NCBI RefSeq assembly: GCF_029227915.1
Contig: NC_079878.1
Coordinates: forward strand, 25,817,501 to 25,881,500
Length of the DNA stretch: 64,000 bases
From: Hydractinia symbiolongicarpus
Taxonomy: Eukaryota > Cnidaria > Hydrozoa > Anthoathecata > Hydractiniidae
Direction of reading: 5' to 3'
The notes beneath the pieces are model-generated. The model was not told the DNA's origin, did no database searches, and worked only from the letters and a program-made list of their open reading frames with translations. A program made the translations under genes and the position numbers. This document shows positions 1-64,000 of the stretch, one piece after another (position 1 is the first letter of the stretch; each line of letters opens with the position of its first letter).

Positions 1-341
1 AGCAATCAAATCACTACAACATTTTAATAAAGGTGTTTTACAGCTTATATTGTTTTAATTTTATAAACATAACTAAAGACCCTCTAATTCACATTGGCAC
101 TACAATTGGATTTTTCACAACAAGCATACCTGCATGTATAATTGATGAAATTTTAATCCAAGAATATATTAGAACCCTAATGGCATCATTTTTGCTGATA
201 ATCTCCTAAAAGTTTGATTTTTTATGGTAACTAATGTGGGCGTCAAGTAAAACCAAGCAAAAAATAATAAGTAATTTCGAAATAAATGTTGAAACTACAT
301 TTGGTCAACATCAATAACCAAGGTTTTATTTATCCGTTTAG

Positions 342-463
342 AGAAATGTCCAAAGTGTGAACACAAGAAAGCATATTTTATGCAAATTCAAACGAGATCT
401 GCTGATGAACCTATGACAACGTTTTATAAATGCTGTTCCTGTGGACATCGATGGAAAGAATAA
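342..463 (+). CDS. POLR3K: RNA polymerase III subunit RPC10 (POLR3K), C-terminal exon only
   Basis: Terminal exon following the acceptor ...ccgtttag, ending in TAA at 461-463. It encodes the C-terminal TFIIS-type zinc ribbon of the small Pol III subunit RPC10/RPC11, which acts in RNA cleavage, termination and reinitiation by Pol III in the nucleus. Visible are a first CPKC pair, the block [16 protein letters not shown], which carries the acidic hairpin of TFIIS-like proteins, and a final CSCGHRWKE. This matches the human POLR3K C-terminus closely, except that the last cysteine pair is CxxC with two fewer residues before GHRW (SCGHRW against NAQCGHRW). The N-terminal zinc ribbon and earlier exons lie left of the window. 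The stop overlaps an AATAAA hexamer at 459-464. Family identification is very secure. Confidence 0.93.
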
Positions 464-2550
464 ATAACTCCAGCCTCAGCACGATAGAGAGGTTAATGGT
501 TAATACCTGATAGATTCAAGATTATAGTTCACAGCAACTTAACAGTGTGTGCAGATTTGATTTAGAAGAAACATTCTTAAATGTGGATGACACTTTTTCT
601 GGGTAGTTGTTTTCTGTTTAACCTATTTTGGTTGTGAAATATGCACTTTAAAAAAAGATTTATATAAGATATGAACAAATAGTTGGATATTATAAAAAAT
701 TAGTGTGTTCAAGGTACAGTATACATAATGTTTTATTGCATAACATAATATGAATTGTTTCTGTCCTATTTTTATTGTTTTGTTTGTTGCACAAATAAAA
801 AGACGAGAAGTGGTTATTTTTCTTTTCATATATAGGTAATATTACACTTTATTCTTGTCATCTTTCATGACTTGTTAGACATTTGTACAGTGTATACTTT
901 TTTTTTATAAAATTCACGTTATTTTACTTTCTTATTTGACAATAAAAAAGTAACCTGTGTTTTAACTAAAAAAATACCCTCTGGATCAACAAAAATATTT
1001 TGAAGGTAAAAGTTGATATATTTATAACTGTTGTTGTTTTTTTTATGTAAAATATAAATTTTGTGTTTTGCATCTATAAAATAATACGCCAGTTGTGACA
1101 CGCAAAGTTGATATGCTTATTTTTCTTTGATGTCTTTTTTGTTAGCGGGTTTACTTTGTTTACGTCACGTGATAAAAACGACTCAATTTGATTTGCTGAA
1201 ATAAATTTAACGGCTGAAAAAAAAAACACAAAAGAAAGGTCCTTTCGTCTTGAAAAAAGTGCAAAAAGTGATTCAGAGAAAGAAAACTCTAAGTAAAGAA
1301 GTATAAGTAGCAAAATAAAGTTAAAAGCCTCAAGAAGTTACTTTGGAATTGAAGAGTGGAGCTAGGAAGTAGTAAAGTAAAGTTAGAAGTACAAAATGAA
1401 TGCTAGAGTTTCAAGTGAATTGGAATTGAGAAAAAGTAAGAACTTTTATATTTTTAGACGTTTTATTTTTTAGCACATTTAAAATTGTCAAAAAGAATCG
1501 CATTTTTAAAAAAAATCCATTGGAGCTTCAAATTTTTTAAGTTTTATATTTTACTGTATTTTTTATAAAGAAGCCTAGCATTTGTTTACAATGGTTTGTA
1601 TAATTAATGTTGCATAAAGCTGTTAATGTTAGCTTCAAGGCTCCATTCCATAGCTAGCTCTAATATATAAGTTTTGTTGTTATTCCTCTTTTTTTAGGTA
1701 TCTATAGCTACCTTAGCAGTCAAACTTCTCTTCTTTTTTGAACACGAATTATGATGTAACAAGCTAGCTACAAAATCTTTCTTGAACTTTTAGGATACTG
1801 TGGCACATTTTTATGCCCATAGAGAATAATTTTTTCACATTTCCTGTAAACTTTGCAAGGGGACCACAGTATGACAAGTGGAACGAATTTTATAGAATTT
1901 AAAGTCTGTGTGTTAACTTATTTTTTTATTGTTTTGTTTCCTCATCCTGTTAAACTTTTGTCAGCCTACATGTAAAATGCCAGGTCTTTTTACAGGGATT
2001 TTTGACATTTGATTGGAAATTTATATATTTATAAATTTATGAGAGGATGGTATGGTTGTTAGTTCATATTGTTTGTGTTGAAAAATGCTGTTTTTGAAAT
2101 TTTGTGTAAACTTTTGTGGGAATAGACCACATGCAATATACACTGAAAGAACAAATCTTTGTAGAATCAGACTTCACTGTAAGCTGTTGAAAAGCTGAAG
2201 TCTTTATCGGTAAAAATAACAGCCATAGTTTACTAATTAAGAAAAAAATAAAACGAGCTTGAAAGTTAAAAAGTATTTATTTGTTAAGCTTTTCGTACAC
2301 TAAGTACATATTCAGACTATATAAACAACTTTGTCTTTATATTTCGTATTATAAACTATTGTTTGGGAGAACTAACTGTATGTGATGTAATTTTTGCTGG
2401 AAGAAAATTCCATGGTTTCACGTTTTTGTTTTTCTTGAGAATTTTACACAATTTTGTAGGGATGTTTGCTGATGATAAAAAAATTATATAATTAATGTTC
2501 TAACTGGAACTGTTTTTGTTTTTTATATTTTGTAATTAAACCAGAGGACT
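464..2550. other. AT-rich intergenic spacer between POLR3K and the copia insertion
   Basis: No convincing gene is seen. The stretch is AT-rich with several A and T runs. A short ATG-initiated stretch at 1396-1435 is followed by a GTAAG donor-like site, but no partner exon is convincing. A host transcription unit running into the retrotransposon cannot be excluded. Confidence 0.5.
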
Positions 2551-2555
2551 GTATG

Positions 2556-2669
2556 TGTTGATATTGCGATTTGTGTTAATTCTGTTGTTATCTTTCAGTA
2601 ACCAATACAATAGTATTAGAGACTGGTGAAGCCTTCAAGTTACCTCATCAAGGTAAGAATCATTTAACA
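2556..2669 (+). repeat. copia 5' long terminal repeat
   Basis: 114 bp, TG...CA ends, no difference seen against the 3' copy. It contains a pyrimidine-rich stretch ending in CTTTCAG at about 2598 and a strong splice donor, CATCAAG/GTAAGAAT, near its 3' end. Both are consensus splice signals, so the LTR could be exonised or could supply a donor for spliced element RNA. Unusually short for an animal LTR. Confidence 0.93.
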
Positions 2670-2670
2670 A

Positions 2671-2681
2671 TGGTAGCAGAG
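2671..2681 (+). promoter_or_regulatory. Primer binding site for minus-strand synthesis (initiator-Met tRNA)
   Basis: TGGTAGCAGAG lies one base after the 5' LTR. It is complementary to the conserved 3' end of animal initiator-Met tRNA including CCA, the usual primer of many copia-group elements. Confidence 0.85.
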
Positions 2682-2868
2682 TTAAAAGGTACAGATCAAC
2701 TGGCCTGGTATTTATGATCATTGTGCGAGTGACATTTGAGTTGAAAGAAAGCAATTGAGGGCACACACCCGGATGTGTTCCTTGAGGTAAGAGAGATAAC
2801 TTTCCCTTTTGTTGGCTATTTGTTGACACGTGTGTGTGCAAACCAATTGGGTAAGTGGTTTGTGAACA

Positions 2869-5745
2869 ATGGCAACAACAACATTGAAGGCTCCACCAGC
2901 GTTTAAAGAGGATGATGACTATAGCAGTTGGAAGAACGATTTGGAGATCTGGCAGATGTTTACAAAACTACCAAAGAAAAAGCAAGGTCCAGCTGTATAC
3001 CTGTCACTGACTGGTCGGGCACGGGAGGCAGTACGCGACCTGACACCTGCAGAAGTGGGATCAGATGATGGTTTGGACAAGATTATATCTAAGCTAGATT
3101 CAATATATTTGAAAGATGAAAGCACAAGAGCATTTATTGCTTTTAAAGAGTTTTATGACTATAAGAGGAATAGTGGAGACAAATTTCCTGATTTTATTGT
3201 GCAGTTTGAGAAGCTTTACAATAAGATATCCAAATATGATATGGCATTGCCTGAAGCTGTCAGGGCATATTTTCTTCTCACAGCTGCGAATATGTCTGAA
3301 GAAAATGAAAAACTGGCTCGTACAACTTGTGCAGAACTCAAGTATAAGAATATGAAGGACACAATCATGAAGATATTTGGAGAACTGAACACAGCAGAAG
3401 ACGCTGCACATTTGGGAGCTCTTCCTGTGAAACAAGAATGCTTATATGGAAATCTTCATGCTGATACCAAGGACAGCTTGTCAAGGAATACACGTTCAAG
3501 AATGAATCCTGTTGATAAGGATGGGAAACTCATGAGGTGCCATGAATGTGATTCAACAAGACATTTTGCTAATAAATGTCCTCATAGAAATCAAGAGCAA
3601 AGAGGTTTCAGATCACGGAACAATAGACCTACAGAAAAGAAACAAGATGTAAATGAGATCCATATCACCCTTTTTGCAGCCTCTCCAGACCAAAGGCAAT
3701 ATTGTCTTGTTGGAGAATCCTTTGGTAGAGGTGTCTTGGATTCTGGCTGTACAAAGACAGTGGCTGGGGAGAAATGGATGGATGAATATCTTGGGACTCT
3801 CTCTGAATCAGATAAAAATGCTGTAGTTTCAAATAGTACTGATTCTATATATAGATTTGGTGATGGAAAGGAAGTGAAAGCTACAAGAAATCTAATAATA
3901 CCAGTTATTCTAGGTGGCAACAAGTATAAATTGTCTGTTGACATAGTAGAGATTGAAATACCACTACTAATTAGTCGTAGTACCATGAAGTCTCTCAGTA
4001 TGAAGTTAGATTTTACCAGTGACTTGGTCCTTATTGGGAAGGAAAGAATTAACTTAATATGTACCACAACAGGACACTATTGTCTTCCACTAACACATTG
4101 TGATCTTGATGCTCAAAAAGGAACAAAAATCATTCTACATGGAGAAAATTTGAAAAATATTAGTAAGACAGAGAAAATGAAGAAAGCTATGAAACTGCAT
4201 CGCCAATTCGCTCATGCTGGCAAAGATAAGCTACTCAAACTTGTAAAGGATAGTAATTTGTATGACAAGGAATTTTTGTCATGCATCGAAGAATGTTGCA
4301 ATGATTGTGAAATATGTCACAAATATAAAAGGCCATACAGTAGACCAGTTGTGGGTATACCTCTGGCAAACACTTTTAATCAAGTAATATGTATGGATTT
4401 AAAGGTTTATGAACATAATAAACAACACATCTTACATATCATTGATGCTGCAACTCGTTACTCTGCTGGATGTCTTATCAAATCGAAACATAAAGATGTC
4501 ATTGTCAGTAGAGTGTTTAGATTTTGGATTGCATACTTCGGATCACCAAGTACAATCTTGACTGACAATGGTGGTGAATTCTCGAATGAGGTTTTACAAG
4601 AAATGAATGAAAAGCTCAATATTGAGACAAAAACAACAGCAGGCGAATCTCCTTTCAGCAATGGTATTGTGGAAAGACATAATAAAATTCTGGCAGAGAC
4701 CATGTTCAAGACAATTGAAGATACCAAGTGTGAACCAGACGTAGCACTAGCATGGGCCCTCAGCGCAAAGAATTCTTTACAGAATCATGGTGGCTACAGC
4801 CCAAACCAATTGGTATTTGGCCATAATGTGAACACACCCACTATTCTGACAGATCATTTACCAGCATTGGAGCCAACTACGTCAAGTGAAATAGTGAGAA
4901 AAAATCTATCTGCTCTGCATAAGGCAAGGGAGAATTTCATTAAAGCAGAATCCAGTGAGAGAATTAAAAGAGCGCTGAGACATAATGTTAGAACATATTC
5001 TGATGAGACGTATTTGAATGGAGAAAAAGTCTTCTACAAGCGCAAAAACACCAAGGGTTGGAAAGGTCCAGGTGTGGTTTTGGGACAAGATGGTCAAATG
5101 GTGCTTGTCAGACATGGTGGTAACTTTTACCGAGTGCATCCCTGTCAGTTGATGAAACATAGCCAAAATTGTAAAGTTAGTGAATTCAAGTCAGATCATG
5201 TCAAGAGGAAGGAAAGCCATTTGAATAAGTTGTGTGATATGAACGATAGCGTCAATGATTGTGATAATGATGATGATGATGATGATGATGATGATGGTGG
5301 TGATGATTATGATAATGATGATGATGATGATGATGACACAGCTGATAAGAATGTGATAGATGTTTATGATGATTCTGAAGATGTAGAGCAATATCATCAA
5401 GAACAAGCTAGAAATGTAGACGAAAATGACCAAGAAGATTCTGGCACAAGTGAAAATGAAGTTGAGGAAAACAGGGATACTCATAAAAATAATGAAACTG
5501 AAGAAGACGAAGGTAGTGGTTGTACAAGTGACATTTTCAGAAGACCATCTACAGAATCCAAGAAAGTTGAATCGAAACCAAAAGCAAAATCATACATCAA
5601 ATACAATCTAAATGGAAGATGGTATCGTGCAAGAGTTCTCTCAGCACAACCCAAAAGAAGTGGCACTTATAAAAATTGGGTTAATGTGTCTAATGATGGT
5701 GATAGAAAGCCAAAAAGCATCAATTGGAATGATGTGTCCAAATGA
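2869..5745 (+). CDS. copia gag-protease-integrase polyprotein (first ORF)
   Basis: 958-codon ORF starting with ATG 200 bp after the LTR. Residues 1-200 are a gag-like region with no close match recognised. A CCHC zinc knuckle (C224-X2-C227-X4-H232-X4-C237) follows, then the aspartic protease motif DSG at 291-293. The integrase comes next: an HHCC zinc-binding segment around 443-483 and the catalytic triad D510, D566, E602 with the typical 35-residue D-E spacing. A basic C-terminal segment follows. Residues about 795-830 are a low-complexity acidic tract encoded by a (GAT)n microsatellite at about 5263-5336; it lies in the linker before reverse transcriptase. The ORF stops at TGA 5743-5745, where RT homology continues in the +1 frame. 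In related elements this is one continuous polyprotein, so the stop is probably a mutation or an assembly indel. Confidence 0.92.
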   Translation: MATTTLKAPPAFKEDDDYSSWKNDLEIWQMFTKLPKKKQGPAVYLSLTGRAREAVRDLTPAEVGSDDGLDKIISKLDSIYLKDESTRAFIAFKEFYDYKRNSGDKFPDFIVQFEKLYNKISKYDMALPEAVRAYFLLTAANMSEENEKLARTTCAELKYKNMKDTIMKIFGELNTAEDAAHLGALPVKQECLYGNLHADTKDSLSRNTRSRMNPVDKDGKLMRCHECDSTRHFANKCPHRNQEQRGFRSRNNRPTEKKQDVNEIHITLFAASPDQRQYCLVGESFGRGVLDSGCTKTVAGEKWMDEYLGTLSESDKNAVVSNSTDSIYRFGDGKEVKATRNLIIPVILGGNKYKLSVDIVEIEIPLLISRSTMKSLSMKLDFTSDLVLIGKERINLICTTTGHYCLPLTHCDLDAQKGTKIILHGENLKNISKTEKMKKAMKLHRQFAHAGKDKLLKLVKDSNLYDKEFLSCIEECCNDCEICHKYKRPYSRPVVGIPLANTFNQVICMDLKVYEHNKQHILHIIDAATRYSAGCLIKSKHKDVIVSRVFRFWIAYFGSPSTILTDNGGEFSNEVLQEMNEKLNIETKTTAGESPFSNGIVERHNKILAETMFKTIEDTKCEPDVALAWALSAKNSLQNHGGYSPNQLVFGHNVNTPTILTDHLPALEPTTSSEIVRKNLSALHKARENFIKAESSERIKRALRHNVRTYSDETYLNGEKVFYKRKNTKGWKGPGVVLGQDGQMVLVRHGGNFYRVHPCQLMKHSQNCKVSEFKSDHVKRKESHLNKLCDMNDSVNDCDNDDDDDDDDDGGDDYDNDDDDDDDTADKNVIDVYDDSEDVEQYHQEQARNVDENDQEDSGTSENEVEENRDTHKNNETEEDEGSGCTSDIFRRPSTESKKVESKPKAKSYIKYNLNGRWYRARVLSAQPKRSGTYKNWVNVSNDGDRKPKSINWNDVSK
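5263..5336 (+). repeat. (GAT)n microsatellite inside the copia ORF
   Basis: Two uninterrupted GAT runs separated by GGTGGTGATGATTATGATAAT. They encode Asp tracts in the integrase-RT linker and keep the frame. Microsatellite instability here would change the length of an acidic linker without breaking the ORF. Confidence 0.85.
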
Positions 5746-7220
5746 TGTTGATATGTTTTCACAGGAAGTAGTTGATGCGAAGGAGAGAGAATTGCAGAAT
5801 TTAAAAGAAAATGATGTCTTCGAAGAAGTTCCAGACACTGGTCAAACAACTGTATCAAGCAAATGGGTCATAACTGAGAAGTTCAAAGGTGAAAAAAGGG
5901 TTGTGAAAGCTAGATTGGTGGCTAGAGGCTTTGAAGAAAATTCACAATCGTTGAGAACAGATTCTCCAACTTGTGGCAAACAAAGTCTTCGACTTGCTAT
6001 GGCTATCATAGTTAGCAATGATTGGCAGATCAATTCACTTGATATCACTGCAGCTTTTCTTCAGGGAGATGCTATTGAAAGAGAACTGTTTCTACAACCA
6101 CCAAAAGACACATTGTCATTGGGAACAGTGTGGAAACTAAAGAGATGTTTGTATGGGTTAAACGATGCATCTAGAGCATGGTACAAACGAGTGAGAAATG
6201 AAATGTTGAAACTTGGTGGTGAAATGTGTACCTACGACCCTGCTGTGTTTTACTGGTATAGAGTCAAGCAAATCACTGGAATTCTTGTTTGCCATGTTGA
6301 TGACTTTGTGTATGGTGGTAGTCCAGCTTTCCACAAAGAAGTTATTGCTAAACTTTTCGAAACGTTCAAAATCAGTACGCAATCAAGCTCAACCTTCAAG
6401 TATCTAGGATTAGATGTGGATCAATTTAAAAGCAAAATTAAGATTAATCAAGTGAGCTATATAGAGTCTTTGATAACTGTTAATATTGAAAATGATGTTA
6501 ACAATGAACGAAAATTGACTAGCAAGGAAAAGACCATGCTGAGATCGTTGAGTGGGCAAATTGCTTGGGTGGCCGGACAAACCCGCCCTGATGTGGCTTA
6601 TGATAGTTGCCAAACGTCTAATTATGGCAAGGAACCTACAGTTCAAAATTTGAAAGATGCCAACAAGATTATTCGAAAAATTAAGAGCAAGCATGTTGCA
6701 ATAACCATTGCCAAAATTGCAAATATGAAAAATTGTGAAATTATTTGCTACACAGATGCAACTCATGCCAGTTTGAAGTGTGGATCATCACAAGGTGCAT
6801 TCATCATATTTGTGAAACACCTGAGCGAAGTTATACCAATCTGCTGGCAATCAAAAAAAACTACAAAGGGTAACCAAAAGCCCAATTGCTTCGGAAACAC
6901 TTGCTCTGAGTGAAGGAGCTGATGCTAGTTTTTATTTGGCCAATGTCATACAGCAAATCTGCAAGTTGACGAAGGTTCCAAAGATCACTTGTATTATCGA
7001 CAACAAGTCATTATTTGAAACCTTGAAAACGACAAATGTCACAAAGGATTTGAGATTGCGAGTTGATATAGCCAGATTGAGGCAGATGGTGGAACAAGAT
7101 GAGATTACTGTCAAGTGGGTTGAAGGAAAACACCAATTAGCCGACTGCTTGACAAAACATGGAGCGTCTCCAAACAAGTTGCTTGAGGTTTTGGAGACAT
7201 CCAAAATATCTCTACAATAA
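5746..7220 (+). pseudogene. copia reverse transcriptase-RNase H region, two frame breaks
   Basis: Continuation of the polyprotein in a second frame (open from 5612, meaningful from about 5746). The copia RT core is visible: SSKWVITEKFK, then VVKARLVARGFEE, ITAAFLQGD, LYGLNDASRAWY, and the catalytic aspartate pair in CHVDDFVYGG near 6290-6315. RNase H begins with ICYTDATHASLKCGSSQG near 6745-6800. At 6853-6860 there is a run of eight A. The truncated second copy has seven bases at this place (AAAGAAA), so one base is extra here, and the RNase H end continues in the third frame to TAA 7218-7220. The product as read cannot be one protein. The frame breaks are simple single-base events, so the source element was recently functional or was mobilised in trans. 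Confidence 0.85.
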
Positions 7221-7354
7221 TTGATTGTAGTGATTACCGTTGTGTTTTTTTTGATGATTTTAATTTGTTTGTCATGTTGACTATGACAAACAGTTGCAAC
7301 ATGCAATTTGATATTCTACTTGTGTTGGCTTTAAAATTGTGTTACTGGTGGCAA

Positions 7355-7468
7355 TGTTGATATTGCGATTTGTGTTAATTCTGTTGTTATCTTTCAGTAA
7401 CCAATACAATAGTATTAGAGACTGGTGAAGCCTTCAAGTTACCTCATCAAGGTAAGAATCATTTAACA
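7355..7468 (+). repeat. copia 3' long terminal repeat
   Basis: 114 bp, identical by eye to 2556-2669 and followed directly by the second GTATG target duplication. Confidence 0.93.
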
Positions 7469-7473
7469 GTATG

Positions 7474-8856
7474 CACTGAAATCACTGTATTTTTTAAATT
7501 TTGATGGGTTTCATAACCTTTTTGTGGAAGATTATTGGGTAATGGCTTGCTGAATGAACTTATTTTTGTTGATTTAAATGTGTTTCTCAAAAACCGATCT
7601 GTTTTACATTTTGTTTTAAACTTTTGTTTACAAGCCGCATACAATGTTTCCAAAATAATGATCTTTGTTGATTCAAGTTTATTCTTTGCTCATTGATTTT
7701 TTGACATAGGTTTAAAATTGTTGGTAAAGGGTAGTACAGAACTAAAGAGGAAAATTTTTGTGTTTTTAACTGGTTGATTTTTACATTTTGTGTAAATTTT
7801 TGTGGGAGAGGATGGTATCCAACCGAATTGACTAATTTTTCTAGATTTAAATTTGATGTTTTCCAAACTATGTCTTTTTCGTATTTTTGTATAAGCTTCT
7901 AAGGGAAGGACAATATTTAAAATGCTAACTCTTGCAGGCCTCCTTTTTGACATTTTAGAATAAAATACAAGGGTTTTCAACATAATCACTTATAGGATGT
8001 ACATATTTGAGATGCGTTATTTCTGACATTGTTATTATTTGTGTTGTGGCTGTTGGTGTTGTGACTGTTGGTGTTGTAACTGTCGGTGTTCTTACTGTCG
8101 GTTTTGTGAGTTGGTGTTGTGAGTGTCGATGTTGTCAGTGTCGTTGTTGTAACTTTTTATCAACTAGATTTTACACCTTGCAAGCTGTTCTTTTTTATTT
8201 TGCGTAAGATTTGAGGATTTAATACGATTTGATATTTGGCATTTTGTGTAAAATTTTAAGAACATTTATTTTTATATGCACTGCTGACCTCAAAAAAATA
8301 TCTAAAGCAACCTATTTTTTATAGGCCTTTTGCCTAAGTGCATTTTTCCACGGGCTTTATCGACTAGTCTCTTGAATAATTTGAAAATGCATGATGCAAA
8401 TGTATGATGTGTGAAATCTAACCAGCTCATAGTAAACACATGTTGTTTTTAAAATTTATATTTAAAAATACATATATAATACAAATGCGCATTCCCTGAT
8501 TTTTTGTCACTAAGCAAGGGAGTGGATTGCTAGTACAATAAGTGTAAACAAGGGAATGCCATGTTAGGTCATGAGCAATAGATGTAAGAATTTATTAAAT
8601 GTTTTATTTTTTAAAGTTTTTTATTTTTTAAGAGGAGAATTTTTTTTTTATTTCGCAATTTAAAAAAAAGAGAACTACAAACTTTGGAAAAAAGTTTTGT
8701 CCAAAGTTTGGTTTTCAGACATAATTTTAAAACATTAATTTTCAAAGATTTGGGAGGAAATGTTCGATAAATTTAATTTTACTAAGGAATGATAACAAAC
8801 ACCAATATTTAAGAGTTAACCTGTATCATACATCTTTAGAATAAAATATTTAAAGT
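7474..8856. other. Spacer between the two copia copies, with a small minisatellite
   Basis: AT-rich DNA without a credible gene. At about 8038-8150 a degenerate 15-bp minisatellite with core GTTGTGACTGTTGGT is present. It produces a spurious Val/Gly/Cys-rich reading frame. Nothing else is recognised. Confidence 0.6.
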
Positions 8857-9644
8857 ACAAGATTATTCGAAATAATAAGCAAGCATGTTGCAATAACCAT
8901 TGCCAAAATTGCAAATATGAAAAATTGTGAAATTATTTGCTACACAGATGCAACTCATGCCAGTTTGAAGTGTGGATCATCACAAGGGGCATTCATCATA
9001 TTTGTGAAACACCTAAGCAGGTTATACCAATCTGCTGGCAATCAAAGAAACTACAAAGGGTAACCAAAAGCTCAATTGCTTCGGAAATACTTGCTCTGCG
9101 TGAAGGAGCTGATGCTAGTTTTTATTTACCCAATGTCATACAGCAAATCTGCAAGTTGACGAAGGTTCCAAAGATTTCTTGTATTATTGACAACAAGTCA
9201 TTATTTGAAACGACAAATGTCACAAAGGATTTGAGACTGCGAGTTGATATAGCCAAACCGAGGCAGATGGTGCAACAAGATGAGATTACTGTCAAGTGGG
9301 TTGAAGGAAAACACCAATTAGCCGACTGCTTGACAAAACATGGAGCGTCTCCAAACAAGTTGCTTGAGGTTTTGGAGACATCCAATATATCTCTACAATA
9401 ATTGATTGTAGTGATTACCGTTGTGTTTTTTTGATGATTTTAATTTGTCATTTTGACTGTGACAAACAGTTGTAGCATGCAATTTGATGTTCTACTTGTG
9501 TTGGCTTTAAAATTGTGTTACTGCTGGCAATGTTGATTTTGCGATTTGTGTTAATTCTGTTGTTATCTTTCAGTAACCAAAACAATAGTATTAGAGACTG
9601 GTGAAGCTGACTGGTTACCTCATCAAGGTAAGAATCATTTAACA
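8857..9644 (+). mobile_element. Deleted copia copy: RNase H end plus diverged LTR
   Basis: Homology to the neighbouring element starts abruptly at about 8857 (matching position 6664) and runs through the RNase H domain to an LTR at 9531-9644. It is about 95 percent identical by eye. It carries its own frame break: a base is missing near 9016 (CCTAAGCAGG against CCTGAGCGAAG). It also lacks six bases near 9210 relative to 7021-7027. The LTR differs from the intact element's at several sites (ATTTTG for ATATTG, AAAACA for AATACA, GCTGACTGG for GCCTTCAAG). It is older than the intact copy or comes from a subfamily. No matching target duplication is expected because the left end is missing. Confidence 0.88.
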
Positions 9645-11546
9645 ATGGGTGCAGAGCTTTTTGTACTGGACAGTAGATCACACTGTTATGTTATTCATGG
9701 TTATCATGTGGTGCCATTTACAAGATTACCTACTCTTACTTAAATCAGCTCAGAATATATCAACTTGTACGATAGCACAGAACATCTATTCTTTTAAGCT
9801 ATTTTGTTTTTAAGTTGTTTTTTAAACAGTGTTAACTTATACAGGGTTGTCGAATTAGTTTTGCAGATGGAGAGGGAAATATGGTAGTTAAGAAGGCCCA
9901 CAATAATTTTGACTGACTCAGAACATCATTGAAATTTAAGACATCTAGATTGACTGAAACGTTATTTAAATTAAACTTTGGTAGAATGAAAAAAGTAGAA
10001 ATGCGGTGTTCTAAATTTATCCATCTCTGTAATCCCTCTACCCCTGTTTCAGTTTCGCCACTTTTGTTAGTAGGTGCATCAACTTTCTTAACAAACCTTT
10101 TTTTATTTTAACAAAAATATAGTGTCAAAATGTTTCTCATTTGTTGCTTATCTCCTTTTGCATCTTTCTTATTTTTAACTTCTTATTTTTTGTTTTTGCT
10201 CAGATTTTATTTGGGGAATGGTATATAATCATCAAAAATAATCAAAAATGTTTTGTAAAGTTTTGTAATAAAAAATTTATTTCGGTGTTATTACCAGAAA
10301 TACCACACCTAATTGAAAATTTAAGAACCTAGTTAATTTTTTTGAATAATAAACAAAGTGAATTAGTATATTCTTGAAATAGAAGAAGGGTTTGGCATTA
10401 TAAAAAATTGTAAACACTGTCACAATTTATCTTTTTTAATTCATTATTTATTTGGATTCTGTTGCCAGAAATACCCCACCTGTAGAATAATACGAATGCT
10501 GTTGTAAACTGAATTAAATGTCTGTTGTCAAAAGTAACATAAAGTCTACTTCATGTTACTATGCAGGATTTCACATAGCCTGCAAATTTTAAATACACAA
10601 CGGCAAAGAGCTCTTCTGGAGGAAAATATTGAACGGGTTACTGTAAGTTGGATCTGAAGTACAGACATGAGAAGACGAGTTATGCTATGTTTTAATAACT
10701 TTTTGTAATAGTATATTAAGGTCTATTCATTATCACTGAAAAAAATTCATAAAATTAATTTAAAACACTTCCTGACTTCATAATAAAACTTTATTTCTAG
10801 CTCTCATTCAATGTTTTTTACAACCATGACAGAAGTGTTTCTCACACCCGTTTTTGATATTTTCCTTTTTTGAAAAATGCTAATTTTATGCTCTAAATTT
10901 CATCTTTAGGATAAAATATGGTTTGTTGGCTTCAGCATAGTGGCACTGCCCTGGGAGAGCTTCTATAGTTGTGTAAGAGAGAGATGCGAAATAATGCCAG
11001 ATACTCAAAGAATATCACACCTATAACAAGCATACCCATGACGAGGGTGATATTTTACAGAATTCTGCACAATTTTTATTTGTTTGCAATGTATGAAAGA
11101 TCCATTTAGGATAACTGCTTAAAAGAGAGAGGAAACTGTTATTTAGGAAATTAAAGACTTGTCAACTTTAAAGTAGAAAAGTAACTGCACCATCAAAAAG
11201 TTTAATATTTTTTAGCGAGATTTTTTTAAGTTAAAAAGGTATATTATGCCTTATCCTTAAGTAAATGAAATAATTAGTTTATACACAAAATAAATTAATA
11301 CTATCAATATGTGTCCTGTCTGTGTGTATGGTAGAATTAGCGATAAAAAAATAAATAGAATTTAAAAAATTAGAAGACAGACACTGAGAAGCTGCAGAAA
11401 AAATAGTTTACTAAAAAGTAGCAAACAAAAAGGTTCCACACAATGCAACACAATTCATCAAAAAAAAATGAAGGTGCTCACAAAAAAAATGATTGCACTA
11501 TGAATCGTTAGGTAAATAATTGTGCTTATATTTTTTTGTGTGTTCA
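9645..11546. other. Intergenic region upstream of the ABCG gene
   Basis: Right after the LTR (9645-9685) the sequence resembles a degraded copy of the copia leader, including a primer-site-like ATGGGTGCAGAG. Further on, a purine-rich segment ending GGGTTACT/GTAAGTTGG at about 10637 looks like the end of a noncoding first exon. It could belong to the ABCG gene, because that gene's start codon exon has its own acceptor at 11545-11546. No coding region is recognised. Confidence 0.4.
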
Positions 11547-11575
11547 GTAAAAAAAATAAATAAACAAATAAGCAA

Positions 11576-14500
11576 ATGGATGAATATGAAAGAGCTACTT
11601 CACCCACTGATAGTCTCATTGAAAATGAACAACTCAGCCCAAAACGTGATGATAAAATCTTTCAAGAACGGCAATTAAATGGAGCTGAAATCACATTCTA
11701 TGATATTTGTTATGCAGTTGACATTAAAGCTGGTTGTTGTCATAAAGCTTCAAAAGAGGTACTGCATAACGTGAGGTAATTGTGCAATTTTTCTCTCCAT
11801 TTTTTTGTTTATGAGTATCAGTTGCTTGATTGCTGACAACTTGTATTTCGACTAAAGAGTTGCAGATTCTGTGTCCATTCAATTCTCGTTATAGATCAGA
11901 ATGTTTCAAATTTTTGTAACCTGATTAAACACGTTTGTAGTCCCTCCTTTCAGACAGAAAAGCTAGGTTGTTGTGATAAAAAAATTGAATAAGTTATGTC
12001 GCTAAAATGTGTTTAGAAAAAATTGAACATCGTGCCCTTGTAAAGTAAATGACCATTCATTGGTGGTGACCATTTACAGAATGGATCTTTCACCTACTTT
12101 TCACAATGGTTTATTTTCTTATATATTGTTTCCAGCAAAAATACCAGATTTTCCTTTTGCAGTAACTTAGTAACTTATGTTTATCTTTTTAACCATCAAA
12201 TTGTGAAATTAATTTCTGCTGGATGTACGAAACTAATCTCTGCAGGAAATTCAACTTATTTTTTCATAAAATTGGCTTTATGGCAATTTGTTGGAAGATG
12301 ACCTTAAAGTTTTATCTGTAACTTTTTCTCTCACGTAACGTCACATAAAACTTTAAAAATTGCAAGATTTAAAAATTAAATTTTGTCACAAAAGGCCTGA
12401 TCACTATAACCAATTCTGAAGATTTTGTGTTGAATGAACTGGTCCAATTGATAACTACAACCTGGAGATTTACTGAACCCAATTGAGGAAGTGCAATGAT
12501 ATTTCAAATGAAAAATTTTGGTCACTTACAAATGCCATTGATTGTTGTAGAAAGGTTTTTTAATAAGAGTTTGTAAAATAGTTTGGTTCAGCCATATTGA
12601 GCACTGATATTTATCAGCTATTAAAGTTTAAGCTATTTATATATTTCTCTTTTTTTTCGAATTTAGTGGTATTATGAAACCTGGTTTAAATGCTATTCTT
12701 GGTCCAACAGGCTCGGGAAAAACTAGGTATGTTTGTTTATAGAAAATAATAATTAACGGTGTTATGGGAAAGAGAAAGCTAAATATACTGTATGTAAACA
12801 ATTAAAATATTAAACTCTATTTACACAAATCGCTAAAAAGCTAAAAGTTAAATACACCTTTAATTTAAACACAATTCTACATATAGCTTATTAGATGTTC
12901 TTGCTGGACGTAAAGATAGGAAAGGAATCACAGGACACGTTCTTGTAAATGGAGAACCACAACCTGAAAACTTCCAACTATTGTCAGGTTTTGTATCGCA
13001 GGTAAGAGTGTTATTTTAAAATTCTCTATTGATATTACCATGTTTTCTGCCCCAAAACAATTAATAATTTTGCAATATGTTACACCGCATATTCTTATGT
13101 AATTCCATGTTTTTTCTGATAGGATGATGTTGTCATGGGAACACTAACAGTCCGAGAGAACCTTGCATTTTCTGCTGCTCTCAGGCTGTCAAGTCAGTAT
13201 AGCTCACATGATCGAAAGTCGCGAGTGGATATGATAATTAATGATCTTGGCTTACTAACATGTTCTGACACTAGGGTAAGAATTATCATGTGTAAAAAGT
13301 CTTGTTGTATTAAATAAAATTTAAAATGTAAACTTCTGGTAATTGTTTATGTGTATATTGTTGTTTAAAATCTTTAAAATGATTAGTTTTTTTGTGAGTG
13401 AAGAAATTTAACAAGTGCTATAAATTCTTAAATAGCTAAAACGTAAGAAATTAATAATTTTTTAGGAGAGTCATGCAGTAGCATGGCCATATCAAAAAAT
13501 GGTAAAAAAATCATTTAAAGCGATCCCGAGGCATAAAATGATGTTGCGCTTATATTATGCTCTAAAATTAATGATGACAGAAACTGTCAAAATTTGCTAT
13601 TACTTAAATATGACATCATATATGCAACATAATTAAATCTGAAATTCTTTAAATGTGAATATCTTGAACGAAAAGAGATTTTTAAAAAATTTAAAAAAAC
13701 TTGTTAACAAACTTTTTAAGCTCTATAATATAAGCCCAACAAAATCAAGGCATTCTGAAAATGAAAATGTAATTCTAAAGATTGTAAAATTGTGTGTTTT
13801 AAGGTTGGAACAGACGAGATACGTGGCATATCAGGGGGAGAACGCAAACGTACAAATATTGGAATGGAGTTGATCACGCAACCAGAAGTTTTGTTTCTGG
13901 ATGAACCCACAACAGGTCTTGATTCTGCTACTGCAGCTTCTGTCATGAAGCTATTAAGAAGGTAGTGAAGTAATATTAAAGTATTTCTATCCTGCTTGTT
14001 TTTTATTTTTTTAAATAGTAAAAAGTTTTACAAATTTTTGCCTTTAAAGGACATCCCCACAAATTTTGCCGTTTCATTACCCCAACCCCCTTCTCCACTG
14101 CTTTTTTTAATTCCCCCATCCTTATGTCTGTACGGATCAGAATTTTAATATTTTTGCTAATTCTTAAAGCTTTTGTCTCCTAGCCTTGCTTTCCTTTTGT
14201 TTTTTTAGGCAAGCCAAGAAAGGACGGACAATTATTTTCTCTATTCATCAACCTCGTTATTCAATATTTAAATTATTTGATGACATAACCTTGCTATCAA
14301 AAGGTTGCGTTGTATATAAAGGAGCAACAAACGATTCGTTGAGCTATTTTGAAGCACTAGGTATGCATAATCTTCGCAAAATAAAGTGTGTTTTAAACAA
14401 CTTATATTTTTGTTAGTGTGGCCACACTAAATAACCCAAAATATTGATTCCTTTCTTAAAACCTCCTGAAATTGTTTATCCAGCCATTTATTTCTTTATT

Positions 14501-17500
14501 TGTAAGTTTCTATTGTCATGTTTTGAAAAAGATTAGTGTAAAAAGTTTTTGTTCTTAGTTGTCCATTACGTTCTGTTTTGTTTTGATGTGATATTTTGAA
14601 ACAAACCTTTGACAGGGATATAAACAACAGTCAGCACGTTCTTCGTGGTGTCATCGATTAATGCTTGGTTAATTAATGGCAATTCTGGAGAGTACCTTCA
14701 AGTTAATGGTATTATAGTATGCGTTGATGTGTTACTTAATTATATTTTCAGGTTACCAATGTGAGACATATAACAATCCTGCTGATTTTTTTATGGATGT
14801 GCTTTATCTTGATGAGCGAAAAAAACAAGGTACTGTTTACATTGTATATTTGTTTGTTTTGCATATTTTAAGTATAATGCCAATGTAATGTCATCAGAAT
14901 GTTCCAAAGCCTTGTTCACCCTGATAACTCGAGCGAAATCTAACTGACTGTTTTTAGTTATGGTAGATTACAAATAATTTAATGTTTAAATGGATTCCTC
15001 ACTGTATTCTTAATTGTTTGGTTAAAGTGAAATTTATGCGAAATTTATTGTTCATCATTTCAAAACAGGACAGCAAAATCAGTGACCAATATTACCTCGA
15101 TTAATTTATTATTCTCAAACATTTCTTAAACACTGAAAATGTATTTGCTGTGTGTCTTTATTATTATCTTATTTGATATAACCAATTGGCTTTTTAAAGT
15201 ACAACTTTCTCTCTTGTCATGTATTTCATGATAGACTATTTTTTTCTTGTTTTTAGGTTTTTTTTTCACTAAACAATTTTAACAATAAACTTGTTCGCTG
15301 TTATTTAGCGATTTCGTAGCCATGCTTGTTATAATAAGTATTTAGTTACTTCCATTGTCCCCACTTATACATACAAAATTGACAGTATTTCAAAAGCAAA
15401 GTTGAAAAGGGAAGTAAATTTTTAAATGCCTCAAAATTGATATTATCTATAAACAATATTATATATACAATTTATGTATAAGGTGTTAAATATTTGTGTA
15501 ACAAAAAAGAATACATAATTATCTTGCTATACTACCAATATCATTACAATTACAGTTTAGGAATGTTCGTTATCCATAATGTTTTTATAATGAAGTGCAA
15601 AGAAAGACATTTAAGTCAACATTTTTTGACTAAGTCAGAACTCAACTTAGAAATTCCTGTTAAATAGAATAGACTTATAAACCTCTTCTACGAATATAAA
15701 AGTAATTAAAATTTATTTTTGTGTTAGAGTGACCATCATATCTTTTTTTAACGTCACCAGTCCATTGTTTTGCAACGAAATTTTATCTGTTATTGATTCA
15801 CATTTCATTCTAATATTCTCCGTGTCAGCTTGTATTGATTGCAGCAATTCGCGGAGGTTGGATTTGTATCTTTGTCGCCATTCTGTTAATGTTAGACCTT
15901 GGTCTAGTAATGGTTCTAATAAGGAAGTAACACTAAAGTTATCATGATATATAACATTTTTAAACTTGGTATGTAGTGAATTAAAAAATTATTTCCAGCC
16001 ACTGATTTGTTGGTTCTTGCTGATCTTCAGTTGAAGATCCTTTAATGTAGTGCTAACGTGGAATTATCAATAATAAAACCCTTTTAATTCATTCAGTTTT
16101 CATGAATCAACATTGTGTGTTTCCTATTTTCACATGTTTTTTACACCTGTAGCTACTTTTATTAATTAAAAAAATTTCCCAAATTGAAAATCCAAATTAC
16201 AAGAGATTCTTATTATTATTTACACACACCTGTTTTTGTTTTTTAATAAAGTTTATTTTTAATTTTCTAAATGATTTCATTTTAGGAAAAAGCAGTGACC
16301 TTTTTTTGGCAGACTTAAGTTTGTCAGAAAAAATATGTGGAAGGACAAATTTTTTGCTAAGTCGCATTATTAGTGCTTTATGCAGTAACTGTCGAAAAAA
16401 AATTAGACCAGATTGTATTTTCCTATTTGACTTTCATGTTTTCCTGCAGCAGTGTTTATATTTCGACAATCATACTTATGGAGAAAATTTAATGCACAAT
16501 TTTAACAGGACAAAGTTGCAAATTTTCTTTTATTTTTGCCTAAAATATTTTCTATTACTTTAATGTCAGAAATTTTCTTAAGCAGCAATTTATTTTTACG
16601 AATAGACTTTTTTAATAACTTAGGAATTAAATTAGAATGTAAAATTGAAAAGAAATTAATTGTATTTACATAAGCTCCACATAAACTTTCACCTTCATTC
16701 AAGTAGGTTTTTTTCAGCGAAAATAAAAAAGTGAATCAACCAATAAAAATTTGCGAGGATTTATTTTCACGAATTAGAACCTAGAAGATTTGTAACCATT
16801 TCACACCTGCGCTTAATCCTTCATCTTCTTTCTTTCTCCAAATTTCTCTTTTATCCCACATTACTCCAATAATGAAAATTATAACTAATGCAATTGCCAT
16901 GGCAAAGATTGAGATTAGAAAGGAACTCTGTGTTGGATCAACTAAGTTTTGTGACTTTTGAACAGCAGAGTTCATCATCGACATCTATAACAAAAAATCC
17001 ACAGTCTAAATGCTAGTCTCTTACGAACCAAAAAAAATATACCCACGTTCATGATTAGTAAAAAAAATGGTATAGTTCCTAGTGCTGTTTTCTATTTCGT
17101 TATGAACAGTTTTAATCTGTTTCTATAGCAACATGTTCCTTTTTAAACAATTCCCTATTAACTCACTTTGATTGGTTCAACATTTTCTGCAATCATTTCG
17201 AATACTTGTGCTTGTCTTGAGAGAAAGTAATCTCTTACGCAGGAAGCATATTTCAATCCCTTGTTTGTGAAAACGATGCCATTACTACTGACATATTCAA
17301 TTATACCATCCAGATGATACTTGCTTAACTCTTCTTGATACCCTGCAGCAACATAGCTATCGATCAAAGCACCTTGAACACGTTGATCAGCTAATGCTTT
17401 GATGATCTCGTCTATTGTGTGAAATGCTAAAAATTATATTTAAAGTTAAACTGTCTTAATCCTCTTTGGCTACAGGCTTCTATAGGCTGTTTTCATTGGC

Positions 17501-20500
17501 ACGAATAATGTCTCAAACATGATTAACACAAACGTAAAATTTTTAGCCGGATGTGTATTGAAAAAATGATAAGCGTATAGTACCGAATTAAGTTGGTATG
17601 ATTGGACAACTTGATCTTTTGTTTGATACATTAGATATGTGAAAAAGTTAGATTTAATGCACCTTTTTCTCGTGGTACACATATTAAAAATTAAACAAAC
17701 AAAAGAATAAATAGAATAGTTATCTTTTGAACCAATCATTGAAACCAAAATAATACGTTACGTTACAATTAAAAGTGTAAATCTGGCTTAATGAGTTTGT
17801 GTAGCAAGAGAAATGTTAAAAAACAACAACCAATGGACATTAGAAATGAATGAATTAGCATTTTTAAGCCTACAAAGGTTCTTTACCCCAAATCCTACTC
17901 AAGCATAAAGTTAGTTAATAGAATGTCTGCAACTTGTAATATTTCTGGGGGTATTAAGTATTCTTTTTTAGTTTTTTCAATTTTTTTTTAAATAAACGCT
18001 TTTGTTTGTTTACCATTGCAATGGAAGTACAGGCTTAGTAATGGATGTAGATAAAATGAAATATAAATTTAACACACAAATATGCTTATGCATTGTAGTA
18101 TACATATTGTAGATAACATATCTTATTCACTCATTTCTCACCTGTGGGGATTCCATTTTTTTTCAATGTGTACTTATGTTCTTCACTACCTTGTATCACA
18201 GCAATCTAAATGAGATTTGTGTAAAAAAAAAAAAACCTCTTGACTCAACTTGTTTGTTTATGGAGAGAAATTATTTGTTGATGGAGTAAAACAACTAGAT
18301 TTGATATTCAATGAAACAACACCTCTCTTGAGCGAAGCAAAAAAAAAAGTTATGAGACAAAAATTGTGAATTCATTTATATTTATAAAGAGAAAAGTTTT
18401 TTTTAGTATTTACCTCCAAACCGCTCACAGTGACAGTTTCATGTAAAACCGCAGATGTCAATATCGAAGTTATGAATGATGTGAACAGCGCACAGCATGC
18501 GACACCGGTTAACACCCATACGATACTAAATAACTTGCCTGCTTTTGTTTTTGGACATATGTCACCATATCTAAATAAAAATCCTTCCGTTTAATTATAT
18601 CTTTCGTCCCAAGTTATAATTCTCCAAAGTGATTTCACACAAAAACATTTGCATTAGGAATCCTGTTGTTACCAAAATGGTGTGTTACCCGAGATTACTT
18701 TTTTAAATATGTAATTTAACAGCTTGAATGTTTAAATCTGCTACTTTTTTCTTAAAGTTAAAATGTATACAACAGGTTACCCCACAGTAGTCATGGAAAC
18801 AAACGCCCACCAGAAGCCGTGAACAATTTTTCTGGGAAAGGATGTACCAAGTATGATAGCCTCCTAAAAATACAGATGATTATTTAATGGTATTTTGTTT
18901 AGTTATTTAATTTTCATTGTTTCCATTACCATTTAGAGGGTAAATTAAAGTGTTTTTTTTCCAATAACATAAATTTTGTTCAGCAACAATTGTACAATTG
19001 TAATGTGGCAGAGCACAACAAACCTAAAGAGACAACAATTACTTTTTGAACACCAAGAGATTGTACAGGCAGGGAAACCATACAATTACAGCCACTGTTG
19101 TTGCTTTAAGAGCATCAACTCTCGGAGGAAGAAACTTTAGCAAGGTCTTGAAATTAAAAAAAGTGCATAAACTTTCGCGATGCAATTTTTTCTTTCTTTT
19201 TAATTTGGCGTAAAAAATTTTCGTGAGAGGTTTTTTTTAAAAAATTTTGCATGAAATAAACGTGGGAAAAGGATATGAAGTTTGCAAAAGTTTTGTAAAT
19301 GAAGTCACTTGCAGAAGTAAATACATACAGAACGAACAACAGTTTAGGTGAAGAAACCTGCATTTTGCTCACATACTTTATGAACTTACTATGAGACAAA
19401 AAATTGTTCCAGAGATTGCTACCAACAAAAACATTAACGTTATCAGGGGCCACGTTGATGAAATGGCTTGCACAATAGCTTCTCCAGCAGATGGGTTTGG
19501 TAACACGTAAAATGCAAATCCAGGACTATCAACTATGATGCATAAAACAAAAGGTGATAAAAAAGCTATAAAGTTCTGGTATCCTTAAAAATATAATAAC
19601 TATTTCCTCTAGTGAACACTGCAGCATTTATTGCGCATATTTAGAAATTCAATGTTCATGATTAGAAGTGGTCTATTAGAAGACAATGATTATTTTGAAA
19701 TAGTTTTAGAAAGTAAACGCAACCCTTTATAGTAAAAAATTAAATTAATTCAAACCATAACCATATGATAAAGATATTGAATGACGTACTATTGTTTTTA
19801 TATTGAAAAGCGTATCATCTTTGGTTTTTTTCCTGTCCTAAGTTCATTTTCTAATACCTCCTGTTTTTTATAATCTCTATAATATAAGGTGCACCCCTCT
19901 TCGATAGAGCTGCATTTATTACAGTTATTTTTAGTTAATTTCTTTGGTTCAGTGTTTTTTTAACAAATCTGACAATCACAGCAGAATTTGTTTGTATGCA
20001 AAATTCACCAGTTTTGATTTCAAGCTTTTTGATAGTGCAAATCAAATAGACTTCATTTGGAAGGATAAAAATTTTAAATAATTAATTACCAAGATCTCAC
20101 CTGCAGACACGAATGGTTTCGTCAGATATTTCTTACTCTTTGTATTCATTTGTACTGGCATGATAAAGTCAATTGTGTCATTCATAGCGATACCAGCTGC
20201 TTCATTTTGTCCACTATATTCTAATTGATAAATAAGGTTTAGCTCCCCTCGACAACAACTTCGCAGTGCTATTTTGAACAAGTTGGATACAACACCAGTG
20301 TTGTTGACATTGCTGATGTTCATGATGTAGGGTTGATAACCACGCCACGCTATGCGGTTTTCTTCCAAGCATAATGGTTTTGATGGAGATGCAGATTGGC
20401 TACCTGTTATTAAACATTTATCTGAGTTAATTAACTTGTGTACAGGTTACACCACTTTTACGTGTTAACCGTTAACAGTCGATAATCTAGCAAAAATAGC

Positions 20501-23500
20501 TTCACACTTAAACTATACCTCCTGAAAAGTAGGCCGTTATTAGAAGTGCTCCCTGTGTTTTGGAAGAGAATGAATCAGGCTACTCAACAGTATTAAACAT
20601 GAACCACGTAGGTCTTTTTCTAAGCCATCTGCTAATTATTTGTTGACCAGGAAAGGGTCTTTACAAATACTGTTGCGTATTCTAAGGATTAAATAGCGGG
20701 AGAAAAACTTTTCTTAATTTTCTGCAGGTTATGCTGGGAAAATTTATGCAAGTATTTTAATTTCATTTTAGATAAATTTTTCTTTTAATAAGCACAGATG
20801 GATGAAAGCTCTTCTGCATAACTCAAATATTTTGGTTATAAAAAAAGAACTCTTCCGCATTGATTTAGAAAGTTTTGAGTTGATTGAAAATAATGCTGAT
20901 TGTTTTGATACTCATATTATCTAATATTATCTAAGTTTGTGTTTTTGTTGTGCGATATGGATCAATGATTTTACCTTTGATTGCAAACAGGAGTGTCCAT
21001 AGTATAATTAACATCTCTATCACATGCCTAAAAAACGAGTGGGGTTTTTTATTACATATAATGTGTATATGATAGTCTGTCCACACTGTCACAAATGTCA
21101 ATAATTGTCAGGAATTTTTAAAATATTGTCAAAATGTACATTTCAGGTCTGTTCTTAAAGAAAAAGTATTGATTTAATACAGTATGTTTTAACGTGCTTC
21201 CAATAACATTCTAATAAGTGTGAAGTTTCGGCGCAAAATGGCTGAAAATGATAATAATAATCGAAAAGTTCATCGGCAGAAAAATGATTCATAGTAAAAT
21301 TACAGACGTCGGCAATTTTTTATCTCCAACGATCAGTTTCTTTTATAATGTATTTTATTCGTCAACATGGCTTATGCCGTTCAAATGTTATTTGAAGTAG
21401 TGAAATCCATATTTAAAAGTATAAATAGGCTTAAATAATAAAAGATAAATATAGGGATTTTCAAATTTAAACCTTAGCCTTCCTTCAAGGTTGCTTATAC
21501 ACAAAGCTGTGTAACATGCAATAAGTGACTTGTAATATTTCTTAAAATTAATAAAGAATTAGAATGAAAAACAAAATGGATATAAAATAACTATCTTCCA
21601 AACTTTCATATAACACACAAAATAACGAAATTATAAAAACAAAATAATGTTAACATCCTATCATTTAATCTTCTGCTTTTTTTTTTTTTTTTTCAGTTTA
21701 AGATAAAATAAAGAATACATTCTTTTTAATTATCACTTTAGCGATCTCAGTTTTGCTTAACTTGCCTGTAAATTGTTGCTATGGTTACAGAACCAAACTT
21801 AAAATCAGGCATAATTTTTGCACCTTCACTTTTCTTACGTACACAAACCAACAATGAAGATACCTGACAAGTTATCATACAAACGAAGCAAAAAATTCAT
21901 GAAACAAACATACACCTAAAGTAAGAAGAATTGAAAACTTTAGAGCACAGTTGTTTTTACCAACAATTAACGCACAAGTCCAACACTCTCCACACTCCAC
22001 AGTTGTTTTTACCAACAATTAACGCACAAGTCCAACACTCACCACACTCCACAGTTGTTTTTACCAACAATTAACGCACAAGTCCAACACTCACCACACT
22101 CCACAGTTGTTTTTAGCAACAATTAACGCACAATTCCAACACTCACCACACTCCAAAGTTGTTTTTACCAACAATTAACGCACAAGTCCAACACTCACTA
22201 CACTCCACAGTTGTTTTTACCAACAATTAACGCACAAGTCCAACACTCACCACACTCCAAAGTTGTTTTTACCAACAATTAACGCACAAGTCCAACACTC
22301 ACTACACTCCACAGTTGTTTTTACCAACAATTAACGCACAAGTCCAACACTCACCACACTCCACAGTTGTTTTTACCAACAATTAACGCACAAGTCAAAC
22401 ACACACCACACTCCACAGTTGTTTTTACCAACAACTAACGCACAAGCCCAACACTCGCCACACTTGCCACAACAAATTATCGGTAATATCAGCCACTTCT
22501 CTTTTCTGAACGCTTTAAAAGATTTCCCTTTGACTGGAAATATAAATGACAATTCAAGTTAAAATTTTCTGGATCTTTAAAATCATATTCATATTTTATT
22601 CATAATTTTATTTTGTGAATTTGTTTTTTTTTCTTTTTAAGAACTACTATATATTTTTATCACCCTTCTAACACAGGAGGGTGTCTGGAATTATGGAGAT
22701 AGACTTCATGTGTTCTTTGTTGTTTAAATGAGTTGTCTAAACTCTACAAACAAAATTCTCTCATGAATTATTTACTACATCAGATAAAAAAAGAAGTAGA
22801 TATTTTTAGCTCAGTGTTTTATAGCAAAAAAAGTGTGTAATTTACTTACTTTTGAGTAGATATAATGGAGTGAAAACTGTTTGTCAAAAAAAATTAACCG
22901 CGTTACTGTTCGGTAAAATACACACTGTTTGAGATGTTTAATAAAATCGTGTACAAACGAGTATAAACTCGTCCTGGAGAAGTTTGTGGTTTCAAACGAG
23001 TTCGTCATAACGAACCTCGTGTTAAAACGAGTACAAACTAATTCTAACGAAGTTTATGGTTTCTAACGATGGTTTCAAACTCTTTTTACCGCCCATCTCC
23101 AGATAAAACACTGACGTTGAATAAGATTTTTATTTAAGATATCTTTTTGCTGACATAGTCATCAATAAGAATGAGCTACCAGTCATCCTGATGCAACGAG
23201 AACATACAAATAAAAATAATAACATAACAGTTGCAAATATATCTGTCAGATGCATCATCATGAAATTTAGCGTGTATAAGATGGTAAGAAGAAGGAAAGA
23301 GATCTTTTTTATATAAAGTAATGTGAAGTAATGGTTGGCTCTGTATTTCTATCAATTGTAATGCAAATCACTGAGAAGAAAATATTTATCTCTCTTTCCT
23401 GCTACACACTTAAGTTTGCAGAGATGTCAATTGACAACACAACGTGCAGTGTGTGTTATAAAATATTAAAAGTTTTGATGAGTTCCAGTGACGGTGATGT

Positions 23501-26500
23501 ACTTCTTAACAATAGCTACAGAAGGGAAATGTTATCATAACGTATTCACACATGAACTGACAATTTTAGATGTTCAATAAACACTTCTTCAGCTTCTCGT
23601 TAAATCATGGCTTCTTGTATTCTACGCAGAGTTGTATCTCTAACATTCGCATGTTTTTCCAGAATGCAGATGTTTTTTTCTTAAAGTACTAATGTTGTGT
23701 GTTGTGGAAATGAGTTTAACATAACAACACAACAAAGGGAATATTAGTAAAACATTAACATGTTTTGCCTTTTATTTTATCCGACACATATTTAAGACGC
23801 GCTACTTTTTTGGCAAATTTATAATAAAATTAAAACGTTTTTATATGATAAAAACGTTTAAGATATAAGGGAACTGAAGAGTCTTTCGTTATTGCGTCGT
23901 ATATTTTCTCTTAAATGAATTTCCTAGATGCCGTGGATTGGTCGTTTTGTTAGCAACCCTAAATAAATGTAGCCATGTGACATTGTACACAGAATGTAGT
24001 CATGTAACGTTGTACACAGAATGTAGTCGTGTAACGTTGTACACAGAATGTAGTCATGTCACGTTGTACACAGAATGTAGTCATGTCACGTTGTACACAG
24101 AATGTGGTCATATCACGTTGTACACAGAATGTGATCATATCACGTTTTACACAGAATATGGTCATGTAATGTTTGGACAGAATGTGGTTATGAAACTATC
24201 AAAAAAATACGAAACAAAATCTGCCAGCTTGTTCGTCGTGACTATTTCTAAAATTGCATGCTATATTATTTTTGTACGAAATTATTTAGATTTTAATTTA
24301 AAATAATTTTTTTCAGTTGAAAATTCGCTAAGTGATGCAGCTGTTCTGGATAAGAAGGGAGAAGAAGAGAAGGCAGAAGATAAGAATATCCCGTTATCTC
24401 AGCACTACTTACGTTCTAAATACTACAAAGATGCCATGCTTGAAATTCAACCGAAAATTGAAGTGCTGGAGAGAAACGACAACATCGTGCATAACAACGT
24501 GAAGGGAAAATACGCTAGGTCTTTCTTTTCTCAGGTACGTAATGAATGTCTTTCAATAAAGCGTTTTTCGCAGCTCTGAGTGTTTAGTATCTAGGTATTC
24601 GCATTTTGATAGCATTGCAAGTTAAGATGAGTTTTAACTTCCATATTTTTGCAGACATCTTTTTACAAGTAAAAAAATTTTAAGAAACAATCTGAACACC
24701 CACATATCCAAACTGGGAGCTGTGGTTGTAAGAAAGCAGCTTCATGATAATAGAAGCAGTGTGTCAGCAAGTGTTGACAAGCATGCTAAAGGGCGTGACA
24801 TGTGACACAATTTTTGTAAACAAAATGCCAGTTTAGAAAATAGTACGTGGCAATTGTTTTGACTTTTATTAGCTAGTTTTTTTATTGGTTTGGTTAAAAA
24901 ACATTTACTACTCGCGTATTATGTATGCAATGTGGCATTTATCTTTATATATAAACCATGGCGACGTAGCTCGGTAGTTATAACTCCTGAACTTCGTGCA
25001 TGAGACCGGCGTTTGTTTTCTCTTGGCGGGAATTTAATATGGCGAGTGAATATTACCATGACCATGGGTTAACCTCTGCCACGAAAAGGAAATAGTGGAG
25101 ATGGCACACTGTGTGAGCCGTTGGATGTTGCAGAGAATTATCTGGTAGAGCATGAACCCCAATAAGGTCTGCATAGCTCAAAATGAGCATTAAAAACTCC
25201 AGGACTCCCCATCCAAGCCATGGCCCCTCCTGGAAATAATAGATAGCGTATATCCCTTGATATTTGTGAGGCTAGCCATGTAAACTATGCACACTATCTA
25301 CGTATAAATATATATACCACGGTAACGTATAGCTATATGCACCATGGTAAGGTATAGTTATATGTACCAAGGTGCATATAGCTGTACGTTACCATTAGCT
25401 ATATATACCATAGTGACGTGTAGCTAGCTACATACACCATAGCTCTTTATTCCATGTGAATACAAAGTTACACGTATACTACGTATGTAGCTATATGTAT
25501 CATCGTAATAATGTATATAGATAAAACAAGTAAACTACAAAAAACTAAAAAATAGGTTGATGTTGAAAGTGGAGTGCTTCAGAAAAGGGGGCGAGCTTTG
25601 CAAGCTAATATGATATATAATTTGACTAATATGTTTAGACCGGCATAGTATGTCGAAGAACGTTAATGAATATATTGAGAGATGCACGAAGTCTCGGCAG
25701 TCAAGTAGGTTAATTTTCCTCACCCCTTATCTTCTCAATGTTTTGTGATTTAGAATTACTGAAGAGTTAGTTAAGCTCTGTACAAAAGATAAAGTTTACG
25801 AACCATTTTTCCGGTATATTTCCGGTTTAAGTTCTTGTAGTATAACATCTGATAGTTGCAACCGAAGGTAATATAGCTAACGATTTTTTTTTCAACAATT
25901 ATAAACAACAAAGTTAGTGTTTTAACGACTTCGGCCACAAGCACGACTTTTTTAATAATAACAATAACGAAAACAATTACAGCGCAGTCAGTTTCGATGT
26001 AATTTTGACTCCATCAACAACTCTCACAAAAACGATATTACGATATTACTATCTACGACAATCACGACACTAACAGCTACGACGGCATTGACGTCATTAG
26101 TGGCTATTATAATGACGGTATTTTTTTTTACTTATTAGATAGCTATTAACATCTTAATGGCTCTCATCATCGGAGGGATTTATTGGAATGTTAATAATGG
26201 CCCAAACGGACTTATGAACAGGTACAAAAAGTAGTTACACCAGCCATGAATTGTTGTACACAAAATGTAGCCATGTAACATACAAGGAATGTGGTCTTGT
26301 AGTGTTGTGCACAGAATGTAGCCATATAGTTTTGAATATTTTTTTTATTTCTAGAGTGGGTGTTTTCTTTTTTATGACAACAAACATGGTTTTTGGAAAC
26401 ATGAGTGCTGTCTCGTTGTTTATAAAAGAACGACGAATATTTAGGTATTTTTTTATTTGTTTATTTGTTTTGAATATTTTATGTAATTTACTAATCTGGT

Positions 26501-27729
26501 CGTTTCCGTGAAAAAAACCACAAAATATTCACAGCTGCCATTTTGGTCTACAGATAGATAGCGAGTATTACAATATAGACTAGTCGGAAAGATTCACGAG
26601 TTTCTCTGTACTCAGAATTTCGCCTGCCGTACATATTTGCGCATACATTTTGTCTACCTTTTAATGTCAAGTTATAAAGTGTTTAGACAGTGATTCGAAA
26701 TAAAGCTGCGGGGGGACTGTTTTGAACATGCAGAAAAACACAGCTATTATGGTAGGGACTAGTCGTTAGTCCGTAGAAATACGTGAGTTAGCCCGTTGTA
26801 AAAATTCCAGCATCGCTATGTCGTGAATTCTTTGCACTAAATGGTGATACTGCTACCATTTTGAGCACACAAAATATAGTTATTTTTATGGAAACTAGTT
26901 GTTGGCCATTTTGTACGTCTGTAGCATGACATCTTTCTTGTGGACATGGAGAAAGAATACGGCTTTTTATAATATAGAAACTAGTGGTTACCCATTAAAA
27001 AAATCCACGGGAATATGCTTGTCCTTAAAATTCAACGGAAATTATGCATCGAAGAAAAGATTATTTCGTGTGTCCGTAGCACAACTTTTTTATTGCCCAC
27101 AGACAGAATACTGATATTATTAAGCTATTTGCCACTTGTGTTGTAGACATGATTTATAAGGTCGATTTGTAATGTCTTTCTCAAAATTGTTTTTTTTATA
27201 GACACGAATGCTCAAATGGTTATTATCGTGTTTCGTCTTACTTTTTCGCGAAAGTTGTTTGCGATATCCTACCCATGAGAATCTTGCCAATAATGGTCTT
27301 CGCTGCCATCTCTTATTTCATGATCGGTACGGTTCCTTTTAAATTTCGTATTACAGACTACTCTTGACCAGTAATGTTCGAAAATGTATTTTATGCGGAT
27401 TTTGCACAATATTGTAATAGAAAGTATAGTGCTGTTGTAATTATGCTGGTGTCGTTGTTTATTTGTTTATTTGTTGTTTTTAGGCTTACAAAAGGAAGTG
27501 GGCAAATTTTTTATCTTTGCACTTACTCTGATCTTATTGAGTTTATCTTCTGCTACTCTCTGTATTTTCGTCAGCAGTAGTATTGATATTGTAGCACTGG
27601 CAAATATGGCTGTCTCGCTCATGTTCGTGTTTATGATGGTATGTTATTCACTATTAGTGGTCATGAATCGAGAGTACTATGGCTTTCTATACAAACCCAA
27701 CTACGTGTCCAAATTTTGATGTTGTTTGT

Positions 27730-27800
<71 letters not shown>

Positions 27801-29137
27801 AATTGTTGCTTCTTCTTTTTTAGATATTTAGCGGATTTTTAGTGAATTTAAAAGAATTAGCAGCCTGGTTAAGATGGATAAAATATTTAAGCATATTTAA
27901 ATACGGATTTTCGGTAAGTTCTTTTCAGCTGTCTACGTTTTATTTCTTGGCATATTCGATGTAAATGCATATGTGGTTTTACTTTTCTTATGCTTGTGTC
28001 CCTGATTATTAAGATGATCCCCTTGTCAATACGACAAAGGTTGGCAATTAGGGATCCTATAATTAGGTTTCAGTGATAAATATTTAGAAAAAACAATTTT
28101 CTTTTCATTTTGTTAAATCTCCTTCCTGTACACCTCTATTACCTTAAGTTGATTAATTTTCGCGAATTTTGAGAATTTTATCCGTATTCGGTACTATTGG
28201 TTTGTCTGCGCGAACAATTCTGGGCGATTCAATTTACGACAATATATTTTTGCGGAATTACTAGAAATGATTTCGCTAAATTAACTTCGCGAAGTTTTTA
28301 TATTTTTTTTCACGTTTTTCTTTGTGATATTAGCCAATATCTTTGCTTTTAACACTTGCGTATGAAAAAAATAATGTAGGTATATGAGAGATTCTAAATG
28401 TGCTTTCGAAACCTTTTTTTTTTTAGAGTTTACTCATCAATGAACTTCATGATATGGCTTTCCATGGGAATAACACGTAGGTTTCTTTTGATATTGGTCA
28501 CACATACCTTCTTTAAACTTTTGATTTTATTTAAATCAGACGTAATCATAATTCATGTTGCGACTCTACGTTATTGCAAACTAATTCTCGCAAGCTTTAA
28601 AATTGAAATTATGAATTAAAAGTATAGTAAACAAGATTCTGTTTTTTTTTTTGCATAATTTTTTTTTTCGTTTTTTGAATAGGAAGAACTGTTTTCTTTT
28701 TGATTCATTTCCAACTGCGTAGAACATAATTTGAATTTCCAAAGCAAACTTGCCGAAACTACCAAACATTTACATTGCAATGATCATTTTAAGACATTTA
28801 TAATACGGGTGTTTAATACCACCAGAGTTTTTTTTGTGTGTTCTTGAGAACGAAATATACATTAAACAAGATGTTTCTCCGGCCATTAGAAGGGAATCAA
28901 CATGTTGACACGAAATGTTGTGAAATTTATATCTATCTGTACACAAAGATTAACTTGGTGACACATTTCATAATTTTCTATTTCTTTCTGTTTAGACAAA
29001 CTGGAAACTCGTATTTAAATCAGCAGGGGATGAATGTTGATAATTTATGGATTAATGAGATAGCACTGGGTAGTATAGCGGTTGTTTTTTTAATCCTCTC
29101 CTACATACAGCTTCGAAGAATTAAATTGCATTCTTAA
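11576..29137 (+). CDS. ABCG2: ABCG2-type half ABC transporter, about 16 exons
   Basis: Membrane half-transporter of the ABCG (white/BCRP) family, expected to dimerise and export lipophilic compounds. Exons read: 11576-11775, 12667-12726, 12887-13001, 13123-13275, 13804-13961, 14209-14360, 14752-14828, 24317-24534, 24655-24727, 26139-26221, 26355-26444, 27202-27326, 27484-27638, 27824-27913, 28427-28476, 28996-29137. The N-terminal ATPase shows Walker A GPTGSGKT, signature ISGGERKR, Walker B VLFLDEP with TTGLD, and H-loop IFSIHQPR. The C-terminal half has six hydrophobic segments, and [20 protein letters not shown] matches ABCG2 closely. An acceptor lies 29 bases before the ATG, so the 5' UTR is split. 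Two junctions do not fit: exon 7 ends in phase 0 while exon 8 needs phase 1 (an unseen small exon is possible), and exon 9 is one base out of phase with exon 8. Otherwise a complete gene. Confidence 0.9.
14829..16780 (+). other. Left part of ABCG intron 7, no gene seen
   Basis: AT-rich intron DNA between ABCG exon 7 and the 3' end of the nested antisense receptor gene. A reading frame at 16306-16563 follows an acceptor-like TTTTAG but shows no homology or donor and was not accepted. A short phase-adjusting ABCG exon may hide somewhere in this intron. Confidence 0.45.
16781..21014 (-). CDS. GluR0-like ionotropic glutamate receptor with a potassium-channel selectivity filter
   Basis: Eight exons on the minus strand, all phases consistent: 20975-21014, 20101-20403, 19390-19532, 18781-18863, 18414-18570, 18142-18205, 17167-17426, 16781-16984; 1,254 nt, 417 residues. 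Order: signal peptide (1-14), ligand-binding S1 lobe ending [21 protein letters not shown]1 (142-162), re-entrant pore, TM2 (about 204-226) ending [13 protein letters not shown]2 lobe (from 243), TM3 (about 372-393), short basic tail. The pore reads [15 protein letters not shown], with TTVGYGD at 187-193, the canonical K+ channel signature. There is no amino-terminal domain, so size and layout match bacterial GluR0 rather than AMPA or NMDA receptors. The Arg that usually binds the ligand carboxylate before the KPF motif is not obvious ([11 protein letters not shown]). A ligand-gated K+ channel is the inference; the ligand is unknown. The gene lies wholly within an ABCG2-like intron, antisense. 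An acceptor just upstream of the ATG implies a noncoding first exon. Confidence 0.88.
21950..22469. repeat. 52-bp minisatellite, ten tandem copies
   Basis: Ten consecutive 52-bp units starting GTTGTTTTTACCAACAATTA and ending CACACTCCACA, with few differences between copies. It lies about 0.9 kb upstream of the antisense receptor start codon and within ABCG intron 7. No coding role is seen. Confidence 0.93.
22470..23966. other. Right part of ABCG intron 7, no gene seen
   Basis: AT-rich intron. At about 22940-23090 the motif AAACGAGTACAAACT and variants (AAACGAGTATAAACT, AACGAAGTTTATGG) recur several times as a degenerate short repeat. The remaining reading frames look random. Confidence 0.45.
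23967..24192. repeat. 27-bp minisatellite, about eight copies
   Basis: Tandem 27-bp units with core GTTGTACACAGAATGTAGTC. Because 27 is divisible by three, both strands give long artefactual reading frames. It ends about 125 bp before ABCG exon 8. Three degenerate units of the same family reappear at 26245-26335, in another intron of the same gene. Confidence 0.93.
24961..25275 (+). repeat. tRNA-derived SINE-like element
   Basis: Begins with a tRNA-like segment: an A-box-like GTAGCTCGGTAGTTATAACT followed about 40 bp later by a B-box-like GACCGGCGTTTGTTTTC. The 3' part contains AAAACTCCAGGA and CGTATATCCCTTGATATTTG followed by TGAGG. The same 3' blocks occur at about 63470-63540 (ACACTCCAGAACC, then GGTATATCCCTCGAAACTAG followed by TGAGG). 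This points to one SINE family with Pol III promoter ancestry. It lies in ABCG intron 9. Confidence 0.6.
25290..25520. repeat. Degenerate ACGTATAGCTATATGCACCATGGTA repeat cluster (short-unit form)
   Basis: A run of imperfect direct and inverted copies of a roughly 25-bp motif (ATAGCTATATGCACCATGGT, and variants such as GTGCATATAGCTGTACG) in ABCG intron 9. The inverted copies can pair into hairpins. Confidence 0.6.
26245..26335. repeat. Dispersed copy of the 27-bp minisatellite
   Basis: Three degenerate units (GTTGTACACAAAATGTAGCC, GTTGTGCACAGAATGTAGCC and an intermediate) of the array at 23967-24192, in the intron between ABCG exons 10 and 11. Confidence 0.75.
27721..27801. repeat. (GTT)n microsatellite
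   Basis: About 25 uninterrupted TTG/GTT units immediately upstream of the pyrimidine tract and acceptor (27823) of an ABCG exon. It may act as part of that exon's polypyrimidine region. Confidence 0.95.
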
Positions 29138-30483
29138 AACGATGAAGCCTCGTTGGTGATATAAACCATGTTTAAATATTTAGCCATTTCTTTATGTAGT
29201 AGTTGTTGGTTAGTGCAATATTCCACAGGTCCACCGGTCCTTAGATTACACTATATTACACTATATCTGTCGCACGAAGTAGTGATGCGGCTACCATTTT
29301 GAACATTTAATATTATTTATATAGAGAAAATTTAATTTTTCTAAATTTTAAAAATTTCAATAATATATTGCATATTTTTTATTGAGTATAAAATTTGAGT
29401 TTAAAACGTGATCACGAATAACTGGCATTAAATCAAACATGGAAATCTCTGTGAATCAGATAGCCTTCAAAGCATAAATTTTTAAAAGCATTAACAACAA
29501 CATGTTTGTTTGACTCGTTTATTTCGAACACGAATATAAAGTAGGAACAAACTGTCTGTAGTTCTAAATTTAAAATAAAATAAAAATAATTTAAAATGAT
29601 TTTTTTATTGTCATTTTTTATTTTTTACGAAGTAGTATACCATAGTTAATATATAATTTACTATTAATTTTTTTTTATGTATTTATTAATTTGCAATTTG
29701 TAGGCGTATATGCGTAGATCGGTTAGTAATCGTTGTGAGGTGATTACGTGTGCGTAATGATGTAATTCATCCTCGAAATATTTCAGGGATTCGCATATAA
29801 GCCGTTTTGAGGTATTTTTTCATGTCTTGTAATGAGGAAATTTGATTGGTTAGCTTTAAGTTGAAGTGCATTGAAAAGCGAATTCGACGAGGATGCGTCA
29901 TCTTGTCAAAGTGTAAATTCAATTGTGCATTCTTAAACTGAAATAGTTTTCCCTGTTAAATTTATTGATTATTGACTTTTTTTAAAAATTTAAAGAATAT
30001 AAAAATTCCAATTTTTGATATATATAGTTCGTTCGTTAGTTCGTTCGTTCGTTCGTTTGAAGAGACTTTTTTATTGAAAAATGTACCTGTGAAAGTATAT
30101 TCAGTATTATATTCCAAAGCAAACATAAAACTTTTTTTTTTGTTATCGAAATCTAGGTATGTTAGATGACCCAACCAACAATCAGCACTGTATCTTAAAA
30201 ACAAATTTAAAAAAAATCCTTCTTCCTATTATTTTTCTTTTTTTTTTGGTTGTAAGTCTACATACAACTGGTGTTTTTCGCATGTTGATCAAGAATTATG
30301 TCTCATGATGGCTGACAGCAATTTTTTCTCTGACGTCAGCTTTTTTTACTAAATAACTTAGTTATCGTCATGTTATTTTAACATACATTTTGACATGGTT
30401 TGCTTGAAAAAAACTCAAATTAATTATTATTTCGATATTTTGATTGATATTCTAACTACATAGTCTAAATCCACTTCGGTCAC
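29138..30483. other. Intergenic region downstream of the ABCG gene
   Basis: AT-rich, no gene recognised. It holds a (GTTC)n-type tract at about 30026-30060 that creates artefactual frames on both strands. Confidence 0.5.
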
Positions 30484-31182
30484 TTTAAGGGCAGAAATTT
30501 TCGCCATTTTTCCAAGTTTTAAAAGCCGAAAACAAGGGCTCCGAGAACAAGGGTAGAAATAATAGAATCACAACGAAAAAATAATAAGCCCTCTAACCCT
30601 AGAAATGGCTCCAAAGCCCGACTCAATGTGGGGAAATCAGCTAAAAATCGAAAAACGAAAGGGTTTGAATATCTTCGTATCAGAAATTTCAAATTTCAAG
30701 ACAAAAAACGAAGAGAAGAGTGAGACAATAATTTGGTGAATTTTTTCTACGTAATGCTTGATTGTTTTCTTACCTCAAGAATTACTCGATAACAACACAA
30801 TTTTCTTGCTGGACTCTTTTCTTTTTTCCCGCTTAAAAACATTTCACGAATATCTCCACTCCCATTTCCAGAATCTTGATCCGAAGTTGACTTTTTCTTT
30901 CTCTTGTTTTTTTCAACGGTGTGGCGGGCACGCTAGTTAACGGAGGAAGTGTCATCATAAAATTAAAAATCCCCCATCTTCCACAGGTTTAGTATATATA
31001 TTGTGAACCATTTTTTTATGAAATTCATTGTGATTCGCGAAAGATTTTTTTCTTAAAAATGCAGATGTTGGAAAATTCGCGAAAGTTATTTCTGTAAAAT
31101 TTTTTCCAGAAGTAGAATTCGCGAAAATTAACTTCGCGAAATTTTGCGATTTTTTATCCTTGCGAAAATTTCTGCCCTTAAA
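30484..31182. mobile_element. MITE-like element with 22-bp inverted ends
   Basis: The left end TTTAAGGGCAGAAATTTTCG is repeated in inverse at 31161-31182 (GCGAAAATTTCTGCCCTTAA then A). Reading the TA within the ends as target duplication gives termini AGGGCAGAAATTTTCGC, as in Tc1/mariner MITEs; TTAA is an alternative. The interior has more GCGAAA/TTTCGC motifs in both orientations and no transposase. Related TTCGCGAAAA-rich patches occur at about 28150-28300, 46430-46780, 48760-48870 and 50100-50260, which may be decayed relatives. Confidence 0.7.
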
Positions 31183-34100
31183 GCAATTTTATTGAAAGCG
31201 TTTACCCTTTTTTTTTTTTTTTTTGCTCTGATAATAATGCGCGTACGTTTTGTTTGCCTGGAAAATTAGCCTAAAATCCTGGAACCACCCACACCACCAA
31301 TTTACTGACGTGCCACTTAGGTAAAAGTGTATAAAAAATTGATACGCGTTTTGTTATGAAATGTAGGGTTTGTTTAGTGCAGTTGAAAGATAACTTTTGG
31401 TTACTTTGGATCGACATGTAGAAAGGATACCTCTGTCTCGTTTTTTCTACTACTCGGTTTTAAACAATCTCGCTAGCTCTCATTTTCCCTTTCGTTTATC
31501 AAAAATATAAAAAAGGAAAAATGATGCATTTAGCTGACTAGACTAATCTAACAACAGGGATATTTGGGTTTCGAGAATGTCAAGAAGGAAGAGCGGTGTA
31601 GATTTTTTCAAACATAATGCACACTGTTCTTAATGAGAATCACAAACGTAACACCATGATATTGTCTTACCTCCAAATTCGAGATATTTTGTATGCCTTC
31701 TGAAACGAGTGTCATTTCTTATGTTGAAGCTTGAGTCAAATATTTCGGAATAAGCCTACTTCAATATCCATTTCCATTCCGCAAAATACACAGGTGGAAT
31801 AAACATACCAACATGAAAACGAGGTTGGTTTAGAGACAATCTTACTTGAACATGTTCAAGAAATGATAAACCTGAAGGCGAGTACCCAGAGGAGATTTGG
31901 AACGTGTCCTCAGATGAAATTTAAGAATTGATGTCTTAGTATGCAGGAAAACTGCAACCGTGAATTTCTCGAAATGCATTTTGCAGCTTTTTGTTTATGA
32001 AAATGATTTGGTTCGGTTTTAAAGAACCCTTTATTGTCATTTTTTTATCACTTGCTAAATTATGCAATATTTTTGATTCGCCATAATTAATCAACCACAA
32101 AACTGTCATATCAGCCAATCGACAAATTATACCCCCCCCCCCCCCCCCCTCAATAACTTTTCATAGGGTTGTTCATATTGAATCGAACTTGGCACACTTA
32201 TAGTACGTCATAAAAGGAACAAAATGGTAGCAATAAATTTTTGCTTGTGTCAGCACATTTTCTGTGACGTCATCAGAAGCTTGAAATTTGTTAAAAATGC
32301 CACTATCTGCTTAAAATTTAATTACTTTTGTTCCAGAGCGATTTTTTGCATTCTGTTTGAAGTTTCTGAAAGCTAAATAAAAGTTATTTAACATATTTTC
32401 CGTATATTTTTCGCATAAAAATTGCCAAAAATTGCCCGAAAATCCGACAAAATCGGGAAATGGGATTAATCACCTGTCCAAATTATGCAAATTGATTCTT
32501 CTTAATAAAACAAAGTAGTGATGCAAGTTTCAAGTTCTAAGGATAATTCTAACAGGAGTTATTAAATTTTCCCCATTATAAGGATTGCATATAGATTTTT
32601 AGGGGTAGTTTCGAGTAATGGCCAATATCTAATCCTCTGAAAGGCATGGGACTTAAAAAATTAGCATGCAGGTGTCTAATAAATAATTATTGAAACTCAG
32701 TAAGTTTCATAGCCATGGAAATCCCGGACCGAATAGGTTAAGGTAAGGAGATGTTCGAATCTAGAGATTCAAATCGGAGCAACGCATTTCTTCCAAGGTA
32801 ACCAGTACTATATTGCGGAAAAGCTTTGTAATATTTTGAATGATTACCTTTAGCCATTTAGCATTTGCACCAATTAATTGTTACGCAAGTGCGGCTGCGC
32901 AAACAAACTTTATTGTTGAAACACCTTTTGTAACTATATAAAACACGAGAAGAGGTATACACCTTACAACAATTTGTTTATCCAGCTTAAGCTGATATAT
33001 TGCATTGTTTGTTTCGAAACTGTCGTGTTCACTTTGTAAGCTTTAGGAGGGCGTGGTCATGAGGTTTGGGGAGAGGGAAGAAAGGTTATTCAATCGAAGA
33101 AAGTAATATATTCTAAAATTCTAAGGTGTTACTCAAATGAAATAATCTAAGTGCAATTGATTTCGGTGACTCTTTCTTAGACATAACATGGTTTTATAAA
33201 ATCACAAAAAATGCTGACAAACTAAACAAATATTCCAATTATTTTAAAACTTTTTATCCAGTATCCCCATCTTCTGGTGTGAACATCTTGTTTCAAGGTA
33301 ATCGTTCCCGCCTGTCACTCAAAAGAATAGATTTTTTTAAAATGTGCAACAGAACTACGTCACGTATTAAATTGCTTCCTGTTTTCGATGAAAACTACAT
33401 CGAGGAGTTCCACCTATCTGTTCACCAATAGTAAATACGCCATCAATATTAGCCAATCAGATTAAAGTAAACAATGTTACGAGGAGACGAAAGAAGCAAT
33501 ATTTCTGTTCGTCTGTTCTCTTGTCGTCCATTTCTTATTTAACTCAAGTGAAGAAAGTTTAACAGACAGTAAGTAATTTTATTTTGAAAATTAGAGAATA
33601 TTTTCATTTGAGTGTTTGTGTCGAAAATTAAGTAAGCATTCGTTTAGGTATTCTGTCACGAAATCCACTGCAACTCTCACTCAAGCAAATGTATTTTCGT
33701 ATTTTTTTTAACTTTTTGTTTAATTTTGAAACAATTTTTTTCCGTGAACTAATTGTGGTACATGAACAGATTCAAATTTTTGGAGAGTTTTCAAAATTCT
33801 TGTATTGACCTCCACTGGTACCGCATTTCCCTCGCAACAACTGATTTCATACCAAATTAAGACCAATTCTAGCCAATGAGACAGCATCAAAAAGACATGA
33901 GGTAAATATATTTTTCCAAATATATAAGTCCCCAATTGCAGACCTATCTCCTTCAGACTTCAGATCCTTATTTTTTAATACTATATTAGCAACATCGTAT
34001 TCTGTGTGAAATGGTAGTCAATCGCTACTTTGTCTTAGAAATGCACGACGCAGCGATATCCGGGACGCATGACAAATTCCAGTAAAATTTTTCGTGGGCT

Positions 34101-34483
34101 AGCGACAGTTTCTTTACTATTAGTCTTCCTCTATTTGTTAAAAAAGATTGTGCGCTACTTTATTTGCAATCTTCTGCAAAATAGTTTAGTTCTTTCGTAC
34201 TAGCTGGTGGAGTTTTTAACAAATGGAAATTACACGAGGTCGCCAGCATGCGATAATAGCGACTATCTAAGTTCTCGCAGTTGGCTTCCAATTAAAAGGA
34301 TGATGTAAGCGTCTGCACGAGGCCCGCATTTCGTGAGTTCGTAGCTGCGTCCATCTTCATTCCAGACCCCCGTAACAGAAGATTTCCGGCGGATTTTTAT
34401 ACGATCTTACAACTAGTTTTAAATATTAATTTTTTTTAAAATTATTTAATGTCGTGAGCATAACTAGAATGGATATGTTTTAG
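31183..34483. other. Intergenic region upstream of the VWDE-ZP gene
   Basis: No coding gene is recognised. An 18-base poly-C tract lies at 32132-32149. A repeat-like segment follows, containing GAACTTGGCACACTTA, a motif shared with the inverted repeats at 60312 and 62363. A TATA-like CTATATAAAACACGAG at about 32933-32950 and a purine-rich stretch ending ACAGTAAGTAA near 33570 could be a promoter and noncoding first exon of the downstream gene. This is weak evidence. The start codon exon has its own acceptor at 34482-34483. Confidence 0.35.
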
Positions 34484-34512
34484 AAACAAACCGCAGCTGA
34501 AAAATACCGAAA

Positions 34513-37500
34513 ATGATGCATACAACTCCGTTTCTTTTCATACTGACAATTTTTTCACCTCTGGTTCAATCATCACATTTTCGAGGAGCGATTATTTCTT
34601 GGAAACCAAGCACTCAACAAAATGAGGTAAATTATTCTGTCCATCAGTATATTTGTCAATTCTTTTGTTCTTCCCAATCCGTTTTTTTCGATATAATTCT
34701 CATTACTCTCAAGGACATATTATAACGAGGTTAGAGTGACGAATTAAATTTTGACTTAAAAAACAACCAATTTTCTAATTCATTACCATCCCTCCCACAA
34801 ATAAATAACTTTATCTGTGTTGTGTACAAGGATCAACAAGGTCAAAGTGATCATGGTTTAAAACATACATCAACAAGAAAAACAGATTTTATTAAACCAC
34901 ATGTTATTTAATTCTGGGTGTTTTTCAGAATATTTTTCAATTTGCAAATGGGTTTTGCATAAATTTAGAAATAAGAATGTCAAACAAATTTGATAGCAAA
35001 AAAAGAGAGAATTTGCGAATAGTATTGGAAATTGAAAAATATAATAAAATCTGAAAAAATGGCATTTTAACTTTTCCTCTCAACACTTCTACCGCATAAA
35101 AAAGCACCAAAAACCGAGTACAAGGTTTGCTACAAAAGATAACATTATCACCATTTAAATCAAAAAATATGATGTCTAGATTTTGGTAACATATCGAATA
35201 TCATGGCGTCGAAGTCACGGAACTAACGCCCAATGCAACAAAACAAGCATCGCAAGCAGAAGAATGCTACCTGGAGAGGGCAACTTGGTATATAAATCAG
35301 CTACAAAGCAAGACCATATGAAAGCAGAGTACCAATGCGTGGACTTTAGTGCGCCAGATGACTGGATAACAGGTGAAAGATCAAATTACATCATGAAGAA
35401 TGTGACGGATAAAGTCTTTCGTATTGGGTACGTATAAAAAAGTATTTCGTATTGGGTGCGTATAAAAAAGTATTTCGTATTGGGTACGTATAAAATATAT
35501 TTCGTATTGGGTGCGTATAAAATATATTTCGTATTGGGCATGCACAAGCAAGGCTATAGTTGATATTTTAGGCCTTTGAATAATTCTTATGATTCTTAAA
35601 TAGTAGCATCGGTTCACCCTTGTTCCCAGGGTTTTTTGGCTTCTTGATATGAAAGGCGACGTCTTCTCTTTTATCAAAAAGGCAAAAGCCTAGGGACGAG
35701 AGTGGCTCCGGTTAAATTGTTTCTTTAAAAGAATTTTATCACATTTATAAATGTTTAAACAAATGAAGAAAAGGTTAACATCAAATAAAAAGCGACAATT
35801 TCTTTAAAGAAGATTGCTGTGTGAATGAACATTCCAGATTATTCGAATTTCACACACACAAAAAGGTGCCTGCTGATGATTGGGCCTCAGCGTTCTTTTT
35901 AAAAAATTTAAAACTTTCGAAATGCATTGATGATTATAGATGAAGATCGTAGATTCTTAAAAAGAATTCTTACAAAAAAGTCCAAATTAAAAATAAATCG
36001 TGTGTCTAGCTGCAAAATGAATTTATTCTGCAATATACATCTCACACCTTGTCCCTCATTTTTCAAAACTGAAAATAAGAATGAACAAAAAGTGGAAAAA
36101 TTTTTTTGGAATAAATTATAAAAGGGTATTTGAATACATTTGATTTTCAGCTTTACAGGCTGCTGTTGGATAGACGGGTTATACAAAGGTGGTGGCGGTG
36201 ATTGGAGAATATGGACAAAAGTTGATTTGAATCGCAGACCAGATAATGGTCGAATTAATTCTTCGCCAATAAGCAGTACTCAACCTATTGTTGATGTTCA
36301 GTTTGGTTGCGTTCATGTTATACATATTCCAGGTAACGTTAATAGTGCTTGTTGTAAATATTCCAACAACTTTAACGGAGTGGTGACCTAAATTACGCTT
36401 TTAACACATCTGTATATATTTTTTGTACAAATTGCTAATAGCTAATTACATTTTAACTTATAAAAACGAACATTTTTAAAACGATCTTATCGTTATTTTA
36501 AATGCACTGAAGATAGTATTTTTATGGAAAATGATTTTCTTATTTTAGCTTCTTGTTTTAATTTATTCTTATCCAGAAATTATCACACCTGTTTTACAAT
36601 TTGATTCGTTATATGAAAAGAATAAAAATATTCCATCTACACGTTGCTTATAGCTAAAGACAATTTTAAAAGAACTGAAATTAAGAACATTATTAATGCT
36701 TAATTTAATTGAGTTTCTATTTCTTCCTGAAATCACAACAAACATGTAGAAATATCTTCCAAGGCAGAATTTTTCACTGAATCACATGTAGCGCATTTGT
36801 ATATAATAAACATGGAAAATAACCTTTCGACAAGGAATCAATAGTTTACGGCAAATTTTCTGTTTTTTATAATAAATGTGGTATGTTTCACTCATAGCAA
36901 CAAGAAAAAAATAAGGTTTTGATAGGATAGGAGATAAAACAAAATAATTTGATAAATCTTTGATGTTTGTGTTGTTGTTTTTTCTCAGTATCTGATCCAG
37001 ACAATGACATGGTAAAGTGTCGATTTGCCAAAGGTGGACAAGAATGTGGAGCTATATGTGATGGCCTACCTGGAGCAACAATTGACGAGGTATCAACAAG
37101 TGAAAAATAGTTTTGTGTTGATTTTTAAACTCTTGGTGTAAATGCTAAAATAGGATAGAGTTGCGCTAACTTAATATGATTACTCATGGAAATAATCACA
37201 GGTTTATTTCTGGACACTAAAGTCTTTAGCCAGCTTGTTAAAGTTTTAATAAAATGTATGTTAAAAAAGCCACCACTTAAGAACGCTTTGCGTTCTGATC
37301 AAAAAACAAGTCTGCCATTATCTGTTTTAAGCCTACTTGCTGTGTGTTTTTATTGTTCTCATAAACAAAATTAACTTACTTTATTTTTCCATATTTCTTA
37401 TTTATATTTAGGATAAATGTACCTTAACGTACAACGCTAACCAGCAGAAAGGATTATTTCCCATTTCAATCCAAATCGAAGATTATGCATCAAAAACATC

Positions 37501-40500
37501 AACTATACCTTTAAGTAGTGTTGCTTTGCAATTTTTAATAAATGTTTATCAAAGCACTGGAAAATGCTCCGACAAGCCATATTTTTCATCAACATCACCG
37601 CTTGATGCGTCGTGTGAAAATATACCAGTAAATGGGACATACATTACTCGCATTATCGCTACATCTGGCTCTCCTAATGACCACATGTAAGTTTCACACG
37701 AATCTTGGAGGTATCTTCATGCTCAAATTAAACGTTTATACCAATAAAAATAATATATTCATTGCCTGAAGTACTTTGTTGAACGAAGAAAAAAAGTCAG
37801 CAAATTGACATGTCACATATCCTTCGTACATAACCTAACTTTATTGTCACCAATAGAACTTTAAATCAATAGCTTTTCTATTTTTAAAAGCACCAAATGC
37901 ATAAGCTAGTGGTTTAAGCACTTACCAGCCATTTGAATTTACCAGTTTAGCGTTCATCCTAAGAGTATGATAACCCAAAAACCTGGATGCATATTTGAAT
38001 TTATTTATTGATACTATTGCTGCTATCAATTGTAAGTAAGGCAACAAAATAAAACAGTGCTGAAAATAGAGGCTGTGTATATTATTTATTTAGTACTGAA
38101 TTTACCACAAGTTCCCCTTCTGGAATGATCAAATCAGATGTGCAGAAAGTGATCAATACAACAGGGCTACCGACACTTGCTAAGGGGGTAACGTGGTATT
38201 ATATTAACGTCACTTGGACAGCAAGGCAAAATCAGAAAGGAGCAAATATCTTTTGCTTCACAGCTGTTGCGCAATCAAAGTAAGTGAAAAGTAATCTGAT
38301 TTTGTCCAGGACGGGGGATACCTATCGAGGCAAAGATGGTGCCTGTGTGTAGCAATGAGTGAATTCCCGTGAATTTCCCTACGGCTTAATGCTAGTTCAG
38401 TTAGACATTATTGTTAACCAAATTCATTTTTTATGCCTGTTTATTTTTTAGACGTAATTCAGAACGGCGATGCATAACGTTGTATGTTGGAGGTAAGATC
38501 ACTTAATATAGTTATAAAATATCAGATTGCAAGGTAAATGAGATCTCCAATGATTTTAGACTAACAACTGTCTAAGTAGTTATTAATGAATAAACGAGTG
38601 AAAATGTACCAATTTCTGTTACATTTTACCTTTTCTAAAACAAGCAGAAAAAAGATCTGCTATATTTGACCAAAAGTAATATACTAGAAATGCTCTAAAA
38701 ACTGTGAATTTCAGAGTATTACCAACGGCATTCCGTAGCCCACTTAAATATTAACAGAACAGTTATAAATCATTACGTTTGTTTAGCTTCTACGCCAAAG
38801 ATTGACAAGTTATCCCTTCAACCGAAACCAAATGAAATCGTGCGATCAACAATTAAAATATTTACATTTCGGTATGATCAAGATGTAAGTAGATTGAAAC
38901 TTTATTATCTATAATCAGCGTAAAACTACTCTTATGTATTCGAACGTTGACGAGGGCTGGTCGAGGGCTGAACCCGGGCAAAACTACATCTTTTATTTGT
39001 ACAGTCAAAAACTAATTGGCTAAGCCAAACCAACCAGTAAATATGGCTGGAGATATGACATACAGAAAGTGAGTGGCGCAAATGGTGTAAATAGCTAATC
39101 TTATAAAAATGATAAAGATTTTTACGTTGCGAAGTAGAACCAAATGTTAAAAAGAAAAAATGTTGTTGGTTAAGGCATGCAATAAGCAAATTAATAAAAA
39201 CCAAGAAAAGATCTGAAACCGACAAAAAAAATTGATTAATTATTTCTAATCCAAGAAAACATGCAACAATAGTTTTACCTTTCAGATTATCAAAACAACA
39301 TCCAATGCTTTGATCAAAATATTACGCGATGATGGCAAAGTAACCTATAATTTCACAATCGACAGCAACAACATTAAAATTCTACAAAATAGAATAATTG
39401 AGATCTATACACCAGGACTCAAATTTGAAGAAGCAAGAAGATACACAATTGTAGCTGATGCTGGCTTCGTGAAAGGTAAACACGAATGTGGAAAAGAAGC
39501 AGACGTTGTCACGTCGAATTTTGGATGGAGTTTTGTTGTCAGCGGTAAGTGTTGCTTGTATGACATCGTATTATACATTTTTGTGTTTGATGAAAACTGA
39601 TCTTAGCCATGTACTGCCACGACTGTAAGTCTTAAGTTAACCCACAAAATGTTTTCCAAACACATTGGAAACATTGGAAAAGTAATTAAAATCAAAGCAT
39701 TTGTATACACATTTTGTATATATCTGAATTTGATACTTTTACATAAACTCGTTAGATTAGAGTGTGGCGTTTAAATATGCGTTACTGGTCAAAAAATCTT
39801 GGCGAAGTTACAGAATCTTAACACCAGTAGTTGGTGAGTTAATGAAGGGCGTTTGTTATGCATTTTGCGCAAAGAAAATGAACGTATGAAAATGAACGTG
39901 AATTAAAAAGAAAAAAAGAAATATAAGAAAAAAATATTGTTGAAAATTAGTACGTTCTGGGTAGAAACTAAATTTTTCGTACGTAATATCTCATAAATAT
40001 GCGAAGTCAATAAATGTTATAACGGTGTGTCGTTTAAGCAACAAGAAGTTCCCTAAAAAGATCGAAACAAGGAGTTAGAGTTAGGACTCACGCGTTTAAC
40101 GGAAGAAAATTAATTTGCGTGAAACCAACATAAGTTCTCATACTGTCTTGCTGTGGCGCTAGGAATAAGTTCTGTTTTGTTGCTCCATTTTGTTATGTGT
40201 TCTATTTCCTGTTTGTCTCACAATCTACATAGAATTGCGTTGGATTAATTTTGATCACAAGACCAGGTCCTAGGCGGTATTGGCCCATACTGCAATCTTG
40301 ATCAATACGTGTTTTACCTTACGCCCGCCCCTAGTGTTTTCTTAGCTTCCGCTTGATAGAACTTGATAGGCCCGCGTCTTATACCGTATTCTGTGTAGGC
40401 GAGAGGGCAGGGTCTTGCATGTATCACTAACCCTGTACCCGTACTCGAGCCCTTATCCGTCAATCGTAGGTTCATCATTGGTTGTGTCGTTGGCCCTTTT

Positions 40501-43500
40501 AGCACTAGTCCCTCCGTCTATGTGACTTTGCAACGCACAAACTGCAAATTATGTCGTAACCCGGGGGTAGTGGCTCTCTCAACCAACCAGTATTCCACTT
40601 TTTCAGGTAAAATTCACTACCAAATATAATTTACCTTTCAGTCCCATGCTTTATAAGGAAACCCCGTTATAGCAGATATTCTTTACCCCATAAAACTGAC
40701 CTCTCCTGCACCTGCAGACACGCCCAACAATGGGTCATATTAAACTATTCTTTGATTGTCTTTATTCTCTTTCTGATCCGATAACTTTTAACAGCTATGG
40801 TAGTGATATGTAATCTAAAAAGTTTCTACTGATTCCATGAAAACGAGACGGAGTAACTTAAGCTAAATAACAACGCGAAAGTCAATATAAATTTTAGTCA
40901 ATTATCCTGAAAACTGCATTATGGGAGAATTTTGACAAAGAGAAACAGTCTTATCTTAGCACATTACATTCATTTGAAATGAATTTTTTACACATTAAAT
41001 TAAAGTAAATTTTTATTACAGTTTTAATATTCGTCACCATCATCATCCTTATCTTCATCCACACTATCTGTGCCCACCTCTTCATAGTCCTTCTCAAGTG
41101 CAGCCATATCTTCTCTAGCTTCACTAAATTCTCCTTCTTCCATACCTTCACCAACATACCAGTGGACAAAAGCACGTTTTGCATACATCAGATCAAATTT
41201 ATGATCCAAACGAGCCCAAGCTTCTGCAATAGCAGTGGTGTTGCTCAACATACACACAGCTCGTGACACTTTCGCCAAATCTCCTCCAGGAACAACAGTT
41301 GGTGGCTGGTAGTTGATTCCAATTTTAAAGCCAGTTGGACACCAGTCTACAAATTGAATGGTGCGTTTTGTTTTGATATTGGCGATGGCAACATTGACTT
41401 CTTTAGGAACCACGTCGCCACGGAATAACAGACAGCACGACATATATTTGCCGTGTCGAGGATCGCACTTCACAAGCTGGTTTTGTGGTTCAAAACAAGC
41501 ATTGGCGATCTCTGATACCGTGATCTGCTCGTGGTGGGCTTTCTCAGCTGAAATGATTGGAGCATATGTTGCCATGGGGAAATGAATTCGGGGATATGGT
41601 ACCAAGTTGGTTTGGAATTCCGTTAAATCTACATTCAGTGAGCCATCAAAACGAAGTGATGCGGTGATACTTGAAACAATTTGACTGATAAGTCGGTTTA
41701 AATTGGAGTAAGTGGGTCGCTCGATATCAAGTTTTCTGCGGCAAATGTCGTAGATGGCTTCGTTATCTACCATAAATGCACAATCTGAATGCTCCAAGGT
41801 GGTGTGAGTGGTTAAGATAGAATTGTATGGTTCCACAACGGCGGTACTTACTTGTGGAGCAGGATAAATTGCAAACTCAAGCTTTGATTTCTTTCCATAG
41901 TCAACAGAGAGCCTTTCCATCAGTAGAGAAGAAAACCCAGATCCAGTACCTCCACCAAATGAATGGAAAATCAAAAACCCCTGGAGACCTGTACATGCTT
42001 CGCTGAGCTTGCGAATGCGATCCAAAACAGGGTCGATAGCCTCCTTTCCAATTGTGTAATGACCACGTGCGTAGTTATTTGCTGCATCTTCTTTACCAGA
42101 GATCAGTTGTTCAGGATGAAACAATGATCGATATGTACCCATACGGACTTCATCTAAAGAAATATTTGATGGTGAAGTGAATACAAAGGTTATGTCTTAG
42201 AAGTAAATTAATAAAAAAATAAAAAACACAAATCTTTTTTCAACCTCGTCCCCATACTTCTTTGTTCTTGTTAAATCGGAATAACGTGACAAAATAAGGG
42301 ATTATCGAAACATCGTGGAAAATTAAGATTAATTTTATCGGAAAAAAAAGAATGCGGCGTAATGTTCAAAATAAAAGAGATGATGACCTTTCAGCTATGT
42401 AGTAGCGCTTATAAGCTTCTTTTAAATAAAATAAAATGATAGAGATGACCTGAAAGATAACAGATAAACAAACAAGAAAGAAACTTTTGTAATTATTGAA
42501 AAGTGGTCTCGATAAAACCATGTGTGGATATAAAGTTTTTATTCTTTTCAAAAACTTCTCGCCAATGCCATTCATGATTTGTCCAATTAATACATAATTC
42601 AAAAAACACGTTTGCTAACGTCTCTTACCAATTACACTTGGTTCCAGGTCTACAAAGACAGCCCTGGGCACATGTTTGCCACTGTCCGTTTCACTAAAGA
42701 ACGTATTAAACGAATCATCTCCACCACCAAGGGTAGTATCAGATGGCATCTGTCCATCAGGCTGAATACCATGCTCTAAGCAGTATAATTCCCAGCATGC
42801 ATTTCCAATTTGGACACCAGCTTGACCGACATGAACAGAAATACATTCACGCTATGAAAAGATATATAAATGTAAACGACATCTTTTCAAAAAAAACAAA
42901 ATAGTACATCCGCTGAACTGAAAAACCCGAATATAGAGTTCTTTGATTGTATGGGTCAGAAATAGTTCGCTGATGAAGGTTCTTAGCTGGTATTGCAAGT
43001 TGAAGTTGGCAAACGCTGTGTTGAATATCTGTTTCATGAAAAAAAATTACAAATAAAAACTAATTTTTTATTTCTAGTTATCCTGTAATTAGTACTAATA
43101 AAATGAAATTTATGTTTAAAAACATGTACTCATTTTTTAAAAGAAAAAAGATTTTTTAAAAGAGTTTTTTTCGTTAAATTGATGATATATCTAAGCACAG
43201 TTGAAATGGAAAGATCTGGGAATGAAAACTGGTGCAAAAATCATCCCTAAGTTGTTTAAAAGCAGCTTCATTTAACTGACGTGGGAAAAATTATTTCAAG
43301 TAAAACCTGAAAAAGATATTTTACATCAGTGATAAGATATAAGAGTTGACAAAAGAAAAGAAGCTAAACGTTATTAATTAAACATGCCAGTAAATTTTCA
43401 AGATCAACATATTAGAATATTCTTAACTTTTTGTGTAATTTCATTCTTATACAGAGTATATTTTTATAAAAAAACAGTTAGGGTGTAAACCAAAAATAAA

Positions 43501-46500
43501 ATCTTACCATTTTTAATTTTTGACTAACACTAGATGTAACGACTTAGTTGTAGATCTAACATTAAACGCTGTTTTCAAAACAAACAAACAACGATGTCAA
43601 CCTAAAAGTTCCAACATAACACGACTAATCTTCGATTTTGATTGGCTATAACCATGGTTACTCATCTTATTAGACTCAATTTTTTGATTAATGTTTTGAC
43701 CGTTTCCATGAAATATAATCCACAATTGATATCTACAGTAATTGCTTTTTTTTAGACTTTCAATTCTTTTAAAACTTTTTCTATAAATATATTGCGTCGA
43801 GTTAAGTAGCCGTGAAAAGTAAAGTCAAGACAACAAATATGTATTAGTATAAAGAAAGTTAACAAGTTTTAGAACGTGCAACCAAGGTTGTAAGAGTTTA
43901 AGATACCAAAGTAATGAAATAAGAAAGTAACAAAAAATTTAACATTTTTGGAGTTATTTGTCCTATTGAATTATCATCCCCGGTGAGTTCAGATATGTTA
44001 CACTACCCGCTGGAGACAGGTATAGTATTGATCCAATGTATCTGCATGCCACATAAGCTGGTTCGTGGTCATGTCTTTGAAAGGACTGGAACACTACACT
44101 TAAATACGCCAAAGTCAGGAAACGAGTTTAAAACAATAGGATATTTTTTTAAAGATTCCGGTTAGTGTGACCACACACTTGTTTCAGCATGCTGCGCTCT
44201 CCTCCGTACATTTTTTAAACAAATCCCGACAGCGTTTGTTACAATGGAACCTTTCTTAACTACAAATATGAGACTTTATCCTCTACGGCAACGACGTTGC
44301 TTTAACTACATTTTTACAATGTGGTACTGGTAGCCATGGCTAAATCTACTTGCGGAGCTTAGTAATTCTGGAATACAAAGAATAAATGGAAAGTCTCTCG
44401 CAAAGCTTAAGGTCATGGATTATAGTCACGGAGGATCAGTAGATATGAGAATGTCTCCATGCTATGTTGATAAATGTCGATATGTCTACTTTACATGCGA
44501 TAACATTTGTCAAGAAGGAAACAGTTTTTAATTTTGGAAACACCTAGGTCAGAAAAAAGGGAAAAACACATCATTTTAGTGGTCACATAACGTAGAATTA
44601 AATGGTGTGACTTTGAGCCAGAATTGGAAACCCAAAAGCTGTGCTCGAATGCTTTTTTTTAATCGGGGCTGTCTTATGATAAATATATATTTACAATGTA
44701 AACACGTTCTGAATCAACCTATGCAAAACCTTTTTAAAAATTTGACATTAATTATTTATAGCTCCCATCTTTCTCATTGTAGACAACTTTCCAAGACTTT
44801 TAAATTCTCCTGCTGTCAATGTCAATGTAGTCAATGGTAAAATGCAGTTTCGATGTGGTTTCCAAGCTAGCAATGGTAATCCTAGAGCAGTTTATGAAGT
44901 GGAATGGTTTAATGGCGATTCTGATAATCCAATAAAAAAAGACATCATAACAAACAACAATACTTCTAACCTTGTGTATCACTCACAATTTTGTTTGGGT
45001 ACTGAGGTAAAAATAAACATTCTTTTTATTAAGGTGAAACTAGTTACAGCTGACAAAGTTTGGAATAGGACTTGTTAAATGATTCAATGTAACCAACCAG
45101 GGTAGGATGAGAGCTTTAACGAACAAAAGTAATAGTTATCGCCATGTTTTTAAGTTGATAATATGGCAAGAAAGTTTAATAACTTGCAATGGATAAAAAA
45201 AATGACAATCTCTAAGCTTGTCATATGTGTTCACATAATGACAAGATACTCTGTTTCCATATTAGCTACAAATACTTTCTGCCATTTTTCTTATTTGTCA
45301 GTTCTATTTTATTATTTTTATACTCAAAACACTACGTTAAATTATTATTATTATTTTTGCATTGCAGTTACATTGTAAGGTACGTTCGTGGTTTAGCAAT
45401 AGCACGAACATCAAGAGCAATCTACACGAAAGTGAAAAGTTTTTTATTGGTGTTAAGGTAGTGTAAAATTGCGTTTTTTATAAACATACATACTAAATTA
45501 TATAGATACTAAGTCAAATTCTAAGGTAAACACATCCGTATGTTTCAGAGTGATCCCGAAGTCATCACATTAGTTGAAGGGCAGGATCCAGTTCAGGTAA
45601 CTTTATCTCCCACCATACCAATTATTTGTGTGAATAACACAGACCTATGTGAAGTGGAGGTGGCAATTGCTCAACAGAATTTAGAAGTCATGCTCAGTAG
45701 ATGCAGCGTAAAATTTGGGCCTAAACATCCATCACGTCAGACAATTACGATTTATCCAAAAGAGGATTTTATTGTCGATGGAAGAAAAAGCGTGACGTTG
45801 AGGAGAATTCTACATGGTACACGGGGTGTGTCAAATTGGTTATGTTATGAAGACACCAAAGCCATACAAGTAGGTTTAGGTTAATACCTGTTTAAAAGTG
45901 TAACAGTGCATTCCAAATAGAGCAGAATATGCTATCGAGAATGAAATGTTTTGTCAAATTAGCTAATAGACACCAGGTGTTGGATAGACCCTTCAGATCT
46001 GCCACAACTCTATAGCTACATTTCAGTTTTAAGCTAAATCTTTGAAATTTAAACTATTTTATGCTTGATATTTTCTGTTCTTTAACTAAGGGCTTCTAAT
46101 GTATGCAGGGCAGGCAGGGAGGTGCTGTTCATAATGCATTTTTTTATGTTTTAGTTAACAGTAGACGATCGACCAACACTACAATGTTCTTCAACAGGTG
46201 ATCCTCATATTTACACTTTTGATAATGATCGGAGATATTTTGATCTCCACTATCCTGGAGATTTTGTGATGGTACAAAGCGTCAAGAACAACTTTAAGGT
46301 AAACACGTTTAGGATTCACTGTGATTGTGATGATCGTCACGCATTATCTCTGTTGTTGATTTATCTTATTTTTGAAAACTTAACTTCATACATAATGTAC
46401 CAATTTTTAGCGTTATCTTATGGGAGGAAATGTTCGCGAAAATAATCTTAGCGAATTTAGGTTGATTTTGCGAATTTAAACTCTGCAAAACTAAAGGATA

Positions 46501-49500
46501 TTTTCGCTATTTCAGGCTTATAATTTTGTTGGGTTAATAAAGACTTTGAAGTGCTTTCCAGCGATTATTAATTCTTCAAAAAAGTTAAAATGTGTTCACA
46601 AATTTTAGAATTAAAGATATTTCAAAATTTAGTTAATTTTTACATTTAGGGAAGAAATTTTGGCGAGTAAAAAAACTCCAATTTTGAATTGGCGGTTTAA
46701 ACGACAAGAATCCGCTAAATTAAATCCCTGTTCAAATTAAGTCTTTTCGAAATCAGCCATTTTCCGCCAAAATTCATTTTTCCGGCTCTATTGGTAAAAA
46801 TTATATGTTAATGAAAAACTTTAATTTTCTTTCCGCCAAAAGTAAGGTATTTAATTCTTTTGTTTTTTCCTAAATATGAGAAGGAGACTTAAGTTATGTA
46901 ATTTTGTTAGCTAATAACGTGCATGCAGCTAGAAGTAGTAAAAAATGGATTTTAACCCAACATGTTTTCTGTTCCAGGTTCATGCCAGAACATTCATGTG
47001 CAGGAAAAGTATTGCATGTAATTGTGCGATCGCTGCTCAAGAAAATGACGATGTTGTATCCATTGACGTTTGCAAAGGTGGACCTAAATTTCGATTTCCA
47101 ATGTCACAAAATCAGCATAGCGGAACTAAACTCAACAAAATAAGCAATTCACAGTATGAGGTAATCATGAAGATTTAAAAGCACTATTTGTTATTCTGGT
47201 TGAATTAATGTGTAAATTATTTGAAATTTTGGTAACCTAAGGAGCCGAAAGAAACAAAAAAAAACCCAGGTTACTTCAATATCGTCTAACCACTAGAAAC
47301 AAGCTCTTTGCATCTGAAGAAAACATTGTCGAATAATTTATAGTTTTGAACCCTCTGAACCATTGTGTCGCATGTTGCGTCTCGTCACAGACATTTTAAT
47401 TATGGATAAATTTATTGTGGGCACGACAAAGATACTTATAGTTGGTTGGACGGTTTTCAGCATTTTTAACGGGATTTTTTGCTAGTGCAAACAGTCACAA
47501 ATTTCTTTGTTAGCACGCGATATTTAGGGACTGCCCTTTTGTGCCTCATCTATATTATAAAGTCGCTGTCGACTGTGGGCCAATTAACCAACTGGGGGTT
47601 TTGTAATCAACAAGCCTCATTATAATCGCACCTATAATTATAGCAATAACCCCCGTCCAAGTAAATTGCGTGACTTCATGTGAATAGGCGATGCGAGAAA
47701 TATGTGCGAACTTTCTACAAGCTAATGGCTAGTTTTTATTTGTTTTCTTTTGCAGATAAACTTCCCATCGGGTGCATCAGTAAAGGTTCACCTTGGCTCA
47801 TATGTCAACGTATATATCAAGATACCGGCGACATATTACAACGCAACTCAAGGTCTATGTGGTATACCAGATAGTGATGTATCAAATGAACTATCTGGCA
47901 AAGATGGAAAGGTTTATCAAGCTAAAAGATATCCAAATTCAGCTTTTCTTACGAGCTGGAAGTATGGTGGTTTCTTCTATGAAGAAAATTATTATCTATT
48001 TTGTATTCAAAATCCATACGACATATCAACAATTTTGTCAACTGTCTAAGCAGTTGTCAATCGTTTAAAAAAGTTTATATTTTTGAACTAATACAGCGTA
48101 AACAATATTTTGAGGTTCTGGCGTCGCTTGTGGAGTTCTGCCACAATAAAATTTTAGAGTTAAAATATAATTAAAATGCTAAGTAAAACAAAAAAAAATT
48201 ATTTTTAGATTGACATCAGAAGAAAGTTTGTTCTTTAAAAAAAGCGGTAAGAAATCATGCAGAAAACCTGCATCAGCAAAAGCAGAAGAAAAATATTGCA
48301 CATGTAACTACGGAGGAGAGGTGGAGAAATGTACAACCGAAGGATATGCGGTGAGACCAACATTTGGTGGTGCTAAACCGCAAACCATTGTCTCAAATGG
48401 TAGGTTGGTCTTTAATCGGATTATATACTCGCTTCTATAAAAAATATTTTGAATGAAAACTTAGATTGATCCTTGAAGTGCGACGCGTCTTTGAAAAGAC
48501 CCTTTTTAAGTCAACAAATAATCAGCTCCCTGAACCTTTACCTGCGGTTGATGGCTAGTATTGTTGGTGTGGTGTAGCCTAAGTCAACCGTTTTCTAAAG
48601 ACATGGCCTAGGTTTTCACACCTTTGATTTGACAATGGCGGCATATTTTGTTAAATATGTCCAGCTTCACATCACTGTTTTTTTTTTTATTGTTTCCTTA
48701 AAAAGACAAGTTATTGCGGATAAAGGAAAGAAAAATAGTGCCAACTATTGTCAACAAGGGCTGGTTCGAAGCTAACATTCCAAAATTTTCGAGGAGGATT
48801 AATTTCGCGAATACCTGCAATGCAGAAGCTTAGCAGGAAAAAAATTTCGCAGCCAGAATTCGGCTGAACTCCGCAAAATCCAAAAAAGTAGTAACTTATT
48901 GTGGCTTTATAACTTTAATATTCAACAGAAGGAAATTTAAAATTCTAATCTTCGAACGCATGGTTGATATATCTCTTAGTACCCTTGGCGGGACAGCCCT
49001 TTACCTCTTTCCCTTTTACCCAGCCTGTAACATGATATAGTAACATCATGCGAATTTGTTACATTTTATCTCTAAAGCATTTGCCAATTGTGAAAAGAGC
49101 TCAAATAAAGAAAAGGCAGCACCACCGATTGTAATCCCTGATGTGGATGACAAAGAAATCTACAGTTACAACCCCCCTGCTGATCCAGTTGTGGTACCAA
49201 AATGGCCAACAAAAAGCGGAAGAACCGAAGCAGAGGCGAAGAAGTTATGTGCAGACGCTATAAGTAAATCATCGTCTGGCAAAGCATGCAAGAAAACATT
49301 AGGAGATGATTTTGATGATACTTTTAAAACAGAATGTGTTGCTGATATTCAGGTTGTTATACAACTTTTCTGTTGTATTTATGTTACATAAGAAGGTATC
49401 TTATTATATATTGCACAAGTAATACGGCAAATGTTAGAAGCAGTTCCACCAGCTTCCAATGATTTAGAAATTTTTTAATTTATCCATATCGTTTTTGAAT

Positions 49501-52500
49501 TATATAGCGTTATAACTATAACTGAATACTTCCTGCAACTCCTGACCAGTTACACAGATAAAATAAGCGTGATTTTTGTTGCTAAAAAAACTTTGAAACA
49601 TGACCTAGTATTTTCACCGCGAAATATACACAACATGCAAAACCCCGATTACAATAGAACAGAAAACGAATGGAAAATATATGAATCTCCTGACCTGATA
49701 TCTGTTTATTTTTAGTTAACAGATTCTCTAGATTTTATTAAATCATCGCTAAATTCCATGACAACATCATGTGAGGAAAAAGCATTAAAAGACATCAAGT
49801 ATTGGAACAATCCAACAGGAACAAATGGAACAAATGGAACTTTGACACCACCAGTAGCAATAGGCAACAATCTATGTCCCAATGATTGCAATAATCAAGG
49901 ACAATGTATAAACAGTACATGTATATGTAACCAAGGTTTTGAATCGGTCGATTGCTCTCTGGTACAAGGTAGAATAGCGTAGTTCGACTCTTCTCTATTA
50001 TTTTATCATGATTCTATGAAATTTTAATTGGAGATTTTTTTAGGCGTTGGCTAATTAAAAAATTTTGAGATTCCTAAATTTCCGATCCCTATTTTACGCC
50101 CTCAAAATGTTAATTACTGTGAGGGAATTAATTTCCGCGAAAACGTTTTTGAGAATAACATTAAAATTTCGCGGAAATTTCGCGGAAATTAATATTCGCA
50201 AATTTTGCAAATAGCCTGTTTCCCAATAATGTTCGAAAACTAATTTTCGCAAAATTGTCAAAAAATTGTTACATTTTTATTAATTTTTTTAATATTTCAC
50301 CAGTAAGTAACTGGAAGTACTGAAGAACAACTTTGCGTTCCTTAAAGTTATATTTTAACGTGTATTAACCATTCTTTGTTCAGGAAAACCGCCATCCGTT
50401 GAGGAAAAGTTTATTGCCTGTGATAACAGAGAAGATAATTGTCTCAGTGCAGGTGTATTTGGAGATGGTTTTAGCGATTCTTCTAATTTGAAATGTCGAT
50501 TTTACAAAATCCAGGTAAGAATGTGTCAAATTTGAATCTGCTAATTGGACATCATATGATAATTTTAAATTCAATATAAAAACAGTATAGAAACAATTTA
50601 TTTGCATGATGTCACAAACCTATTCTTTACAAAGCAAGCACATCAAGCCAAAAGAAACCCAGATAAATCTTTGTTGATGAGAAAACAATTTTCATTGTTA
50701 AATAACAACGAAAAAACATATGATTAGTCTAATATTCATCAAGTTGTTTCGCCTGCATAAATTTCTATTCTCAACGTACGCAAATACTCCCTCGTCTCCT
50801 CATCATTCAGGTAACAGGACAACCTCCATACAGAAAGGTTGGCAATCCTATCCTAACAAATGGAACATCTGTGAGTTTCAGTGAAGTGGCCTGCACTGTT
50901 CCTTCTTTTGCCAGCACATACAGTAATACCGAGCCAACATTGGTTAACATCGGAGGCTACGAGATTGGAGTGTCAAATGACGGTATTAATTACAGTACTA
51001 ACACTTCTACATTTGTTTACTATGATTCCAAATGCATGACTTGTAATGACACGACAGAACAATGCGAGAAAAAGGTAAGAAACAGTTTCTTGATTCATTT
51101 CTAAATTTAATTTTTTTTAATATAATTTATACACCTAATGTTTTCTTTGGATGGTTTAAAATGCTGTAAGAACTTGCAAGTTGTTTTTTTAAGTAAAATA
51201 ATCAACAAGTGTTAAAAAAAAGGATAGGAAAAAGACGAACATTACATATTTGGTATTCCCTGTTGTTGTATCTGAAATATGTAACAATTTGTAACATCCA
51301 TTTCAATACTTTTCTTTTCTTGTTGGAGAGAAATTATCCTTTCGAGCTGAGTATTATCTCGTTTAGACAGACTCTTGTTTAATTGACAATGTTTGTTACC
51401 GTCTTGGTGAAGCAAAACCAGGTGACAATACAGCTTACTGCAATCCAACCAAAGACAGCAAAAAATTTGTGGCGAAACCAAGTAAGTCAACACAAAATAA
51501 ATAAACAACAACAACAACAACAACAGCTGTAATAGTACAAACAACAACAACAACAAAAAAGCGACAACGTCAACAACTACAGTAGCAAAAACCCCAACAG
51601 TGACAGCAACAAAAACCACAACCACAGCAGCGACAACCACAATGGCGACAACAATAGCGAAAATAACAACAAGGACAACCACATCGCCGACAACCACAAT
51701 GGCGACAACCACAACAGCGACAACCACAACGGCGACAACCACAACGGCGTCAACAATAGCGACAATAACAACAACAACAAACACAACATCGATAACCACA
51801 ACAGCGACAACTGCAATAGCGACAACAACTACAGAAGCGACACCAACAACAGCGACAACAACAACAACGGCAACCACAACAGCGACGAAATATGCAACGT
51901 CAATAATAGCATTAAAATTAGAAAAATATATATTTTTCAGGATACGAATGCCAAATTGGTGCCGGTCTTCAGGACAGCTCATCAAAAATAAACCTTGGAA
52001 CATGCTACGCCAATTTCAACTCCTGTAAATTTGCATGCATTGCCAAAGTGTCAAGCGTCCCCAAAATAAACGGGGTACACTTTGGAGTTTTATCTTCACC
52101 TGCATACAAACCTAACAATGTGCCATCATGTCACTGTTTGGTTGGTATGAAGAAACGCAAGATACGTAACTCAGGACAGTCATGCTTACTGAAAAATCTT
52201 GGTATGTCCATATATAAAAGTACTCACTTGTTAGTCAAAACGTTATCATTTTTAGTACATTTGTGCGTTACCTTACGGGAATTAATTATGACTCAGTTGA
52301 TAAAAACGTAAAATTCTTCAAGAAGTACATCTTAGTGTGTGTTGAATCATAAACAAAAAGGATTTAATCAAAGGGAAGTCTTTGCCTTGTTTTGGCACTT
52401 GTAAGTATATATTTTTTGACTTTTTTTAATTGGTTGAATTGAACATGTTTTTCTTTGTTAAGACCTAATAATATGCAATTTAAGTCTTTAGAAAAGGAAA

Positions 52501-55500
52501 TGAAATGTCATGCAGGTTCATTCATCGATGTCATTATTGCAGAAATTGCAGACCGGACTTTTATTTTTTACTTATGCTCTGAATTCATTGAAGAAAAGAT
52601 CATTACGACGAGACATTCCAAACTGTGGTATTACAAAGCGTTGTTTCTGTTGTGACATTGGACTAACTTTAAAATATAAAAATAAATCTTGCTGTAGTTT
52701 AGGAGTAAATAATCCGCGTCAAAAAATGGTGCTTCGACACGGGAAGGAAGTTAACAAGAACTGCTAATAGATAAAGTCATTTCAATAATCGAAGAATAAT
52801 GAGATATATAAATTTTATATTTGTTTATGTATTTTATATAGTTCCACTGATCATTAGTTAGTTCTATAACAAATATATATAAATAGGATTCATGGCAAGC
52901 GAGCGTTTATCCTTTCCCCAAAATAAAACGATACACGCACAAATGATCGGAAATTCGACAGGCGCCATTTTTGTGTGGGTGTCAATAAAATGACAACCCG
53001 CGGTGATAGCGAAACACTTGACTTGTTTAATTACTTAATCAATGTTTTTTTTTAATTAATTCTAAAAGAGGCATACATATCCTTCTAGCAGTTAATAAAT
53101 ATGCTTAATCTAAAGTTGGATATCATGAAATATGTAACTATAAAGTTTGATGTGTTTTTAGAAGAGTGGCACAGCTATGTCACATGTGCTGACAACGAAA
53201 TGATACTACACGTGAACAGAATGAGATATCCAGCAAATCAAAAGCAAGTGATCACTTTGAAAGATAATCGCTGCAACGGAGTTTTTAATTCCTCGCATAC
53301 GATTATCAAAACAGGTTTTGATCAGTGCGGCACGACTGTAGAAGAACGTAATAACTATATTATCTATAAAAACACAGCCAAGTTGGTGGTTGGGAACGAT
53401 ACGGTTGCTGGAAGTGGTGTCATAACACGGAAGAGGATTGTAAACATAAAGTTGGAGTGTAAACACGAGAAAATGATTAATGTGTCAACAACAGGAGCAT
53501 TCAAACCAGTAAATGCATCCATTACAACTACAGAAAGTAAGTCAATGTCATACAACCTAAATAAATTATGTGAATGTGTTGTTACTATATTGCCGTGCGT
53601 GCGTGCGACTGTAGATTGAATCCCGTTCAAGGTAACACTGTTGATTCTTCACTAGTAAATACGTTCCGGGTGAAATTTAATCACTGTCAAAAGCTGTTAT
53701 CTTTTCTTTTTTAGGCGGAATGGGAACGTTCCAAATCAGCATATCGTTATTGAAAACGAGGTCATATTTGTCAAAATATAAACCGGAAGATTATCCTGTC
53801 TCGATAGAGCTATCTGATCGAATATACCTGGGTATGGAACTGGACGCGTCTCATTCCGATTTGGCACTCACTCTTCAAAATTGCTATGCCACCAGCACAC
53901 CTAATGCATTGGATACGTTGCGATACAATTTTGTTGAGAATAGGTAACAGCAATCCGCACCTACGAAATTTTCGCACGTTTTTAACTATTTATTGCAGTG
54001 TTAAAACAATAGAATCGAAATATTTAGCAACCTCTTAAGTGTTGTTTTATTCTTATGTTAGATGAAGATACGATAAAAAATCTGGTACCAATAACTACCT
54101 CAAATAGTCTACCTCAAAAAGATATTTAGGTTTTATATGGATATATAATGCATGTATGCATTTCTCTATGTACTTTCATTAAAGCTGTTGCATTGTAGCT
54201 GTTGTTGTTGAAATGTGGCTCTTAAAATGCCTTTCCGAAATCAATTTTGCTTCTTTTTTTGAGTGTTATTTTGAGTAATCGCTGTACTTGCTTTGAACTT
54301 TTTGACACTAACTGTTGTCAGGGAAAATAGTCAATCGTCAGTACGCATCAGGTATTGACCTTGGTACTGGATGTTTAACCTACATTCTGTTTCATCCACA
54401 GATGTCCAAAAGACGACACTTTTCAAATGCACAAACAGAGCAAGAAGATATTCCAATACAGTATCCAAGCTTTCCAATTTTTGAAGCAAACATCAGGCAT
54501 CTACATCCACTGTGGTGCTGTTGTGTGCAAAGCAACTTCACCTGATGGCAGATGTCAATTTGGTTGTGCGCAAAAACGAAAGCGAAGGGAAGCAGATGAG
54601 AATGAAAAGACTGGCATATCGAAATATTACGTTGTGTCAAGTGGATATGTGAAATTAGAAGGTGGTAATAAAGGTAAGTTATAATTAATTCGGTAAGAAG
54701 ACGTAATAACTTACTACCGATTAACTCGAAAAGCTTTACAATTAACTTGCCAAAACCTTTGGCAATGTTCTGCCCGATCTTAGGACGCTGCCCAATCTTT
54801 GGACATAAAATTGCCCAGTCTAAAGACTGGCCGGCCAGTCTTAAGACTGGGCAGGGCGCCACAAGATTGGGCAAAAGACCATGTTAGACCCATCTTTGGC
54901 GCCTTTTAGATTTTAAAGAAGGGATGTACCACACGAGCTCTGTTTTTTGCAAGTCCCAACAAACATTCTCAGGCACATTAAAACATCATATTTTGGGTAC
55001 TGTTGAATTGACCCGGCCAGTTTTTGGACACAGTAGAGTTAAAATCGCAGCTAGCTAGCTAGGTAGCTGGTAGAGCACGTGTTATACATTTAGCATTTAT
55101 ATACAGCTTGTAGCAGTGGCTAAATTTTAAAAATAAAATATTTATATTTATGATGAATCAGAAAAATCGTATTCAACCATATTGTTAGTTAGCTAGCTGT
55201 TAATTTCATTGGATGAGATGTTTAGCCAGCTAGCTAATATCATAGTCTATAGAAGAAAAACCTTATAGACTATGCTAATATGGTTGAGTAGTTTCAATTT
55301 TTTATACATAAAATACCTGGTGTATATAAATTTTTGGCCTTTTGATTTTCCAAGAAATGTTTCAATTTAAAGTTCCTTTTAAGAGGTAAATTCTAAAAAT
55401 TTTATTGTTCTGTTTGTCTTCCACAATTCTAAAGTTACTCTAAAACTCTTAATTAACTCAACACCAGTAAAATAATGACCTACAAATGAAGAATCGTTTT

Positions 55501-55712
55501 TAGAAACGAAAAAAGAAGAAAACAAATCGTTTTTCAGTGGAGCAAAAGGCGGGGCCATCGCAGGTGTTATTGGCATTGCTTGCATTGGTATGATCGTGGT
55601 TGTTGCCATGAAGATAAAGCAACACAGGAGAAGAGCAGTCAACTCGAAAAAAACAGAAACAGAGTTTGGTATGAACACATACACCAACGATGGCTTCAAC
55701 AAAACAGAATAA
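34513..55712 (+). CDS. VWDE-like membrane protein: VWD, EGF and ZP domains with a C-terminal transmembrane segment
   Basis: Twenty-six exons join in phase to 5,268 nt, 1,755 residues: 34513-34626, 35180-35427, 36151-36332, 36989-37089, 37412-37686, 38094-38279, 38452-38492, 38787-38884, 39286-39544, 44762-45006, 45368-45457, 45549-45869, 46155-46298, 46978-47160, 47756-47961, 48209-48399, 49078-49352, 49716-49968, 50384-50514, 50811-51074, 51367-51481, 51941-52201, 53162-53536, 53715-53943, 54402-54673, 55504-55712. A signal peptide precedes [13 protein letters not shown], a start typical of invertebrate VWDE-like proteins. The VWD domain begins about 721 ([11 protein letters not shown]). One EGF lies at about 1107-1133 ([11 protein letters not shown]). 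Fibulin-like Cys-rich modules precede a ZP module (about 1395-1686), which contains KRKRR (about 1654-1658) as a furin-type site. The transmembrane helix is at about 1703-1722, followed by a 33-residue basic tail. ZP proteins polymerise outside the cell after such cleavage, so an apical matrix or mesoglea filament is a reasonable inference. Confidence 0.88.
35417..35540 (+). repeat. Tandemly duplicated exon end with its splice donor
   Basis: The last bases of exon 2 and its donor (TTTCGTATTGG/GTACGT) are repeated five times with 27-28 bp period. The donors read GTACGT, GTGCGT, GTACGT, GTGCGT and a degenerate GCATGC. Only the first keeps the ORF; reading past it meets TAA within four codons. 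Confidence 0.9.
39545..41023. other. Left part of VWDE-ZP intron 9
   Basis: Mostly AT-rich. At about 40200-40560 there is a distinctly GC-richer patch of unknown origin (core CCTTACGCCCGCCCCTAGTG). It gives a 63-codon minus-strand frame without recognised homology and may be an old repeat or insert. The alpha-tubulin 3' UTR and poly(A) signal should fall just below 41024 on the minus strand. Confidence 0.4.
41024..43510 (-). CDS. Alpha-tubulin, divergent isotype lacking Lys40
   Basis: Three coding exons on the minus strand: 43508-43510 (the ATG alone), 42629-42851 and 41024-42153; 1,356 nt, 451 residues, the standard alpha-tubulin length. The intron right after the start codon is a classic position for alpha-tubulin genes. 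Hallmarks: [20 protein letters not shown], the GTP-binding [12 protein letters not shown], catalytic GDVVPKE, and a C-terminal acidic tail ending DDDGDEY with a terminal Tyr. Residue 40 is Thr (MPSDTTLGG) where the acetylatable Lys usually stands. Further unusual changes include Ser for Ala, Met for Leu and a Lys-containing tail ([11 protein letters not shown]). It would form microtubules with beta-tubulin; the changes suggest a specialised isotype. It sits wholly inside intron 9 of the VWDE-ZP gene, antisense. Confidence 0.95.
43511..44761 (+). pseudogene. Right part of intron 9 with a decayed gene remnant (about 43960-44560)
   Basis: Within this stretch several protein-like fragments follow each other in changing frames with stops. 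They include [20 protein letters not shown], then [36 protein letters not shown], and [20 protein letters not shown] with Cys-rich sequence after it. Composition is more protein-like than the surroundings, but no family is recognised. It could be a dead gene, a retrocopy, or lost exons of the host gene. Low certainty. Confidence 0.3.
51500..51900. repeat. CAA/CGACAA-type low-complexity minisatellite in an intron
   Basis: About 400 bp of ACAACAACA interspersed with GCGACAACCACAA units, between exons 21 and 22 of the VWDE-ZP gene. It yields a Thr-rich plus-strand and a Val- or Leu-rich minus-strand frame. The Thr-rich frame runs on past the exon 22 acceptor but out of frame with exon 22, so it is not a mucin-like exon. 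Confidence 0.85.
52510..52767 (+). other. Cys-rich reading frame, possible alternative terminal exon
   Basis: Open frame between VWDE-ZP exons 22 and 23. It contains [20 protein letters not shown] followed by KSCC, and ends in TAA. The pattern CxCCxxG...C resembles the fibulin or anaphylatoxin-like module at the end of exon 22 ([19 protein letters not shown]), which suggests a duplicated module. Acceptor-like sites (GTCATGCAG, TTATTGCAG, AAATTGCAG) are all phase 0. Exon 22 ends in phase 1, so direct splicing from exon 22 does not fit. It could be a fossil exon or be joined from a phase-0 donor such as that of exon 20. Confidence 0.3.
54735..54900. repeat. Nested palindromes in the last VWDE-ZP intron
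   Basis: The core at about 54817-54852 reads CCAGTCTAAAGACTGG, GGCC-type centre, then CCAGTCTTAAGACTGG. Each half is itself palindromic or nearly so. Flanking AGATTGGGC/GCCCAATCTT copies extend the inverted arrangement. It is likely the centre of a foldback element. Confidence 0.7.
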
Positions 55713-57646
55713 TTTTTATGGAACTTGTTAAAATGAAGAAAACTTATTTTTCTTATAAATTTTTTAATTTAATTGCCACCAAACCCTATATTGTTTTTAG
55801 GAAAGAAATGTGATTACAAAGATCTGAAACACTATTAATGTTAAGAATAAAGGGAATCAAAAGAACGTTATCTGCGAAAAAATGTTACAGGATTACTTTT
55901 GCGGAAAGGTAGTCTTAAAAATGCGAGATGAATTGCGATTTTTTTACTCATTTGCAAAATGGACTTTAAAAAAGAAAACCGGTTTATACCTTATCAGTAA
56001 AATCTGTTAAAAATGTCAATAAAAATATTTAGCCGTTACTTGCACAGAATTTTTTACTTTTTCTGACAAATTTTTGGATTAATTCATAGAACGAAATATT
56101 TGATGTACAAAACGTCTCCATTTTTATAGTCGTATTTTGATCAAATTGGTAGAGCCAAATCGCTACTTTATACTAAGGATGCAACCTCGTCGCCAGGGTC
56201 TTCTAGCCTTAGCCATTATTACTGCAACTTCATCAACAAAGCAAAATGCCCTGGGAGCGAGGTTGCTAAAGATGCACAAAATAGTCACGTAGGACGACAA
56301 TAATAAGACGAATGAAATATACAGAACAAGTCGAATTTATCACGGGCTAATAACTAGCTTCATATAATAGTTTAGACTCAAAATAACAATGTAAACTGTG
56401 ATTTTTGTATTAAAAGCCAAAACTCACAAAAAATATCAGCAGAGAAAAAATAGCTAACATTGGCTAAATTGCGGTCGTTAAAAAATACTGAGCTAAAAAA
56501 TTTGGTCACTTTTCCCGACTTTTTTATTATCGATAATGTGGTTAAACATTTCTGCAAAGCCACCCAGAAAAGAAATATTTTGAGTCAAGTAAAGTACCAG
56601 ATTATAACTGTAAGTTAGTCAGGTAATCAATATATAAATCCATGTTCGATTTCTTTAAGTGCTTTGACCACTTAAAAAAAGATAATTTCGCTAGCTAGCT
56701 GCATGCCAATACTCTAGATGTTAACTTGCATTTCAGTTACTAAGCTAACTTAAAACCTGGCAACCTCTCTTCAATTCATCTAACACCAACTCTCCACAAT
56801 TCAAACTTTGTAGTTACCTAATAACATAAACTGCGCACTCAACAAAAACCAAAATTCATGTTGTTCTTACATCAAAATAAACATTGTTTAGTTCTTAAAT
56901 TTTTTTGAAATATTTGTATCCGATCTTATCTCTATACATCGTCCAGTGTGATGTCGAATTGGTGTATTAACGAACAAATCGAGTTTTTACTTTGCGTCTG
57001 TAAATCAATATAGAAAGTGTTGCGGAGAGGTTGCCAAGGCAAAGCACGGCAAGGAAAGGGCACGGCAAAGGCAGGCAAGGAAACAGGAAGAGGAATCAGC
57101 AAGGCAGGGGTAGGCAAGGCATAGAGGCACAGGCAAGGGCATAGAAGCCAGGCACCAGAAAAGGCATGGGAAGGGTAGGCAAAGGCAGGCAAGGAAACAG
57201 GAAGAGGAATCAGCAAGGCAGGGTTAGGCAAGGCAAGGGAACGGCAAGGCAGGGGCAGGCACCTTAATAGAGAATCCCCCTACAACTCAAAGATTCGTAT
57301 ACTCGATATATCTAAGATATGTATCATATTAATCCAGGAGTATAGAAAATATTGAGATGCAAATATTTCAAATTCAGTAGCTCAAACAAAGCTCTCAAAT
57401 TTATATCCGGTCAATATATATACAGTGAATCATGTTAGCAGAATTATGTGCCAATACAAATATTTAAACAATCGGTCATAACGCCAAAAAAACTATCAAT
57501 TTTTAATAAATCTGAGATTAAAAGTTAACTAGGTTCCAATGACAACAACATTAAAAAGTCAAGATATAGAAATAATTAGAGAAGTCCACGAAAAAGGCGA
57601 AACATTTACCTGGTTGTTGTAAGTGCAAGATAATTATGTTTTTCCT
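55713..57646. other. Intergenic region downstream of the VWDE-ZP gene
   Basis: AT-rich, no gene recognised. A G/A-rich minisatellite at about 57025-57262 is built on GGCAAGGCA and contains a block (CAGGCAAGGAAACAGGAAGA and following bases) repeated with about 115 bp spacing. It gives an artefactual Pro/Leu-rich minus-strand frame. Confidence 0.6.
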
Positions 57647-57715
57647 AGCCCTGTCCAGGATTTGAACCTGGATCTCTCATTTGCATGAGTGTCATAGCCA
57701 TTAGACCAACAGGGC
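57647..57715 (-). tRNA. tRNA-like sequence with a shortened anticodon arm (pseudo-tRNA or SINE head)
   Basis: On the minus strand a 7-bp acceptor stem is perfect (GCCCTGT with ACAGGGC). The D arm reads GTCTAATGGCTATGAC and the T arm is perfect (CCAGG-TTCAAAT-CCTGG). The anticodon arm is CTCATGCAAATGAG, 14 bases instead of 17, so a normal 5-bp stem with 7-base loop cannot form. No T-run terminator follows. A GCA (Cys-like) or TGC anticodon might be proposed, but the arm is defective. Probably a tRNA pseudogene or tRNA-derived repeat. Confidence 0.55.
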
Positions 57716-57813
57716 ATGATTATATATATATATGAAAAACTTTACATGTGCATCTTATATATGCTCACAGTCTTTTTACTTAAAAATATGGCACCTAGTT
57801 TGGTATATTTAGC

Positions 57814-58251
57814 ACGAGGGTGCCGATAAGCCGCATACGCCGTAAAAAGTGCGGGCGTTTTCGGGCGAGTTCGGCTTTTTGAAAAAAGGTCGGGTATTTG
57901 CCTGAAAAAACCCGCATAGTCCCGAACAATGCCCAAAAAAAAAGATTCACCACAAATGACTCTCGAAGAATTATTTAAAAAAGTATAAAAATTAAAATGA
58001 ACTAACTATGTGATAGCGAAGTTAACTTACGTGATAACTTATATATAAACTTTATTAACTCCTTTCTCTTCAAACGCATTCTTTTAACTGTCGTCCGCCA
58101 TGTTTATGTTAGAAGGTGTTGCATTTCGGGAATGTTCCAGGCGAGTTCGGGCGTGTTCGGGAAAGTGCGGGCGGTTTCGGCCGACAACCGTCAATTTAAT
58201 TCGAAAAGTCGCCCGAACTCGCTCGCGTTTGCGGCTTATCGGCACCCTCTT
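57814..58251. mobile_element. hAT-type MITE with 8-bp target duplication
   Basis: 438 bp with terminal inverted repeats GAGGGTGCCGATAAGCCGCA at the left and its complement TGCGGCTTATCGGCACCCTC at the right. It is flanked by the direct repeat TATTTAGC (57806-57813 and 58252-58259). Eight-base duplications are the mark of hAT transposases. Subterminal GTTCGGGCG/CGCCCGAA motifs repeat in both orientations. No transposase is encoded. Locally GC-richer than its surroundings. Confidence 0.9.
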
Positions 58252-58772
58252 TATTTAGCTAGAAAATCTGAGCCACTAAATTATGTTTTATGCTTTAGTT
58301 AGGGAGCTTTTTAGGGGTGTGAATGACCTAAAAGTGAAAAATAGTGATAGCTCTACATAACCTTCCATTTTCACTATATTTTTCAAAATAAATACTAGGG
58401 ACAAGGTTGCAAAAAACACATTATGGAGGTTGCATTTATTCTTTTATTTATAAAAAAAATCCAGGCTCTTCTGCTAAAAAGAATATATGTCTATACCAAT
58501 GTTCTTTTGCTAAAAAGAATGGCAAGATTTGACAAGAATATAATGCAATGGCTGAATGAATCTGTTTTCATGCGAACAGATTTCAGCAGGTCTTAGAGTT
58601 CGATTACTTGTTGTTGTTTTTTTGTTTCTATCGTTTTCATTTAGGCATTTTCTTGTTAATGAATTTAAATGAATATAAAAATTAAAAAATGAAGCAGAGA
58701 TTTTAATATAAACATCTAAGATAAACTAGTAAATTTTATATAAAAATATACAAACATAGAAAAAAAAACAAT

Positions 58773-59567
58773 TTAAAAAGACTTTAATTTTAGCGTATTA
58801 TCTTTTCTTGTCAAATCAAACGTCCCTAGCTCGACTTCAGACAAGAAATTTGTTAGAACTTCGTGAAATTCGTCCGGGTTTTGCAAATAGCATGCGTGGC
58901 TACCATCGTTTATAACGTGTATTTTACTGTCCGGAATATGTTGCAACGTTCTTGCCGACGTCTCTCCGTAAATCTTATCGGCAACTCCGTATATAATCAT
59001 GGTCGGTATTTTTAAGCTGGAGTACTCCGCAATGAGATAATTTCCAACAGAATATGGAGAAATAGGGACAAATCCTTTTAACTTTAACGAACCTCTCACG
59101 ATTATAGGTAATGCATAGGAACCACTCATCGAAGGAGCTACAAGTACAGCATCGGTTGCTTTCAACTCCTTTAAAAGTGTCTCTAAAATAAAAGCTTTCT
59201 CGAATTCTTCTTTCGGAGGTTTGTACCGGCGTGAAAACCCGTGTCCTGGCAAATCTATGGCCACGCTCCTATAGCCTTTCTTATATAAAATTTCCTGCGT
59301 TTTTATTTCTTCCCAAACTGTAGAGTCCAACCTTTCTCCATGCAACAACACCACAGTTAAGTTGTAATTATTAGGGAGTTTCTCTCGAACATTCAAGGTG
59401 TACTTTCTTCCTTCTATGATGTTAGTGGTAATCGTGTAAGACGGACCTGCTCTTCTCCGTGGAGTCAATGTTATATAAAACAGATAGAAGATAAACACAA
59501 AACTAGCTACGAAAGAGTATTTCGTACGAATGTGTAACTTTGTGAGAAAATGCACCCATCTTGTCAT
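58773..59567 (-). CDS. ABHD14-like alpha/beta hydrolase with N-terminal membrane anchor
   Basis: Uninterrupted 264-codon ORF. An N-terminal hydrophobic segment (about residues 17-35, SFVASFVFIFYLFYITL) followed by RRR suggests a type II signal anchor, as in ABHD14A. The alpha/beta fold shows VVLLHGERLDSTVW, then AIDLPGHGFS. The nucleophile elbow APSMSGSYALP has the Ser catalytic residue. FVPISPYSVGNY follows, then the acid region MIIYGVADKIYGETS and the His in NDGSHACYLQNPDEFHEVL. The last block matches the ABHD14 family (GxGHPCYLxxPEEWH). A small serine hydrolase or deacylase is expected. It has no introns, unlike its multi-exon neighbours, so a retrocopy is possible, but no poly(A) tail or repeats are obvious and the frame is intact. 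Confidence 0.88.
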   Translation of the reverse strand: MTRWVHFLTKLHIRTKYSFVASFVFIFYLFYITLTPRRRAGPSYTITTNIIEGRKYTLNVREKLPNNYNLTVVLLHGERLDSTVWEEIKTQEILYKKGYRSVAIDLPGHGFSRRYKPPKEEFEKAFILETLLKELKATDAVLVAPSMSGSYALPIIVRGSLKLKGFVPISPYSVGNYLIAEYSSLKIPTMIIYGVADKIYGETSARTLQHIPDSKIHVINDGSHACYLQNPDEFHEVLTNFLSEVELGTFDLTRKDNTLKLKSF

Positions 59568-60311
59568 AATTTTTGTTGTTTCCTCTTCGTCTTGAGAATT
59601 TTGTTAAAACATAATATTTTCTACTTTACTTTTAAGCAGGCTAAAACGATAACATATTCAAACACTATTCAAACACTATACTTTATTTGTATACAGATAA
59701 CTTGTGCAAATCCAATATAAAATATATTATGAAGCTGTATATCTCGCTGTGTGTATTAAGAATAACGTTTGCAAGTGAAAGATAAAAATTAACTATATAA
59801 ATAATATATGGTATAAATTAAACCACAAGTCTACCAAATATATCAAATATTAATTAATTCTATTCTGAATTTACTAAGCAACATGTCCGATGTTTCATAC
59901 TTCACTGAACGACAATTTTTCCTCCCCTGTAATGGTAAACGCTATCAATTATTTAAACTTGGTATTACCTAACAGATGGATAGAATATTCCAAAAGAGAT
60001 CTAATCAGGGGACTTCCTACCCAATATTGATAAATTTCAGGGCGTAGCCAATGGCGGGTAGAAAGGCGACTGCTGTGTGAACACCTTTGACGCAAACATA
60101 AAGGAAGAATATCGAAAAGTTTTGATATATCCTTGCGTTTGAGTCTACGTTTACAGTACAGTAACACATGCAAGAATATTCTCAAGAATAAAAATAGCTA
60201 CGAAAACTGTGATAATTTGAAATCAGAAATTCTACTGAAAATTGAATTTTTAGAAGAAAAACTGAAAGAAAGTTGCTTTTGACAAATGAAGAACTTTTTA
60301 AAGCGGCTTTA
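59568..60311. other. Spacer upstream of the hydrolase gene
   Basis: AT-rich, contains the hydrolase promoter on the minus strand. No other feature is recognised. Confidence 0.45.
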
Positions 60312-62363
60312 TAGTCCAGTCGTTAAAGTAAAAAAAACACACTGACCTGGAAAAAAATGATATAGAGCTGAAACTTGGCACACTTACTCCTTTTAATATG
60401 TAGATTACCAGAAAAAAAAGCCCCATCGATAGCATTTGTAGAAAATGAGATATGCGCCATTTTTAAAAATGGTGGATTTCCAAATTTTCGAGAAAACGAA
60501 AGTTGGTCAATTCGAGAACCAGTCAATTTAGAACAAAAAGTATTATCAACCCAACTCTCAAAAATCAATATTTTTAAAGTCATGGACTTTCTTTAATAGT
60601 TTTCATCTTAAAAAAGTAAATATTTGTATACAAATTATGTAAAATCAAAATGCATCAAATATATCAAAAATGTTTCTATTCTCTTCTTCATCTTCCAAAT
60701 CATCTTCGACGTTACTATCACCATCGAATACCTAAAAAAAAGTGATTAATAAGATAAAGGCTGACTTTTTTGCTGAACTGACTCCTTATAAGAGATTTAC
60801 CTTTAAAAATTATAGAGAGCGGACCTCTTTATTTTCACATGTTTCACCGTGACATTCTCCACAAGACTGCATACAGCTCAGACCATGTTTTCTGCACGAA
60901 CACAAATTTGTTGAACAGGGTGACTTCGAAGTATCCTTGCAGTTGCATTTAATAATTTTTAGGAGGCTATCAGGGGCGACTTGTTTATCTGTCTTTATTG
61001 GCATCATTTGAGAATTTTCAATTTTCCAGCCCCATTTGCTGTTTCCAATCGAACTTAGGTGCATCTAAAGATGATCGCAACTTCTTAGCAGGCAAATTGT
61101 TTGAGTTTTTTTTCCTAGTATCAGTGAATTTTCTCCGACATTCATGATGCACCGAAACCCTTCCACCACTTTTTCGCATTTCAAGGAGGTATTTGTATAA
61201 TGAAGGCATTTCTCGTTTTTTACTAAGTTTAAGCAAATTTTCGAGTCCTTTCGATAAGACATTCACTTCAGGCATAGATGAGTTAAATCCTTTCAAACAG
61301 ATGACACACTTTTCAACGCAGTATCTTTCTCCTTCTTCTTCAGCGTGTAACGAACATTCTTCTTCGGTCCTGCTTGATAAAAATAAATTTACCTTACACG
61401 TTTTTTTATATAAGAACAAAGTTTAAGAAAACGAAACTCCAAAAAAACCAAAATGTTTAGAAAATCACGAGGCTCGTATGTCCAAAGTTTCTTTTTTTTG
61501 AATCTTTTCTAATGAGAATTCAATGTTTACGCAGGTCGAAGTGAAGAAAATATTAAGAACACCTCATCCTCGCTTCTGAGATAATTTAAGAAATCTTATA
61601 AAAAAAAGACGGATACTTGTCGCCAGGATTGATTTCACTTTCAATCAATTCTTTCATATCATGCAATAATAGAATAATTATATCTACCAGACTGACGTGT
61701 ATGAAGATTCCATGTTTGAAGCCATTGTTCCATCTATACTTTTCAGTTTTCTATTTAAAAAACTATTCTTTTATATTCTATTCTTATCTATCAATTCTTC
61801 CGTTTTCTACGTGCACAGTCTTTTACCAACTATCTTAATCACTAAATAAACGAAACATTCGAAACTGGAATTCGATAAATTCTAAACTTGTGATTCGAAT
61901 GGTCTGGGATATAAATAAAGCAAACTTCTTTTCTGACCTTTTATAAGTAAAATAACTGAAAAAAAACTAAAAATAGATCTAAATATCTAGCATTGATAAA
62001 TTAGAAAATAACTGTATGCATTGTCGGGTTCTTTCTAATTTTTTTTTTCTTCAGAAAATTACCTAACCCCCTCCCCCCCCCCCCCCCCACAATTAATGAT
62101 TTTTGTAAGTCGATGTAATAATATTTTTTGTTCCAAATCGAAAGTTCTTTTCAATAGTTTAATTAGTTTTCGAATTTACCAGCTTTCGTTTTCTGAAAAA
62201 TTTGGAAATCCACCATTTTTAAAAATGGCGCATATCTCATTTTCTACAAATGCTATCGATGGGGCTTTTTTTTCTGGTAATCTACATATAAAATGGAGTA
62301 AGTGTGCCAAGTTTCAGCTCTATATCATTTTTTTCCAGGTCAAAACACTTAACGACTGGACTA
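60312..62363. mobile_element. 2-kb DNA transposon with about 205-bp terminal inverted repeats
   Basis: The left arm (60312 to about 60517) and right arm (about 62170 to 62363) are inverted copies with only a few differences. Both start TAGTCCAGTCGTTAA. Direct TTA repeats flank them (60309-60311 and 62364-62366), as for PIF/Harbinger-type 3-bp TWA duplications. The superfamily is uncertain because no transposase domain is seen. The interior holds a damaged Cys-rich gene (60645-61419, minus) and a 16-base poly-C tract at 62073-62088. The arms contain AAACTTGGCACACTTA, a motif also found near 32190. Confidence 0.8.
60645..61419 (-). pseudogene. Cys-rich transposon-associated gene, internally deleted
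   Basis: Minus-strand frames 61419-61018 and 61064-60825, plus a last exon 60731-60645 (acceptor TTTTTTTTAG, ending FDIFDAF and TGA). The N-terminal part has a zinc-finger-like CVICLKG and HHECRRKFTDTRKK. The C-terminal part is WGWKIENSQMMPIKTD, then CNCKD with CSCRKHGLSCMQSCGECHG and CENKE, and an acidic tail. From memory, such CxC tails (MP..TD..PAP..LLK.I.CNCK) occur in long uncharacterised cnidarian proteins whose central region is missing here. A frame change near 61020-61030 joins the two halves directly, so a large internal deletion is likely. A short intron at about 61376-61400 is possible at the 5' end. Confidence 0.55.
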
Positions 62364-62929
62364 TTATGCTGATTTTTTACTTTAGATCGCGACTATAGAA
62401 TGTCGTAAATACCGTTTTATGTTTATTCTCTTTTTCCTTTCTTTGTTTATGTTTTCCTGCGTTCTCATGGGCAAATGTGACCATCCTGTGTCAGACTTTT
62501 AAAATAAAAATTGCGCATGCGTATGTTGCTTGCGTTTGCGCTTGCGTAAATGCAAATTTATAGCTACCTGAAAAAAAAATTAAATTTTATATTTAAATAA
62601 TCTCATAGACACTTTGATTCGATTTTGGAATCAATGAAAAAATTTGTAAAAGAAACTCAGAACTTTTGAGAAATATCGTATCTTCGTATTTTTCTATGCA
62701 ATTTTATGCGGTTGCTTCTATCAAAGGCAGGAATAATTAAAAAAATTTTTGATGAAATAGACAACACTTTTGAGTAAAAAGTAAGGCCTAAAAAAGGCAA
62801 AGGAAACAAACAATAAAAGATCAACGAGAAAAACATTCGGACAAAATGCATAATTCGGGCAAGTATTTTTAACAAACAACCATTTGTTGAAAACGAATAT
62901 ACCTTTTCAATGAGAATATAATTAACTAG

Positions 62930-63040
62930 TCGTTAGCCCGTGGAAAAATCCACGGGTTCACCCATCGCAGCTAAGCTACCTATTTGCGTGACAGACAGAC
63001 GGACGGACAGACGTATACGGGTATTATAATATAGATGAAA
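62930..63040. repeat. Dispersed repeat terminus with GACA/GACG tract
   Basis: Reads ACTAGTCGTTAGCCCGTGG, a small hairpin (CCGTGGAAAAATCCACGG), then a GACAGACAGACGGACGGACA tract and GGGTATTATAATATAGATG. Related pieces lie in an ABCG intron at about 26555-26800 (GAGTATTACAATATAGACTA, GACTAGTCGTTAGTCCGTAG), so this is a multicopy family, probably a MITE or Helitron-like end. Confidence 0.6.
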
Positions 63041-63364
63041 GAAAAGAAGGAGGAAAAGCAAGATTTTGCGCATAATTGACGATTCTTACAATGATTGTAC
63101 ACAAATTTTGTTGCTTTTCAAATATATAATTTCTAAATTTTTGAAAAAAAATTAATGGAAAAATATGCGAAAGTTTTTCTGTCTGAAAAAATGGTTTAAT
63201 AATGCATCCAGCTTTCCCAGCCTTTTTGACCAGCCCAGTAGCAGTAGTAGTAGCAGAAGTGAAGAACATACTAAAAAGTGTTCCTTAAAGTTTGTAAAAT
63301 ATACTGTGTATACTGTCTCTTTTTTTATATATCCTATGAAGTTCTTCACAGCACACTACTGCTA

Positions 63365-63545
63365 ACATGAGTCTACCGACTTACCTGGAGAGGTCTTGGG
63401 TTTGATTCCCACCTAAGGCTATTGTCTAATTGGGCAGAAATTTCTGCAACTAAAATTGGAGCTTTAAACACTCCAGAACCACCTTTGGAGTCCATCACCA
63501 CCAATTAGGACGGTATATCCCTCGAAACTAGTGAGGTAAACCACA
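63365..63545 (+). repeat. SINE-like element related to 24961-25275
   Basis: A B-box-like GGGTTTGATTCCCACCTAAG near 63398 is followed by the 3' blocks ACACTCCAGAACC and GGTATATCCCTCGAAACTAG then TGAGG that are shared with the intronic copy in the ABCG gene. The 5' tRNA-like half is less clear. Confidence 0.55.
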
Positions 63546-64000
63546 TAACATATAAACCACTATTAGTACCAGCCACATTTTTCTAAAAATCAAACTGCAT
63601 GCATAGAATATATATCTTCTGTATCCTTTGAATTCATGCAATTATCAATCTTATAACACTTATGAAGATGTAAATGTTAAAATATGTAAAAATAAAATAA
63701 TTAAATTTCATGTCACATACTTAGATGTGAGTCCTTTTTTATGTGATCCCTAAAATACCTAAAGCATGTTAATTAAAAAAAATTACACCTCATTCTCAAA
63801 TCTTATTGTTGCAAAACAACTCAAAAAGTACCCAATCCTAAGGTTTAGAAGTAAGAGGATTGTAAAACCACAATCTGTGAGATCCAGCTAATAAGAAATT
63901 TTTTAATTAGGTCTTTAGTCTAACTCATTCTCCCATTTATATATGTACACTTTTTTACCAAAGGCTAAATATAGTTTTATTAATTCTTTATGGGTCACAG

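Follow-up and report, generated by a model that had tools for sequence, protein, structure and literature searches.

A cnidarian gene family with a K+ filter and GluR0-related lobes as candidate ligand-gated potassium channels in Hydractinia symbiolongicarpus

Introduction

A gene of the hydroid Hydractinia symbiolongicarpus with the K+ filter TTVGYGD in its pore raises the question of whether it encodes a ligand-gated channel of the iGluR type or a K+ channel that carries an unrelated ectodomain. The K+-filter iGluRs named in the excerpts of PMC12332018 and PMC11479355 were GluR0 and the rotifer AvGluR1, the latter as a presumed evolutionary intermediate. The gene lies in a 64,000-nucleotide stretch of contig NC_079878.1, hereafter the window, and was analysed together with its relatives.

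Results

The splice model of the window and comparison with P0001 showed that the gene has nine exons on the reverse strand (15713-21014) and encodes a protein of 476 aa (Table 1). The first-pass annotation had described eight exons and 417 residues; its GT/AG junctions and consistent phases were reproduced, but the exon count and the protein length were revised, with a splice donor found after 16807, inside its last exon (16781-16984). P0001, read from contigs no longer than 1,811 bases, was 98% identical to the window protein, agreed with all 8 junctions and showed 10 differences from the 476-aa sequence. An additional exon between exons 3 and 4 (19043-19146) was rejected as it broke the frame and was missing from P0001, and another exon 2/3 boundary giving 436 aa was rejected as P0001 uses the junction of the 417-residue model. 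Bacterial contamination was ruled out by the introns, the chromosome-scale contig and the cnidarian relatives, and the earlier description of an animal gene with introns was upheld. The observed gene and its K+ filter are confirmed as real.

Table 1. Exons of the window gene and the intron that divides its filter.
Feature	Position	Strand	Content	Evidence
Exon 1	20975..21014	-	Start codon and hydrophobic leader (13 protein letters not shown)	P0001 start and sequence match
Exon 2	20101..20403	-	Most of S1, 3 N-glycosylation sequons	Splice model; family profile matches GluR0 S1
Exon 3	19390..19532	-	End of S1 and M1	Splice model
Exon 4	18781..18863	-	M1-pore linker and pore helix; stops within filter (TTV and two Gly bases)	Splice model
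Filter-splitting intron (TTVG/YGD)	18571..18780	-		Splice model; genome loci scan
Exon 5	18414..18570	-	YGD, P-M3 loop, M3 (11 protein letters not shown), start of S2	Splice model
Exon 6	18142..18205	-	S2, putative ligand-contact loop QGSEE	Splice model
Exon 7	17167..17426	-	S2, conserved Asp286 (ALIDSYVA)	Splice model; family alignment
Exon 8	16807..16984	-	End of S2 linker, M4, start of tail	Revised splice model
Exon 9	15713..15915	-	Remaining tail and stop; not in the first-pass model	Junction matches P0001

The window protein was arranged as a hydrophobic leader, read as a signal peptide by eye, followed by S1, M1, the pore loop, M3, S2, M4 and a tail. Hydropathy peaks above 2.0 were found at residues 144-162, 206-224 and 373-391, the last being the strong hydrophobic M4 segment between S2 and the tail. 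There was no amino-terminal domain before S1, which starts approximately 25 residues after the start codon, and no Pfam match to such a domain; the iGluR-type layout proposed earlier is supported. No membrane segments of a voltage sensor (S1-S4) were present from the leader to M1, a stretch that was hydrophilic and rich in sequons. If S1 is extracellular, a high sequon density is expected there, and the family pattern fits with 24.4 sequons per 1000 residues in S1 compared to 0.4 in M1-P-M3 and 1.5 in M4 and tail. The density in S2 was low (4.5 per 1000), which was counted against the reading as a ligand-gated channel.

The TTVGYGD filter previously reported in the pore was present between M1 and M3 of the window gene, with its glycine codon split by an intron (GG/A), and in 51/51 collected relatives in the family alignment. 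A phase-2 intron at the same filter codon was found in 16 of 20 scanned genome loci in addition to the window gene. The iGluR-type M3 signature was also kept, with T220 in 48/51, T224 in 47/51, L227 in 49/51 and T228 in 50/51 relatives, and the most frequent M3 sequence in the family was FTATVTTSLTA.

A search with the window protein produced 48 family homologues at E 1e-14 or better, and the gene is therefore more than a chance occurrence. The set of 51 relatives, which leaves out the fragments P0066 and P0067 and the K+ channels among the matches, had a named organism for 15 members and all 15 were cnidarian. Within the H. symbiolongicarpus genome, 43 of 46 examined loci carried lobe segments together with either a K+-type filter or the YGD half of one; these counts are lower bounds, with the window gene missing from the matches and part of the matches examined. 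The sequences place the family across cnidarians and indicate its expansion in this hydroid, and the compact animal gene pictured at first is not an isolated one. Several members were labelled as potassium channels or uncharacterised, which may explain why iGluR surveys would miss them. Among the matches listed from the open-licence PMC literature, the excerpts held no description of K+-filter iGluRs in cnidarians.

The pore itself pointed to K+ channels. The PDB matches of the window protein (best 60 of 291) and of the full family profile with pore (best 60 of 454) were K+ channels, the best Pfam scores of the window protein were K+-channel pores, and NCBIfam gave sub-cut-off matches only, with K+-channel pores as the best. 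These matches would suit a protein that derives from voltage-gated or two-pore K+ channels and carries an unrelated ectodomain, but the voltage-sensor segments ahead of the pore are absent, and a family profile search gave 122 bits for P0049, a bacterial-type GluR0, whereas the top-scoring K+ channel in the list, P0050, reached 67 bits. When the pore was cut out of a profile built from 11 family members (A4), a PDB search with the remaining S1+S2 returned the GluR0 ligand core (1iit/1ii5) first with E 8.8e-7, followed by the GluR0 homologue 2pyy (3.4e-4) and then the binding proteins 4zv1 and 2pvu, with significant alignment in S2 only. Three gp41 matches in this search were left aside, as they fell on the artificial GGSGG linker. 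Despite the full-length lists led by K+ channels, the pore-less lobe matches disfavour a Kv-type channel with an unrelated ectodomain, and we regard such a derivative as very improbable. The first-pass annotation had set its reading against a voltage-gated K+ channel with no ligand-binding fold; instead, the pore-less lobe profile matched GluR0, which among the relatives with solved lobes was the closest found, and the GluR0 likeness it had noticed was retained.

Pore-less alignment with hhalign against GluR0-type lobes (79 bacterial loci and P0049) gave a probability of 96.5, E 9.9e-10 and a score of 70.5, compared to 17.0 for the reversed control and a mean of 13.9 and maximum of 22.8 for 100 column shuffles. 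The post-pore part of RCK-type K+ channels served as negative control and aligned with a probability of 0.1 to the GluR0 lobes and of 1.5 to those of the family. When the comparison was limited to 117 GluR0 sequences, a narrower set, the pore-less probability fell to 88.9 for both lobes together (S1, 72.7; S2, 9.7), but each match still exceeded 30 shuffles. The full-length profile match between the family and GluR0 was collinear through S1, M1, pore, M3 and S2 with E 1.1e-31, pore included. Pfam Lig_chan was matched by 48/48 members at E≤10, and of 8 cnidarian-family members scanned one at a time, 5 exceeded its cut-off; the window protein alone scored 14.9 bits, below the Pfam cut-off of 30.8, and SBP_bac_3 was matched by only 1/48 members (E 0.0066). 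The S1 profile of the family had no significant direct match to the seven iGluR frames of conventional type in this genome (probability 2.5); the link to iGluRs runs via GluR0. Overall, the profile comparisons indicate that the window protein is more than a K+ channel with an arbitrary ectodomain and that its lobes are related to those of GluR0.

The ligand site differed from that of GluR0. The alpha-carboxylate Arg was invariant in bacterial GluR0-type rows (24/24), whereas the aligned family position held M in 33, L in 6 and T in 4 of 51 rows, and Arg was absent from the eight commonest states (gap included) that cover 50/51 rows; a 3-residue gap adjoins this position in the alignment. Since this Arg is not conserved, glutamate is doubtful as the ligand. 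Among the family rows, 50/51 kept the S2 Asp and 49/51 kept Ser/Thr at the contact loop before it; in the genome, the 24 intronless-type loci included 17 with Asn and one with Ser at the Asp position, and Asp was present in the 14 other examined loci with that stretch aligned. Together with the Arg position, the replacement in 18/24 intronless-type loci makes amino-acid binding doubtful for much of the family. Both features would also suit a background K+ channel, constitutively open or otherwise gated, with lobes that have lost small-ligand binding and serve folding, assembly or protein-protein contact. However, the retention of Asp and Ser/Thr in nearly all family rows, and of Asp in the other aligned loci, argues against this, as does the divergence of lobe sequences among paralogues with a nearly fixed filter, as would suit receptors that differ in their ligands; we consider a background channel quite unlikely. 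From the earlier label of glutamate receptor, the receptor build was kept but the ligand became doubtful. As the backbone-binding Arg is not conserved, the family was filed as a GluR0 variant, which may work like GluR0, and not as a glutamate receptor proper.

In the full-length tree, proposed earlier as a check, 38 K+-filter family rows formed one side of a branch with support of 100/99, and bacterial GluR0 and conventional iGluRs stood together across it; the tree was unrooted, and the conventional iGluRs comprised only 6 rows from the same genome with a long-branch warning at their join. The check thus separated the family from both groups. A pore-only tree (109 columns, K+ channels included) grouped the window gene with P0002 and P0003 and was used for this grouping only, given unresolved deep branches and a spurious long-branch join of kch_P0076. 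Rows dropped before the trees were C_L109 (no ORF-pattern match), iglur_L001 (no M3 pattern), and kch_P0050 and kch_L132 (short).

With regard to origin, a bacterial GluR0-like gene could have moved horizontally into an early cnidarian, or else an ancestral K+-filter iGluR was kept or the filter reverted from a conventional animal iGluR. The best full-length match beyond the family set was P0049 (profile E 1.2e-29) and every organism-named family row was cnidarian, both of which were counted for transfer. However, GluR0 lacks the M4, the introns and the post-M4 tail of the family, and the position of bacterial GluR0 beside conventional iGluRs does not favour a recent transfer. The organism is known for 15/51 rows only and AvGluR1 stands outside the tree sample, and transfer appears fairly unlikely.

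Discussion

Layout, filter, M3 and lobe homology make it likely that the gene encodes a subunit of a K+ channel built like iGluRs and GluR0, gated by a ligand and probably inhibitory, and belonging to a cnidarian family. One gene product would form one subunit of a tetrameric plasma-membrane channel, in which the extracellular two-lobed S1+S2 would bind a small ligand and then close. Lobe closure would pull M3 and open the inverted pore with its TTVGYGD filter, K+ would leave the cell and the membrane would hyperpolarise; M4 and the tail would come after S2. The members of the family would most likely sense diverse cues from the environment or from within the animal and respond with inhibition.

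A cnidarian-wide family alters the picture of K+-filter iGluRs as GluR0 and AvGluR1, and gives the question of the passage from GluR0 to animal iGluRs many animal sequences in which the K+ filter and M4 occur together. The family suggests a cnidarian class of fast inhibitory or sensory receptors besides the chloride channels, which are now being characterised according to the excerpt of PMC13335744. On a broader view, to which we give even chances, Cnidaria would hold an unrecognised receptor superfamily of K+ channels gated by ligands, of which one hydroid alone would carry dozens of divergent members; derived from iGluRs, it would form a repertoire for chemosensation and synapses that acts by inhibition. 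If true, this repertoire would parallel insect ionotropic receptors (IRs) with opposite polarity and provide fast inhibition independent of chloride channels. Hydractinia and Nematostella are laboratory animals and the idea is therefore open to direct testing.

Metazoan iGluRs (AKDF, NMDA, epsilon and lambda) share the lobe order, the M3 motif type and M4 with the family, which differs from them in its K+ filter in place of a Q/R/N-site pore, in having no amino-terminal domain and in the alpha-carboxylate Arg, which is not conserved; GYGD was not seen by eye in L001 and L003-L008, the seven frames of conventional iGluR type from this genome. Many insect IRs are without the glutamate-binding Arg and, unlike the family, IRs are cation channels whose pore has no K+ filter. 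Like the family, insect IRs are described in the excerpt of PMC2924276 as iGluR-derived and expanded. AvGluR1 of the bdelloid rotifer Adineta vaga is, in the excerpts of PMC12332018 and PMC11479355, an animal iGluR-type protein which, like the family, combines four membrane segments with a K+ filter, a likeness by description alone; it is a single rotifer protein of eukaryotic iGluR architecture with a broad amino-acid ligand profile, unlike the family. GluR0 (Synechocystis Slr1257; 1IIT, 1II5 and 1IIW), itself compared by PDB search only, has no M4 according to the excerpt of PMC11479355 whereas the family has one, and the Arg invariant in its bacterial relatives is not conserved here. GluR0 nevertheless shares with the family the absence of an amino-terminal domain, the S1-M1-P-M3-S2 order and the K+ filter, and an S2 lobe that is recognisable without the pore.

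Gene structure and transcript support

The glutamate-receptor-like channel gene with a TTVGYGD filter had been given eight exons and 417 residues in the first-pass annotation, with GT/AG junctions and matching phases. A protein search with the window protein returned P0001, a database protein of 476 aa with 98% identity, which ran contiguously through every junction of that model and departed from it after GLSA. The remainder of P0001 was found in a ninth exon, and the nine-exon product was 476 aa long with 10 substitutions compared to P0001. All the annotated junctions were thus borne out, while the exon number and the protein length had to be extended. P0001 originated from two contigs, neither longer than 1,811 bases, with the source label 'lgn', which we take to denote an assembly of public reads. 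P0001 may be a processed copy, although the preferred reading is a spliced transcript from a close relative or another individual, because a 1.8-kb contig is too short for a 5.3-kb gene with eight introns. The positions of the gene and of other features of the window are as in the table.

Features of the window (likenesses of open frames were judged by eye)
Feature	Position	Strand	Description
K+-filter receptor gene	15713-21014	minus	nine exons, eight introns, about 5.3 kb
Exon 9	15713-15915	minus	remainder of P0001 after GLSA; spliced to exon 8
Exon 8 end	16807	minus	splice to exon 9
Minisatellite	21946-22464		5' of the gene; 52-base unit, 10 copies, 95% matches
Second minisatellite array	23966-24192		27-base unit
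Long open frames	2866-7220, 8931-9401		resemble copia-type retrotransposon with partial second copy
Open frames	14168-14888	plus	resemble ABCG-type transporter exons
390-aa frame	41024-42196	minus	alpha-tubulin-like
Open frame	53089-53619		resembles ZP-domain protein
Open frame	58773-59603		resembles alpha/beta hydrolase

Members of the family

A total of at least 51 relatives with the K+ filter were collected, 48 in the first search (P0001-P0048) and three in a profile search limited to 8,000 candidates (P0063, P0064 and P0065). All 15 members with an organism label were cnidarian: four from Rhopilema and the others from Hydra, Hydractinia, Dendronephthya, Xenia, Pocillopora, Stylophora, Porites, Acropora, Nematostella, Actinia and Actinostola. 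P0063 (Rhopilema, 768 aa) carried additional Pfam domains N-terminal to the K+-filter iGluR-like part, which going by their accession numbers are presumably Ig and CUB; we know of no other iGluR with this combination.

Matches of P0014 (Hydractinia symbiolongicarpus LOC130641614, itself matching C4:17488078-17490459 on the contig of the window with 94-100% identity per piece) were used to pick 46 loci (L095-L140) of the same genome. Lobe segments (S1 and S2, on either side of the pore) were paired with a K+-type filter, whole or in part, in 43 of the 46. L120 and L132 had pore-only matches and look like ordinary K+ channels, and L123 showed S1 alone. The filter lay within one exon in 25 of the 43 loci, as TTVGYGD in 20 and as ATVGYGD, TTVGFGD, TSVGYGD, TTVGYGE and STVGYGD in the five variants. 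An exon started at YGD in the other 18, where the first half was TTVG in 12 and TTLG in four (two of these, L130 and L131, read from the DNA pattern alone); L126 and L128 had the YGD exon with no sure first half. A DNA pattern for a phase-2 junction inside the filter codon (GG|N TAY GGN GAY) matched in 16 of the 20 loci scanned (L121-L140), and the window gene uses the same junction. Long open frames lacking the filter intron made up 24 loci (L095 and L097-L119) on contigs C4, C5, C6, C7, C11, C12 and C13, several of them clustered (C13:7.74-7.85 Mb and C5:21.36-21.37 Mb) and one, L115, split into two frames. One way in which these intronless loci may have arisen is RNA-mediated copying with later tandem duplication. 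The K+-filter glutamate-receptor-like gene of the first-pass annotation is real, and what was described as a single gene extends to a cnidarian family with many loci in one genome.

Pore and ligand lobes

The window protein matched the K+-channel pore domain Ion_trans_2 in Pfam (3.1e-16), with a weak Lig_chan match under the cut-off (0.023), and K+ channels were the best PDB matches of both the window protein and the full family profile among the matches listed. With the pore included, the family profile aligned collinearly with the bacterial-type GluR0 P0049, starting in S1, crossing the pore and continuing into S2 (profile-profile E 1.1e-31). This and two further, pore-less tests argued that the segments flanking the K+ pore are ligand lobes. 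The pore-less S1 and S2 of the 51 members were compared with those of bacterial GluR0, represented by P0049 and 79 of 80 fetched loci, and matched at a probability of 96.5 and a score of 70.5, against 17.0 for the reversed profile and a maximum of 22.8 in 100 column shuffles; a negative control, the segment that follows the pore in RCK-type K+ channels, gave a probability of 0.1. When the GluR0 side was narrowed to 117 sequences the probability was 88.9, and 9.7 for S2 alone, each score exceeding its own 30 shuffles. A pore-less profile of 11 members (A4) searched against PDB chains had the GluR0 ligand core as top match (1iit and 1ii5, E 8.8e-7); next came a further bacterial iGluR homologue (2pyy, 3.4e-4) and the binding proteins 4zv1 and 2pvu, with significant alignment confined to S2 and a subthreshold S1 match. 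Three of the 18 sequences in this list were gp41 constructs, which matched the artificial linker of the profile and were discarded.

Family S1 had no direct match with conventional-type iGluR frames of the window's genome (probability 2.5); bacterial GluR0 S1 reached 97.9 with such frames. In seven of these conventional-type frames (L001 and L003-L008), each 324-396 aa long, S1, M1 and M3 share one open frame, and S1 has a CC pair.

Topology and functional residues

N-glycosylation sequons were dense in S1 (163 in 6,668 residues), with almost none in M1-P-M3 (2 in 4,949) or in M4 and tail (8 in 5,257), a pattern that fits an extracellular S1 and an inverted, iGluR-type channel orientation. Sequons were few in S2 (33 in 7,282), and its predicted placement was less clear by this measure.

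The TTVGYGD filter was found in all 51 family rows and the M3 motif was conserved (e.g. T228 in 50 of 51), as were Asp286 of S2 (50 of 51) and the contact-loop Ser/Thr (49 of 51). Where GluR0 has its Arg, the aligned residue of the family was mostly Met (33), Leu (6) or Thr (4), and Arg was absent among the commonest states, which covered 50 of 51 rows; the same Arg was invariant in all 24 bacterial GluR0-type rows. The roles of these Arg, Asp286, contact-loop and M3 residues are assumed to be as in iGluR structures. Judged from these residues, Asp without Arg would point to a ligand that carries an amine or is non-classical in some other way. Of the 24 intronless-type loci, 6 had the Asp, 17 had Asn in its place and one had Ser; the 14 other Hydractinia loci with that stretch aligned all had Asp. 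Some intronless loci may carry a shifted Arg, as Arg residues occur close to the S1 position where their alignment is uncertain.

Phylogeny

In the full-length tree (60 rows, 414 columns, root not inferred), all 38 K+-filter family rows were placed on one side of a branch with support of 100/99, opposite to 16 bacterial GluR0 and six conventional-type iGluRs of the window's genome. The window gene joined P0003 (99/96) and then P0002 (100/99). Retention, transfer and reversion are all candidate origins of the family, because the tree is unrooted, conventional iGluRs were thinly sampled and the program warned of long branches meeting.

Comparison with known receptors

Excerpts of two broad iGluR surveys cover NMDA-type and AKDF groups of cnidarians and make no mention of a cnidarian K+-filter group (PMC6307864, PMC12226733). 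The abridged text of a 2026 work on cnidarian inhibitory receptors deals with chloride channels (PMC13335744), and that of a Hydractinia single-cell study reports a neuron cluster with iGluR-signalling GO terms (PMC12464821). The K+-filter iGluRs named in review excerpts are GluR0 and AvGluR1 (PMC12332018, PMC11479355), and GluR0 is reported to have the reverse orientation to that of canonical K+ channels (PMC13099474). Overall, the best description of the present genes is a cnidarian family of GluR0-like iGluRs that have M4 and a K+ filter, with a predicted function.
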